DNA of 64,000 nt from NCBI GenBank assembly GCA_015143295.1, contig JABCRI010001169.1:19427-83426 (forward strand), read 5' to 3'. A program made the position numbers and the translations under genes. Shown here in pieces: positions 1 through 64,000 of this stretch (position 1 is the stretch's first letter; each line of letters starts with the position of its first letter). The notes under the pieces were generated by a model that saw only the letters and a list, made by a program, of their open reading frames with translations, was not told the origin of the DNA and made no database searches. Origin of the DNA: Tetracentron sinense. Taxonomy: Eukaryota; Streptophyta; Magnoliopsida; Trochodendrales; Trochodendraceae.

Positions 1-133
1 CCCCCTGATCTGTCCTCCCTATTGCTTAAGGACAGATCGGGTTGCAAATTCCTTAGATTGTAATTTTCGCCTATTTATTTTATCTGGTCGGGGTCTGCCT
101 AACCCCAGCTTGCCCTCCAAAAAAAAAAAAAAA
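1..133 (+). mobile_element. LINE 3' end, 5'-truncated, with poly(A)
   Basis: The + strand reads as the last codons of a LINE ORF (ending ...GCKFLRL-stop), then a short 3' UTR containing ggtcggggtctgcctaaccc and a ~15-base poly(A) at 119-133. The same ending recurs, in reverse orientation, in all the other LINE pieces of this window. The left part is cut by the window edge, so its full length is unknown. Satellite starts directly after the poly(A). It is the only LINE tail here that points along the + strand. Confidence 0.8.
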
Positions 134-3100
134 CTTCCTAAGTATGGATTTCGAGCCTCACGGTACCTAAATCAAGGAAACAACCTCGGATTCCATCGAT
201 ACGAATTCCCACACTCAGGTGTGGTCGACATACTGGCGTTAAAAGAAACAGCATCGAAATCCAACCCCCGGTTTTGAATTGGTGCGCTTTTTTATGTTTA
301 GGCTGAAGTATACTTTCTAAGTATGGATTTCGGCCTCTCGGTGCATAAATTGGGCAAACGACCACGGATTCTACCGAAACGAATTCCCACACTTAGGTTG
401 GATTGAAATACATTGGTTAGATCAAATGATTTCGAAATCCAATCACAGGTTTGGATTTGGTGCGTGTTTGTAGGTTTTGGCCGAAATTTACTTTCTAAGT
501 ATGAATTCCGGGTCTCTCTATACCCAAATCGGGAAACGAACTCGGATTCTATCAAAACGAATTCTCACACTTAGGTTGGATCGAAATACACACCTTAGAA
601 GAAATAGTATCAAAATCGGACCCCCGGTTTAGATGTGGTGCACTCTTTTAGGTTGGGGACGAAGTATACTTTCTAAGTATAAATTTCGCCCTCTCGGTGC
701 GCAAATCGAGCAAACGACCTCGGATTCTACCAAAACGAATTCTCAAACTTAGGTTGGATTGAAATACACACGTTAGAAGAAATGACATCAAAATCGGATC
801 ACAGGTTTGGATTTCTAGTGCGTTTGTAGGTTTAGGCCGAATTATACTTTCAAAGTATGGATTTCTAGCTTGTCGGTGCCCAAATTTGTGAAACCGATCT
901 CGGATTCCATCGAAATGAATTCCCACACTTTGGTTTGGTCGAAATACATGCGTTAGAAAAAACAACATTGAAATCCAAACCCGGTTTGGAATTGGAGCAC
1001 TTTTTCACGTTTAGGCCGAAGTATACTTTCTTAGTATGGATTTCGGCCTCTTGGTGCGCCAATCGGGCAAACGACCACGGATTCAATCGAAATGAATTCC
1101 CACACTTAGGCTGGATCGAAATACATGCCTTAGAAGAAATGACATCGAAATCCGATCACAGGTTTAGATTTCTTGCGCATTTGTAGGTTTAGGCTGAAGT
1201 ATACCTTTTAAGTATGGATTTCGAGCCTCTCGGTGCCCAAATTGGACAAACGACCTCGGATTCCATCGAAATGAATTCACACAACTAGGTTTGGTCGAAA
1301 TACATGCGTTAGAAGAAATGACATCGAAATCCAACCCCCGATAGGGAATTGGAGCACTTTTTTACGTTTAGGCCGAAGTATAGTTTCTAGGTATGGATTT
1401 CGACCTCTCGGTGCACCATTTGGGCAAATGACCACGGATTCAATCAAATCGAATTCTCACACGTAGGGTGGGTTGAAATACATGCGTTAGAAGAAACGGC
1501 ATTAAAATCCGACCCCTGGTTCGAATTTGGTGCGCGTTTGTAGGTTTAGGCTGAAGTATACTTTCGAAGTACGGATTTCAAGCCTCTCGGTGCCCAAATC
1601 GGTGAAACGACCTCGGATTCCATTGAAACGAATTCCCACACTAAGGATTGGTCGAAATATAGTCATTATAAGTAATGACATCGAATTCCGACCCCCGGTT
1701 TCGAATTGGTGCGCTTTTTTACGTCTAGGCGGAAGTGTACATAGATTTCGGCCTCTCGAAGCCCAAATCGGGCAAATGAACTCGGATTCCATCGAAACGA
1801 ATTCTCACACTTAGAGTGTGTCGATATACACGCGTTAGAAGAAACGGCATCAAAATCCGACCCCCGGTTTTGATGTGTTGCACTTTTTTAGGTTTAGGAC
1901 GATGTATATTTTCTAAACATTGATTTTGGCCTCCTGGTGCGAAAACGGGCAAATGACCTCAGATTCTATCGAAATGAATTCCTAGACCTAGGTTGGATCG
2001 AAATACACGCGTTAGAAGAAATGACATCGAAATGCGAGCACAGGTTTAGAATTCGTATGGGTTTGTAGGCTTAGGCCGAGGTATACTTTCTAAGTACGGA
2101 TTTCGAGCCTCTTGGTTCGCAAATCATGCAAACGACCTCGGATTGCATCGAAACGATTTCCCACACTTAGGTTTGGTCAAACTACATGCGTTATAAGAAA
2201 CAACATCAAAATCCGACCCCCGGTTTGGTATTGGGACGCTTTTTTTTTTTTAGGCCGAAGTATACTTTCAAAGTATGGATTTTAGGCCTCTCAGTGCCCA
2301 AATCGGGCAAACGAACTCGGATTCCATCGAAATGAGTTCCCACACTAAGGTTGCATCAAAATACCCGCGTTAGAAGAATCGGCATCGAAAACCGACCTGC
2401 AGTTTGCATTTGGTGCACTTTATTAGGTTTAGGCCAAACTATACTTTCTAAGTATGGATTTTGGCATGTCGGTGCCTAATTTGGGATTGCGACCTCGGAT
2501 TCAATTGAAACGAATTCCCACACTTTGGTTTGGTCAAAATACATGCATTAGAAGAAACGACATTGAAATTTGACCCCTGGTATGGAATTGGAGTGCTTTT
2601 TTACGTATAGGCCAAACTATAGTTTCTAGAAATGGATTTTGACCTCTCAGTGCGCCATTCGGGCAAACGACCACAGATTCAATCGAATCGAATCCCACAC
2701 TTAGGTTGGGTCGAAATACATGCGTTAGAAGAAATAGTATCGAAATCAATCCCCCGGTTTAGATTTGGTGCGTGTTTGTATGTTTAGGCCGAAGAATACT
2801 TTCTAAGTATGGATTCCGAGCCTCACGGTGCCCAAATCCAAGAAACAACCTCAGAATCCATCGAAACGAATCCCCATACTCAGGTTTGGTCGACATACTT
2901 GCGTTAAAAGAAACAGCATCGAAATCCAACCCCCGGTTTTGAATTGGTGCGCTTTTTTATGTGTAGGCTAAAGTATACTTTCTAAGTATGGATTTCGACC
3001 TATCGGTGCGTAAATTGGGCAAACGACCACGGATTCTATCGAAACGAATACCCACACATAGGTTGGATTGAAATACACGGGTTAGATCAAATGACATCGA

Positions 3101-6100
3101 AATCCGATCACAGGTTTGGATTTGGGGCGTGTTTGAAGGTTTAGGCCGAAATTTACTTTCTATGTATGGATTTCGGCCTCTCGGTGCGCAAATCGAGCAA
3201 ATGACCTCAGATTCTACCGAAATGAATTCTCACACTTAGGTTGGATCGAAATACACGCACTAGAAGAAATGACATCAAAATTTGATCACAGGTTTGGATT
3301 TCTAGTGTGTTTGTAGGTTTAGTCCGAATTATACTTTCTAAGTATGGATTTCTAGCCTGTCGGTGCCCAAATCGGGCAAACGATCTCAGATTCCATCGAA
3401 ACGAATTCCCACACTGAGGTTTGGTCGAAATATAGGCGTTACAAGTAACGACATTGAAATCCGACCCCCGGTTTTGAATTGGTGCGCTTTTTTACGTCTA
3501 GGAGGAAGTATACATAGATTTCGGCCTCTCAAAGCCCAAATCGGGCAAATGAAGTAGGATTCCATCGAAACGAATTCTCACACTTAGAGTGGGTCAAAAT
3601 ACATGCGTTAGAAGAAACGGCATCGAAATCCGACCCCCGGTTTTGATGTGTTGCACCGTTTTAGGTTTAGGACGAAGTATATTTTCTAAGCATGGATTTT
3701 GGCCTCCCGGTGGGAAAATCGGGCAAATGTCCTCGGATTTTATCGGAATGAATTCCTACACTTAGGTTGGATCAAAATACACGCGTTAGAAGAAATGACA
3801 TCGAAATGCGAGCACAGGTTTGGAATTTGTGCAGGTTTGTAGGCTTAGGCCGAGGTATACTTTCTAAGTACGGATTTCGAGCCTCTCGGTTCGCTGATCA
3901 TGCAAACGACCTCGGATTGCATCGAAACGATTTCCCACACTTAGGTTTGGTCGAAATACACTAAGGTTGCATCGAAATACCCACGTCAGAAGAATCGGCA
4001 TCGAAAACCGACCGGCGGTTTCCATTTTGTGCTCTTTTTTAGGTTTAGGCCAAACTATACTTTCTAAGTATGGATTTTGCCCTGTCGGTGCCCAAATCGG
4101 GATAGCGACCTCGGATTCCATTGAAACGAATTCCCACACTTTGGTTTGGTCGAAATACGTGCATTCGAAGAAACGACATTGAAATCTAACCCCCGGAATG
4201 GAATTGGACCGCCTTTTTACTTATAGGCCGTAGTATAGTTTCTAGGTATGGATTTTGACCTCTTAGTGCGCCATTCGGGCAAACGACCACGGATTCAATT
4301 GAATCGAATCGGGCACTTAGGTTGGGTCGAAATACTTGGGTTAGAAGAAACAGTATCGAAATCCAACCTCCGGTTTAGATTTGGTGCACGTTTGTAGGTT
4401 TAGGCCGAAGAATACTTTCTAAGTATGGATTTTGAGCCTCATGGTGCCCAAATTTAGGAAACAACCTCGGATTCCATCGAAACGAATCCCCACACTCAAG
4501 TTCGGTCGACATACTGGCGTTACACGAAACAGCATCAAAATTTGACCCCCGGTTTGAATTGGTTCGCTTTTTTATGTTTAGGCTGAAGTATACTTTCTAA
4601 GTATGGATTTCGGCCTATTGATGCGTAAATTGGGCAAACGACCACGGATTCTATCGAAACGAACACCCACACATAGGTTGGATTGAAATACATGGGTTAG
4701 ATCAAATGCCATTGAAATCCGATCACAGGTTTGGATTTGGTGCGTGTTTGTAGGTTTAGGCCGACATTTACTTTCTAAGTACGGATTTCGGCCTCTGAGT
4801 GCTAAAATCGAGCAAATGACCTCGGATTCTACTGAAATGAATTCTCACACTTAGAATGGAACGAAATACACGCGTTAGAAGAAATGACATCCAAATCTGA
4901 TCACAGGTTTGGATTTCTAGTGCGTTTGTAGGTTTAGGACGAATTATACTTTCTAAGTATGGATTTCTAGCCTGTCGGTGCCCAAATCGGGGAAACGATC
5001 TCAGATTCCATCGAAATGAATTCCGACACTTTGGTTTGGCAAAATATGTGTCTTAGAAGAAATGACATTGAAATCCGAACCCGGTTTGGATTTGGAGCAC
5101 CCTTTTATGTTAGGCCGAAGTATACTTTCTAAGTACGGATTTCGGCCTTCTTGTTCACCAATCGGGCAAACGACCACGGATTCAATCGAATCCAATCCCA
5201 CACTTTGGTTGGGTCGAAGTACATGCGTTAAAAGAGACAGTATCAAAATCCGACCCCCGGTTTAGATTTGGTGCGCGTTTGTAGGTTTAGGCCAAAGAAT
5301 ACTTTCTAAGAATGGATTTCGAGCCTCACGGTGCCCAAATCAAAGAAACAACCTCGGATTCCATCGAAACGAATCCCCACACTCAGGTTTGGTCGACATA
5401 CTGGCGTTAAAAGAAACAGCATCAAAATCTGACCCCCGGTTTTGAATTGTTGTGCTTTTTTACGTTTAGGCTAAAGTATACTTTCTAAGTATGGATTTCG
5501 TCCTCTCGGTGCGTAAATTGGGCAAACGACCACAGATTCTATAGAAAAGAATTCCCACATTTAGGTTGGATTGAAATACATGGGTTAGATCAAATGACAT
5601 TGAAATCCGATCACAGGTTTGGATTTGGTGCGTGTTTGTAGGTTTAGGCCGAAATTTATTTTCTAGGTATGAATTTCTGGTCTCTCTGTGCCCAAATCGA
5701 GGAAACGAATTCGGATTCCATCGAAACGATTTCTAGCACATTGGTTGGATCGAAATACACGCCTTAGAAGATATTGCATCGAAATCTGACCCCCGGTTTA
5801 GATGTGGTGCACTTTTTTAGGTTTGGGACGAAGTATACTTTCTATGTATAAAATTCAGCCTCTCGGTGCGCAAATCGAGCAAACGACCTCAGATTGTTCC
5901 AAAACGAATTCTCTCACTTAGGTTGGATCAAAATACACGCGTTAGAAGAAATGACATTAAAATCCGATCACAGGTTTGGATTTCTAGCACGTTTGTAGGT
6001 TTAGGCCGAAGTATACTTTCTAAGTATTCGAGCCTGTCGGTGCCCAAATCGGGCAAACGATCTCGGATTCCATCGAAACGAATTCCCACACTTTGGTTTG

Positions 6101-7930
6101 GTCGAAATACATGCGTTAGAAGAAACGACATTGAAATCCGAACCCGATTTGGAATTGGAGCACTTTTTTACGTTTAGGCCGAAATATACTTTCTAAGTAT
6201 GGATTTCGGCCTATTTTTGCACCAATTGGGCAAACAACCATGGATTAAATCGAAACGAATTCCCACACTTAGCTGGACCGAAATACATGCGTTAGAAGAA
6301 AAGACATCAAAATCCAATCGCAGGTTTGGATTTCTTGCACGTTTGTAGGTTTAGACCGAAGTATACCTTCTAAGTATGGATTTCGAGCCTCTCGATGCTC
6401 AAATCGGGCAAACGACCTCGGATTCCATCAAAACGATTTCCCACCACTAGGTTTGGTCGAAATACATGTGTTAGAAGAAATGACATCGAAATCCGACCCC
6501 CGGTATGGAATTGGAGCACTTTTTTACGTTTAGGCCGAAGTATAGTTTCTAGGTATGGATTTCGACCCCTCGGTGCGCCATTCGGGAAACGACCATGGAT
6601 TCTATCTAATCAAATTCCGACACGTAGGGTGGGTCGAAATACATGTGTTAGAAGAAACGGAATCGAAATCCGACCCCCGGTTTGAATTTAGTCCGCGTTT
6701 GTAGTTTTAGGCTGATATATACATTCGAATTAGAGATTCCAAGCCTCTTGGTGCCCAAATCGGGGAAACGACCTCGGATTCCTTTGAAATGAATTCCCAC
6801 ACTGAGGTTTGGTCGAAATATAGGTGTTACAAGTAACGACATCGAAAGCCGACCCCCGATTTCGAATTGGTGCGCTTTTTTACGTCTAGGCGGAAGTATA
6901 CATAGATTTCGGCCTCTTGAAGCCCAAATCGGGCAAATGAACTCAGATTCCATCGAAACGAATTCTCACACTTAGAGTGGTTCGAAATACACGCGTTAGA
7001 AGAAACGGCACTGAAATCCGACCACCGGTTTTTATGTGTTGCACTTTTTTAGGTTTAGGACTACGTATATTTTCTAAACATGGATTTTGGCCTCCTGGTG
7101 CGAAAATTGGGCAAATGACCTCGGATTCTTTCGAAATGAATTCCCGTACTTAGGTTGGATCGAAATACACGCGTAGAAGAAATGACATCGAAATGCGAGC
7201 TCAGGTTTGGAATTTGTGCGGGTTTGTAGGCTTAGGCCAAGGTATGCTTTCTAAGAATGGATTTTAAGCCTCTTGGTTCGCAAATCTTGCAAACGACCTC
7301 GGATTACATCGAAATGATTTCCCACATGTAGGTTTGGTCGAAATCCATGGGTTAGAAGAAACGACATTGACTTCCGACCCCCAGTTTGGTATTGGTACGC
7401 TTTTTTTCGTTTAGGCAGAAGTAGACCTTCTAAGTATGGATTTCAGGCCTGTCAGTGCCCAAATCGGGGAAACAACCTTAGATTCCATTGAAACAAATTC
7501 CAACACTTAGTTTGGGATAAAATACAAGCGTTAAAAGAAACAACATCGAAATCCGATCACAGGTTTAGATTTGGTGAGCGATTGTACATTTAGACCGATG
7601 TATACTTTCAACGTACGAATTTAGGGCCTCTCAGTGCCCAACTTAGGCAATCGACTTCGGATTCCATCGAAACGAATTGCCACACTTATGTTGGATCGAA
7701 ATACATGCGTTAAATGAAATAACTTTGAAATCCATTCACAAGTTTGGATTTTGTGCGCGTTTGTAGGTTTAGGCTGAAGTATATTTTCTAAGTATGAATT
7801 TCGAGCCTTTCAGTGCATAAATCGGGCAAATGACCTCGACTTCCATCGAAACGAATTCCCATACTTAGGTTGGATCGAAATACACGCGTTAAATCCAATG
7901 ACATCAAAATCCAATCGCAGGTTTGGATTT
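134..7930 (+). repeat. ~178-bp satellite array, block 1 (+ orientation)
   Basis: Tandem monomers are anchored by tactttctaagtatgg, which recurs at about 311, 489, 667, 845, 1024 and 1202, a spacing of 178-179 bp. Each monomer carries the words cggtgcccaaatcgggcaaa, tcgaaacgaattcccac and cgttagaagaaa. Monomers fall into recognisable subtypes by their ends (cacaggtttggattt...gtttgtaggttta versus cccccggtttggaatt...ttttttacgttta). The subtypes recur in similar order without a single strict period in this block. One subtype lacks ~10 bp at the anchor (near 1737, 3511 and 6898). 178 is not a multiple of three, so reading frames do not persist, and I see no gene here. Confidence 0.95.
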
Positions 7931-8163
7931 TGTAGAGCCCCGAAATTTCATTTCACTAAGAATGAATAGTGTGTGAATAGTGCCCAAGTGTGGTTTTGTA
8001 CACTTATGGGTCTTATGTTAATATATGTATTTGGAATTATGGCGTATATGTTCCAATGGGTCTATATGTCCTTAGGGAATGTGTTGAAAGCATAAAAGAG
8101 TGTTGGAAGTGCATTGAGGAAGATTCGAGTGGTGTAAACAAGGTTTTCAGCAAAACAAGGGTC

Positions 8164-8350
8164 GACCGATCGCTCGGTCATTACCTGCGATCGATCGGTC
8201 AACTACCGATCGCTCGATAGCTGTCGCACGGTTAAATTTTTTGTATGGGGAAAAATTCCAGAGAGCGTGTTTTTGACCGATCTCTCGGTCATAACACCGA
8301 TCGACCGGAAGCCACAGATCGCTCGGTCCATACCACCGATCGATCGGTTA
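8164..8350 (+). repeat. Cluster of GATCG palindromic motifs in the 5' LTR
   Basis: About seven imperfect palindromes of the form accgatcgatcggt or gaccgatcgctcggtc lie within ~190 bp, a few hundred bases upstream of the TATA box. Such repeated inverted motifs in U3 could be protein-binding sites or form hairpins; this is inference. The first three also occur in the 3' LTR at about 15184-15240. Confidence 0.8.
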
Positions 8351-8404
8351 TACGCAGTTTTTCTTCATTAAGGGTGTTTAAGACTTTAACCATCACCCTT
8401 TGCC

Positions 8405-8411
8405 TATAAAA
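8405..8411 (+). promoter_or_regulatory. Probable TATA box of the 5' LTR
   Basis: tataaaa sits in the context gcctataaaagggctggg, a good plant TATA context. Transcription would begin roughly 25-35 bp downstream, placing the U3/R border near 8435. Confidence 0.6.
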
Positions 8412-8939
8412 GGGCTGGGTTCGTGCCTTAGGGTTTCACAAACCCTTTGTGCATTTTTTTTGAGGGATTTGAAGAAGAGAAGGAGGAGAGGACTTGGTGA
8501 TCGTTCAAGCTTGTGGAAGATCAAGTTCTTCCTTTCCATTTGGTGTTTTCCAACCAAGAACTCACTGTTCTTGCTTGTTCCAGCCATTGGGAGTCAAACT
8601 CATTGATTTCTCCAAGGTAGATACACTCTACTACAATCTTGCAATCCTACTAGTTACTAATTATGATTCTTCTTATCTATGCCCTATCTATATGTATTGA
8701 TTTTATGTATGAAAAGGTGTGATTATATACTTGGATGAAGGTTACTATTATGATGCACTCTAAGTGTTTGATAAAATACCTCTAAGGGATTCTATGCTTA
8801 AATACGATGATTTCTCTTATTAAGTGCATATGCTCGCATGTCTCGCATAAACCGATGGTTTCCATGGATTTCTCCAAGTACAAACAAAGGATTTTCACGA
8901 AAAGACGAATAATGAATGATTCTAAGTAACTCTATGATT

Positions 8940-9125
8940 TCTCTAAGATCGTTTCACAAGCTCTAAGGATCATATCATGCTCACAAGGAAACTCTATGAT
9001 AATGCTCTAAGATCGTCTCACAAGCTCCACGGATCACAATGAAATGCTCTAAGATCTCTAAGGTTATGCTCTATGGAAATGCTCTAAGGTTATTGCTCTA
9101 TGCTCTATGTCTCTACGGATCATAA
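8940..9125 (+). repeat. Short degenerate repeats (atgctctaag) within the LTR
   Basis: The words gctctaag, gctctatg and cacaagctc recur every 15-60 bases. The same stretch is present in the 3' LTR at about 15286-15440. It looks like simple internal expansion, with no coding content. Confidence 0.6.
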
Positions 9126-9807
9126 TGACTCTAAGTAACTCCATGAACTCACAAGAACTCATAAGGCTATGATTATTGATTGACTCACACGGTTACAGTT
9201 TTGGTTTCGAATATTATCTCACATACGTTTTCACGGTTTCCATGCTTTAAGGAATTTACGGATTTCATTCTCCATGTCTTGTATGCTCCATGCCTAACTG
9301 CTTTATTGTTATTAGTTTGTATACACTGAGTATTCCATGCTCAGTCGATATTGTTATGATCGGCAGGTGCTCGGGCTCCATTCGATTTGTGTGGCGAAGA
9401 ACCTTGGGTCGAGGAAGAGTACCGTGACCCGAAGCCTTCCATGGATCACTATCATGACGATGGTGCTTTAGATAGGAGTCGTGGCTTCGATTTCTGTTGA
9501 TCGACCGACTTAGAACTTGTGTCTTTTTGTTATGTGAGTGTGGGGTTTGTCCACTCCACTTTTGGGTTTCTCACACATGTATACTTGTTGGTTCTTACTT
9601 GAGCCAAGTTATATGAGTATTCATTTTGCTTCCGCTATGTTAGTATTTTATTTTCCGCTGTGCACTGTATTTCGTTTCCGCTATGTATATTCAGGTACTC
9701 TGACAGGTTTCCACGTGTGCCTTATGTATCATACTGGAGGTATGATATGGCGGTCACGAGTCAAAGTACCCTTAACTCCTAGGGGGTATTTTGGGTCGCG
9801 ACAGACT

Positions 9808-9820
9808 TGGTATCAGAGCT
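9808..9820 (+). promoter_or_regulatory. Primer binding site, tRNA-Met type
   Basis: tggtatcagagct starts four bases after the LTR end. It matches the usual plant retrotransposon primer site complementary to the 3' end of initiator tRNA-Met. The stretch from here to about 10170 is untranslated leader with no other feature that I see. Confidence 0.9.
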
Positions 9821-10171
9821 AGTTATGTCTAACGACAGACTTAGTTAGGTCACTCAGGCTTGGCCTAAGCGGAAGTAATTCCTATGAGTTGAACTTAGAA
9901 CTCAGAAGGACTCAGTTGTCTTAGGCTTGGTACCACGACATAACCGGTATCAAGTGAATTCTTAGGTCAGTATAGGATCCGAGATCGATGTGATCTTATG
10001 CGAGGTTCTAGTATAGGCTCTAAAGTATAATTATATGATGATGTATATATACCTCGATGTATACTATGTGCGGTATAGCATTTCATGATTATTGAATTGC
10101 TATGTGATATGTGAAGTTTGGTATCCAAGTTAGACTCATGTTTTGCCAAATTGATCTCAGGATTCGATATC

Positions 10172-11431
10172 ATGAGACGTGGCAATCGGGGTCGAGGTTA
10201 CCATACTCGGAGGGCCGAGAGTGAAGTTCCGAGAGAAGAGGAACCGTTGTATTTCACAAATGCTATGGACTCCATAGCCGAGACTTTGGCATTGTTGGCA
10301 GCAAGGCCTATGCCTACCCCACCGTCCACGCCTGTGCCTACACCGGTGCATCACACCGCGGGGCTCGAAGCTTTTAGGAGACTGCGGCCTCCTACATTCT
10401 ATGGCACTCTGGACCCCATGGTGGCCGAGTCTTGGATTATGTAGCTGGAGAAGACCTTCCGGGCTCTCCGTTGTACCGATGAGCAAAAAGTAGAATGGGC
10501 TTCCTTCGTGATGGAAGGTGAAGCCGAACACTGGTGGAGAGCTGCCCAAAGGCAGAGGGATGTTGCTAAGGCAAGTGTGCCCTGGACTTGGGCGGAGTTC
10601 TTAGAGACTTTCAGGGAACAGTACTTTCCCAGGTTTATTCGGGAACAAAAGGCGAGAGAGTTTATGCTTTTGGAGCAAGGGTCGATGAGCGTAGCCGAGT
10701 ATGAGGCTAAGTTCACCGAGTTGTCTAGGTTTGCTCCGCACTTGGTGGCTACTGAAGACCTACAGGTCAGGAAGTTTGAGATGGGCTTGAAGGCTTTCAT
10801 CCGAGATCGGGTATCCATCCTCCAGGTAGAGTCTTGGAGAGAGATAGTAGGGAAGGCGAAGATCACCGAAAAGAATGCGGAAGACTTTGTGAGAAGAAGA
10901 GACAGTGGCTTCGGGAACAGCATGTCTCGGGGTCAGTCGAGTAGTTCTTCAGAGAAGAGGACTAGGACTGCACCGTACCAGTTCTCCCAGCCGATGTCGG
11001 CTCAGAGACCTTCTTTTGCGCCTCAGGCACCCCGTCCTACGGCATCGCAAGCTACGAGGGTTATGCCTCCGGCTTCCTCCGCATCGCAGACATTTGAGGA
11101 GTGCGCCGTATGTGGTCGTCGGCATAAGACTGGAGATTGCCGAAGAATGTCAGGTGGATGCTTCCACTGTGGCGAGATGGGCCATATGATTCGAGATTGC
11201 CCGCGCAAGCAGTCACAGTCTGGATCACAGGGAGTTCGGCCTCCAGGCAGGCAGAATTCACTTCAAGGGTCTTCATCTCAGGCCTCTAAATCCTTGCAGC
11301 CTACCCAGCAGCCTCGTCAGGCGAACCAGGGCAGAGTCTTTGCCATGACTGATAGAGACGCACAGGCATCTGATGATGTTGTGCAAGGTACGCGCGAACT
11401 AGTCTTTGTCGAAGTTCTAATATTGCCATGA
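10172..11431 (+). pseudogene. gag: gag region of the Tekay-type element
   Basis: Encodes the capsid/nucleocapsid part. The start at 10172 opens MRRGNRGRGYHTRR, a basic N-terminus usual for this family. A Retrotrans_gag-type domain follows (EHWWRAAQR, WAEFLETFREQYFP, EYEAKFTELSRFAP), then a low-complexity Ser/Gln/Pro-rich hinge. Two cysteine clusters lie near 11100-11200, CAVCGRRHKTGDC and the classic CCHC knuckle CFHCGEMGHMIRDC, which bind RNA. It is not intact in this copy. Confidence 0.88.
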
Positions 11432-11530
11432 TATGTTCGTATCTATATATATCCTATGTGGTGTTTTGCGATGTTTGTATCTATATGTATAGTTGTGTTA
11501 TAACTGGGATGATTCAAATTCTCAGGTTCG

Positions 11531-14500
11531 TTGCTCGTAAATGAATGTTTGGCAAGAGTGTTGATAGACACAGGATCCACTCACTCGTTCGTTTCACCAA
11601 GCTTTGCCAAAGGCTTTACGTCCGAGCCAAGCAAGCTACCTAGGGAGTTGTCCATTTCGACTCCATTGGGAAAATCTATTGAGACAGATAAAGTGTATCC
11701 GGATAGTGTTGTACAAGTCATGCAGCACGAGTTGCCAGTCGACTTGATCCTTCTGGGATTTCAGGATTGGGATTTTGATGTCATCCTAGGTATGGATTGG
11801 CTCTCAACTCACCATGGACACGTGGCGTGTTTCGAGAAGGTGGTGCATTTTAAACCCGTGTGGTTAAAGCCGTTTCATTTCAGGGGACTTCAGAGAAGGG
11901 ACATTGCCCGCTTTGCAGCTCTTAGTCTCGAGGGGGTAGAAGTACGAGACTCCACACCCATTCCGGTGGTATGTGAGTATATGGATGTTTTTCCGGAAAC
12001 CTTGCCGGGATTGCCTCCCGATCGTGCAATCGAGTTTGCGATTGAGCTAGCTCCAGGCACCGTTCCGATTTCAAGAGCTCCGTATAGGATGGCCCCTATT
12101 GAGCTTAAGGAGTTAAAAGAGCAGTTAGAAGAATTGCAAGGCCTTGGTTTTATCCGGCCAAGTGTCTCACCTTGGGGAGCTCCGGTTCTCTTCGTGAAGA
12201 AGAAAGATGGATCAATGCGTATGTGCATTGATTACAGGCAATTGAACAAGGTCACGATCAAGAATCGTTATCCATTGCCTCGGATAGACGACTTGTTTGA
12301 CCAATTGAAGGGTGCGCAGTTTTTCTCCAAGATTGACATTCGATCTGGTTATCATCAGTTGAAGATCAAGAAAGAGGACATTCCGAAGACAGCATTCCGA
12401 ACTCGATACGATCATTACGAGTTTTTGGTCATGTCTTTTGGACTGACTAACGCGCCGGCAGCATTCATGGATTTGATGAATCGGGTGTTAAGATCGTCTC
12501 TCGATCAATGTGTGATCGTGTTCGTAGATGATATCCTTGTGTATTCACAGTCACAGGAGGATCACACGAGAAATCTCCGTCTGGTATTGCAGACACTTCG
12601 AGAGCATAGTCTGTATGCTAAATTGAGCAAGTGTGAGTTCTGGCTTAACAAGGTGTCTTTTCTTGGACACGTGGTATCTGCTGAAGGTATTTTTCAGTTG
12701 ATCCTGCAAAGATTGAAGCGGTGATGAATTGGGAAAGGCCGAAGAGTGTCACCGAGATTCGTAGTTTCCTCGGGTTGGCAGGATATTACAGAAGGTTTGT
12801 GGAAGGATTTTCAAGTTTAGCAGCTCCGCTTACCTATCTCACACGGAAGAACACGAGGTTCACTTGGAGTGATAAGTGCGAGGCTAGTTTCTTGGAGTTG
12901 AAAAAGAAGCTTACTTCGGCTCCTGTTCTCACAGTTCCATCTGGGAGCGGTGGTTTCGAAGTCTATAGTGATGCTTCACTAGTGGGGCTTGGATGTGTTT
13001 TGATGCAGTATAAAAAGGTGGTCGCCTATGCTTCCCATCAGCTGAAGGAGCATGAGCAGAATTACCCCACACATGACTTAGAGCTCGCTGCGGTCATTTT
13101 TGCACTGAAACTTTGGCGTCACTACCTCTACGGAGAAGAGTTCGTGGTGTTCACAGACCACAAGAGCTTGAAGTATCTTTTCCTCCAGAAGGAGTTGAAT
13201 ATGAGGCAGCGTCGTTGGATGGAGTTCATGAAGGACTACGACTGTTCCATCCAGTACCACCCGGGTAAGGCTAACGTGGTAGCCGATGCTCTTAGCAGAA
13301 AACCTTACGGAGTTGTGGCTCAATTGAGAGTGCAAGAGTGGAAGTTATTACATGATATGTGTCATTTGGACACTACTCTCAGTAATGTCACCTATGGGCC
13401 GATAATGTCCAACGTGGTGGTTAGGCCACAGATCCTGAGCCAGATTAAGGAGTTACAAAATTCAGACGTTGAGTTGCTTGCTTACCGAGACAAGTCGGTG
13501 AGTAACGGCAATCAGGAGTTCGCTTTAAATGGTGATGGTGCTATCACATTTAAGGGCAGGTTATGTGTCCCCGCCAACACAGTTTTGAGGGATGAAATTT
13601 TGAATGAAGCTCACCGATCAAAGTACACGGTACATCCGGGAGGTACTAAGATGTACCAGAATCTCAAGAAGCACTACTGGTGGCGGAACATGAAGAGGGA
13701 AGTCGCTGAGTACGTCGCCAGATGTTTGATTTGCCAGCAGGTAAAAGCCGAACATCAAAGGCCGGCAGGTCTTTTGCAGTCTCTTCCTATTCCGGAGTGG
13801 AAATGGGAGAACATCTCGATGGATTTCATTGTGAGTTTGCCGCGAACGGCGAAGGGCTCCGATGCTATTTGGGTGATTGTGGACAGGTTGACTAAGTCTG
13901 CACATTTTATTCCGTACCGAACTACTTTCAATGCAAATCAGTTGGTAGCCCTATATGTTAAGGAGGTGGTTCGACTGCACGGTGTGCCAGTTTCTATCGT
14001 GTCCGATCGAGATCCTCGGTTTACTTCCAGGTTTTGGAAAACTTTCCAGGATGCTATGGGTTCTCGTTTAGAATTCAGTACCGCCTTCCATCCTCAGACC
14101 GATGGACAAACGGAGAGGGTGAATCAAGTAGTGGAGGATATGCTCCGAGCTTGTATGCCGGATTTTCAGGGTAGTTGGGAGGAACAGTTGCCGTTGGTTG
14201 AGTTTGCCTACAACAATAGCTATCAGGCAAGCATCCAGATGGCACCTTTTGAAGCTCTGTATGGTCGGAGTTGTCGATCACCGCTATACTGGGATGAAGT
14301 TGGTGAGAGGAAAATTCTTGGTCCTGAGTTGATAGAGCGGACCGCAAAAAGGGTCAAAATTATCCGGGAGCGATTGAAAAGTGCTCAGGATAGGCAGAAG
14401 AGCTATGCGGATATACGCCGCAGAGATTTAGAGTTCCGAGTTGGAGATCGGGTCTTTGTGAAGATTTCGCCGAGTCGGGGAATCATGCGATTCGGGAATA

Positions 14501-14859
14501 AGGGAAAGCTCAGTCCTAGGTACGTGGGACCATTTGAGATCGTCACAAGGGTTGGTGAGGTTGCTTACAGGGTAGCACTACCGCCTCACATGGCAGCGGT
14601 CCATAATGTATTTCACGTCTCTATGCTTAGAAAATACATTTCGGATCCGTCTCACGTCATCACTCTTGATCCTATTGAGATTCGAGACGATCTTACGTTG
14701 GTTGAGCAACCAGTTCAGATTCAGGATCGTCGAGATCAAGTGTTGCGAACCAAGACTATCCCTTTAGTCCTAGTGAAGTGACAGCATCATTCCAAGGAAG
14801 AGGCTACATGGGAACGAGAAGCGGAAGTGAAGGAAAAGTACCCTCACTTGTTTGAGTAG
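11531..14859 (+). pseudogene. pol: pol region: protease, RT, RNase H, integrase, chromodomain
   Basis: Parts in order, with approximate positions. Aspartic protease active site [11 protein letters not shown] is near 11561. Reverse transcriptase spans about 12080-12700, with [18 protein letters not shown] and the catalytic FVDDILVYS near 12521. RNase H runs about 12950-13300 ([30 protein letters not shown]). The integrase HHCC zinc finger is about 13605-13745 (CLICQQ), and the DDE core is about 13816-14130 with [16 protein letters not shown] and [14 protein letters not shown]-type segment (YVGPFEIV) lies near 14520, and a chromodomain-like tail near 14680-14859 ends EKYPHLFE. Chromodomains steer chromoviruses to heterochromatin, which fits a satellite home. 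The region is broken. Confidence 0.92.
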
Positions 14860-14938
14860 TTTTCCTTGTTAAGTTTTGTGTGTATTTTGTTCTGTTATGT
14901 TTTTGGCATCGTTCTAATTTCGATGACGAAATTCTTGT

Positions 14939-14951
14939 AAGGGGGGAGGGA
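14939..14951 (+). promoter_or_regulatory. Polypurine tract
   Basis: The tract aaggggggaggga directly precedes the 3' LTR, where the plus-strand primer of LTR retrotransposons is expected. The preceding gatgacgaaattcttgtaa also resembles the usual context for this family. Confidence 0.88.
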
Positions 14952-16128
14952 TGTAGAGCCCCGAAATTTCATTTCACTAAGAATGAATAGTGTGTGAATA
15001 GTGCCCAAGTGTGGTTTTGTACACTTATGGGTCTTATGTTAATATATGTATTTGGAATTATGGCGTATATGTTCCAATGGGTCTAAATGTCCTTAGGGAA
15101 TGTGTTGAAAGCATAAAAGAGTGTTGGAAGTGCATTGGGGAAGATTCAAGTGGTGTAAACAAGGTTTTCAGCAAAACAAGGGTCGACCGATCGCTCGGTC
15201 ATTACCTGCGATCGATCGGTCAACTACCGATCGCTCGATAGCTGTCGCACGGTTAACTTTGATAATGCTCTTCTGCCTATCCAAGCTCTAAGGATCATAC
15301 CATGCTCACAAGGAAACTCTATGATAATGCTCTAAGATCATCTCACAAGCTCCACGGATCACAATGAAATGCTCTAAGATCTCTAAGGTTATGCTCTATG
15401 GAAATGCTCTAAGGTTATTGCTCTATGTTCTATGTCTCTATGGATCATAATGACTCTAAGTAACTCCATGAACTCACAAGAACTCATAAGGCTATGATTA
15501 TCGATTGACTCACACGGTTACAGTTTTGGTTTCGAATATTATCTCACATACGTTTTCACGGTTTCCATGCTTTAAGGAATTTACGGATTTCATTCTCCAT
15601 GTCTTGTATGCTCCATGCCTAACTGCTTTATTGTTATTAGTTTGTATACATTGAGTATTCCATGCTCAGCCGATATTGTTATGATCGGCAGGTGCTCGGG
15701 TTCCATTCGAATTGTGTGGCGAAGAACCTTGGGTCGAGGAAGAGTACCGTGACCCGGAGCCTTCCATGGATCACTATCATGACGATGGTGTTTTAGATAG
15801 GAGTCGTGGCTTCGATTTCTGTTGATCGACCGACTTAGAACCTGTGTCTTTTTGTTATGTGAGTGTGGGGTTTGTCCACTCCACTTTTGGGTTTCTCACA
15901 CATGTATATTTGTTGGTTCTTACTTGAGCCAAGTTATAGGAGTATTCATTTTGCTTCCGCTATGTTAGTATTTTATTTTCCGCTGTGCACTGTATTTCGT
16001 TTCCGCTATGTATATTCAGGTACTCTGACAGGTTTCCACGTGTGCCTTATGTATCATACTGGAGGTATGATATGGCGGTCACGAGTCAAAGTACCCTTAA
16101 CTCCTAGGGGGTATTTTGGGTCGCGACA
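14952..16128 (+). repeat. 3' LTR of the Tekay-type element (short form)
   Basis: Same termini as the 5' LTR and about 98.5% alike where they align. At 1177 bp it is about 700 bp shorter than its partner. Satellite resumes at once on the right with gaattgtgcgcc. Confidence 0.93.
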
Positions 16129-19100
16129 GAATTGTGCGCCTGTGTTGGTTTAGGTCAATGTAATCTTTCTAAGTACGGATTTTGAGCCACTCGGTGCCCA
16201 AATCGGGCAAACGACCTCGGATTGCATCGATACGAATTCCCACTCTTAGGTTTCATCGAAATACGTTAATTAGAAGAAACGACATTGAATTCTGACCCCC
16301 GGTTTGGAATTGGAGAGCTTTTTTACGTTTAGGCCGAAGTATAGTTTCTAGGTATGGATTTCGGCGCCCGGTGCACCATTTAGGCAAACGACCACGGATT
16401 CCATCGAATGAAATTCCCACACCTAGGTTAGGTTTAGAAGAAACAGTATCGAAATCCGACCCCCGGTTTGGATTTGGTGTGTGTTTGTAGGTTTAGGCCG
16501 AAGAATACTTTCTAAGTACAGATTTCGAGTCTCATGGTTCCTAAATAGAGGAAACAACCTCGGATTCCATCAAAACAAATTCTCACACTCAGGTTGGTCG
16601 ACATACTGGCGTTAAAAGAAACAACATTGAAATCCGACCCTCGGTTTTGAATTGGTGCGCTTTTTTACGTTTAGGCTGAAGTATACTTTCAAAGTATGGA
16701 TTTCGGCCTCTCGGTGCATAAATTGGGCAAACGACCACGGTTTCTATCGAAACGAATTCTCACACTTAGAGGTTGGATCGAAATCCACACCTTAGAATAA
16801 ATAGCATTGAAAACTGACCCCCGGTTTAGATGTGGTGCAGTTTTTTTGGTTTGGGATGAAATATACTTTCTAAGTTTAAATTTCGGCCTCTCGGAGCGCA
16901 AATCGAGCAAACTATCTCGGATTCTACCAAAACAAATTCTCACACTTAGGTTGGATTGAAATACACGTGTTAGAAGAAATGACCTCAAAATTGGATCACA
17001 GGTTTGGATTTCTAGCCTGTCCGTGCCCAAATCGGGCAAACGATCTCGAATTCGATCGAAACGAATTCCCACACTTTGGTTTGGTCCAAATACATGCGTT
17101 AGAAGAAACAACATTGAAATCCAAACCCGATTTGGAATTGGAGCACTTTCTTACGTTAAGGCCGAAGTATACTTTCTAAGTATGGATTTCGGCCTCTTGG
17201 TGCGCCAATCGAGCAAACGACCACAGATTCAATCGAAACGAATTCCCACACTTAGGCTGGATCAGATTACAGGCGTTAGAAGAAATGACATCAAAATCTG
17301 ATCACAGGTTTGGATTGCTTGAACGTTTGTGGGTTTAGGCAGAAGTATACATTCTAAGTACGGATTTCGAGCCTCTCAGTGCCCAAATCGGGAAAACGAC
17401 CTCGGATTCCATCGAAATGAATATCCACACTTAGTTTGGGACAAAATACACGTGTTAAAAGAAACGGCATCGAAAATCCGAACACAGGTCTAATTTGGGG
17501 CGCGATTGTACTTTTAGACCGATGTATACTTCCAACGTACAAATTTAGGGCCTCTCAGTGCCCAAATCAGGCAATCGACTTCGGATTCCATCGAAACGAA
17601 TTGCCATACTTAGGATGGATCGAAATACATGCATTAAATCAAATAATATTGAAATCCAATCACAGGTTTGGATTTTGTGCGCGTTTGTAGGTTTAGGCTG
17701 AAGTATATTTTCTAAGTATGGATTCCGAGCCTTTCAGTGCATAAATCGGGCAAATGACCTCGACTTCTATCGAAACGAATTCCCATACTTAGGTTGGATA
17801 GAAATACACGCGTTAAATCCAATGACATAAAAATCCAATCGCAAGTTTGGATTTGGTGCGCGTTTGTAGGTTTAGGCCGAAGAATGCTTTCTAAGTTTGG
17901 ATTTTGAGCCTCATGGAGCCCAAATAGAGGAAACAACCTCGGATTCCATCGAAACGAATTCCCTCACTCAAGTTTGCTCGACATACTGGTGTTAAAAGAA
18001 ACAGCGTTGAAATCTGACCCCCGGTTTTGAAATGTTGCGCTTTTTTACGTTTAGGCTAAAGTATACTTTCAAAGTATGGATTTTGGCCTCTCGGTGCATA
18101 AATTGGGCAAACGACCACGGATTGGGACGAAGTATACTTTCTAAGTATAAATTTCGGCCTCTCGGTGCGCAAATCGAGCAAACGACCTCAAATTCTACCA
18201 AAATGAATTCTCACTCTTAGGTTGGATCGAAATACACTTGTTAAATGAAATGACGTCAAAATCCAATCACAGGTTTCGATCTCTAGCGCGTTTGTAGGTT
18301 TAGGCCGAATTCTACATTCTAAGTATGGATTTCTAGCCTGTCGGTCCCCAAATTGGGCAAACGATCTCGGATTCTATCGAAACGAATTCCCACACTTTGG
18401 TTTGGTCGAAATACGTGTGTTAGAAGAAACGACATTGTAATCTGAACCCGGTTTGGGAATGGAGAACTTTTTTACATTTAGGCCAAAGTATACTTTCTAA
18501 GTATGGATTTCGGCCTCTTGGTGGGCCAATCGAGCAAATGACCACGGATTCAATTGAAACGAATTCCCACACTTAGCCTGGATTGAAATACACACGTTAG
18601 AAGAAATGACATCGAAATCCGATCAGAGGTTTCAATTTCTTGCACGTTTGTAGGTGTAGGCCGAAGTATACCTTCTAAGTATGGATTTCGAGCCTCTCGG
18701 TGCCCAAATCGGGCAAACGACCTCGGATTCGATCGAAATGAATTCCGACCACTAGGTTTGGTCGAAATACGTGCGTTAGAAGAAATGACATCAAAATCCG
18801 ACCCCCGGTATGGAATTGGAGTGCTTTTTTACGTTCAGGCTGAAGTATAGTGTTTAGGTATGGATTTCGACCTCTCGGTGCGCCATTCGGGCAAACTACC
18901 ACGGATTCAATCGAATCAAATTCCCACACGTAGGTTGGGTCAAAATACATGCGGTAGAAGAAACAGCATCGAAATCTAACCCCCGGTTCGAATTTGGTGC
19001 GAGTTTGTAGGTTTAGGCTGAAGGATACTTTCAAAGCCCAAATCAGGCGAATGAACTCGGATTCCATTGAATTGAATTCTCACACTTAGAGTGGGTCGCA

Positions 19101-22100
19101 ATACACGCGTTAGAAGAAACGGCATCGAAATCCGATCCCCGGTTTTGATGTTTTGCACTCTTTTAGGTTTAGGACGAAGTATATTTTCTAAACTTGGATT
19201 TTGGACTCCCGGTGCGAAAATCGGACAAATGACCTCGGATTCTATCGAAATGAATTCTCACACTTAGGCTGGATCAAAATACACTCGTTAGAAGAAATGA
19301 CACCGAAATGCGAGCACAGGTTTGGAATTTGTGCGGGTTTGTAGGATTAGGCCGAGGTATACTTTCTAATTACGGATTTCGAGCCTCTCGGTCCGCAAAT
19401 CATGCAAACGACCTCGGAGTGCATCGAAACAATTTCCCACACTTAGGTTTGGTCGAAATACATGCGTTAGAAGAAACGACATTGAAATCCGACCCCCGGT
19501 TTCGTTTTGATTCACTTTTTTTCGTTAAGGCCGAAGTAGACTTTCTAAGTATGGATTTTAGGGCTCTCAGTGCCCAAATCGGGCAAACGACCTCGGATTC
19601 TATCGAAATGATTTCCAACACTAAGGTTGCGTCGAAATACCTGCGTCAGAAGAATCGACATCGAAAACTGACCCGTGGTTTGCATTTGGTGCACTTTTTT
19701 AGGTTTAAGCCAAACTATACCTTCTAGGTATGGATTTCTGCATGTCGGTGCCCAAATCGGGCTAGAGATCTCGGATTCCATTTAAACGAATTCACACACT
19801 TAGTTTGGGTGAAAATACATGCATTCAAAGAAACGGCATCAAAATCCGATCAAAGGTTTAGATTTGGTGCGCGATTGTACGTTTACACCGATGTATACTT
19901 TCAACGTAAGAATTTAGGGCCTCTTGGTGCCCAAATCAGGCAATCGCCTTTGGATTCCATCGAAACGAATTGCCACACTTTGGTTGGATCAAAATACATG
20001 AGTTAAATCAAATGACATTGAAATCCGATCACAGGTTTGGATTTTGTGCGCGTTTGTAGGTTTAGGCTGAAGTATATTTTCTAAGTATGGATTTCGAGCC
20101 TTTCACTGCATAAATCGGGCAAATGACCTTGACTTCCATCAAAACGAATTCCCACAATTAGGTTGGATCGAAATACACGCCTTTAATCCCATGACATCAA
20201 AATCCAATCGCAGGTTTGGATTTTGTGCGCATTTGTATGTTTAGGCCGATGTATACTTTCTAAGTATGGATTTTGAGCCACTCGGTGCCCAAATCGGGCA
20301 AATGACCTCGGATTCCATCAAAACGAATTCCCACTTTTAGGTTTGGTCGAAATACATGGCTTAGAAAAACGACATTGAATTCCGACCCCCAGTTTGGAAT
20401 TGGAGCGCTTTTTTACATTTAGGCCGAAGTATAGTTTCTAGGTATGGACTTCGGCCTCCCGGTGCGCCATTCGGGCAAACGAACACGGATTCAATCGAAT
20501 CGAATTCTCACACTTAGGATGGGTTTAGAAGAAACATTATCGAAATCTGACCCCCGGATTGGATTTCGTGCGCGTTTGTAGGTTTAGGCCGCAGTATACC
20601 TTCTAACTATGGATTTCGAGCCTCTCAGTGCCCAAATAGGGCAAACGATCTCGGATTCCATCGAAACGAATTCCCACACTTTGGTTTGTCAAAATACATG
20701 TGTTAGAAGAAATGACATTGAAATCCGAACCCGGTTTGGAATTGGAGCGCTTTTTTATGTTTAGGCCGAAGTATAGTTTCTAAGTATGGATTCAGGCCTC
20801 TTGGTGCGCCAATCGGGCAAACGACCACGGATTCAATCGAAACGAATTCCCACACTTAGGCTGGATTGAAATACAAACGTTAGAAGAAATGACATCGAAA
20901 TCCGATCACAGGTTTGGATTTCTTGCGCGTTTGTAGGTTTAGGCCGAAGTATACCTTCTAAGTATGGATTTTGAGCCTCTCGGTGCCCAAATCGAGCAAA
21001 CGACCTCGGATTCCATCGAAACGAATTCCCACAATTAGGTTTGGTCGAAATACGTGTGTTAGAAGAAATGACATCGAAATCCGACCCCCGGTATGGAATT
21101 GGAGCACTTTTTTACGTTTAGGTCCAAGTATAGTTTCTAAGTATGGATTTCGACCTCTCAGTGCGGCATTTTGGCAAACGACCATGGATTTCAAGTCTCT
21201 CGGTGCCCAAATAGGGTGGGTTGAAATACATGCGTTAGAAGAAACGGCATCTAAATCCGACCCCCGGTTCGAATTTATTCCGCGTTTGTAGGTTTAGGCT
21301 GAAGGATACTTTCAAAGTACGAATTTCAAGCCTCTCGGTGCCCAAATAGGGGAAACGACCTTGGATTCCATTGAAACGAATTCCCACACTGAGGTTTGGT
21401 CAAAATAAAGGTGTTACAAGTAACGACATCGAAATCCGACCCCCGGTTTCGAATTTGTTCGCTTTTTTACGTCTAGGCGGAAGTATACATAGATTATGGC
21501 CTCTCGAAGCCCAAATCGTGCAAATGAACTCGGATTCCATCAGAACGAATTCTCACACTAAGAGTGGGTCGAAATACACATGTTAGAAGAAATGACATCA
21601 AAATCTGACCCCCGGTTTTGATGTGTTGCACTTTTTTAGGTTTAGGCTAAAGTATACTTTCTAAGTATGGATTTCAGGCCTCTCAGTACCCAAATCGGCC
21701 AAACGACCTCCGATTCCATCGAAACGATTTCCCACACAATGGTTGCATCGAAATACCCGCGTTAGAAGAATCGGCATCGAAAACTGACCCGCGGTTTGCA
21801 TTTGGTGCACTTTTTTTATGTTTAGGCCACACTATACTTTCTAAGTATGGATTTCAGCCTGTCGGTGCCCAAATCGGGCTAGCGACCTCGGATTCCATTG
21901 AAACGAATTCCCACACTTAGTTTGGGAGAAAGTACATGTGTTAAAAGAAACGGCAACGAAATCCGATCACAGATTTAGATTTGGTGCCCGATTGTACGTT
22001 TAGACCGATGCATACTTTCAATGTACGAATTTAGGGCCTCTCGGTGCCCAAATCAGACAATCGACTTCCGAGTTCATCGAAACGAATTGCCACAGTTAGG

Positions 22101-23822
22101 TTGGATTTAAAAACATGCATTTTATCAAATAACATTGAAATCCATTCACAGGTTTTGATTTTGTGTGCATTTGTAGGTTTAGGCTGATGTATATTTTCTA
22201 AGTATGGATTCCGAGCCTTCCAGTGCATAAATCGGGCAAATGACCTCGACTTCCATTGAGACAAATTCACACACTTAGATTGGATCGAAATACACGTGTT
22301 AAATCAAATGACATCAAAATCAAATCGCAGGTTGTGATTTTGTGTGCCTTTAAAGGTTTAGGCCGATGCATACTTTCTAAGTACGGATTTTGAGCCACTC
22401 GGTGCCCAAATCGGGAAAACGACCTCGGATTCCAACGAAACGAATTCCCACTCTTAGGTTTGGTCAAATTACGTGCATTAGAAGAAACGATATTAAATTC
22501 CAACCCCCGGTTTGGAGTTGGAGCCCTTTTTTATGTTTAGGCCGAAGTATAGTTTCTAGGTATCATTTCGGCCTCTCGGTGTGCCATTCAGGCAAACGAC
22601 CACAGATTCAATTGAATCCAATTCCCACACTTAGGTTGGGTCGAAATACATTCGTTAGAAGAAACAATGTCGAAATCCGACCCCCGGATTGGATTTGGTG
22701 CGCGTTTGTAGGTTTAGGCCGAAATCAAGGAAACAACCTCGGATTCCATCGAAACGAATACCCACACTCAGGTTTGGTCGACATACTGGCGTTAAAAGAA
22801 ACAACAGCGAAATTTGACCCCCGGTTTTGAATTGGTGCGCTTTTTTACGTTTAGGCTGAAGTATACTTTCTAAATATGGATTTCGGCCTCTCGATGCGTA
22901 AATTGGGCAAACGACCACGGATTCCATCGAAACGAATTGCCACACTTAGGTTGGATCGAAATACGCACGTTAAATCAATTAACATTGAAATCCGATCACA
23001 GGTTTGGATTTTGTGCACGTTTGTAGGTTTAGGCTGAAGTATATTTTCTAAGTATGGATTTCGAGCCTTTCAGTGCATAAATCGGGCAAATGACCTCGAC
23101 TTCCATTGAAACAAATTCCCACACCTAGGTTGGATCGAAATACACGCGTTAAATCAAATGACATCGAAATCCGATCACAGGTTGAGATTTGGTGCGTGTT
23201 TGTAGGTTTAGGCTAAAATTTAATTTCTAAGTATGAATTTCGGGTCTCTCTGTGCCCAAATAGGGGAAACGAACTCGGATTCCATCGAAACGAATTCTCA
23301 CACTTATGTTGGATCGAAATACACGTGTTAGAAGAAATGACATCAAAATCCGATCACAGGTTTGGATTTCTAGCGCGTTTGAAGGTTTAGGCCGAACTAT
23401 ACTTTCTAAGTATGGATTTCGAGCCTCTCGGTGCCCAAATCGGGCAAACGATCTCGGATTCCATCGAAAACAAATTCCCACACTTTGGTTTGGTCGAAAT
23501 ACATGCGTTAGAAGAAATGACATTGAAAACCAAACCCAGTTTGGAATTGGATTGGTTTTTTATGTTTAAGCCAAAGTACAGTTTCTAGGTATGGATTTCG
23601 GACTCTCGGTGCGCCATTCGGGCAAAAGACCATGGATTCAATCGAATTGAATTACCAAATTTTGGTTGGGTCGAAATACATGCGTTAGAAGAAACCGTAT
23701 CACCATCCAGACCCCGGTTTCGATTTGGTGCGCGTTTGTAGGTTCAGGCCGAAGAATACTTTCTAAGTATGGATTTCGAGCTTCACGGTGCGTAAATTGG
23801 GCAAACGACCACGGATTCTATC
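16129..23822 (+). repeat. ~178-bp satellite array, block 2 (+ orientation)
   Basis: The same satellite continues in the same orientation as block 1. A distinctive run of subtypes appears repeatedly. First comes tttagaccgatgtatactttcaacgt, then tttcagtgcataaatcgggc, then gagccactcggtgcccaaat, then a monomer with tagtttctaggtatgg. This run occurs near 17520-17860, 19890-20500 and 22010-22600, and again in blocks 3 and 4, showing a long higher-order order beyond the basic 178 bp. I see no gene. Confidence 0.93.
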
Positions 23823-23973
23823 TTCTTTTTTTTTTTGGGAGGGTAAGCTCGGGTTAGGCGGACCCCGACCAGAATATATATAGAAAGTGAAAGAGTTACA
23901 ATCTAAGGTATTTACAACCAGATCTATCCTCTTCCATAATAGAGGAGAGAGCTACAGGAAAATCCCCTGGAAG
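23823..23973 (-). mobile_element. LINE tail copy 1 of the composite repeat (cut short)
   Basis: Only 151 bp. The 3' UTR and poly(T) are as in the others, but the piece ends at ccctggaag and joins directly to satellite (taagtataaattt), where other copies continue ~70 bp more. Copy 2 starts only 394 bp further on, so this edge of the domain looks rearranged. Confidence 0.85.
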
Positions 23974-24216
23974 ATTTTTTAAGTATAAATTTCGGACTCT
24001 CCGTGCGCAAATTGAGCAAACGACCTCGGATTCTACTGAAATGAATCCTCACACTGAGGTTGGATTGAAATAGACATGTTAGAAGAAATGCCATCAACAT
24101 CTGGTCACAGGTTTGGATTTCTAGCGCGTTTGTAGGTTTAGGCCGAAGTATTACTTTCTAAGTACGGATTTGGGCTTCTCGGTGCGTAAATTGGGCATTC
24201 GACCACGGATTCTATC

Positions 24217-24440
24217 TTTTTTCTTTTTTTTTGGGAGGGTAAGCTCGGGTTAGGGGGTCCCCGACCAGAATATATAGAGAAAGTGAAAGAGTTAAAATCT
24301 AAGGTATTTACAACCAGATCTATCCTCTTCCATAATAGAGGAGAGAGCTACAAGAAAATCCCCTGGAAGAAGAACAAAAGCAATAGGAAAGGTGCAATAA
24401 TTGGCTAAAAAATCTGCTCCCCGATTGCTTTCACGCTAAA
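24217..24440 (-). mobile_element. LINE tail copy 2 of the composite repeat
   Basis: 224 bp, with poly(T) interrupted by one c. It encodes the last ~45 codons of the LINE RNase H domain on the - strand, then a ~75-base 3' UTR. Right junction is ctaaa|tatcgaaac. Confidence 0.9.
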
Positions 24441-24840
24441 TATCGAAACAAATTCTCACAATTAGGTTGGATTGAAATACATGGGTTAGATGAAATGATA
24501 TCGAAATCCGATCACAGGTTTGATTTGGTGCGTGTTTGTAGGTTCAGGCCAAAATTTACTTTCTATGTATATGAATTTCGGGTCTCACTGTTCCCAAATC
24601 GGGGAAACGAACTCGGATTCCATCGAAACGAATTCTCACACTTAGGTTGGATTGAAATACAGGCCTTAGAAGAAATAGAATTGAAATCTAACCCCCGGTT
24701 TAGATGTGGTGCACTTTTTTAGGTTTGGGACGAAGTATACTTTCTAAGTATAAATTTCGGCCTCTCGGTGCGCAAATCGAGCAAATGACCTTGGATTCTA
24801 CCGAAATGAATTCTCACACAGAGGTTGGATTGAAATACAT

Positions 24841-25072
24841 TTTCCCCGCTTGCTCCTTTAGGACTGCCCATTCCCTTCCTTCTATTGTGCCTATCTATTA
24901 TGAAGTAGGGTCCTCGAACCCCGCTTATTCCGACACCCTGGTACTAGAGTAGGTTAGCCCGTTAACTCCGATTAGGTATCCTTCAAAAGGCAAGTCAAAG
25001 GCCCCGGCACCACAGTTGGGACTCCCCTCTCGCGTCTAATTCTAGTGTATAGTGTCTAGTCTGTCTAAGATT
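24841..25072. other. 232-bp non-satellite patch, possibly organelle-derived
   Basis: Sequence from tttccccgcttgctccttta to tctgtctaagatt interrupts a C monomer between gaaatacat and gttagaagaaatg, with no satellite bases obviously lost. It has roughly even base composition, no long ORF, no poly(A), no terminal repeats and no clear target duplication. Its style (gggtcctcgaaccccgc, ggccccggcaccacagttgg) resembles plant mitochondrial intergenic DNA, but I cannot confirm this without a search. Confidence 0.5.
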
Positions 25073-25567
25073 GTTAGAAGAAATGAAATCAAAATCCGAT
25101 CACAGGTTTGGATTTCTAGCGCGTTTTTGTAGGTTTAGGCCGAAGTATACTTTCTAATTATGGATGTCGGCCTCTCGGTGCGCCATTCGGGTTAACGACC
25201 ACAGATTCAATCGAATCGAATTCCCACATTTTGGTTGTGTTGAAATACAAGCGTTAGAAGAAACGGTATCGAAATCCGGCCCCCGGTTTGAATTTGGGGC
25301 ACGTTTGTAAGTTTAGGCCGAAGAATACTTTCTAAGTATGGATTTCGAGCCTCACAGTGCCCAAATCAAGGAAACAACCTCGGATTCCAACGAAACGAAT
25401 TCTTACACTCAGGTTTGGTCGACAAATTGGTGTTAAAGGAAACAACATCGAAATCCGACCCGGTTTTGAATGAGTATGCTTTTTTACGTTTAGGCTGAAG
25501 TATACTTTCTATGTATGGATTTCGGTCTATCGGTGCGTAAATTGGGCAAACGACCACGGATTCTATC

Positions 25568-25791
25568 TTTTTTTTTTTTTTTGAGGAGGGTAAGCTTGGG
25601 TTAGGCGAACCCCGACTAGAATATATATAGAAATTGAAAGAGTTACAATCTAAGGTATTTACAACCAGATCTATCCTCTTCCATAATAGAGGAGAGAGCT
25701 GCAGGAAAATCCCATGGAAGAAGAACAAAAGCAATAGGAAAGGTACAATAATTGCCTAAACAATCTGCTCCCCGATTGCTTTCACGCCAAA
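25568..25791 (-). mobile_element. LINE tail copy 3 of the composite repeat
   Basis: 224 bp, same junctions as copy 2. On its right, half a monomer later, a different and longer LINE tail is inserted (25877-26222). Confidence 0.9.
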
Positions 25792-25876
25792 TATCGAAAC
25801 GAATTCCCACACTTAGGTTGGATTGAAATACACGGCTTTGATCCAATGATATCGAAATCCGATCAAAAGTTTGATT

Positions 25877-26222
25877 ATTTTTTTTTTTTTGGAAGGTAAG
25901 CTGGGGGTTAGGTAGACCCCGACCAGATATATAAATTAAAAAAGAAAAGGGATTACAATCTAAGGTAATTACAACCCGATCTGTCCTTTTCCAAAATGGA
26001 TAAAAGTGCAGAGGGAAACTCCCTTGGCAAAAGAACAATAGAGCTATTGAGAATACAAAATTTGGCTAGAAAATCAGCTGCCGAGTTACTTTCCCGCCAA
26101 ATATGATGAATAGAATATGCTCAAAACTGGGATAGCATGAGAATACATCTCATAACTAAATTCGCCAAGTACCAAGGAGGATCATTAGAAGCGTTCAGTA
26201 ACTGAGAGGCTTGCAGTGAAGT
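25877..26222 (-). mobile_element. Independent LINE tail, longer form, inserted in a composite unit
   Basis: 346 bp on the - strand: poly(T) at ~25878-25890, 3' UTR, then the C-terminal part of the RNase H domain (IHHIWRESN-like end). It interrupts the satellite word caggtttgatttggtgcg, and tgatt is present on both sides as a probable short target duplication. Its sequence is almost the same as the LINE tail at 52826-53300 and clearly different from the fourteen composite-repeat tails. It is therefore a separate, later insertion. Confidence 0.85.
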
Positions 26223-27038
26223 CTGATTTGGAGCGTGTTTTTAGGTTTAGGGCAAACTTTACTTTCTAAGTATGAATTTTGGGTCTCACTATGCCCAAAT
26301 CGGGGAAACAAATTCGGATTCCATCAAAACGAATTCTCACACTTAGGTTGGATCGAAATACATGCCTTAGAAGAAATAGCATTGAAATTTAACCGCCAAT
26401 TTAGATGTGGTGCACTTTTTTAGGTTTGGGATGAAGTATATTTTCTAAGTATGAATTTCGGCCACTCAGTGCGCAAATCGAGCAAATGACCTCGGCTTCT
26501 ACCGAAACAAATTATCACACTGAGATTGGATTGAAATACACATGTTAGAAGAAATGACATCAAAATCCGATCACAGGTTTGGATTTGTAGCGCGTTTGTA
26601 GGTTTAGGCCGAAGCATACTTTCTAAGTATGGATTTCGGCCTCTCGGTGCGCCATTCGGGCAAACGATCACCGATTCAATCAAATCGAATTCCCTCATTT
26701 TGGTTGGGTCGAAATACATGCGTTAGAAGAAACAGTATCGAAATCCGGCCCCCGTTTTGAATTTGGTGTGCGTTTGTAGGTTTAGGCCGAAGAATACTTT
26801 CTAAGTATGGATTTCGAGCCTCACGGGGCCCAAATCGGGTAAACTACCTCGGATTCCATCGAAACAAATTCCCACACTCAGGTTTGGTTGACAAACTGGT
26901 GTTAAAAGAAACAACATCGAAATCCGACCCCCGGTTTTGAATTGGTGTGCTTTTTTATGTTTAGGCTGAAGTATACTTTCTAAGTATGGATTTCGGCCTC
27001 TCGATGCATAAATTGGGCAAACGACCACAGATTCTATC

Positions 27039-27259
27039 TTTTTTTTTTTTTGGGAGGGTAAGCTCGGGTTAGGCAGACCCCGACCAGAATATATATGGAA
27101 AGTGAAAGAGTTACAATCTACGGTATTTACAACCAGATCTATCATCTTCCATAATAGAGGAGAGAGCTACATGAAAATGCCTTGGATGAAGAACAAAAGC
27201 ACTAGGAATGGTACAATAATTGCCTAAAAAATCTGCTCCCAGATTACTTTCACGCCAAA
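27039..27259 (-). mobile_element. LINE tail copy 4 of the composite repeat
   Basis: 221 bp, same junctions. It shares the variants atgccttgga and tctacggtatt with copies 8 and 14, so these three belong to one sub-lineage. Confidence 0.9.
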
Positions 27260-28153
27260 TATCGAAACGAATTCCCACACTTAGGTTGGATTGAAATACA
27301 CGGGTTAGATCAAATGACATCGAAATCCGATCACAGGTTTGATTTGGTGCGTGTTTGGAGGTTAAGGCCAAAATTTACTTTCTAAGTATGAATTTTGGGT
27401 CTCACTGTGCCCAAATCGGGGAAACGAACTCGGATTCCATCGAAACGAATTCTCACACTTAGGTTGGATCGAAATACACGCCTTAGAAGAAATAGCTTTG
27501 AAATCTAACCCCCGGTTTAGATGTGGCGCACTTTTTTAGGTTTGGGATGAATTGTACTTTCTAAGTATAAATTTAGGCCTCTCGGTGCGCAAATCGCGCA
27601 AATGACATTGGATTCTACCGAAACGAATTCTCACACTAAGGTTGGATTGAAATACACATGTCAGAAGAAATGACATCAAAATCCGATCATAGGTTTGGAT
27701 TTCTACCGTGTTTGTAGGTTTAGGCCAAAGTATACTGTATAAGTTTGGATTTCGGCCTCTCAGTTCGCCATTCGGGCAAACGACCACAGATTCGATCGAA
27801 TCGAATTCCCACATTTTGGTTGTGTTGAAATACATGCGTTAGAAGAAACAGTATCGAAATCCGGCCCCCGGTTTGAATTTGGTGCGCATTTGTTGGTTTA
27901 GGCCGAAGAATACTTTCTAAGTATGGATTTCGAGCCGCACAGTGCCCAAATGAAGGAAACTACCTCGGATTCCAACGAAACGAATTCTTACACTCAGGTT
28001 TGGTCGACAAACTGGCGTTAAAGGAAAAAACATCGAAATCCGACCCCGGTTTTGAATGAGTATTCTTTTTTACGTTTAGGCTGAAGTGTACTTTCTATGT
28101 ATGGATTTCGGTCTATGGGTGCGTAAATTGGGCAAACGACCACGGATTCTATC

Positions 28154-28374
28154 TACTTTTTTTTTTTGGGAGGGTAAGCTTGGGTTGGGCGGACCCCGAC
28201 CAGAATATATATTGAAACTGAAAGAGTTACAATCTAAGGTATTTACAACCAGATCTATCCTGTTCCATAATAGAGGAGAGAGCTGCAGGAAAACCCCTGG
28301 AAGAAGAACAAAAGCACTAGGAAAGGGACAATAATTGGCTAAAAAATCTGCTCCCCGATTGCTTTCACGCCAAA
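28154..28374 (-). mobile_element. LINE tail copy 5 of the composite repeat
   Basis: 221 bp, beginning actttttttttt. Right junction is gccaaatatcgaattgaattc, with the adjoining satellite slightly changed. It lies 1115 bp after copy 4. Confidence 0.9.
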
Positions 28375-29622
28375 TATCGAATTGAATTCCCACACTTAGG
28401 TTGGATTGAAATACATGGCTTAGATCCAATGATATCGAAATCCGATCACAGGTTTGATTTGGTGCGTGTTTTTAGGTTTAGGGCAAACTTTACTTTCTAA
28501 GTATGAATTTTGCGTCTCACTATGCCCAAATCGGGGAAACGAACTCGGATTCCATCAAAACGAATTCTCACACTTAGGTTGGATCGAAATACATGCCTTA
28601 GAAGAAATAGCATTGAAATCAAACCCCCAGTTTAGATGTGGTGCACTTTTTTAGGTTTGGGACGAAGTATACTTTCTAAGTACAAATTTCGGCCTCTCGA
28701 TGCGCAAATCGAGCAAATGACCTCGGATTCTACCGAAACAAATTCACACTGAGATTGAATTGAAATACACATGCTAGATGAAATGACATCAAAATCCGAT
28801 CACAGGTTTGGATTTCTAGCGCGTTTGTAGGTTTAGGCCGAAGTATACTTTCTAAGTTTGGATTTCGGCCTCTCGGTGTGCCATTCGGGCAAACGACCAC
28901 GGATTCAATCGAATCGAATTCCCACATTTTGGTTGGGTCGAAATACATGCGTTAGAAGAAACAGTATCGAAATCCGGCCCCTGTTTTGAATTTGGTGCGC
29001 GTTTGTAGGTTTTTGCCGAAGAACACTTTCTAAGTATGGATTTCGAGCCTCATGGTGCCCAAATCTGGGAAACTACCTCGGATTCCATCGAAACAAATTC
29101 CCACACTCAGCTTTGGTTGACAAACTGGCGTTAAAAGAAACAACATCGAAATCCGACCCCCGGTTTTGAATTGGTGTGCTTTTTTATGTTTAGGCTGAAG
29201 TATACTTTCTAAGTATGGATTTCGGCCTCTCGGTGCGTAAATTGGGCAAACGACCACGGATTCAATCGAATCGAATTCCCACATTTTGGTTGTCTTGAAA
29301 TACATGCGGTAGAAGAAACAGTATCGAAATCCGGCCCCCGGTTTGAATTTGGTGCGTGTTTGTAGGTTTAGGCCGAAGAATACTTTCTAAGTATGGATTT
29401 CGAGCCTCACTATGGCCAAATCAAGGAAACTACCTCAGATTCCTACGAAACGAATTCTTACACTCAGGTTTGGTCGACAAACTGGCGTTAATGGAAAAAA
29501 CATCGAAATCCGACCCCCGGTTTTGAATGAGTATGTTTTTTTACGTTTAGGCTGAAGTATACTTTCTATGTATGGATTTCGCAATATCGGTGCAAATTGG
29601 GCAAACGACCCCAGATTCTATC

Positions 29623-29849
29623 TTTTTTTTTTTTTTTTTTTGGTTGGGTAAGCTCGGGTTAGGCGGACCCCGACCATAATATATATAGAAACTGAAAGAG
29701 TTACAATCTAAGGTATTTACAACAAGATCTATCCTCTTCCATAATAGAGGAGAGAGCTGCAGGAAAATCCCCTGGAAGAAGAACAAAAGCACTAGGAAAG
29801 GTACAATAATTGCCTAAAATATCTGCTCGCCGATTGCTTTCACGTCAAA
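29623..29849 (-). mobile_element. LINE tail copy 6 of the composite repeat
   Basis: 227 bp with a long ~20-base poly(T). The unit on its left is 1469 bp, i.e. two extra monomers: D and E occur twice in 28850-29600. Confidence 0.9.
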
Positions 29850-31094
29850 TATCGAAACGAATTCCCACACTTAGGCTGGATTGAAATACACGGCTTAGAT
29901 CCAATGATATCGAAATCCGATCACAGGTTCGATTTGGTCCGTGTTTTTAGGTTGAGGGCAAACTTTACTTTCTAAGTATGAATTTTGGGTCTCACTATGC
30001 CCAAATCGGGGAAACGAACTCGGATTCCATCAAAACGAATTCTCACACTTAGGTTGGATCGAAATTCATGCCTTAGAAGAAATAGCATTGAAATCTAACC
30101 CCCATGTGGTGCACTTTTTTAGGTTTGGGACGAAGTATACTTTCTGAGTATAAATTTCGGCCTCTCGGTGCGCAAATCGAGCAAATGACCTCGGATTCTA
30201 CCGAAACAAATTCTCACACTAAGATTGGATTGAAATTCACATGTTAGAAGAAATGACATCAAAATCCGATTACATGTTTTGATTTCTGGCGTGTTTGAAG
30301 GTTTTGGCCGAAGTATACTTTCTAAGTATGGATTTCGACCTCTCGGTGCGCCATTCGGGCAAACAACCATGGATTCAATCGAATCGAATTCCCACATTTT
30401 GTTTGGGTCGAAATACATGCGTTAGAAGAAACAGTATCGAAATCCGGCCCTCGGTTTGAATTTGGTTCGCGTTTGTAGGTTTAGGCCGAAGAATACTATC
30501 TAAGTATGGATTTCGAGCCTCACGGTGCCCAAATCTGGGAAACTTCCTCAGATTCCATCGAAACAAATTCCCACACTCAGGTTTGGTTAACAAACTGGCG
30601 TTAAAAGAAACAACATCGAAGTCCGACCCCCGGTTTTGAATTCGTGTGCTTTTTTATGTTTAGGCTGAAGTATACTTTCTAAGTATGGATTTCGGCCTCT
30701 CGGTGCGTAAATTGGGCAAACGACCACGGATTCAATCGAATCGAATTCCCACATTTTGGTTGTGTTGAAATACATGCGTTAGAAGAAACAGTTTCGAAAT
30801 CCGGCCCCCGGTTTGAATTTGGTGCGTGTTTGTAGGTTTAGGCTGAAGAATAATTTTTAAGTATGGATTTCGAGCCTCACAGTGCCCAAATCAAGGAAAC
30901 TACCTCGGATTCCAACGAAACGAATTCTTACACTCAGGTTTGGTCGACAAACTGGCGTTAAAGGAAACAACATCGAAATTCGACCCCCGGTTTTGAATGA
31001 GTATGTTTTTTTACGTTTCAGCTGAAGTATACTTTCTATGTATGGATTTCGCTCTATCGGTGCGTAAATTGGGCAAACGACCATGGATTCTATC

Positions 31095-31318
31095 TTTTTT
31101 TTTTTTTTTTGGGAGGGTAAGCTCAGGTTAAGCGGACCCCGACCATAATATATATAGAAACTGAAAGAGTTACAATCTAAGGTATTTACAACCAGATCTA
31201 TCCTCTTCCAGAATAGAGGAGAGAGCTGCAGGAAAATCCCCTGGAAGAAGAACAAAATCACTAGGAAAGGTACAATAATTGCCTAAAAAATCTGCTGCCC
31301 GATTGCTTTCACGCCAAA
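31095..31318 (-). mobile_element. LINE tail copy 7 of the composite repeat
   Basis: 224 bp, same junctions. The unit to its left is 1472 bp with the same two-monomer expansion as the previous unit, so the seven-monomer form was itself duplicated. Confidence 0.9.
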
Positions 31319-31969
31319 TATCGAAACGAATTCCCACACTTAGGTTGGATTGCAATACACGGCTTAGATCCAATGATATCGAAATCCGATTACAGGTTTG
31401 ATTTGGTGCGTGTTTTTAGGTTTAGGGCAAACTTTACTTTCTAAGTATGAATTTTGGGTCTCACTATGCCCACATCGGGGAAACGAACTTGGATTCCCTC
31501 AAAACGAATTCTCACACTTAGGTTGGATCGAAATACATGCCTTAGAAGAAATAGCATTGAAATCTGACCCCCAGTTTAGATGTGGTGCACTTTTTTAGGT
31601 TTGGGACGATGTATACTTTCTAAGTATAAATTTCGGCCTCTCGGTGTGCAAATCGAGCAAATGACCTCGGATTCTACCGAAACAAATTCTCACACTGAGA
31701 TTGGATTGAAATACACATGTTAGAAGAAATGACATCAAATCCGATTACAGGTTTGGATTTCTAGCGCGTTTGTAGGTTTAGGCAGAAGTATACTTTCTAA
31801 GTATGGATTTCGGCCTCTCGGTGCACCTTTCGGGCAAACGACCATGGATTCAATCGATCTAACGAAATACATGCGTTAGAAGAAACAGTATCGAAATTCG
31901 GCCCCCGGTTTGAATTTGGTGCACATTTCTAGGTTTAGGCCGAAGAATACTTCTAAGTATGGATTTCGA

Positions 31970-34130
31970 GCCTCACGGTGCCCAAATTGGGGAAACTACC
32001 TCGGATTCCATCTAAACAAATTCCCACACTCAGGTTTGGTTGACAAACTGGCGTTAAAAGAAACAACATTGAAATCCGACCCCCGGTTTTGAATTGGTGT
32101 GCTTTTTTAGGTTTAAGCTGAAGTATACTTTCTAAGTATGGATTTCGGCCTCTCGGTGCGTAAATTGGGCAAACGACCACGGATTCTATCTTTCTTTCTT
32201 TTTTGGGGAGGGTAAGCTCGGGTTAGGCAGACCCCGACCAGAATATATATGGAAAGTGAAAGAGTTACAATCTACGGTATTTACAACCAGATCTGTCCTC
32301 TTCCATAATAGAGGATAGAGCTACAGGAAAATGCCTTGGATGTAGAACAAAAGCACTAGGAATGGTACAATAATTGGCTAAAAAATCCGCTTCCAGATTG
32401 CTTTCATGCCAAATATCGAAACGAATTCCCACACTTTGGTTGATTGAAATACACGGGTTAGATCAAATGACATCGAAACGAATTCCCACAGTTTCCAAGT
32501 ATGAATTTTGGGTCTCACTGTGCCCAAATCGGGGAAACGAACTCGGATTCCGTCGAAACAAATTCTCACACTTAGGTTGGATCGAAATACACGCCTTAGA
32601 AGAAATAGCATTGAAATCTAACCCCCGGTTTAGATGTGGTGCACTTTTTTATGTTTGGGATGAAGTATACTTTCTAAGTATAAATTTAGGCCTCTCGGTG
32701 CGCAAATCGAGCAAATGACATCGGATTCTACCGAAACGAATTCTCACAATGAGGTTGGATCGAAATACACATGTTAGAAGAAGTGGATCAAAATCCGATC
32801 ACAGGTTTGGATTTCCAGCCCGTTTGAAGGTTTAGACTGAAGTATAGTTTCTATGTATAGATTTCGAGCCTGCCGGTACCCAAATCAGGCAAACGATCTC
32901 GGATTCCATCTAAACGAATTCCCACACTTTGGTTTGGTTGAAATACGTTCGTTATAAGAAACGACATTGAAATCTGAACCCGGTTTGGAATTGGAGCGCT
33001 TTGTTACATTTAGGCTGATGTATACTTTCTAACTACGGATTTTGGCCTCTTGGTGCGCCAATCAGGCAAATGACCACAGATTCAATCGAAACGAATTCCC
33101 AAACTTAGGCTGGATCGAAACACATGCATTACAAGAAATGACATCGAAATCCGATCACAGGTTTGGATTTCTTGCGCGTTTGTAGGTTTAGGCCAAAGTA
33201 TACCTTCTAAGTATGGATTTCAAGCCTGTCGGTGCCCAAATCGAGCAAACGTCCTCGGATTCCATCGAAACAAATTCGCACAACTTGGTTTGGTCGAAAT
33301 ACAAGCGTTAGAAGAAATGACATCAAAATTCGACCTCCGGTATGGAATTGGGGCGCTTTTTTACGTGTAGGCCGAAATTTAGTTTCTAGGTATGGATTTC
33401 GACCTCTCGGTGCGCCATTCGGGCTAACAACCACGGATTTAATCGAATCGAATTACCACACGTAGGGTGGGTCGAAATACATGCATTAGAAGTAATGGCA
33501 TCGAAATCTGACCCCCGGTTCTAATTTAGTCCGTATTTGTAGGTTTAGCCTGAAGTATACTTTCGAAGTATGGATTTCAAGTCACTCGATGCCCAAATCG
33601 GGGAAATGACCTCGGAAACCATTGAAATGAATTCCCACACTGAGGTTTGGTCAAAATATAGGCGTTACAAGTAACGACATCAAAATCCGACCCCCGGGTT
33701 TGAATTAGTGCGCTTTTTTACGTCTAGGCGGAAGTATATATAGATTTCGGCATCTCGAAACCCAAATCGGGCAAATGAACTCGGATTCCATCGAAACAAA
33801 TTCTCACACTTAGAATGGCTCGAAATACACGTGTTAGAAGAAACGTCATCGAAATCTGACCCCCGGTTTTGAGGTGTTGCTCTTTTTTAGGTTTAGGACG
33901 AAGTATATTTTCAAAGCATGGATTTTGGCCTCCCGGTGCAAAAATTGGGCAAATAACCTCGGATTCTATTGAAATGAATTCCCACACTTAGGTTGGATCG
34001 AAATACACGTGTTAGAAGAAATGACATCGAAATGCGAGCACAGGTTTGGAATTTGTGCGGGTTTGTAGGCTTAGATCGAGGTATACTTTCTAAGTACGGA
34101 TTTCGAGTCTCTAGGTTCGCAAATAATGCA
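31970..34130 (+). repeat. Segmental duplicate, left copy (~2.1 kb)
   Basis: Distinctive words recur at a constant offset of 7358 bp: gttacatttaggctgatgta at 33003/40361 and catctcgaaa at 33751/41109. The segment includes LINE tail 8 and about ten satellite monomers. Borders are approximate, read by eye. Confidence 0.75.
32191..32413 (-). mobile_element. LINE tail copy 8 of the composite repeat
   Basis: 223 bp, poly(T) broken by c residues, of the copy 4/8/14 sub-lineage. Shortly to its right the A monomer is rearranged (a second gaaacgaattcccac near 32475), and the next LINE tail is 2311 bp away. Confidence 0.9.
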
Positions 34131-34501
34131 AACGACCTCGGATTGCATCGGAACAATTTCCACACTCAGGTTTGGTCGACACATGCGTTAGAAGAAATGT
34201 GATCAAAATCTGATCACAGGTTTGGATTTCTATCCGGTTTGAAGGTTTAGACCAAGTATACTTTCTAAGTATGGATTTCGAGCCTGCCAGTGCCCAAATC
34301 AGGCAAACGATCTCGGATTCCATCGAAACGAATTCTCACACTTTGGTTTGGCCGAAATACGTTCGTTATAAGAAACGACATTGAAATCTGAACCCGGTTT
34401 GGAATTGGAGCGCTTTTTTACGTCTAGGCTCAAGTATACTTTCTAAGTATGGATTTCGGCTGCTCGGTGCATAAATTGGGCAAACAACCACGGATTCTAT
34501 C

Positions 34502-34722
34502 TTTTTTTTTTTTTGGGCGGGTATGCTCGGGTTAGGCGGACCTTGACCAGAATATATATAGAAAGTGAAAGAGTTACAATCTAAGGTATTTACAACCAGA
34601 TCTATCCTCTTCCATAATAGAGGAGAGAGTTACAGGAAAATCGCCTGGAAGAAGAACAAAAGCACAAGGAAAGGTACAATAATTGGCTAAAAAATCTGCT
34701 CCCCAATTGCTTTCACGCCAAA
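34502..34722 (-). mobile_element. LINE tail copy 9 of the composite repeat
   Basis: 221 bp. It starts the most regular stretch of the domain: the next four copies follow at 1116, 1118, 1122 and 1122 bp. Confidence 0.9.
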
Positions 34723-35617
34723 TATTGAAACGAATTGCCACACTTAGGTTGGATTGAAATACACGGGTTAGATCAAATGATATCGAAATCCGATCACAAG
34801 TTTGATTTGGTGCGTGTTTGTAGGTTTTGGCCAAAATTTACTTTCTAAGTATGAATTTCGGGTCTATCTCTGCCCAAATCGGGGAAACGAACTCGGATTT
34901 CATCGAAACGAATTCTCACACTTAGGTTGGATCGAAATACACGCCTTAGAAGAAATAGAATTGAAATCTAACCCCCGGTTTAGATGTGGTGCACTTTTTT
35001 AGCTTTGGGACGAAGTATACTTTCTAAGTATAAATTTCGACCTCTCAGTGCGCAAATCGAGCAAATGACCTCGGATTCTACCGAAACGAATTCTCACACT
35101 GAGGTTGGATTGAAATACACATGTTAGAAGAAATGAAATCAAAATCCTATCACAGGTTTGGATTTCTAGCCTGTTTGTAGGTTTTGGCCGAAGTATTCTT
35201 TCTAAGTGTGGATTTCGGCCTCTCGGTGCGCCATTTGGGCAAATGACCACGGATCAATCGAATCGACTTCCCACTATTTGGTTGGGTCGAAATACATGCA
35301 TTAGAAGAAACAATATCGAAATCCGGCCCCCAGTTTGAATTTGGTGCACGTTTGTAGGTTTAGGCCGCAGAATACTTTCTAAGTATGGATTTTGAGCCTC
35401 ACGATGCACAAATCAAGGAGACTACTTCGGATTCAATTGAAACGAAGACCCACACTCAGGTTTGGTCAACAAACTGGCGTTAAAAGAAACAACATCGAAA
35501 TCCGACCCCCAGTTTTGAATTGGTGCGCTTTTTTTACGTTTAGGCTGAAGTATACTTTCTAAGTATGGATTTCGGCTTGTCGGTGCGTAAATTGGGCAAA
35601 CGACCACGGATTCTATC

Positions 35618-35840
35618 TTTTTTCTTTTTTTTGGGAGGGTAAGCTCGGGTTAGGCGGACCCCGACCAGAATATATATAGAAAGTGAAAGAGTTACAATCT
35701 AAGGTATTTACAACCAGATCTATCCTCTCCCACAATAGAGGAGAGAGCTACAGGAAAATCCCCTGGAAGAAGAACAAAAGCTCTAGGAAAGGTACAATAA
35801 TTGGTTTAAAAATCTGCTCCCCGATTGCTTTCACGCCAAA
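35618..35840 (-). mobile_element. LINE tail copy 10 of the composite repeat
   Basis: 223 bp. With the satellite up to 36735 it forms a clean type unit of 1118 bp: LINE tail, then A-half, B, C, D, E, A-half. Confidence 0.9.
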
Positions 35841-36735
35841 TATCGAAACGAATTCCCACACTTAGGTTGGATTGAAATACACGGGTTAGATCAAATGATT
35901 TCGAAATCCGATCACAGGTTTGATTTGGTGCGTGTTTGTTGGTTTAGGCCAAAATTTACTTTCTAAGTATGAATTTCGGGTCTCACTGTGCCCAAATCGG
36001 GGAAACGAACTCGGATTCCATCGAAACGAATTCTCACACTTAGGTTGGATCGAAATACACGCCTTAGAAGAAATAGCATTGAAATCTAACCCCCAGTTTA
36101 GATGTGGCGCACTTTTTTAGGTTTGGGACTAAGTATACTTTCTAAGTATAAATTTTGGCCTCCCGGTGCGCAAATCGAGCAAATGGCCTCAGATTCTACT
36201 GAAACGAATTCTCACACTGAGGTTTGTTTGAAATACACATGCTAGAAGAAATGACATCAAAATCAATTCATAGGGTTGGATTTCTACCGTGTTTGTAGGT
36301 TTAGGCCGAAGTATTCTTTCTAAGTATGGATTTCGGCTTCTCGGTGCGCCATTCGGGTTAACGACCACGGTTTCAATCGAATCGAATTCCCACATTTTGG
36401 TTGGGTCGAAATACATGCGTTAGAAGAAACAGTATCGAAATCCGACCCCCAGTTTCAATTTGGTTCGCGTTTGTAGGTTTAGGCCGAAGAATACTTTCTA
36501 AGTATGGATTTCGAGCCTCACAGTGCCCAAATCCAGGAAACTACCTCGTATTCCATCGAAACGAATTCTTACACTCAGGTTTGGTCGACAAACTAGCGTT
36601 AAAGGAAACAGCATCGAAATCCGACCCCCGGTTTTGAATGAGTATGCTTTTTTACGTTTAGACTGAAGTATACTTTCTAAGTATGGATTTCGGCTTGTCG
36701 GTGCGTAAATTGGGCAAACGACCACGGATTCTATC

Positions 36736-36961
36736 TTTTTTCTTTCTTTTTTTTGGAGGGTAAGCTCGGGTTAGGCGGACCTCGACCAGAATATACATAG
36801 AAACTGAAAGAGTTACAATCTAAGGTATTTACAACCAGATCTATCATCTTCCATAATAGAGGAGAGAGCTGCAGGAAAATCCCCTGGAAGAAGAACAAAT
36901 TTACTAGGAAAGGTACAATAATTGGCTAAAAAATGTGCTCCCCGATTGGTTTCACTCCAAA
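36736..36961 (-). mobile_element. LINE tail copy 11 of the composite repeat
   Basis: 226 bp. It shares private variants with copy 12 (gtgctccccgattggtttcac, atatacatag), marking the pair as products of a recent unit duplication. Confidence 0.9.
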
Positions 36962-37857
36962 TATCGAAACGAATTCCCACCCTTAGGTTGGATTGAAATA
37001 CACGGGTTAGATCCAATGATATCGAAATCCAATCAAAGGTTTGATTTGGTGCTTGTTTTTAGGTTTAGGCCAAAATTTACTTTGTAAGTATGAATTTTGG
37101 GTCTCACTATGCCCAAATCGGGGAAATGAACTCAGATTCCATCGAAACGAATTCTCACACTTAGGTTGGATCGAAATACATGCCTTAGAAGAAATAGCAT
37201 TGAAATCTAACCCCCAGTTTAGATGTGGTGCACTTTTTTAGGTTTGGGACGAAGTATACTTTCTAAGTATAAATTTCGGCCTCTAGGTGCGCAAATCGAG
37301 CAAATGACTCGGATTCTACTGAAAAAAAATTCTCACACTGAGATTGGATTGAAATACACATGTTAGAAGAAATGACATCAAAATCCGATCACAGGTTTTG
37401 ATTTCTAGCTCATTTTTGTAGGTTTAGGCTGATGTATACTTTCTAACTATGGATTTCGGCCTCTCGGTGCGCCATTCGGGTTAACGACCATGGATTCAGT
37501 CGAATCGAATTCCCACAATTTGGTTGGGTCGAAATACATGCGTTAGAAGAAACAGTATCGAAATCCAGCCCCCGGTTTCAATTTGGTTCGCGTTTGTAGG
37601 TTTAGGCCGGAGAATACTTTCTAAGGATGGATTTGAGCCTCACGGTGCCCAAATCAAGGAGACTACCTTAGATTCCATCGAAACGAATTCCCACACTCAG
37701 GTTTGGTTGACAAACTGGCGTTAAAAGAAACAGCATCGAAATCCGACCCCCAGTTTTGAATTGGTGCCATTTTTTACGTTTAGGCTGAAGTATACTTTCT
37801 AAGTTTGGATTTCGGCTGCTCAGTGCGTAAATTGGGCAAACGACCACGGATTCTATC

Positions 37858-38082
37858 TTTTTTTTTTCTTTTTTGGGAGGGTAAGCTCGGGTTAGGCGGA
37901 CCTCGACCAGAATATACATAGAAACTGAAAGAGTTACAATCTAAGGTATTTACAACCAGATCTATCATCTTCCATAATAGAGGAGAGAGCTGCAGGAAAA
38001 TCCCCTCGAAGAAGAACAAAATTACTAGGAAAGGTACAATAATTGGCTAAAAAATGTGCTCCCCGATTGGTTTCACTCCAAA
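37858..38082 (-). mobile_element. LINE tail copy 12 of the composite repeat
   Basis: 225 bp, nearly the same as copy 11. The whole 1122-bp unit that begins here repeats the unit before it with only about eight differences that I could find. Confidence 0.92.
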
Positions 38083-38979
38083 TATCGAAACGAATTCCCA
38101 CCCTTAGGTTGGATTGAAATACACGGGTTAGATCCAATGATATCGAAATCCAATCAAAGGTTTGATTTGGTGCTTGTTTTTAGGTTTAGGCCAAAATTTA
38201 CTTTGTAAGTATGAATTTTGGGTCTCACTATGCCCAAATCGGGGAAATGAACTCAGATTCCATCGAAACGAATTCTCACACTTAGGTTGGATCGAAATAC
38301 ATGCCTTAGAAGAAAGAGCATTGAAATCTAACCCCCAGTTTAGATGTGGTGCACTTTTTTAGGTTTGGGACGAAGTATACTTTCTAAGTATAAATTTCGG
38401 CCTCTAGGTGCGCAAATCGAGCAAATGACCTCGGATTCTACTGAAAAAAAATTCTCACACTGAGATTGGATTGAAATACACATGTTAGAAGAAATGACAT
38501 CAAAATCCGATCACAGGTTTTGATTTCTAGCTCATTTTTGTAGGTTTAGGCTGATGTATACTTTCTAACTATGGATTTCGGCCTCTCGGTGCACCATTCG
38601 GGTTAACGACCATGGATTCAGTCGAATCGAATTCCCACAATTTGGTTGGGTCGAAATACATGCGTTAGAAGAAACAGTATCGAAATCCAGCCCCCGGTTT
38701 CAATTTGGTTCGCGTTTGTAGGTTTAGGCCGGAGAATACTTTCTAAGTATGGATTTGAGCCTCACGGTGCCCAAATCAAGGAGACTACCTTAGATTCCAT
38801 CGAAACGAATTCCCACACTCAGGTTTGGTTGACAAACTGGCGTTAAAAGAAACAGCATCGAAATCCGACCCCCAGTTTTGAATTGGTACCATTTTTTACG
38901 TTTAGGCTGAAGTATACTTTCTAAGTTTGGATTTCGGCTGCTCAGTGCGTAAATTGGGCAAACGACCACGGATTCTATC

Positions 38980-39200
38980 TTTTTTTTTTTTTGGGAGGGT
39001 GTGCTCGGGTTAGGCGGACCTCGACCAGAATATATATAGAAAGTGAAAGAGTTACAATCTAAGGTATTTACAACCAGATCTATCCTCTTCCATAATAGAG
39101 GAGAGAGCTACAGGAAAATCCCCTGGAAGAAGAACAAAAGCACTAGGAAAGGTACAATAATTGGCTAAAGAATCTGCTCCCTGATTGCTTTCACGCCAAA
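38980..39200 (-). mobile_element. LINE tail copy 13 of the composite repeat
   Basis: 221 bp, returning to the copy 9/10 variant type (atatatatagaaagtg). Only two monomers separate it from copy 14. Confidence 0.9.
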
Positions 39201-39344
39201 TATCGAAATGAATTGCCACACTTAGGTTGGATTGAAATACACGGGTTAGATCAAATGATATCGAAATCCGATCACAAGTTTGATTTGGTGCATGTTTGTA
39301 GGTTTAGGGAAAAATTTACTTTCTAAGTATGAATTTCGGGTCTC

Positions 39345-41485
39345 ACTTTGCCCAAATCTGGGAAACTACCTCGCATTCCATCGAAACAAATTCCCACACT
39401 CAGGTTTGGTTGACAAACTGGTGTTAAAAGAAACAACATCGAAATCCGACCCCCGGTTTTGAATTGGTGTGTTATTTTATGTTTAGGCTGAAGTTTACTT
39501 TCTAAGTGTGGATTTCGGCCTCTCGGTGCGTAAATTGGGCAAACGACCCCGGATTCTATCTTTTTTTTTTTTTGGGAGGGTAAGCTCGGGTTAGGCAGAC
39601 CCTGACCAGAATATATATGGAAAGTAAAAGAGTTACAATCTACGGTATTTACAACCAGATCTGTCCTCTTCCATAATAGAGGAGAGAGCTACAAGAAAAT
39701 GCCTTGGATGAAGAACAAAAGCATTAGGAATGGTACAATAATTGGCGAAAAAATCTGCTCCCAGATTGCTTTCACGCCAAATATCGAAACGAATTCCCAC
39801 ACTTAGGTTGGTTTGAAATACAGGGGTTAGATCAAATGACGTCGAAATCCGATCACAGGTTTGATTTGGTGCTTGTTTGGAGGTTTAGGCAAAAATTTAC
39901 TTTCTAAGTATGAATTTGGGGTCTCATTGTTCCCAAATCGGGGAAACGAACTCGGATTCCATCGAAACGAATTCTCACACTTAGGTTTAGATGCGGTGCA
40001 CTTTTTTAGGGTTGGGATGAAGTATACTTTCTAAGTATAAATTTCGGCCTCTCAGTGCGCAAATCGTGCAAACGACCTCGGATTCTACCGAAACGAATTG
40101 TCACAATGAGGTTGGATCGAAATACACATGTTAGATGAAATGGCATCAGAATCCGATCACAGGTTTAAATTTCTAGCCCGTTTGAAGGTTTAGACCGAAG
40201 TATACTTTCTAAGTATGGATTTCGAGCCTACCGGGGCCCAAATTGGTGAAACGATCTCGGATTCCATCGAAACGAATTCCCACACTTTGGTTTTGTCGAA
40301 ATACATTCGTTAGAAGAAACGACATTGAAATCTGAACCCGGTTTGGAATTGGAGCGCTTTGTTACATTTAGGCTGATGTATACTTTCTAACTACGGATTT
40401 TGGCCTCTTGGTGCGCCAATCGGGCAAATGACCACGGATTCAATCGAAACGAATTCCCAAATTTAGGCAGGATCGAAACACACGCATTAGAAGAAATGAC
40501 ATCGAAATCCGATCACAGGTTTGGATTTCTTGCGCGTTTGTAGGTTTAGGCCAAAGTATACCTTCTAAGTATGGATTTCAAGCCTGTCGGTGCCCAAATC
40601 GAGCAAACGTCCTCGGATTCCATCAAAACGAATTCGCACAACTAGGTTTGGTCGAAATACATGCGTTAGAAGAAATGAAATGAAAATCCGACCTCCGGTA
40701 TGGAATTGGGGCACTTTTTTACGTGTAGGCATAAGTTTAGTTTCTAGGTATGGATTTCGACCTCTCGGGGCACCATTCGGGCTAACGACCACGGATTTAA
40801 TCGAATCGAATTACCACACGTAGGGTGGGTCGAAATACATGCGTTAGAAGTAATGGCATCGAAATCCGACCCCCAGTTCTAATTTAGTGCGCGTTTGTAG
40901 GTTTAGCCTGAAATATACTTTCGAAGTATGGATTTCAAGTCTCTCAGTGCCCAAATCGGGGAAATGACCTCGGATTCCATTGAAACGAATTCCCACACTG
41001 AGGTTTGGTCAAAATATAGGCGTTACAAGTAACGACATTGAAATCCGACCCCCGGTTTTGAATTAGTGCACTTTTTTACGTCTAGGCGGAAGTATATATA
41101 GATTTCGGCATCTCGAAACCCAAATTGGGCAAATGAACTCGGATTTCATCGAAACGAATTCTCACACTTAGAATGGCTCGAAATACACATGTTAGAAGAA
41201 ACGGCATCGAAATCTGACCCCCGGTTTTGAGGTGTTGCTCTTTTTTAGGTTTAGGACGAAGTATATTTTCTAAGCATGGATTTTGGCCTCCCGGTGCAAA
41301 AATCAGGCAAATGACATCGGATTCTATCGAAATGAATTCCCACACTTAGGTTGGATCGAAATACACGTGTTAGAAGAAATGACATCGAAATGCGAGCACA
41401 GGTTTGGAATTTGTGCGGGTTTGTAGGCTTAGGCTGAGGTATACTTTCTAAGTACGGATTTCGAGTCTCTCGGTTGGCAACACAG
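39345..41485 (+). repeat. Segmental duplicate, right copy (~2.1 kb)
   Basis: Right partner of 31970-34130, containing LINE tail 14. The two copies flank the most regular part of the composite domain, as expected if a ~7.4-kb block was duplicated by unequal exchange. Confidence 0.75.
39561..39781 (-). mobile_element. LINE tail copy 14 of the composite repeat, last in the domain
   Basis: 221 bp, of the copy 4/8/14 sub-lineage. Beyond it the satellite continues without LINE tails. It lies about 7.37 kb after copy 8, and both are followed by corresponding satellite (see 31970-34130 and 39345-41485). Confidence 0.9.
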
Positions 41486-44400
41486 GCGTTAGAAGAAACG
41501 ACATCGAAATCCGAAACGAATTCCCACACTTAGGTTGGATTGAAATACACGGGTTAGATCAAATGACAACAAAATCCGATCACAGCTTTGGATTTGGTGT
41601 GTGTTTGTAGGTTTAGGCCGAAATTTACTTTCTAAGTATGAATTTCGAGTCTCTCTGCTCCCAAATCAGAGAAACGAACTCGGATTCCATCGAAACGAAT
41701 TCTCACACTTAGGTTGGATCGAAATACACGCCTAAAATCAAATCACATCACATCAAAATCCAATCGCAGGTTTGGATTTTGTGCGCGTTTGTAGGTTTAG
41801 GCCGATGTATACTTTCTAAGTATGGATTTTGCGCCACTCGGTGCCAAAATCGGGCAAACGACCTCAGATTCCATCGAAACGAATTCCCACTCTTTGGTTT
41901 GGTCAAAATACGTGCATTAGAAGAAACGACATTGAATTCTGACCCCTAGTTTGGAATTGGAGCGCTTTTTTACGTTTAGGCCGAATTGTAATTTCTAGGT
42001 ATGGATTTCGGCCTCTCAGTGGGCCATTCGGGCAAACGACCACGGATTCAATCGAATCGAATTCCCAAACTTAGGTTTGGTCGAAATACATGCGTGAGAA
42101 GAAACAGTATCGAAATCTGACCCCCGATTTGGATTTGGTGTGCGTTTGTAGGTTTAGGCCGAAAAATACTTTCTAAGTATGGATTTCTAGCTTCATGGTG
42201 CCCAAATCAAGGAAACAACCTCGGATTCCATCGAAACGAATTCCCACACTCAAGTTTGGTCGACATATTGGCGTTAAAAGAAACAGCATCGAAATCCGAC
42301 CCCCGATTTTTAATTGGTGCACTTTTTTTACGTTTAGGCTGAAGTATACTTTCTAAGGATGGACCTCTCGAGGCATAAATTGGGCAAACTACCACGGATT
42401 GTATCGAAACAAATTCCAACACTTAGGTTGGATTGAAATACACGGGTTAGATCAAATGACATCAAAATCTGATCACAGTTTTGGATTTAGTGCGTGTTTG
42501 TAGGTTTAGACCGAAATTTACTTTCTAAGTATGAATTTCAGGTCTCTTTGTGGCCAAATCGGGGAAACGAACTCGGATTCCATCGAAACTAATTCCCACA
42601 ATTAGGTTGGATCGAAATACACGCATTAGAAGAAATGACATCACAATCCGATCATTGGTTTGGATTTCAAGCGCGTTTGTAGATTAGGCCGAAGTATACT
42701 TTCTAGTTTGGTTGAAATACGGGCGTTAGAAGAAATGACATTGAAATCCGAAACTGATTTTGAATTGGAGCCCTTTTTTTCGTTTAGGCCGAATTATACT
42801 TTCTAAGGATGGATTTCGGCCTCTTGGTGCGCCAATCGGGCAAACGACCACGGATTCCATCGAAACGATTTCCACACTTAGGCTAGATTGAAATACACGG
42901 GCTTGAAGAAAAGACATCAAAATCCAATCACAGGTTTGGATTTCTTGCGCGTTTGTAGGTTTAGGCCGAAGTATACCTTCTAAGTATGGATGTCGATCCT
43001 CTCGGTGCCCAAATCGGGCAAACGACCTCGGATTCCATCGAAACGAATTCCCACTACTAGGTTTTGTCGAAATATGTGCGTTAGAAGAAATGACATCAAA
43101 ATCCGAACCCCGGTATTGAATTGGAGTGCTTTTTTACTTTTAGGCCGAAGTATAGTTTCTAGGTATGGATTTTGACCTCTCGGTGCACCATTCAGGCAAA
43201 CGACCACGGATTCAATCGAATCGAATTCCCACATGCAGGGTGGGTCAAAATACATGCGTTAGAAGAAACGACATCGAAATCCGACCCCCATTTCGAATTT
43301 TGTACGCCATTCGGGCCAATGACCACGGATTCAATCGAATCGAATTCCCACACATAGGTTGGGTCGAAATACATGCGTTAGAAGAAACAGTATTGAAATT
43401 CGACCCCCGGTTGGATTTGGTGCGCGTTTGTAGGTTTAGGCCGAAGAATACTTTCTAAGTATGGATTTCGAGCCTCACGGTGCCCAAATCAAGGTAACAA
43501 CCTCGGATTCCATTGAAATGAATTCCCACAGTGAGGTTTGGTCGATAAACTTGCGTTAAAAGAAACAACATCGAAATCCGACCCCCGGTTTTGAATTGGT
43601 GCGTTTTTTACGTTTAGGCTGAAGTATACTTTCTAAGTATGGATTTCGGCCTCTCGGTGTGTAAATTGGGCAAACGACCACGGATTCTAACGAAACGAAT
43701 TCCCACACTTAGGTTGGATTGAAGTACATGGGTCTGATCAAATGAAATCGAAATCCGATCACAGGTTTGGATTTGGTGTGTGTTTGTTGGTTTAGGCCGA
43801 AATTTACTTTCTAAGTATGAATTTTGGGTCTCTCTGTGCCCAAATCGGGGATACGAACTCGGATTCCATCAAAATGAATTCTCACACTTTGGTTGGATCG
43901 AAATACATGCCTTAGAAGAAATAGCATCGAAATCTGACCCCCGGTTTAGATGTGGTGCACTTTTTTAGGTTTGGGACGAAGTATACTTTCTAAGTATAAA
44001 TTTTGGCCTCTCGGTGCGTAAATCGAGCAAACAACCTCAGATTCTACCGAAACGAATTCTCACACTAAGGTTGGATCGAAATACACACGTTAGAAGAATT
44101 GACATCGAAATGCGAGCACAGGTTTAGAATTTGTGCTGGTTTATAGGCTTAGGCCAAGGTATACTTTCTAAGTATGGATTTCGAGCCTCTCAGTTCGCAA
44201 ATCATGCAAACGACCTCGGATTGCATCGAAATGATTTCCCACACTTAAATTTGGTCGAAATACGTGCGTTAGAAGAAACGACACCGAAATCCGACCCCCG
44301 GTTTGGTATTGGTACGTATTTTTTCGTTTAGGCCGAAGTATACTTTCTAAGTATGGATTTCAGGCCTCTCAGTGCCCAAATCGGGCAAACGACCTTGAAT

Positions 44401-46686
44401 TCCATCGAAACGATTTCCCACACTAAGGTTGCGTCGAAATACCAGCATTAGAAGAATCGGCATGGAAAACCGACCCGTGGTTTGCATTTGGTGCACTTTT
44501 TTAGGTGTAAGCCAAACTATACTTTCTAAGTATGGATTTCGGCCTCTCGGTGCCCAAATCAGGCAATCGACTTCAGATTCCATCGAAACGAATTGCCACA
44601 CTTAGGTTGGATCAAAATACATGCGTTATATCAAAGAACATTGAAATCCGATCACAGGTTTTTTGCGCGTTTGTAGGTTTAGGCTGAAGTATATTTTCTA
44701 AGTAGGGATTTCGAGCCTTTTAGTGCATAAATCGGGCAAATGACCTCGACTTCCATCGAAACGAATTCCCACTCTTGGGTTCAATTGAAATACACGCGTT
44801 AAATCAAATGACATCAAAATCCATTTGGGCAAACAACCACGGATTTTGATTTTGTGTGCGTTTGTAGGTTTAGGCCGATGTATACTTTCTAAATATGGAT
44901 TTTGAGCTACTCGGTGCCCAAATCGGGCAAACGACCTCAGATTCCATCGAAACGAATTCCCACTCACAGGTTTGGCTGAAATATGTGTATTAGAAGAAAC
45001 GAAATTGAATTCCGACCCCCAGTTTGGAATTGGAGCGCTTTTTTATGTTTAGGCCGATGTATAGTTTCTAGGTATGGATTTCGACCTCTCGGTGCGCCAT
45101 TTGGGCAAACGACCACAGATTCAATCGAATCGAATTCCCACACATAGGTTGGGTCAAAATACATGCGTTAGAAGAAACAACATCGAAATCCGATCCCCGG
45201 TTTGGATTTGGTGCGCGTTTGTAGTTTTAGGCTGAAGAATACTTTCTAAGTTTGAATTTCGGGTCTCTCTGAGCCCAAATCGGGGAAACGAACTCGGATT
45301 CCATAGACACGAAATCTCTCACATAGGTTGGATCGAAATACATGCCTTAGAAGAAATAGCATCGAAATCTGACCCCCGGTTTAGATGTGGTGCACTTTTT
45401 TAGGTTTGAGATTTAATATACTTTCTAAGTATAAATTTGGGTCTCTTGGTGCACAAATCGAGCAAACGACCTCGGATTGCATCGAAACGATTTCCCACAC
45501 TTAGGGTTGGTCGAAATACATGCGTTGAGGAAATAACATCAAAATCCGACCCCTGGTTTGGTATTGGTACGCTTTTTTTTGTTTAAGCCGAAGTATACTT
45601 TCTAAGGATTTCAGGCCTCTCAATGCCCAAATCGAGCAAATGACCTCGGATTCCATCGAAACTATTTCCCACACTAAGGCTGCATCGAAATACCCACGTT
45701 AGAAGAATCGGCATCGAAAACCGACCCGTGATTTGCATTTGGTGCACTTTTTTACGTTTAGGCCAAACTATACTTTCTAAGTAAGGATTTGGGCCTGTCG
45801 GTGCCCAAATCGGGCTAGTGACCTCGGATTCCATTGAAATGAATTCCCATACTTAGTTTGAGACAAAATACACGTGTTAAAAGAAACAGCATCAAAATCC
45901 GATCACTGGTTTAGACTTGGTGCGCGATTGTACGTTTAAACCGATGTATACTTTCAACGTATGAATTTAAGGCCTCTCGGTGCCCAAATCAGGCAATCGA
46001 CTTCGGATTCCATCGAAACGAATTACCACACTTAGCTTGGATCGAAATACAAGCGTTAAATCAAATAACATTGAAATCCAATCACACGGTTTGGATTTTT
46101 TGCGCGTTTGTAGGTTTAGGCTGAATTATATTTTCTATGTAAGGATTTCGAGCCTTTCAGTGCATAAATCGGGCAAATGACCTTGACTTCCATCGAAACG
46201 AATTCTCACACTTAGGTTGGATCGAAATACACGTGTTAAATCAAATGAAATTAAATCCAATCGTAGGTTCGGATTTTGTGCGCGTTTGTAGGTTTAGGCC
46301 GATGTATACTTTCTAAGTATGGATTTTGAGCCACTCGGTGCCCAAATCGGACAAACGACCTTGGGTTCCATTGAAACGAATTCCCACTCTTAGGTTTGGT
46401 CGAAATACGTGCATCAGAATAAAGGACATTGAATTCTGACCCCTAGTTTGGAATTGGAGCGCTTTTTTACAAGGCCGCAGTATAGTTTCTAGTTACGGAT
46501 TTCGGCCTCTCGGTACGCCATTCGAGAAACGACCACGGCTTCAATCGAATCGAATTCCCACACTTAGGTTGGGTGAAAATACATGCGTTAGAAGAAACAA
46601 TATCGAAATCCGACCCCCGGTTTGGATTTGGTGCATGTTTGTAGTTTTAGGCCGAAGAATACTTTCTAAGTATGGATTTCGAGCCT
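39782..46686 (+). repeat. ~178-bp satellite array, block 3 (+ orientation)
   Basis: Satellite in + orientation without LINE tails. The order E, A, B, C of the composite unit is present near 43460-44060 with an uninterrupted A monomer. The long subtype order seen in block 2 returns at about 45900-46680. The last + oriented monomer stops at gagcct (46681-46686). I see no gene. Confidence 0.93.
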
Positions 46687-47034
46687 AAACGTAAACGTAA
46701 AAAATCACTCCAATTCCAAACCGGGTTCGGATTTCAATGTCGTTTATTATAACTCACATATTTCGACCAAACCAAAGTGTGGGAATTCGTTTCGATGGAA
46801 TCCGAGATCATTTGCCCGATTTGGGCATCGAGAGGCTCGAAATCCATACTTAGAAAGTATACTTCAGCCTATACCTACAAACGCGCTAGAAACCCAGACC
46901 TGTGATCAGATTTTGATGTCATTCTTCTAACGCGAGTATTTCGATCCAACCTATTCGTGAAAATTCATTTCGGTAGAATCCGAGGTCGTTTGCTCGATTT
47001 GCGCACCGAGGGGACGAAATTTATACTTAGAAAG

Positions 47035-47924
47035 TTTTTTTTTTTTTTTTTTTAAGGTAAGCTGGGGTTAGGCGGACCCCGACCAGATATATTAATAGAA
47101 AAAGAGATTACAATCTAAGGTATTTACAACCAACTCTGTCCTTCTCAAGAAGAGAAGAAAGATCAGAGGGAAATTCTCTAGGTAAAAGAACTGTATAGGA
47201 GATACTAGGACAAAATTTTGCCAAAAAATCAACACAAGTATTGCTTTCACGCCAAATGTGGTGGATAGAATAAGAGTGGAAATCTGTCAGAAGAAGTTTG
47301 CAGTAAGCAACAAGGTTACTTAGAGTCCAAGGGGGTTCACTGGTGGATTTGAGGAATCTTGTAGCTTGTAAGGAGTCTGAGTCAATCACGAGTTTGTTCA
47401 CACCAAATTGCCGTGCAATTTCCAACCCTCTTGCAATGGCCATGATCTCAAGTTTTAGGATGTCTGTATCAGCTATTCCAGTAGCATAAGCCACCAAAGG
47501 GACACCCAAATTGTTTCGAATGATTCCACCAAAACCTGCACCTCCATTTCTTACATAGCCATCGCTGTTGAGGACCCAATGATCTATTGGGGGAGGGGAC
47601 CAAGAGCACCATAGCTGTGGTTTGATGGTAAATCGAGGATATATCTACCATTGATTCAAAAATCTTCTAGTGTGTGCCGAATCTTCTACCTGGGCAGTGG
47701 ATGCACCAAACTTCAATCTAGTATCGGTGATGATGTTGTTGATAATATTCTCAATGGGCTTGGAAGAATTAGAGAAAATTCTGCTGTTCCTTTCATTCCA
47801 AATATGGTATATCGTGGCACAAAAAACAATTCGCTTAATATTTGGGACTATATTCAAACCATGGAATTCTTTGGCAGCCCATTCCACCTCACGGTCCCAA
47901 GGAAGAATCAAATGAGAGGGGTAG
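47035..47924 (-). mobile_element. LINE, 5'-truncated 3' portion with RNase H domain
   Basis: About 890 bp on the - strand: poly(T) at 47035-47053, 3' UTR (aaggtaagctggggttaggcggacc), then coding sequence with stop after GCKYLRL. Left of the poly(T) the satellite stops at cttagaaag and on the right it resumes at acatctaaacc. About 30 bp of a monomer therefore appear lost, and no clear target duplication remains. It is longer than all other LINE pieces here and belongs to the same family. Confidence 0.88.
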
Positions 47925-47929
47925 CACAT
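47108..47929 (-). pseudogene. LINE ORF2 C-terminus: RT zinc-binding end and RNase H
   Basis: Read on the - strand. The first part (WDREVEWAAKEF, FCATIYHIWNERNSRIF) is the segment that follows reverse transcriptase in plant L1-type LINEs (zf-RVT/RT C-terminal region). After about 95 codons there is one in-frame TAG (near 47642), then RNase H opens with HWVLNSDGYVRNGGAGFG. The four acidic positions of RNase H are visible: D in NSDG, E in KLEIMAIARG, D in VIDSDSLQA and D in CVDFLAKF, with IHHIWRESN before the last. It ends LEKDRVGCKYLRL. C-terminal RNase H of this sort is known in several plant L1 lineages, where it helps remove RNA during retrotransposition. The copy is 5'-truncated and carries that single stop, so it is not expected to act. 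The ATG near 47929 lies in satellite and is not a real start. Confidence 0.85.
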
Positions 47930-50900
47930 CTAAACCGGGGATCAGATTTCGATGCTATTTCTGCTAAGGCATGTATTTTGATCCAACCTAAGTGTGAGAA
48001 TTCGTTTCGATGAAATCCGAGTTCGTTTCTCTGATTTGGGCACAAAGAGACCCGAAATTCATACTTATGACGTAAATTTCGGCCTAACCTACAAACACAC
48101 ACCAAATCCAAACCTGTGATCGGATTTCGATGTCATTTGATCAACCCATCTATTTCAATGCAACCTAATTATGGGAATTCATTTCAATAGAATCCGTGGT
48201 CGTTTGCCCAATTTACGTACCGAGAGGCCGAAATCCATACTTAGAAAGTATACTTCAGCCTAAACGTAAAAAAGTGTACCAATTCAAAACCGGTGGTCGG
48301 ATTTCGATGTTGTTTCTTTTAACACCAGTATGTCGACCAAACCTGAGTGTGGGAATTCGTTTCGATGGAATCTGAGGTTGTTTCCTTGATTTGGGCACCG
48401 TGAGGCTCAAAATGCATACTTAGAAAGTACTCTTTGGCCTAACCCTACAAACGCTCACCAAATCTAAATCGGAGGTCGGATTTCGATACTGTTTCTTCTA
48501 ACGCATGTATTTTGACCAACCTAAGTGTGGGAATTTGATTCGATTGAATCCGTGGTCGTTTGCCCGAATGGTGCACGGAGAGGCTGAAATCCATACCTAG
48601 AAACTATTATTCGGCCTAAACGTAAAAAAGCTTTCCAATTCCAAACCGGGGGTTAGAATTCAATGTCGTTTCTTCTAATACACGTATTTCGACCAAACCT
48701 AAGAGTGAGAATTCGTTTCGATGGAATCCGAGGTCGTTTGCCCGATTTGGGCACCCCGTGGCTCAAAATCCATACTTTGAAAGTATACATCAAACTAAAC
48801 CTACAAACGAGCACAAAATCCAAACCTGCGATTGGATTTTGATGTCATTTGATTTAACACGTGTATTTCGATCCAACCTATGTGTGGGAATTCGTTTTGA
48901 TGGAAGTCGAGGTCATTTGCCCGATTTATGCCCTGAAAGGCTCGAAATCCATACTTTAGAAATATACTTCAGCCAAAACCTACAAACGCGCACAAAATCG
49001 AAACCTGTGATCAGATTTCAATGTTATTTGATTTAACACATGTATTTCAATCCAACCTAAGTGTGGCATTTCGTTTTGATAAAATCCGAAGTCGATTGCC
49101 TGATTTGGGCACCAAGAGGCCCTAAATTCGTACGTTGAAAGTATACATTGGTCTCAACGTACAATCGCGCACCAAATCTAAACCTATGATCGGATTTCGA
49201 TGCCGTTTCTTTTAACGCATGTATTTTGTCCCAAACTAAGTGTGGGAATTCTTTTCAATGGAATCTGAGGTCGCTAGCTCGATTTGGGCACCGACAAGCC
49301 AAAATCCATACTTAGAACGTATAGTTTGGCCTAAACTTAAAAAAGTGCACCAAATACAAACCGTGGGTCGGTTTTCAAAGCCAATTCTTCTAACGCGGGT
49401 ATTTCGACGCAACCTTAGTGAGGGAAATTGTTTCGATGGAATCCGACGTCGTTTGCCCGATTTGGGAACTGAGAGGCCTGAAATCCATACTTAGAAAGTA
49501 TACTTCGGCCTAAACGAAAAAAAGCTTACCAATACCAAACCGGGGGTCGGATTTCGAGGTCGTTTCTTTTAACGCATGTATTTCGACTAAACCTAAGGGT
49601 AGGAAATCGTTTCGATGCAATCCGAGGTCGTTTGCATGATTTGCGAACCGAGAGGCTCGAAATCCGTACATAGAAAGTATACCTCGGGCTTAGCCTACAA
49701 ACCCGCACAAATTCCAAACCTATGCTCCCATTTCGATGTCATTTCTTCTAACGCGTGTATGCCAATCCAACATAAGTTGGGAATTCATTTCGATAGATCT
49801 CCGAGGTCATTTGCCCGATTTTCGCACCGGAAGGCCAAAATTCATGATTAGAAAATATACGTCGTCCTAAACCTAAAAAAGTGCCACACATCAAAACCGG
49901 GGGTCAGATTTCGATGCTGTTTCTTCCAACGCGTGTATTTTGACCCACTCTAAGTGTGAGAATTCATTTCGATGGAATCCGAGTTCATTTGCCCGATTTG
50001 GGCTTCGAGAGGCTGAATTCTATGTGTACTTCCGCCTAGACGTAAAAAAGCGCACCAATTCGAAACTGAGGGTCGAATTTCGATGTCGTTACTTGTAACG
50101 CCTATATTTCAACCAAACCTCAGTGTGGGAGTTCGTTTCAATGGAATCCGAGGTCGTTTCTCCGATTTGGGCACCGAGAGGCTTGAAATCCATACTTCGA
50201 AAGTCTACATCAACCTAAACCTACAATCCTGCACCAAATTCGAACCGGGGGTCGGATTTCGATGCCGTTTCTTTTAACACATGTATTTCGACCCACCCTA
50301 CATGTAGGAATTCGATTCAATAGAATCCGTGGTCATTTGCTCGAATGGCACACCGAGAAGTCAAACTCCATACCTAGAAAATATACTTCGGCCTAAACGT
50401 AAAAAAGTGCTCCAATTCCATACCAGGGGTTGGATTTCGATGTCATTTCTTCTAACGCATGTATTTCAACCAAACCTAGTTGTGGGAATTTGTTTCAATG
50501 GAATCCGAGATCGTTTGCCCGATTTGGGCACCGAGAGGCTCGAAATCCATACTTAGAAGGTATACTTCGGCCTAAACCTACAAACGCGCAAGAAATCCAA
50601 ACCTACGATCGGATTTCGATGTCATTTATTCTAATGCGTGTATTTCAATCTAGCCTAAGTGTGGGAATTTTTTTTTTTTTGAATCCGTGGTCGTTTGCCC
50701 AATTGGCGAACCAAGAGGCCGAAATCTATACTTAGAAAGTATAATTTGGCCTAAACGTAAAAAAGAGCTCCAATTCCAAATCGGGTTCGGATTTCAATGT
50801 CATATCTTCTAACGCACGTATTTCGACCAAACCAAAGTGTGGGAATTCGTTTCGATGGAATCGGAGATTGTTTGCCCGATTTGGGCATCGAGAGGCTAGA

Positions 50901-52460
50901 AATCCATACTTAGAAAGTATACTTCGGCCTAAACCTACAAACGTGCTAGAAATCCAAACCTGTGATCGGATTTTGATGTCATTTCTTCTAACGCGAGTAT
51001 TTCGATACAACCTAAGTGTGAGAATTTGTTTCGGTAGAATCCGAGGTCGTTTGCTCGATTTGCTCACCGAGAGGCCGAAATTTATACTTAGAAAATATAC
51101 TTCGTCCCAAACCTAAAAAAGTGCACCACATCTAAACCGAGGGTTAGATTTCGATGCTATTTCTTCTAAGGCATGTATTTCAATCCAACCTAAGTGTGAG
51201 AATTCGTTTTGACGGAATCCGAGTTTGTTTCACCAATTTGGGCACAGAGAGACCCGAAATTCATACTTAGAAAATAAATTTCGGCCTAAACCTACAAACA
51301 CGCACCAAATCCAAACCTGTGATGGGATTTTGATGTCATTTGATCAACCCGTGTATTTCAATCCAGCCAAAGTGTGGGAATTCGTTTCGATAGAATCCGT
51401 GGCCGTTTGCCCAATTTACGCACCGAGAGGCCGAAATCCATACATAGAAAGTATACTTCAGCCTAGACGTAAAAAAGTGTACCAATTCAAAACCGGGGGT
51501 CGGACTTCGACGCTGTTTCTTTTAACGTTAGTATATTGATAGAACCTGAGTGTGGGAATTTGTTTCGATGGAATCCGAGGTCGTTTGCCCCATTTGGGCA
51601 CCGAGTGGCTCAAAACCCATACTTAGAAAGTATAGATCGGCCTAAACCTACAATCGCTCACAAAATCCAAATCTGCGATATGATTTTGATGTCATTTGAT
51701 TTAACGCGTGTATTTGAATCCAACCTAAGTGTGGGAATTCGTTTCGATGGAAGTCGAGGTCAATTGCCCGATTTATGTACTGAAAGGCTCGAAATCCATA
51801 CTTAGAAAATATACTTCAGCCTAAACCTACAAACACGCACAAAATCCAAACCTGTGACCGGATTTCAATGTTATTTGATTTAACGCATGTATTTCAATTC
51901 AACCTAAGTGTGGCAATTCGATTCGATGGAATCCGATGTCTATTGCCTGATTTGGGCACCGAGAGGCCCTAAATTCGTACGTTGAATGTAAACATCGGTC
52001 TAAACGTACAATCGCGCACCAAATCTAAACCTGTGATCAGATTTCGATGCCGTTTCTTTTAACGCATGTACTTTGTCCCAAATTAAGTGTGGGAATTCGT
52101 TTCAATGGAATGCGAGGTCGCTAGCCCGATTTGGGCACCGACAAGCTGAAATCCATACTTAGAAATATAGTTTGGCCTAAACCTAAAAAAGTGCACCAAA
52201 TCCAAACCGCGGGTCGGTTTTCGATACCGATTCTTCTAACGTGGGTATTTCGATGCAACCTTAGTGTGGGAAATCGTTTTGATGGAATCCGAGGTTGTTT
52301 GCCCGATTTGGGCACTGAGAGGCTTGAAATCCATACTTCGGCCTAAACGAAAAAAAGCGGGGGTCGAATTTCAATGTTGTTTCTTCTAACACATGTATTT
52401 TGACCAAACCTAAGTGTGGGAAATCATTTCGATGCAATCCGAGGTCATTTGCATGATTTA

Positions 52461-52825
52461 CAAATATCTTTTGTTATCCAGAAATAGAGACTAAGTATCT
52501 CTAATGCGAATCCCAAGCTCATCTTCCATCAAATCATATCCAATATAATCCGATTTAACAACACCATCATGCTATGGTTTGTTATGGGAATTATTTGAGA
52601 CAAGATGTAATGAGAGTAAATTATGAAATTTCTATTAAGAGGTACTCTGCTCAATCATGGAAGACTTACCTAGCTATTTCTTTATTTTAATGCGGAATTC
52701 CTTGAACTTTTCAAAGAAAGTGAAATAAAGTTAGTTACCTCTTAATGGAAGATTCATAAAATTACGATCATCCAACTTTTGTCCCATTCCCAAGTAGAAG
52801 TTTTATCTACTCGGATTTCTCCTTC
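52461..52825. other. Leftmost interior of the LTR element
   Basis: AT-rich unique sequence beginning caaatatcttttgttatcc directly after satellite. I see no ORF, repeat or RNA gene in it. Confidence 0.5.
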
Positions 52826-53300
52826 TTTTTTTTTTTTTTGGAAGGTAAGCTGGGGTTAGGCAGACCCCGACCAGATATATAAATTAAAAAAGAAAAGGGA
52901 TTACAATCTAAGGTAATTACAACCCGATCTGTCCTTTTCCAAAATGGATAAAAGTGCAGAGGGAAACTCCCTTGGCAAAAGAACAATAGAGCTATTGAGA
53001 ATACAAAATTTGGCTAGAAAATCAGCTGCCAAGTTACTTTCCCGCCAAATATGATGAATAGAATATGCTGAAAAGTGGGATAGCTTGAGAATACATCTCA
53101 TAACTGAATTCGCCAAGTACCAAGGAGGATCATTAGAAGCGTTCAATAACTGAGAGGCTTGCAGCGAGTCTGTATTAATATGGAGGTGCTGAATACCTTG
53201 GGCCGTAGCTAGATCAATGCCTCTTTCAATGGCTAGGATTTCCAGCTGTAGGATATCAAACATGCAACTATTGCACTTATGCAAGATCATACCAAGCATT
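52826..53300 (-). mobile_element. LINE tail nested in the LTR element, with most of RNase H
   Basis: Poly(T) at 52826-52839, 3' UTR, and an open - strand reading frame from about 53299 to 52901. This covers most of the RNase H domain: LQLEILAIERG with the catalytic E, INTDSLQA with D, IHHIWRESNLAADFLAKF with the last D, ending LEKDRSGCNYLRL. The first catalytic D lies beyond the 5' truncation. It nearly matches the tail at 25877-26222, so the two came from the same LINE lineage at a similar time. The insertion is younger than the LTR element. Confidence 0.87.
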
Positions 53301-56300
53301 AGGAGCTAGAGGTTCCAACAATTAAGTTGGACTTGATGAGTATACAAACTGGACAATCCTTCCAAAGGTTTGTCTTGTATCCAATGACCAATTGCTTCAC
53401 TATGAAGCACAACCCTTATACTTTCTTTTCTTCTCCGAAGAGCCCTTGTCCATACTACCAGAATACCTTTCCAATGGAAAATCTTGGATTTCTTTCCTTT
53501 GCATAAATGCTCGGGATTTAGAAAAACCAATTCTTCTGAACATCTTTGCAAGTAGCATTGAACTCTTCAAAGGTTCTTAGCCATATGCAACATGTAGGAA
53601 TTCAGACAATCTGATTTCCTATTTGTTCAACATTACTATATTAAAGGACTCCGAGAGTTTTTCAAGGATCATATCCTCTAATCCCATAAATTTATCTCAG
53701 CATCAAGAATTGGGATTAATGATTCCAATGATCTCTATCATACTCTTTGTGACTGGGTTTCCGTAGTCAACTTGGTGTCCACTTGTCCTTTTATATAGTA
53801 CTGTCTAGCAGCTCTATTGTATTCTGTAAACATCTCAAATGACATTTACCATTTAGTAGTGAGAACTTGGGCAATTCTTTAGATGATAAGCACAAACTTG
53901 AGATTCATTTTCCATTCCAAACACTTTGAATTGGTCAAGAGATTCTCATTAAAGTCTTGGTAAGGTGGTTATAGAATGACATGACAATTAAAACTTACAT
54001 CATAATTTCACACATTATAATATCATTAGATCAGGGCTTTTGATCTTTGATGATATTGCTCATCATTCAATCAAATTTCATAGACCCCTCAATCTATAAA
54101 ATTAGAAAATATGCTACTTCATATTTCTGATGAGCATTGGGTGCCTTATAATACACATGCAATCTTCCATTTTAGGATAATACCACACATGCACTACAAG
54201 GTGGATAGTAACTATCCATCACTGAGCATCTCATGCATAACTCCTTATGTAAATCAGCGATTCCCAATTTTCTTGCAACCTCCAAAGACAACATGACTGT
54301 CACTGTTTTAGCCGCCATGTTCCTTGGTTAAGTGAAACCCATCATTCTGGTTCGTCATATGATCAAGTAGGGCTGTGCCCCCATTTTATTTGACACTCCC
54401 TATCAGGTCATACACAAACCTATCTACTATAGAAATAAGGTTCTACGAGTTTAACTTAGACTGAATTATGTCAATACCTTTTGGCAAGACAAGACTCAGG
54501 CTAATTAATTTTTAGTCTTATTGATAATGGAAGGTCATAGGGCAATATTATCTCGTAGGATAGATTAGCCCATTTAATTCACTTAATATTTTTCTTGAGG
54601 GAAAACAGAATATCATGAACAAATTATACATCTAATGCATATATAAAAAACATTCACAATATTTATCATTGTATCACATGTATAAAATAATATACAAAAT
54701 CATCACATGATAATAAATCAAATTTCGTTTTAATTATATCAAACTAATTCCAATGAACTCCTACTAGCCCCAGAAATCTTAATGGATCTAATCCAAGGGT
54801 ACAAAGGTCATTTTTAACATCAGTGGGCTTTAAATGGTTCATACATCCATATGATGGACCAGTGGTCATACCAAGCACCATGGGCCCAAAATAACAATTA
54901 TAAAGTGTCCATGTGCATCACTAAAACTCATAAGTCAAAATGGACTATATTACCCTTTAATTCTCTACGAATTATTTTTAGCACATTAGGGTTCACCAAC
55001 CCTAAGTTTAAAAGAAATTATGGGAGTCTTTAAACAACTCTCTAAGACCTCTACTAGGATCTATAAGTGTCAATCAAGGCACTTCTCATAATCGTGAATA
55101 TTGTTAGCTTACATCTATGCCAATTAAGGCACAATTATCTTATAATCATGCAAGTAACATATTTCAAGTAAAAATTTCAACATTGACTACATGCATCATG
55201 TCCAAAATGGCTATAATAATGTGTTTTATTTAAACACAAACTTTTTATGTTTCAACAAAACACATATTATGGGGTTTGATCTAATTATCTAAAATTTGCA
55301 CAAAAACAATAATCACATTATCACAAGGGTTATGGACTTTTCTAAGCAACTAAAAGCTATAACAAATCATCACATAAAATACATAATATAGTTACACAAT
55401 GGGTCCACATGATCATGCTATCTTAGAAATCCTACAACTACTCTTGTAGGACGCCTTCTAAGATTTATTCTCCATGCGATCACCATCATCTTCTATCATC
55501 AATTCGATTTCTCCATAGAAAAAAACCAGCAACTCCTAATACTAAGATTACATCATATTCAAAATAAGAAACCTTGAGAAACCACCCAAAATAGGGTGCT
55601 CAAGGGGAGTACAACCCATAAGAAGAAAGAAAAGAGAATAGAGAGAAAATAAGGCATGATCATGAAACTCATCCACCATTCAACAAGAATATATATTAAC
55701 AATTCATCAACTATGAATAATAATATGACTTGACAAATTACTTAGAAAGTCCATAACCTCAACAAGGGTTTGGCTAACCTTAGGGAAACTCTTTCACATA
55801 TGGTTAAGGCCTCTATTAACATTTAATAGATAAACCCTAGACACAGAAAGCAAACATGTCAAGAATGAATTCTTAGGGATTTTAGATCATCATTAAAAGA
55901 AAACAATTTTCCTTTAATGCTTGGAAAGTCATTAAGAGAAACAATTTCTCTAAAATTAATCTAACCCTAAAATTCATCCTCACATTCCTCAATTGATAAA
56001 CAAATAGAAAACACCATATTAAATTCGGCTAGGCTAGGGATCTAATCCCTTCCATTTTATTTTGATCTAATAACTATTAAAAGACCAAAATAAAAATCAG
56101 CAAATTGCTAATTTTTAATATCACTTTATATTGATTCCAAAATAAATTCAAAATCAATAATAGGTGATTTCAAAATTTTCCATAAGGGCCAACTGCTTTA
56201 GGGATTATTTGATTTAACAATTAAATAAAATAATAACTTAAACAATAGTATTAAATGTCCATAAAATAATTGATCTCTCTCAATTAAAATTCACTTGAGA

Positions 56301-57406
56301 TAAAACCCTGTATCTCAACCAATGGCATTTATGTAATTACTTGATTAACTATTAATCAAATAAAAACTTATAAATACTATGTAGGGAGTCATTCTGAGCA
56401 CATGTAATTGATCCAAATCAACTACAATAATTATGGTATTATTCCCATATACTTTTTAGGGAACCATAAATGATATCATAATTAACATTTAATTAAATGA
56501 TAGCCCGTGGACTTGAAGCAGATAATTAAACAATTTAATTAAATCTCAGTCCGTGCTCTCGAATCAAATAATTAAACTATTTAATTAATTGATAGCCCAT
56601 TAAACGATTTAATAGCATCCCATGCTCTCAAATCAAATAATGGAATTTAGGAAAAATTTGAAAGCCTCTTGGAAAATTAATTTAGAAAACTCCTCTTCCC
56701 GCTTTAGATTTTTTACTCAAGTTTTAACCCTCAAAACGATTGATTCTGGAAAAACTTTCTTTACGAAAGTTGTAGATCTTTTCGATGGCTTCGAAATGAT
56801 ATACTGACGGACCTAAATTGGACTTTCGTTCACAAAGTTATGGCCGAAATACCGAAACTGTATCGATTCTTCTAATCAAATACAAATCCGAAAATCCATC
56901 AATCAATTTTAATCGAAATAAGCTTTAATCTCCAAGAATGTTTAAGGAAGGGTGTCTAACACCATGGGATTTATTAATTAGCATTTTAACAAATAAAATC
57001 TCATCAATATATGCTAGCCAATATTTCAATGGGTATCTAAGTGGTCTAAATCAAAGGGAAAACTTGCCCGGGGCTTACAAGAATAAATTAAACAATTTAA
57101 TTTAATATAAAAAGGATCTCTAAATCCTTAAGGGCTATAACCAAATTTATTTTTCTATATACCTATCCCTATTAGAATTAAGAGGTTTTGAAATCATTCA
57201 AAACTGAAATTAGTATCACACTAATTTCTAAGGGCTTGATCCCTCCCTGAATAACTAGAGGGATCCCTTATCCCTAATAAATGATTATCCAATAATCAAG
57301 AATCTAGAAGATTGATTCATTAAGGTAACCAAAATTCATAGGGGAGGCATTCTTGATATAATTAAAATTTGATTATACCCTAAAATCAAAGAGAAGCATA
57401 GCCAAG
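53301..57406 (-). other. Interior of the LTR element, no recognisable genes
   Basis: About 4.1 kb of AT-rich sequence. Frames on both strands are short and I recognise no domain. The only internal structure that I see is the ~46-bp tandem repeat at 56486-56643. It is assigned to the element because it runs without a break to the primer site at 57407. Confidence 0.55.
56486..56643. repeat. Imperfect ~46-bp tandem repeat, about 3.5 copies
   Basis: Units share catttaattaa, a gatagcccgtgg/ctcagtccgtgctc core and gaatcaaataattaaa. The third copy is shortened. It lies inside the AT-rich interior of the LTR element, with no coding content. Confidence 0.65.
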
Positions 57407-57419
57407 GCTCTGATACCAC
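57407..57419 (-). promoter_or_regulatory. Primer binding site, tRNA-Met type (- strand)
   Basis: The + strand ggctctgatacca reads tggtatcagagcc on the - strand, complementary to the 3' end of initiator tRNA-Met. It adjoins the LTR end with one spacer base, fixing the element's orientation. Confidence 0.88.
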
Positions 57420-57906
57420 TGAAAGTATGTCTCTTTTTAATTTTAGAAACACAGTTCTTGGGGGGCATACATCGAATCCCAAGATCTGACTAAGATTCTA
57501 ATTGATTTTATTCAATGAAGGTTAGAATAACATTCACCTTTGCGACTTTGAAATTGTTAAGTCAAATCCACATAAGAATAGTACTCATAAAACTTCATAA
57601 GTGTCAAGTCTCCTGTCGATTCACACGAACCTTCTTTTTCCTTTAAAGCTTTCTCTAATGGAAGATAATGACCCTTCCAAATTCCATGCTCTTTTATCTG
57701 TTCTTCTTTTCGTTGATCCAAGAACCTTTCTTGATTTTCAAAGAACTTGTTCTTGATTATCAAGATCAAAAACCAAACAAAAAGGAAGAAGGGGAAGGGT
57801 GACTGTACACCCTCAAAGGGGGAGAGGGCTGGGCGTAAACTTGAGGAGAGGGAGAGAAGAAAAAATTCTGGAGAATTATATTATTTAAAGGGCTGGGCAT
57901 CCACTC

Positions 57907-57916
57907 CTTTATATAA
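57907..57916 (-). promoter_or_regulatory. Probable TATA box of the - strand LTR
   Basis: On the - strand the sequence reads gaacttatataaaggagtgg, a TATA box in good context. Transcription would start near 57880 and run left through the primer site. Confidence 0.55.
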
Positions 57917-58149
57917 GTTCCCTCTTGGCTGCTTGAATTGTAATCCAATTATAATTCATTAACCTTATCCTAATCCAATCAGGATTCCTCAATAGTTTCC
58001 TTTATTGATTATTCTCCAAATCCAATTAGGATTAATCTTAAAAGAAACTAACCTTATCCATTAGTAACTAATCTTATCCTTATCCAATAAAGAATCTTGA
58101 ATTAGTAACTAACTAATGGAATCCCTAACAATTAGGGAATCTTTAATTA

Positions 58150-58180
58150 GTAACTAACCAACTAACTAACTAACTAACCA
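58150..58180. repeat. (AACT)n microsatellite
   Basis: A short run of taactaac units inside the LTR, set in a wider stretch rich in taactaa and taatcc words. Confidence 0.75.
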
Positions 58181-59587
58181 TATCCAATAAGGTGTTAATT
58201 AATTAGAAACTAATTAAACTAAAACTTCCTCCATGAAGTGGGCATCCCACCCTAGGTGGGTCCCACTCCACACGCCTAAAGGGTTTCCAAAACCCTCTTG
58301 GTCACTTGAATTATTCTTTTATAATAATTCCCAATGGGTCCTACCCATTTGGTTTTTCACATCCAATGTGATTCCACCTTTTAGAGCTTCACTATACCAC
58401 ATAGTGATTACTTAGAGAAATTAATTAATTTAATTATAAATTAAATTAAATACTTTAAGAAGGTCCTTGTGTGAGGGATCTAAAGGGATCTCCTATTTCC
58501 GGTTGTGGGACCAAGTGCTCAACCTTTTGGTTAAAGCATTGTTACTAGGAAACACCTTTCCTACACTCCATTAGGATTATAGAATTTTATCTATATCCCT
58601 GAACTTCCACCAATCACAATTAATGTCCATTAACACAATGTGATTAACCTCCAGAAATTAGAGAATTGCTTGTAAGTACCATCTCACAATATATTTACAA
58701 ATAAATCATTCCACATTCCGATATCACTTGTAAGCTTCCAGGATTGGAACAATTCCACTGTCTTAGTCCCTAGCTTATGAATAGAACCCTCTTTCTCATG
58801 ATTACTTTTTCATTGAACTGAACCTCCAAAACACTTTTGAAGAAACATTAGAAAAGAACTGACATATATATATTTTTATATACTTTTCCATATTGAAAAT
58901 ATCAACTTCGATAAAAACCATTTTACCGAAAAGCACCAGTATTGGATTTAGCAATTCAGTTTAACAAGTATCACCTTGATATCATTATCTCCAATTAATG
59001 AGTTGTGGATTCCTTATTGAGTGTTTACACACTTCTCCAAACATTGTGTACATGACCCAACGTACCCGGAGTTAGTCCTGTGTATTGGACATTGCCGATT
59101 GGCACATCAAAGCCATATAGACAAATATTTGAGAAGATGTTAACCTCTCAGGTCTAAGGACAATTTGTCAAATGGATAACCCTAATACAATCTGACAGTG
59201 TATTCCATAGGGTATCTACTAGTGACCCCGTTCAGTATTATGTACTTGCTACATATACTCACATGTTAGTCAAGAGTCACCACTCTCTGTGAATGAGATT
59301 CATCACACTATCTCATAGAACTACACATGAGCCATGATGAAGTACGGCGCCCAACCAGTACTCTAGAGGCTTCGAACAATATTAGGTTTACAAGAAACCG
59401 AAAAATCATATCTCCTTGCAACTTTTGCATGATTTTCCTACAATGTTAACTATGGAACTTTATGTCTTCATCATATGAGACAGTAATTAATATAAATACC
59501 CTTTATAGTTGGTTGTGTGAATATGATGCTTGTCTAATCAAGATAGAAAAGTCTCTTATTGGCTTTCGAGGGCATATATGTCCAACA

Positions 59588-60900
59588 GAAGTATACTTTC
59601 TAAGTATAAATTTCTAAGTATAAATTTTGGCCTCTCGGTGCGCAAATCAAACAAATGACCTCGGATTCTACCGAAACGAATTCTAACACTTAGGTTTGAT
59701 CGAAATACACACGTTAGAAGAAATGACATCAAAATCCGATCACTGGTTTGGATTTCTAGCGCGTTTGTAGGTTTAGTCCGAAGTATACTTTCTAAGTATG
59801 GATTTCGAGCCTCTCGGTGCCCAAATCGGGCAAACGATCTCGGATTCCATCGAAATGAATTCCCACACTTTGGTTTGGTCGAAATACGTGCATTAGAAGA
59901 AACGACATTGAAATCCAAACCCGGTTTGGAATTGGAGCGCTTTTTTATGTTTAGGCCGAAGGATACTTTCTAAGTATGGATTTTGACCTCTTGGTGCGCC
60001 AATCGGGCAAATGACCACGGATTCAATCGAAACGAATTCCCACACTTAGGCTGGATTGGAATACACGTGTTAGAAGAAATGACATCGAAATCCGATTACA
60101 GGTTTGGATTTCTTGCGCGTTTAAAGGATTAGGCCGAAGTATACCTTCTAAGTATGGATTTCAAGCCTCTCGGTGCCCAAATCGGGCAAATGACCTCGGA
60201 TTCCATCGAAACGAATTCCCCCATCTAGGTTTGGTTGAAATACATGCGTTAGAAGAAATGACATCAAAATGCGACCCTCGGTATGGAATTGGAGTGCTTT
60301 TTTACGTTTAGGCCGAAGTATAGTTTCTCAGTATGGATTTCGACCTCTCAGTGTGCCATTCGGGCAAACGACCTCGGACTCCATCGAAACGATTTCCCAC
60401 ACTAAGGTTGCATCGAAATACCCATGTTAGAAGAATCGGCATTGAAAACCAACCTGCTGTTTGCATTTGGCGCACTTTTTTAGGTTTAGGCGCAACTATA
60501 CTTCCTAAGTATGGCTTTTGGCCTGTCGGTGCCCAAATCGAGCTAGCGACCTCGGATTCCATGGAAATGAATTCCCACACTTAGTTTGGGACAAAATACA
60601 GGCGTTAAAAGAAACAGCATCAAAATCCGATCACAGGTTTAGATTCAGTGGCGATTGTACGTTTAGACCAATGTATACTTTCAACGTACGAATTTTGGGC
60701 CTCTCGGTGCCGAAATCAGGCAATCGACTTCAGATTCCATCGAAACGAATTGCCACACTTAGGTTGGATCGAAATACATGCGTTAAATCAAATAACATTG
60801 AAATCCAATCACAGGTATGGATTTTGGGCGCGTTTGTAGGTTTAGGCTGAAGTATATTTTCAAAGTAAGGATTCTGAGCCTTTCAGTGCTTAAATTGGGC
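59588..60900 (+). repeat. ~178-bp satellite array, block 5 (+ orientation)
   Basis: Clean + oriented monomers resume straight after the LTR. At the very start, tttctaagtataaa is present twice in tandem (59597-59610 and 59611-59624). Subtypes are those of the earlier blocks, including the caaccttagtg-complement monomer near 60390 and the ttcaacgtacg monomer near 60680. Confidence 0.93.
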
Positions 60901-63900
60901 AAATGGCCTTCGACTAAGTGCCATTCGAAAAACGAATTTCTCACACTTAGGTTGGATCGAAATACATTCATTAACTCAAATGCCATCACAATCCAATCGC
61001 TAAGGTTGGATTTGTGCACATTGTCGGTAGGCCGATGTATTACTTTCTAAGTATGCATTTTGAGCCACTACTGGTTGCCGCAAATCGGGGCAAACGACTC
61101 CGGGTTCCATCGAAATGATTACCAACTCTTAGGTTTTGGTTGAAAATACTGCATAGAAGAAAGCGAATTGAATCCAACCCCCGGTTTTGGAATTGGATAG
61201 CGCTTTTTTACGGTTATAGCCGAAGTATAGTTTCCTTCTAGGTATGATTTCGCCTATCTCGAATGCTGCCATTTGGGCTGAAACGACCATGGATTCAAGT
61301 GAATTGAATTCCCGCACACTTCGTTGGTCAAAATACAATCCCCCCCCCACCGTTAGAAGAAACAGTATCGAAATCCGAGCTTCCCCGGTTTGGATTTGGA
61401 GGCAGCTTTTGTAGTTTTAAGGACGACGCATACTTTCTAATTATTGATTCGAGCCTCATGGGTCCGAATCAGAAACACGCTATATTCAATCAAAAAATTC
61501 CCACACTCGAGGGTTTGGGCCGATCAACTGGCGTTAAAGGAAATCCACATCGAAATCTGACGCGCCACCCCCGTCTTTGAATTGGTGCAGCATTTCTTAC
61601 GTTTATAGGCTGAAGTATACTTTCTCAGTAGGATAATTCGGTTCTCTTGGTGTGCTAAATTTGGCAAATGCTACCCATCAGGATTCTCTCGAAACGAATT
61701 CCCCACACTTTAGGTTGGTTGAATAACATTGGGTTAGATCCAAGTGACATCGAATCGCGATGCACATGGTTTGATTTGGTACTAGGTGTTTGTAGTCAAC
61801 GGCCCAATTTACTTTCTAGATGTGGTGCAGGCTTTTTTTGAGTTTGGGACGAAAGTAATCTTTCTACAAGTATAATTTCGGTAACCTCCTCGGTTGGGGC
61901 CGAATCGAACAAACGACCTCGGTTCTACGCGAATCGAATTCTCAGCAGGTTTGGATTCTAGGCGTGTTTGTAGGTTTTAGGGTCGCGACGTGATACTTTC
62001 TAAGTATGGAGTCGAGGCGCTCACGGTGCTCCAAATCAGGCAAACGATCTCAGATTCATCGGAAAACGATATTCCCACACTTTGGTTTAGGTCAAAATAA
62101 CATGGTTAGATGAAACCGAACGAGGCATTGAAATCCGAACCGGTTTGGAATTGGAGCACTTTTACGTTTAGGGCCGAATATACTTTCTAAGTATGGATTT
62201 TGGCTCTGGTGGGCGGCCTAAATCGGGCGCAAACTACAGACCACGAGGATTCGATATAAATGAATTCACCCCACTTAGGCTATATCGAAATACATGGTTA
62301 CGTAAGAAAGGACATCAAAATCCAAATTTATAGGTTTGGATTTCTTGGGCGCTTTTGTAGGTTTAGGCCAAAAGTATAACTTCTACGTATGGATTTCCGA
62401 GCCATCTCGATGCCCAAATCGGGCTAGAACGAACCTATCGGATACCATCGAAACGAATTCTGGCCATACCGACAACTAGGTTTGGGGTCGAATACATGGG
62501 CATTAGAAGAAATGACATCGAAATCTGAAACCTGGTATGGGAGGGAGGGCGCTTTTTTAACGTATTATGGCCGAAGTAATAGTTTCTAGTAATGGATTTC
62601 GACCATCCGAAGGTCGGGGCAATCTGGCATTCTGGGGCAAACTAGACTCACACGATTCAATCGAACCAATTCGCCACAGTAGGGTGGGTCAGAAATACAT
62701 GGCTTAGAAGATATTGGCATTGAAATTCGCCCCCTGTTCGAATTTTGGTGGCTTGTTTGTTAGGTTTATGGCTGAAGTATTCCCTTTCAAGTATGGATTT
62801 CAGGCCGTCTCGGCTGCTCCAAATCTGGGAACAAACCGACCTCGGATTCCAGATTGAAACGAATTCCCACAACGTGGATTGGTCGAAATATAGCGTTATC
62901 ACATGTAAAACATCGAAATTCTCTACCCCGACACGGTTTCGAATTGGTGTCACTTTTTATGGCTAGCGAGGCGGAAGTATACAGAGATTTCGGCTCTCTG
63001 AAGCTCAATCATGGCAATATGAATTCGGGATTCTCATCGAAAGCAATTCTGCAGACACTTAGGTGGTATCGAAATACAACGCGGTAGTAAGAAATAATCG
63101 AAGTGCGAGCATGAGGTTTGGAATGTTGGCAGGTTTGTAGGGCTAGTAGGCTTGTAGGTTTAATTTATAGTAACGGATTCGAGCCTCATCGGAGGTTCGG
63201 CAAATCATGCGAAACTACCTCGCGGTGATTGTCATTCGAAACGAATTTCAATCATCTTATCGTTGGTCATAATACATGCTTAGAAGAAACAATAATCAAA
63301 ATCGGACCGGCACTGGCGTTTGGTAATTGGTAACGCTTTTTTTCATCGTTAGGCCGAAGTATGGCATTGTTCTAAGAATGGATTTCAGGGCCTCGAAGTT
63401 CCAAATCAGGCCAAGTGACCGTTCTCGGATTCTATCGAAATGATTTCCCCACTAAGGTTGGGCAATCGAAATAAGCCTCCGCGGTTAGAAGAATTCGCAT
63501 CATAAACCGACCCCTCAATCACCGCGGTTTGCATTTGGTGGACCTTTTTATGTTAGTCCAAACTATACTTTCTAAGTATGGCTTTTCGGTCTGTCGGTGC
63601 CGCAAATTCGGGCTAGCGCTCTGTCATATTCCCTTGAAACGAATCACTCCACACTTATTTGGAATGCAACTCCTGTGTTAATAGACAAGGGGTGGGGATG
63701 TATCAGGGAAATCTGATGCACAGGTCTAGTAGTTGGTGCGGGCGCTTGTAGCTTTTATACAGTTATGTATACTTTCAACGTAACGAATTTAGCGGGCCTC
63801 TTCGTGTAGAATATGCCGGCAATCATCTCAGATTCCATCAAATGAATTTCCAAACTAGTTTGGATTGAATACTTGCATAAATCAATAACAAATCGGATCA

Positions 63901-64000
63901 CGGTTTGGATTTTGTGCGTGTTGTAGTTTGGGCTGCAGTATATTTTCTAAGATATGGATTTCGAGCCTTTCATTGCATAAATCGGGGGTGCAATGACCTC
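60901..64000 (+). repeat. Satellite array, block 6, densely scattered with small indels
   Basis: The satellite is still recognisable in + orientation with the same subtype order. Nearly every 10-20 bases carry an added, lost or doubled base (e.g. gccattcgaaaaacgaattt, a ten-base C run near 61343, cccccccccacc). The change from block 5 is abrupt. The pattern resembles uncorrected long-read sequence or a poorly supported assembly end. No feature other than satellite is seen. Confidence 0.85.

Follow-up and report, generated by a model that had tools for sequence, protein, structure and literature searches.

Do fourteen copies of a LINE 3' end at one site of a satellite array record many insertions, or one insertion that was copied together with its surroundings? 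The question is raised by a 64,000-bp stretch of the Tetracentron sinense genome, referred to below as the window (bases 19427-83426 of C413, an unplaced contig of 83,426 bp in a genome of 1.16 Gb). The choice between repeated insertion and amplification of a single insertion in LINE-satellite mosaics has been debated for another plant (PMC8091179).

LINE tails and their junctions

Using BLAST of the window with a 245-bp probe made from one tail, we detected 14 close copies of a LINE 3' end, all on one strand, from 23823 to about 39781-39801, which match the probe at about 90-100% (Table 1). Four more distant LINE pieces (73-78%, also by BLAST), located at 29-133, 25878, about 47036 and 52822, were excluded from the tail counts. 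In the alignment the poly(T) junction, CTATC/Tn, is common to all 14 tails. The 5' junction, GCCAAA/TATCG, is present in 13, with point changes: TATTG in T09, GCTAAA in T02 and TCCAAA in T11 and T12. The remaining copy, T01 at 23823, has lost its last ~75 bp and joins a monomer at about 150 bp. An earlier note on this DNA had both junctions shared by all fourteen tails, which stands for the poly(T) side and, because T01 is cut short, for 13 tails on the other. Precise alignment, proposed there as a way of exposing differing truncation points, gave a single truncation point in the 13 full tails, which are 221-227 bp long.

In the 178-bp satellite, the tail site is flanked by monomers of types B and C. 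The preceding monomer is of type B in 11 of 14 cases (V, F and J precede T01, T02 and T09, respectively), its terminal ~35 bases being similar across all 14 tails, and the following monomer is of type C in 12 of the 13 full copies. The identical position in one monomer type that the earlier note described is thus a B/C site whose neighbours are not all typed alike. Poly(T) is read on this strand in all 14 tails, and at filled sites TATC is repeated on each side of the LINE, giving a flanking repeat of up to 4 bp. Free copies of the LINE read GCCAAATATGG (4 of 8) or nearly so; TAT may therefore come from the LINE, which would put the target-site duplication at 1-4 bp. The LINE-free B/C boundaries right of the tails read GGATTGTATC/GAAACAAATTC (42406) and GGATTCTAAC/GAAACG (43692); the homologous locus on contig C21 likewise has one LINE-free B/C boundary.

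The genome-wide junction search that the note had proposed recovered the 5' junction at the window locus and the C21 locus: the pattern TTTCACGCCAAATATCGAAACGAATTC (up to 3 mismatches) occurs at 17 places in the genome, 13 on C413 and 4 on C21, its reversed control at 0, and none was found beyond these two loci at this threshold. An initial junction pattern had given 9 matches genome-wide (6 on C413, 2 on C21 and 1 on C10); the C10 locus was rejected as a further junction site, as BLAST found no match to tail or monomer there. The 3'-junction pattern is weak alone: of its 22 places, 14 are on the window contig, 2 at the C21 locus and 6 in other parts of the genome, and its reversed control has 27.

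Rfam gave 0 matches in the whole window. Fragments resembling rbcL had 29 matches in the genome, 28 of them above the cut-off; together with the architecture of the LINEs they fit a plant genome.

Monomer order

We aligned and clustered 270 monomers (153 from the window, 117 from the C21 homologue) without using the tails; only plus-strand matches with at least 90 model positions and at least 40 bits were kept. The 13 blocks between tails are CDFAB in eight cases, CDFABAB in two, and a 12-mer, CB and F once each. Their succession is F, CDFAB, CDFAB, CDFAB, CDFABAB, CDFABAB and CDFAB after T01-T07, and.DKJHNRSOPKJ, CDFAB, CDFAB, CDFAB, CDFAB and CB after T08-T13. The modal unit thus consists of a tail and five monomers, C-D-F-A-B, and measures ~1.12 kb; two of the eight CDFAB blocks contain later insertions. 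C-D-F-A-B follows 10 tails, and the string CDFAB, with 10 occurrences in the region, appeared at most once in any of 10,000 label shuffles. Each of the five unit positions forms one cluster at cut-offs of 0.14-0.18, whereas a cut-off of 0.12 divides both F and B in two.

Among the ten CDFAB blocks, monomers of the same type are 92.2% identical between blocks (225 pairs, minimum 84.7%), as against 75.8% between types inside a block (100 pairs). The array therefore has two marks of a higher-order repeat, a recurring fixed monomer order and a same-type identity well above that between types; a regular unit length throughout is missing, as the other blocks hold 1, 2, 7, 7 and 12 monomers. The tail-bearing array is an aged, irregular higher-order repeat. 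The regular LINE-plus-five-monomer unit claimed earlier is accordingly valid for the majority of blocks only (8 of 13), and its fixed order recurs upon clustering as C-D-F-A-B. Units U11 and U12 are 99.1% identical across 1119 positions; in three further unit pairs that we compared, the difference is about 8%.

The tails are nested, as the earlier note had it, in a 178-bp array, which would be the older of the two. This base array has an order of its own, made up of many monomer types, with KJHNAOPQMLIEG occurring twice in close succession on C21. The GC content of the array is 42.4%; the Oe178 satellite of olive, also of 178 bp, has 43.2% (PMC4007544). Six 16-17-base pieces of the present satellite had 0 matches in the text of the literature searched.

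Table 1. LINE tails and satellite features of the window.
Feature	Position	Strand	Basis or remark
LINE tail T01, 5' part lost, joined to monomer remnant	23823..23972	-	identical fusion in C21 tail c1
LINE tail T02	24217..24440	-	BLAST, junction alignment; C21 partner c2, 97.5%
LINE tail T03	25568..25791	-	BLAST, junction alignment; C21 partner c3, 97.5%
LINE tail T04	27039..27259	-	BLAST, junction alignment
LINE tail T05	28154..28374	-	BLAST, junction alignment
LINE tail T06	29623..29849	-	BLAST, junction alignment; C21 partner c4, 97.5%
LINE tail T07	31095..31318	-	BLAST, junction alignment
LINE tail T08, then base-array type monomers (DKJHNRSOP)	32191..32413	-	BLAST, junction alignment, block typing
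LINE tail T09	34502..34722	-	BLAST, junction alignment
LINE tail T10	35618..35840	-	BLAST, junction alignment
LINE tail T11, entire unit 99.1% identical to T12 unit	36736..36961	-	BLAST, junction alignment, unit comparison
LINE tail T12	37858..38082	-	BLAST, junction alignment, unit comparison
LINE tail T13	38980..39200	-	BLAST, junction alignment
LINE tail T14, last on the right of the tail block, then base-array CDKJHNRSOP	39561..39781	-	BLAST, junction alignment, block typing; C21 partner c5, 97.1%
Clearest higher-order repeat run: U9-U12, 4 consecutive tail+CDFAB units of 1115-1122 bp	34502..38979	+	
Two seven-monomer units CDFABAB, AB dimer doubled	28154..31094	+	
Base 178-bp satellite array left of tails, many ordered monomer types	16132..23822	+	
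Base satellite array right of tails; LINE-free B/C boundaries at 42406 and 43692	39786..46684	+	

Divergence of tails and monomers

Among 10 units, mean divergence is 7.4% for the tail and 7.7, 5.2, 9.8, 8.5 and 7.9% for C, D, F, A and B, respectively. The distance matrices of tail and following monomers are correlated (r 0.45-0.73, p 0.0005-0.03). The monomer just before the tail is 13.7% divergent and has no significant correlation with it (r 0.29, p 0.11), and after removal of T12 only C and the downstream B remain correlated with the tail at p <0.05. The units have thus been reshuffled. Since the tails differ by about 7% on average, the amplification is not recent, the U11/U12 pair (99.1%) excepted. 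A tail is 90-94% identical to a free LINE copy, the same closeness as between tails, so that divergence alone is no proof of a single insertion.

A homologous locus on C21

The homologue on C21, at 26.14 Mb, carries five tails (c1-c5), with the block order F, CDFAB, CDFABAB, CDFAB. CTATC is kept in four of the five; c3 is without it. Each C21 tail has a particular partner in the window (Table 1), c1 pairing with T01 at 97.4%, where T01 percentages include the fused non-LINE part; the remaining full tails are 4-12% apart, T11/T12 (99.0%) excepted. The CDFABAB block of C21 is nearest to U3 at its left end and to U5 at its right end. C413 is collinear end to end with C21:26.113-26.164 Mb (identity roughly 92-98%), apart from stretches that have no match, for instance window 1560-16131. 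Right of the tails, the two contigs share an inverted satellite stretch (97.4% over 4.4 kb) and two further stretches (98.4% over 1.9 kb and 97.9% over 4.1 kb). The pairing of C21 tails with particular window tails at about 97% suggests that most duplications are older than the split of the two locus versions, and that C21 lost units. The U11/U12 duplication appears younger than the C413/C21 split.

A C413 flank with which we sought to place the contig proved to be a dispersed repeat with 5472 candidates, of which 40 were scored; the collinear C21 copy is not among the matches listed, and a local comparison at this flank gives 97.9%.

Free LINE copies

A search for free relatives of the tails listed 22 (40 of 418 candidates scored), and we inspected the 8 closest among the matches listed. 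These are 91-95% identical to T13. All eight continue as LINE sequence past the truncation point, and the tails' 3' junction is present in none of them. A tree sets the 17 full tails of both loci apart from the eight free copies (bootstrap 82); a C/T state is common to the 17 tails, with A/G in all eight free copies. Among the tails, T04, T08, T14 and c5 form a group with support of 100. T01 and c1 were left out of the tail trees.

The tails themselves are too short to code. The free copy at C21:26088844 (93% to T13), the one of the eight that lies inside the C21 stretch, has zf-RVT (E 4.7e-22) and RVT_3 (8.8e-8) domains adjoining its tail, with stops translated as X, and no domains were found in the 3 kb following these two. 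This close relative identifies the tail family as an L1-type LINE. A full-length copy of the family seen at window 47036 (L062, about 73% to the tails) has DUF4283, Exo_endo_phos, RVT_1, zf-RVT and RVT_3.

Three of the eight free copies have satellite 3' flanks (C18, C21:25.97 Mb and C21:26.29 Mb), and the two on C5 have one common flank. Other LINE pieces lie inside the satellite at window 25878 and about 47036 and at C21:26087013. As the three free relatives and the two window pieces show, LINEs of the tail group enter the satellite repeatedly. The other insertions compared are each single and lie elsewhere in the monomer than the tails, which are at position 178: the end point is 115 for both the window 47036 piece and the C18 copy, and 112 for the C21:25.97-Mb copy. 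Perhaps this LINE group prefers another satellite site, at positions 112-115.

Origin of the block

The junctions, the monomer order, the like divergence of tail and monomers, the C21 homologue and the other ends of the free copies argue for one insertion with co-amplification. This upholds the central claim of the earlier note, of one retrotransposition amplified with its neighbouring monomers. We assign a probability of about 0.92 to a history in which a single L1-type insertion at the B/C boundary was followed by the making, probably from K and G, of a compact block, by tandem amplification and by later contraction. We observed directly the junctions common to the tails, the order of the monomers, the existence of two homologous loci, the pairing of their tails and the later private insertions; we infer the K/G exchange, the sequence of events, how exchange took place and that C21 lost units.

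A 5'-truncated L1-type LINE would have inserted once at a B/C monomer boundary of a pre-existing multi-type 178-bp array. A K monomer and a G monomer may then have recombined unequally, which would have deleted the intervening monomers, created the hybrid F and left LINE-C-D-F-A-B as a compact block. Further rounds of unequal exchange, or a replication or repair process of the same effect, would have amplified the block locally and given rise to variants of 1, 2, 7 and 12 monomers. The two locus versions would have diverged by about 2-3% and come to hold five tails on C21 and fourteen in the window.

The F monomer is K-like over its first two thirds and has a G-, N- or J-like end. As a K/G or K/N hybrid it is matched at 94.9%, compared with 90.4% for the best single parent (K), N serving equally well as G for the 3' parent. 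Its chimera gain of 0.045 exceeds that of 20 of 21 control types and lies below that of V (0.051), a type at the left edge of the tails for which an A/B hybrid is in turn the best fit. Within the base array, K comes after D, and G comes before A-B, as F does in the tail units; an exchange between K and G would therefore convert D-K...G-A-B to D-F-A-B. F-cluster members outside the tail region number 0 at cut-offs of 0.12-0.16 and 22 at 0.17-0.18. T08 and T14, both in the group with support of 100, lead into D-K, the un-shrunk order. Judged from the sequences, birth of the F block by K-G exchange is likely. The LINE tail might also have acted as a driver: as 221 bp of foreign sequence in an array whose parts are otherwise interchangeable, it would set the pairing register, and exchange between tails would then favour the short block and drive local satellite turnover. 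We consider such an active role improbable.

Alternative explanations

Recurrent site-specific insertion at one monomer position, as for L1-CS in Cuscuta, would agree with the preference of a Cuscuta europaea LINE lineage for two monomer sites (PMC8091179), with the repeated entry of LINEs into the satellite described above and with the shared position 115. However, those other insertions occupy monomer positions unlike that of the tails, several are on the opposite monomer strand, and their lengths differ. A site-specific LINE is expected to combine one site with varied 5' truncation; the full tails have one truncation point, and the monomers that follow them are alike in order and divergence. 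We regard recurrent insertion as extremely unlikely. The near-equal length of all 13 full array copies would also suit a SINE-like element, short, non-autonomous and constant at its 5' end, that targeted the tail site, but all 8 closest free relatives among the 22 listed extend past GCCAAA as LINE and have other 3' junctions, which makes such an element the least probable of the origins considered.

Multiplication or collapse of units by the assembler has to be weighed, as C413 is an unplaced 83-kb contig and U11 and U12 are nearly identical; the exact copy number and this pair could still be wrong. Against a general artefact, which we hold very unlikely, the other unit pairs compared are well separated, and a second contig, C21, has paired tails in the same order at 2.5-2.9% divergence. 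A relation between C413 and the C21 locus by paralogous segmental duplication or by homoeology is less probable than allelism. A divergence of 2-3% is high for alleles and C413 is unplaced, but its collinearity with C21 extends, piecewise and with the unmatched stretches, from end to end, and such unplaced contigs often prove to be alternate haplotigs. A paralogue or homoeologue would change the label of C413 and leave the origin of the tails, by amplification of a single insertion, unaffected.

Discussion

The nearest parallel is the CUS-TR24 satellite of Cuscuta europaea, in which L1-type LINEs are repeatedly found at a fixed position. Its authors considered whether a compound unit had been amplified and, in view of the heterogeneity of the LINEs and their non-conserved arrangement, preferred repeated targeted insertion (PMC8091179). 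Both cases have LINEs at a fixed position of a plant satellite; in ours, by contrast, the one truncation point and the block order support a compound unit. Compound satellites, whose copies may be up to 99% similar, include Sobo of Solanum bulbocastanum, with a 4.7-kb monomer (both in PMC8091179, Sobo as cited there). Foreign components are fixed in the satellite unit in both Sobo and the present array, which consists of ~1.12-kb units, about 92% alike, at one locus.

In satellite-rich centromeres, duplication of retrotransposons after integration is described for CR elements of maize CEN10, which also has CentC higher-order repeats (PMC4806543), and for CRM of Brachypodium (PMC10910784). These are LTR retrotransposons, whereas here a LINE tail is part of a short repeated block. 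In Arabidopsis, Athila has been duplicated along with CEN178. That case is alike in that a transposable element is copied with flanking satellite, and differs in that Athila is an LTR element.

The earlier note took the structure, with reserve, to be undescribed for this satellite, which does not hold for the phenomenon: amplification of transposable elements within satellites is already on record. A LINE tail amplified in a plant satellite higher-order repeat was not found among the titles and abstract openings listed, which cover mostly non-subscription literature. Satellite capture of transposons is already known; what is new is a clear, well-resolved LINE case. For this one case the origin is settled by the junctions, by the truncation point and by a second copy of the locus that has diverged, and the comparison of two diverged versions of one locus makes the event visible unusually clearly. 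The tail thereby serves as a marker for following the gain and loss of satellite units one by one.

LINE pieces and other insertions in the window

Three further LINE pieces with poly(T) lie in the window and are missing from the C21 homologue, a diverged version of the locus at ~26.11-26.16 Mb of contig C21. The satellite array switches orientation at ~46.7 kb (window 46649-52430), and the C21 homologue is collinear with the window through this switch.

The satellite also hosts what is likely an LTR retrotransposon (window 7931-16134), with terminal stretches sharing 98.2-98.7% identity. A ~230-bp insertion inside a monomer (window 24840-25071) does not occur on C21; its two parts have matches ~300 bp apart on other contigs, where their order is swapped, a pattern that filler DNA might give.

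Locations of LINE pieces in the window and of LINE and satellite clusters elsewhere in the assembly
Feature	Location	C21 homologue	Target site
LINE piece with poly(T)	window 25878-26220	absent	TGATT duplication likely
LINE piece with poly(T)	window 47036-47924	absent	~30 bp apparently replaced, apparently no duplication
LINE piece with poly(T)	window 52822-53254	absent	~6 bp apparently replaced, apparently no duplication
LINE (window 47036 type) with satellite	C3 23.4-23.8 Mb		
LINE (window 47036 type) with satellite	C5 13.3-13.8 Mb		
LINE (window 47036 type) with satellite	C6 16.9-18.0 Mb		

A possible shared entry point for LINEs

On three contigs of the same assembly, copies of the 889-bp LINE found at window 47036 gather in the same places as copies of the satellite, among the matches listed (scoring covered 40 of 1349 candidates, and the listing part of 239 places). 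This LINE and two copies from other places in the genome, L064 and L067, inserted into the satellite adjoining CTTAGAAA, on the opposite strand of the monomer and at its position 112-115. Two of the three are related to the fourteen LINE tails of the window. LINEs may possibly prefer to insert at this monomer position, beside CTTAGAAA.
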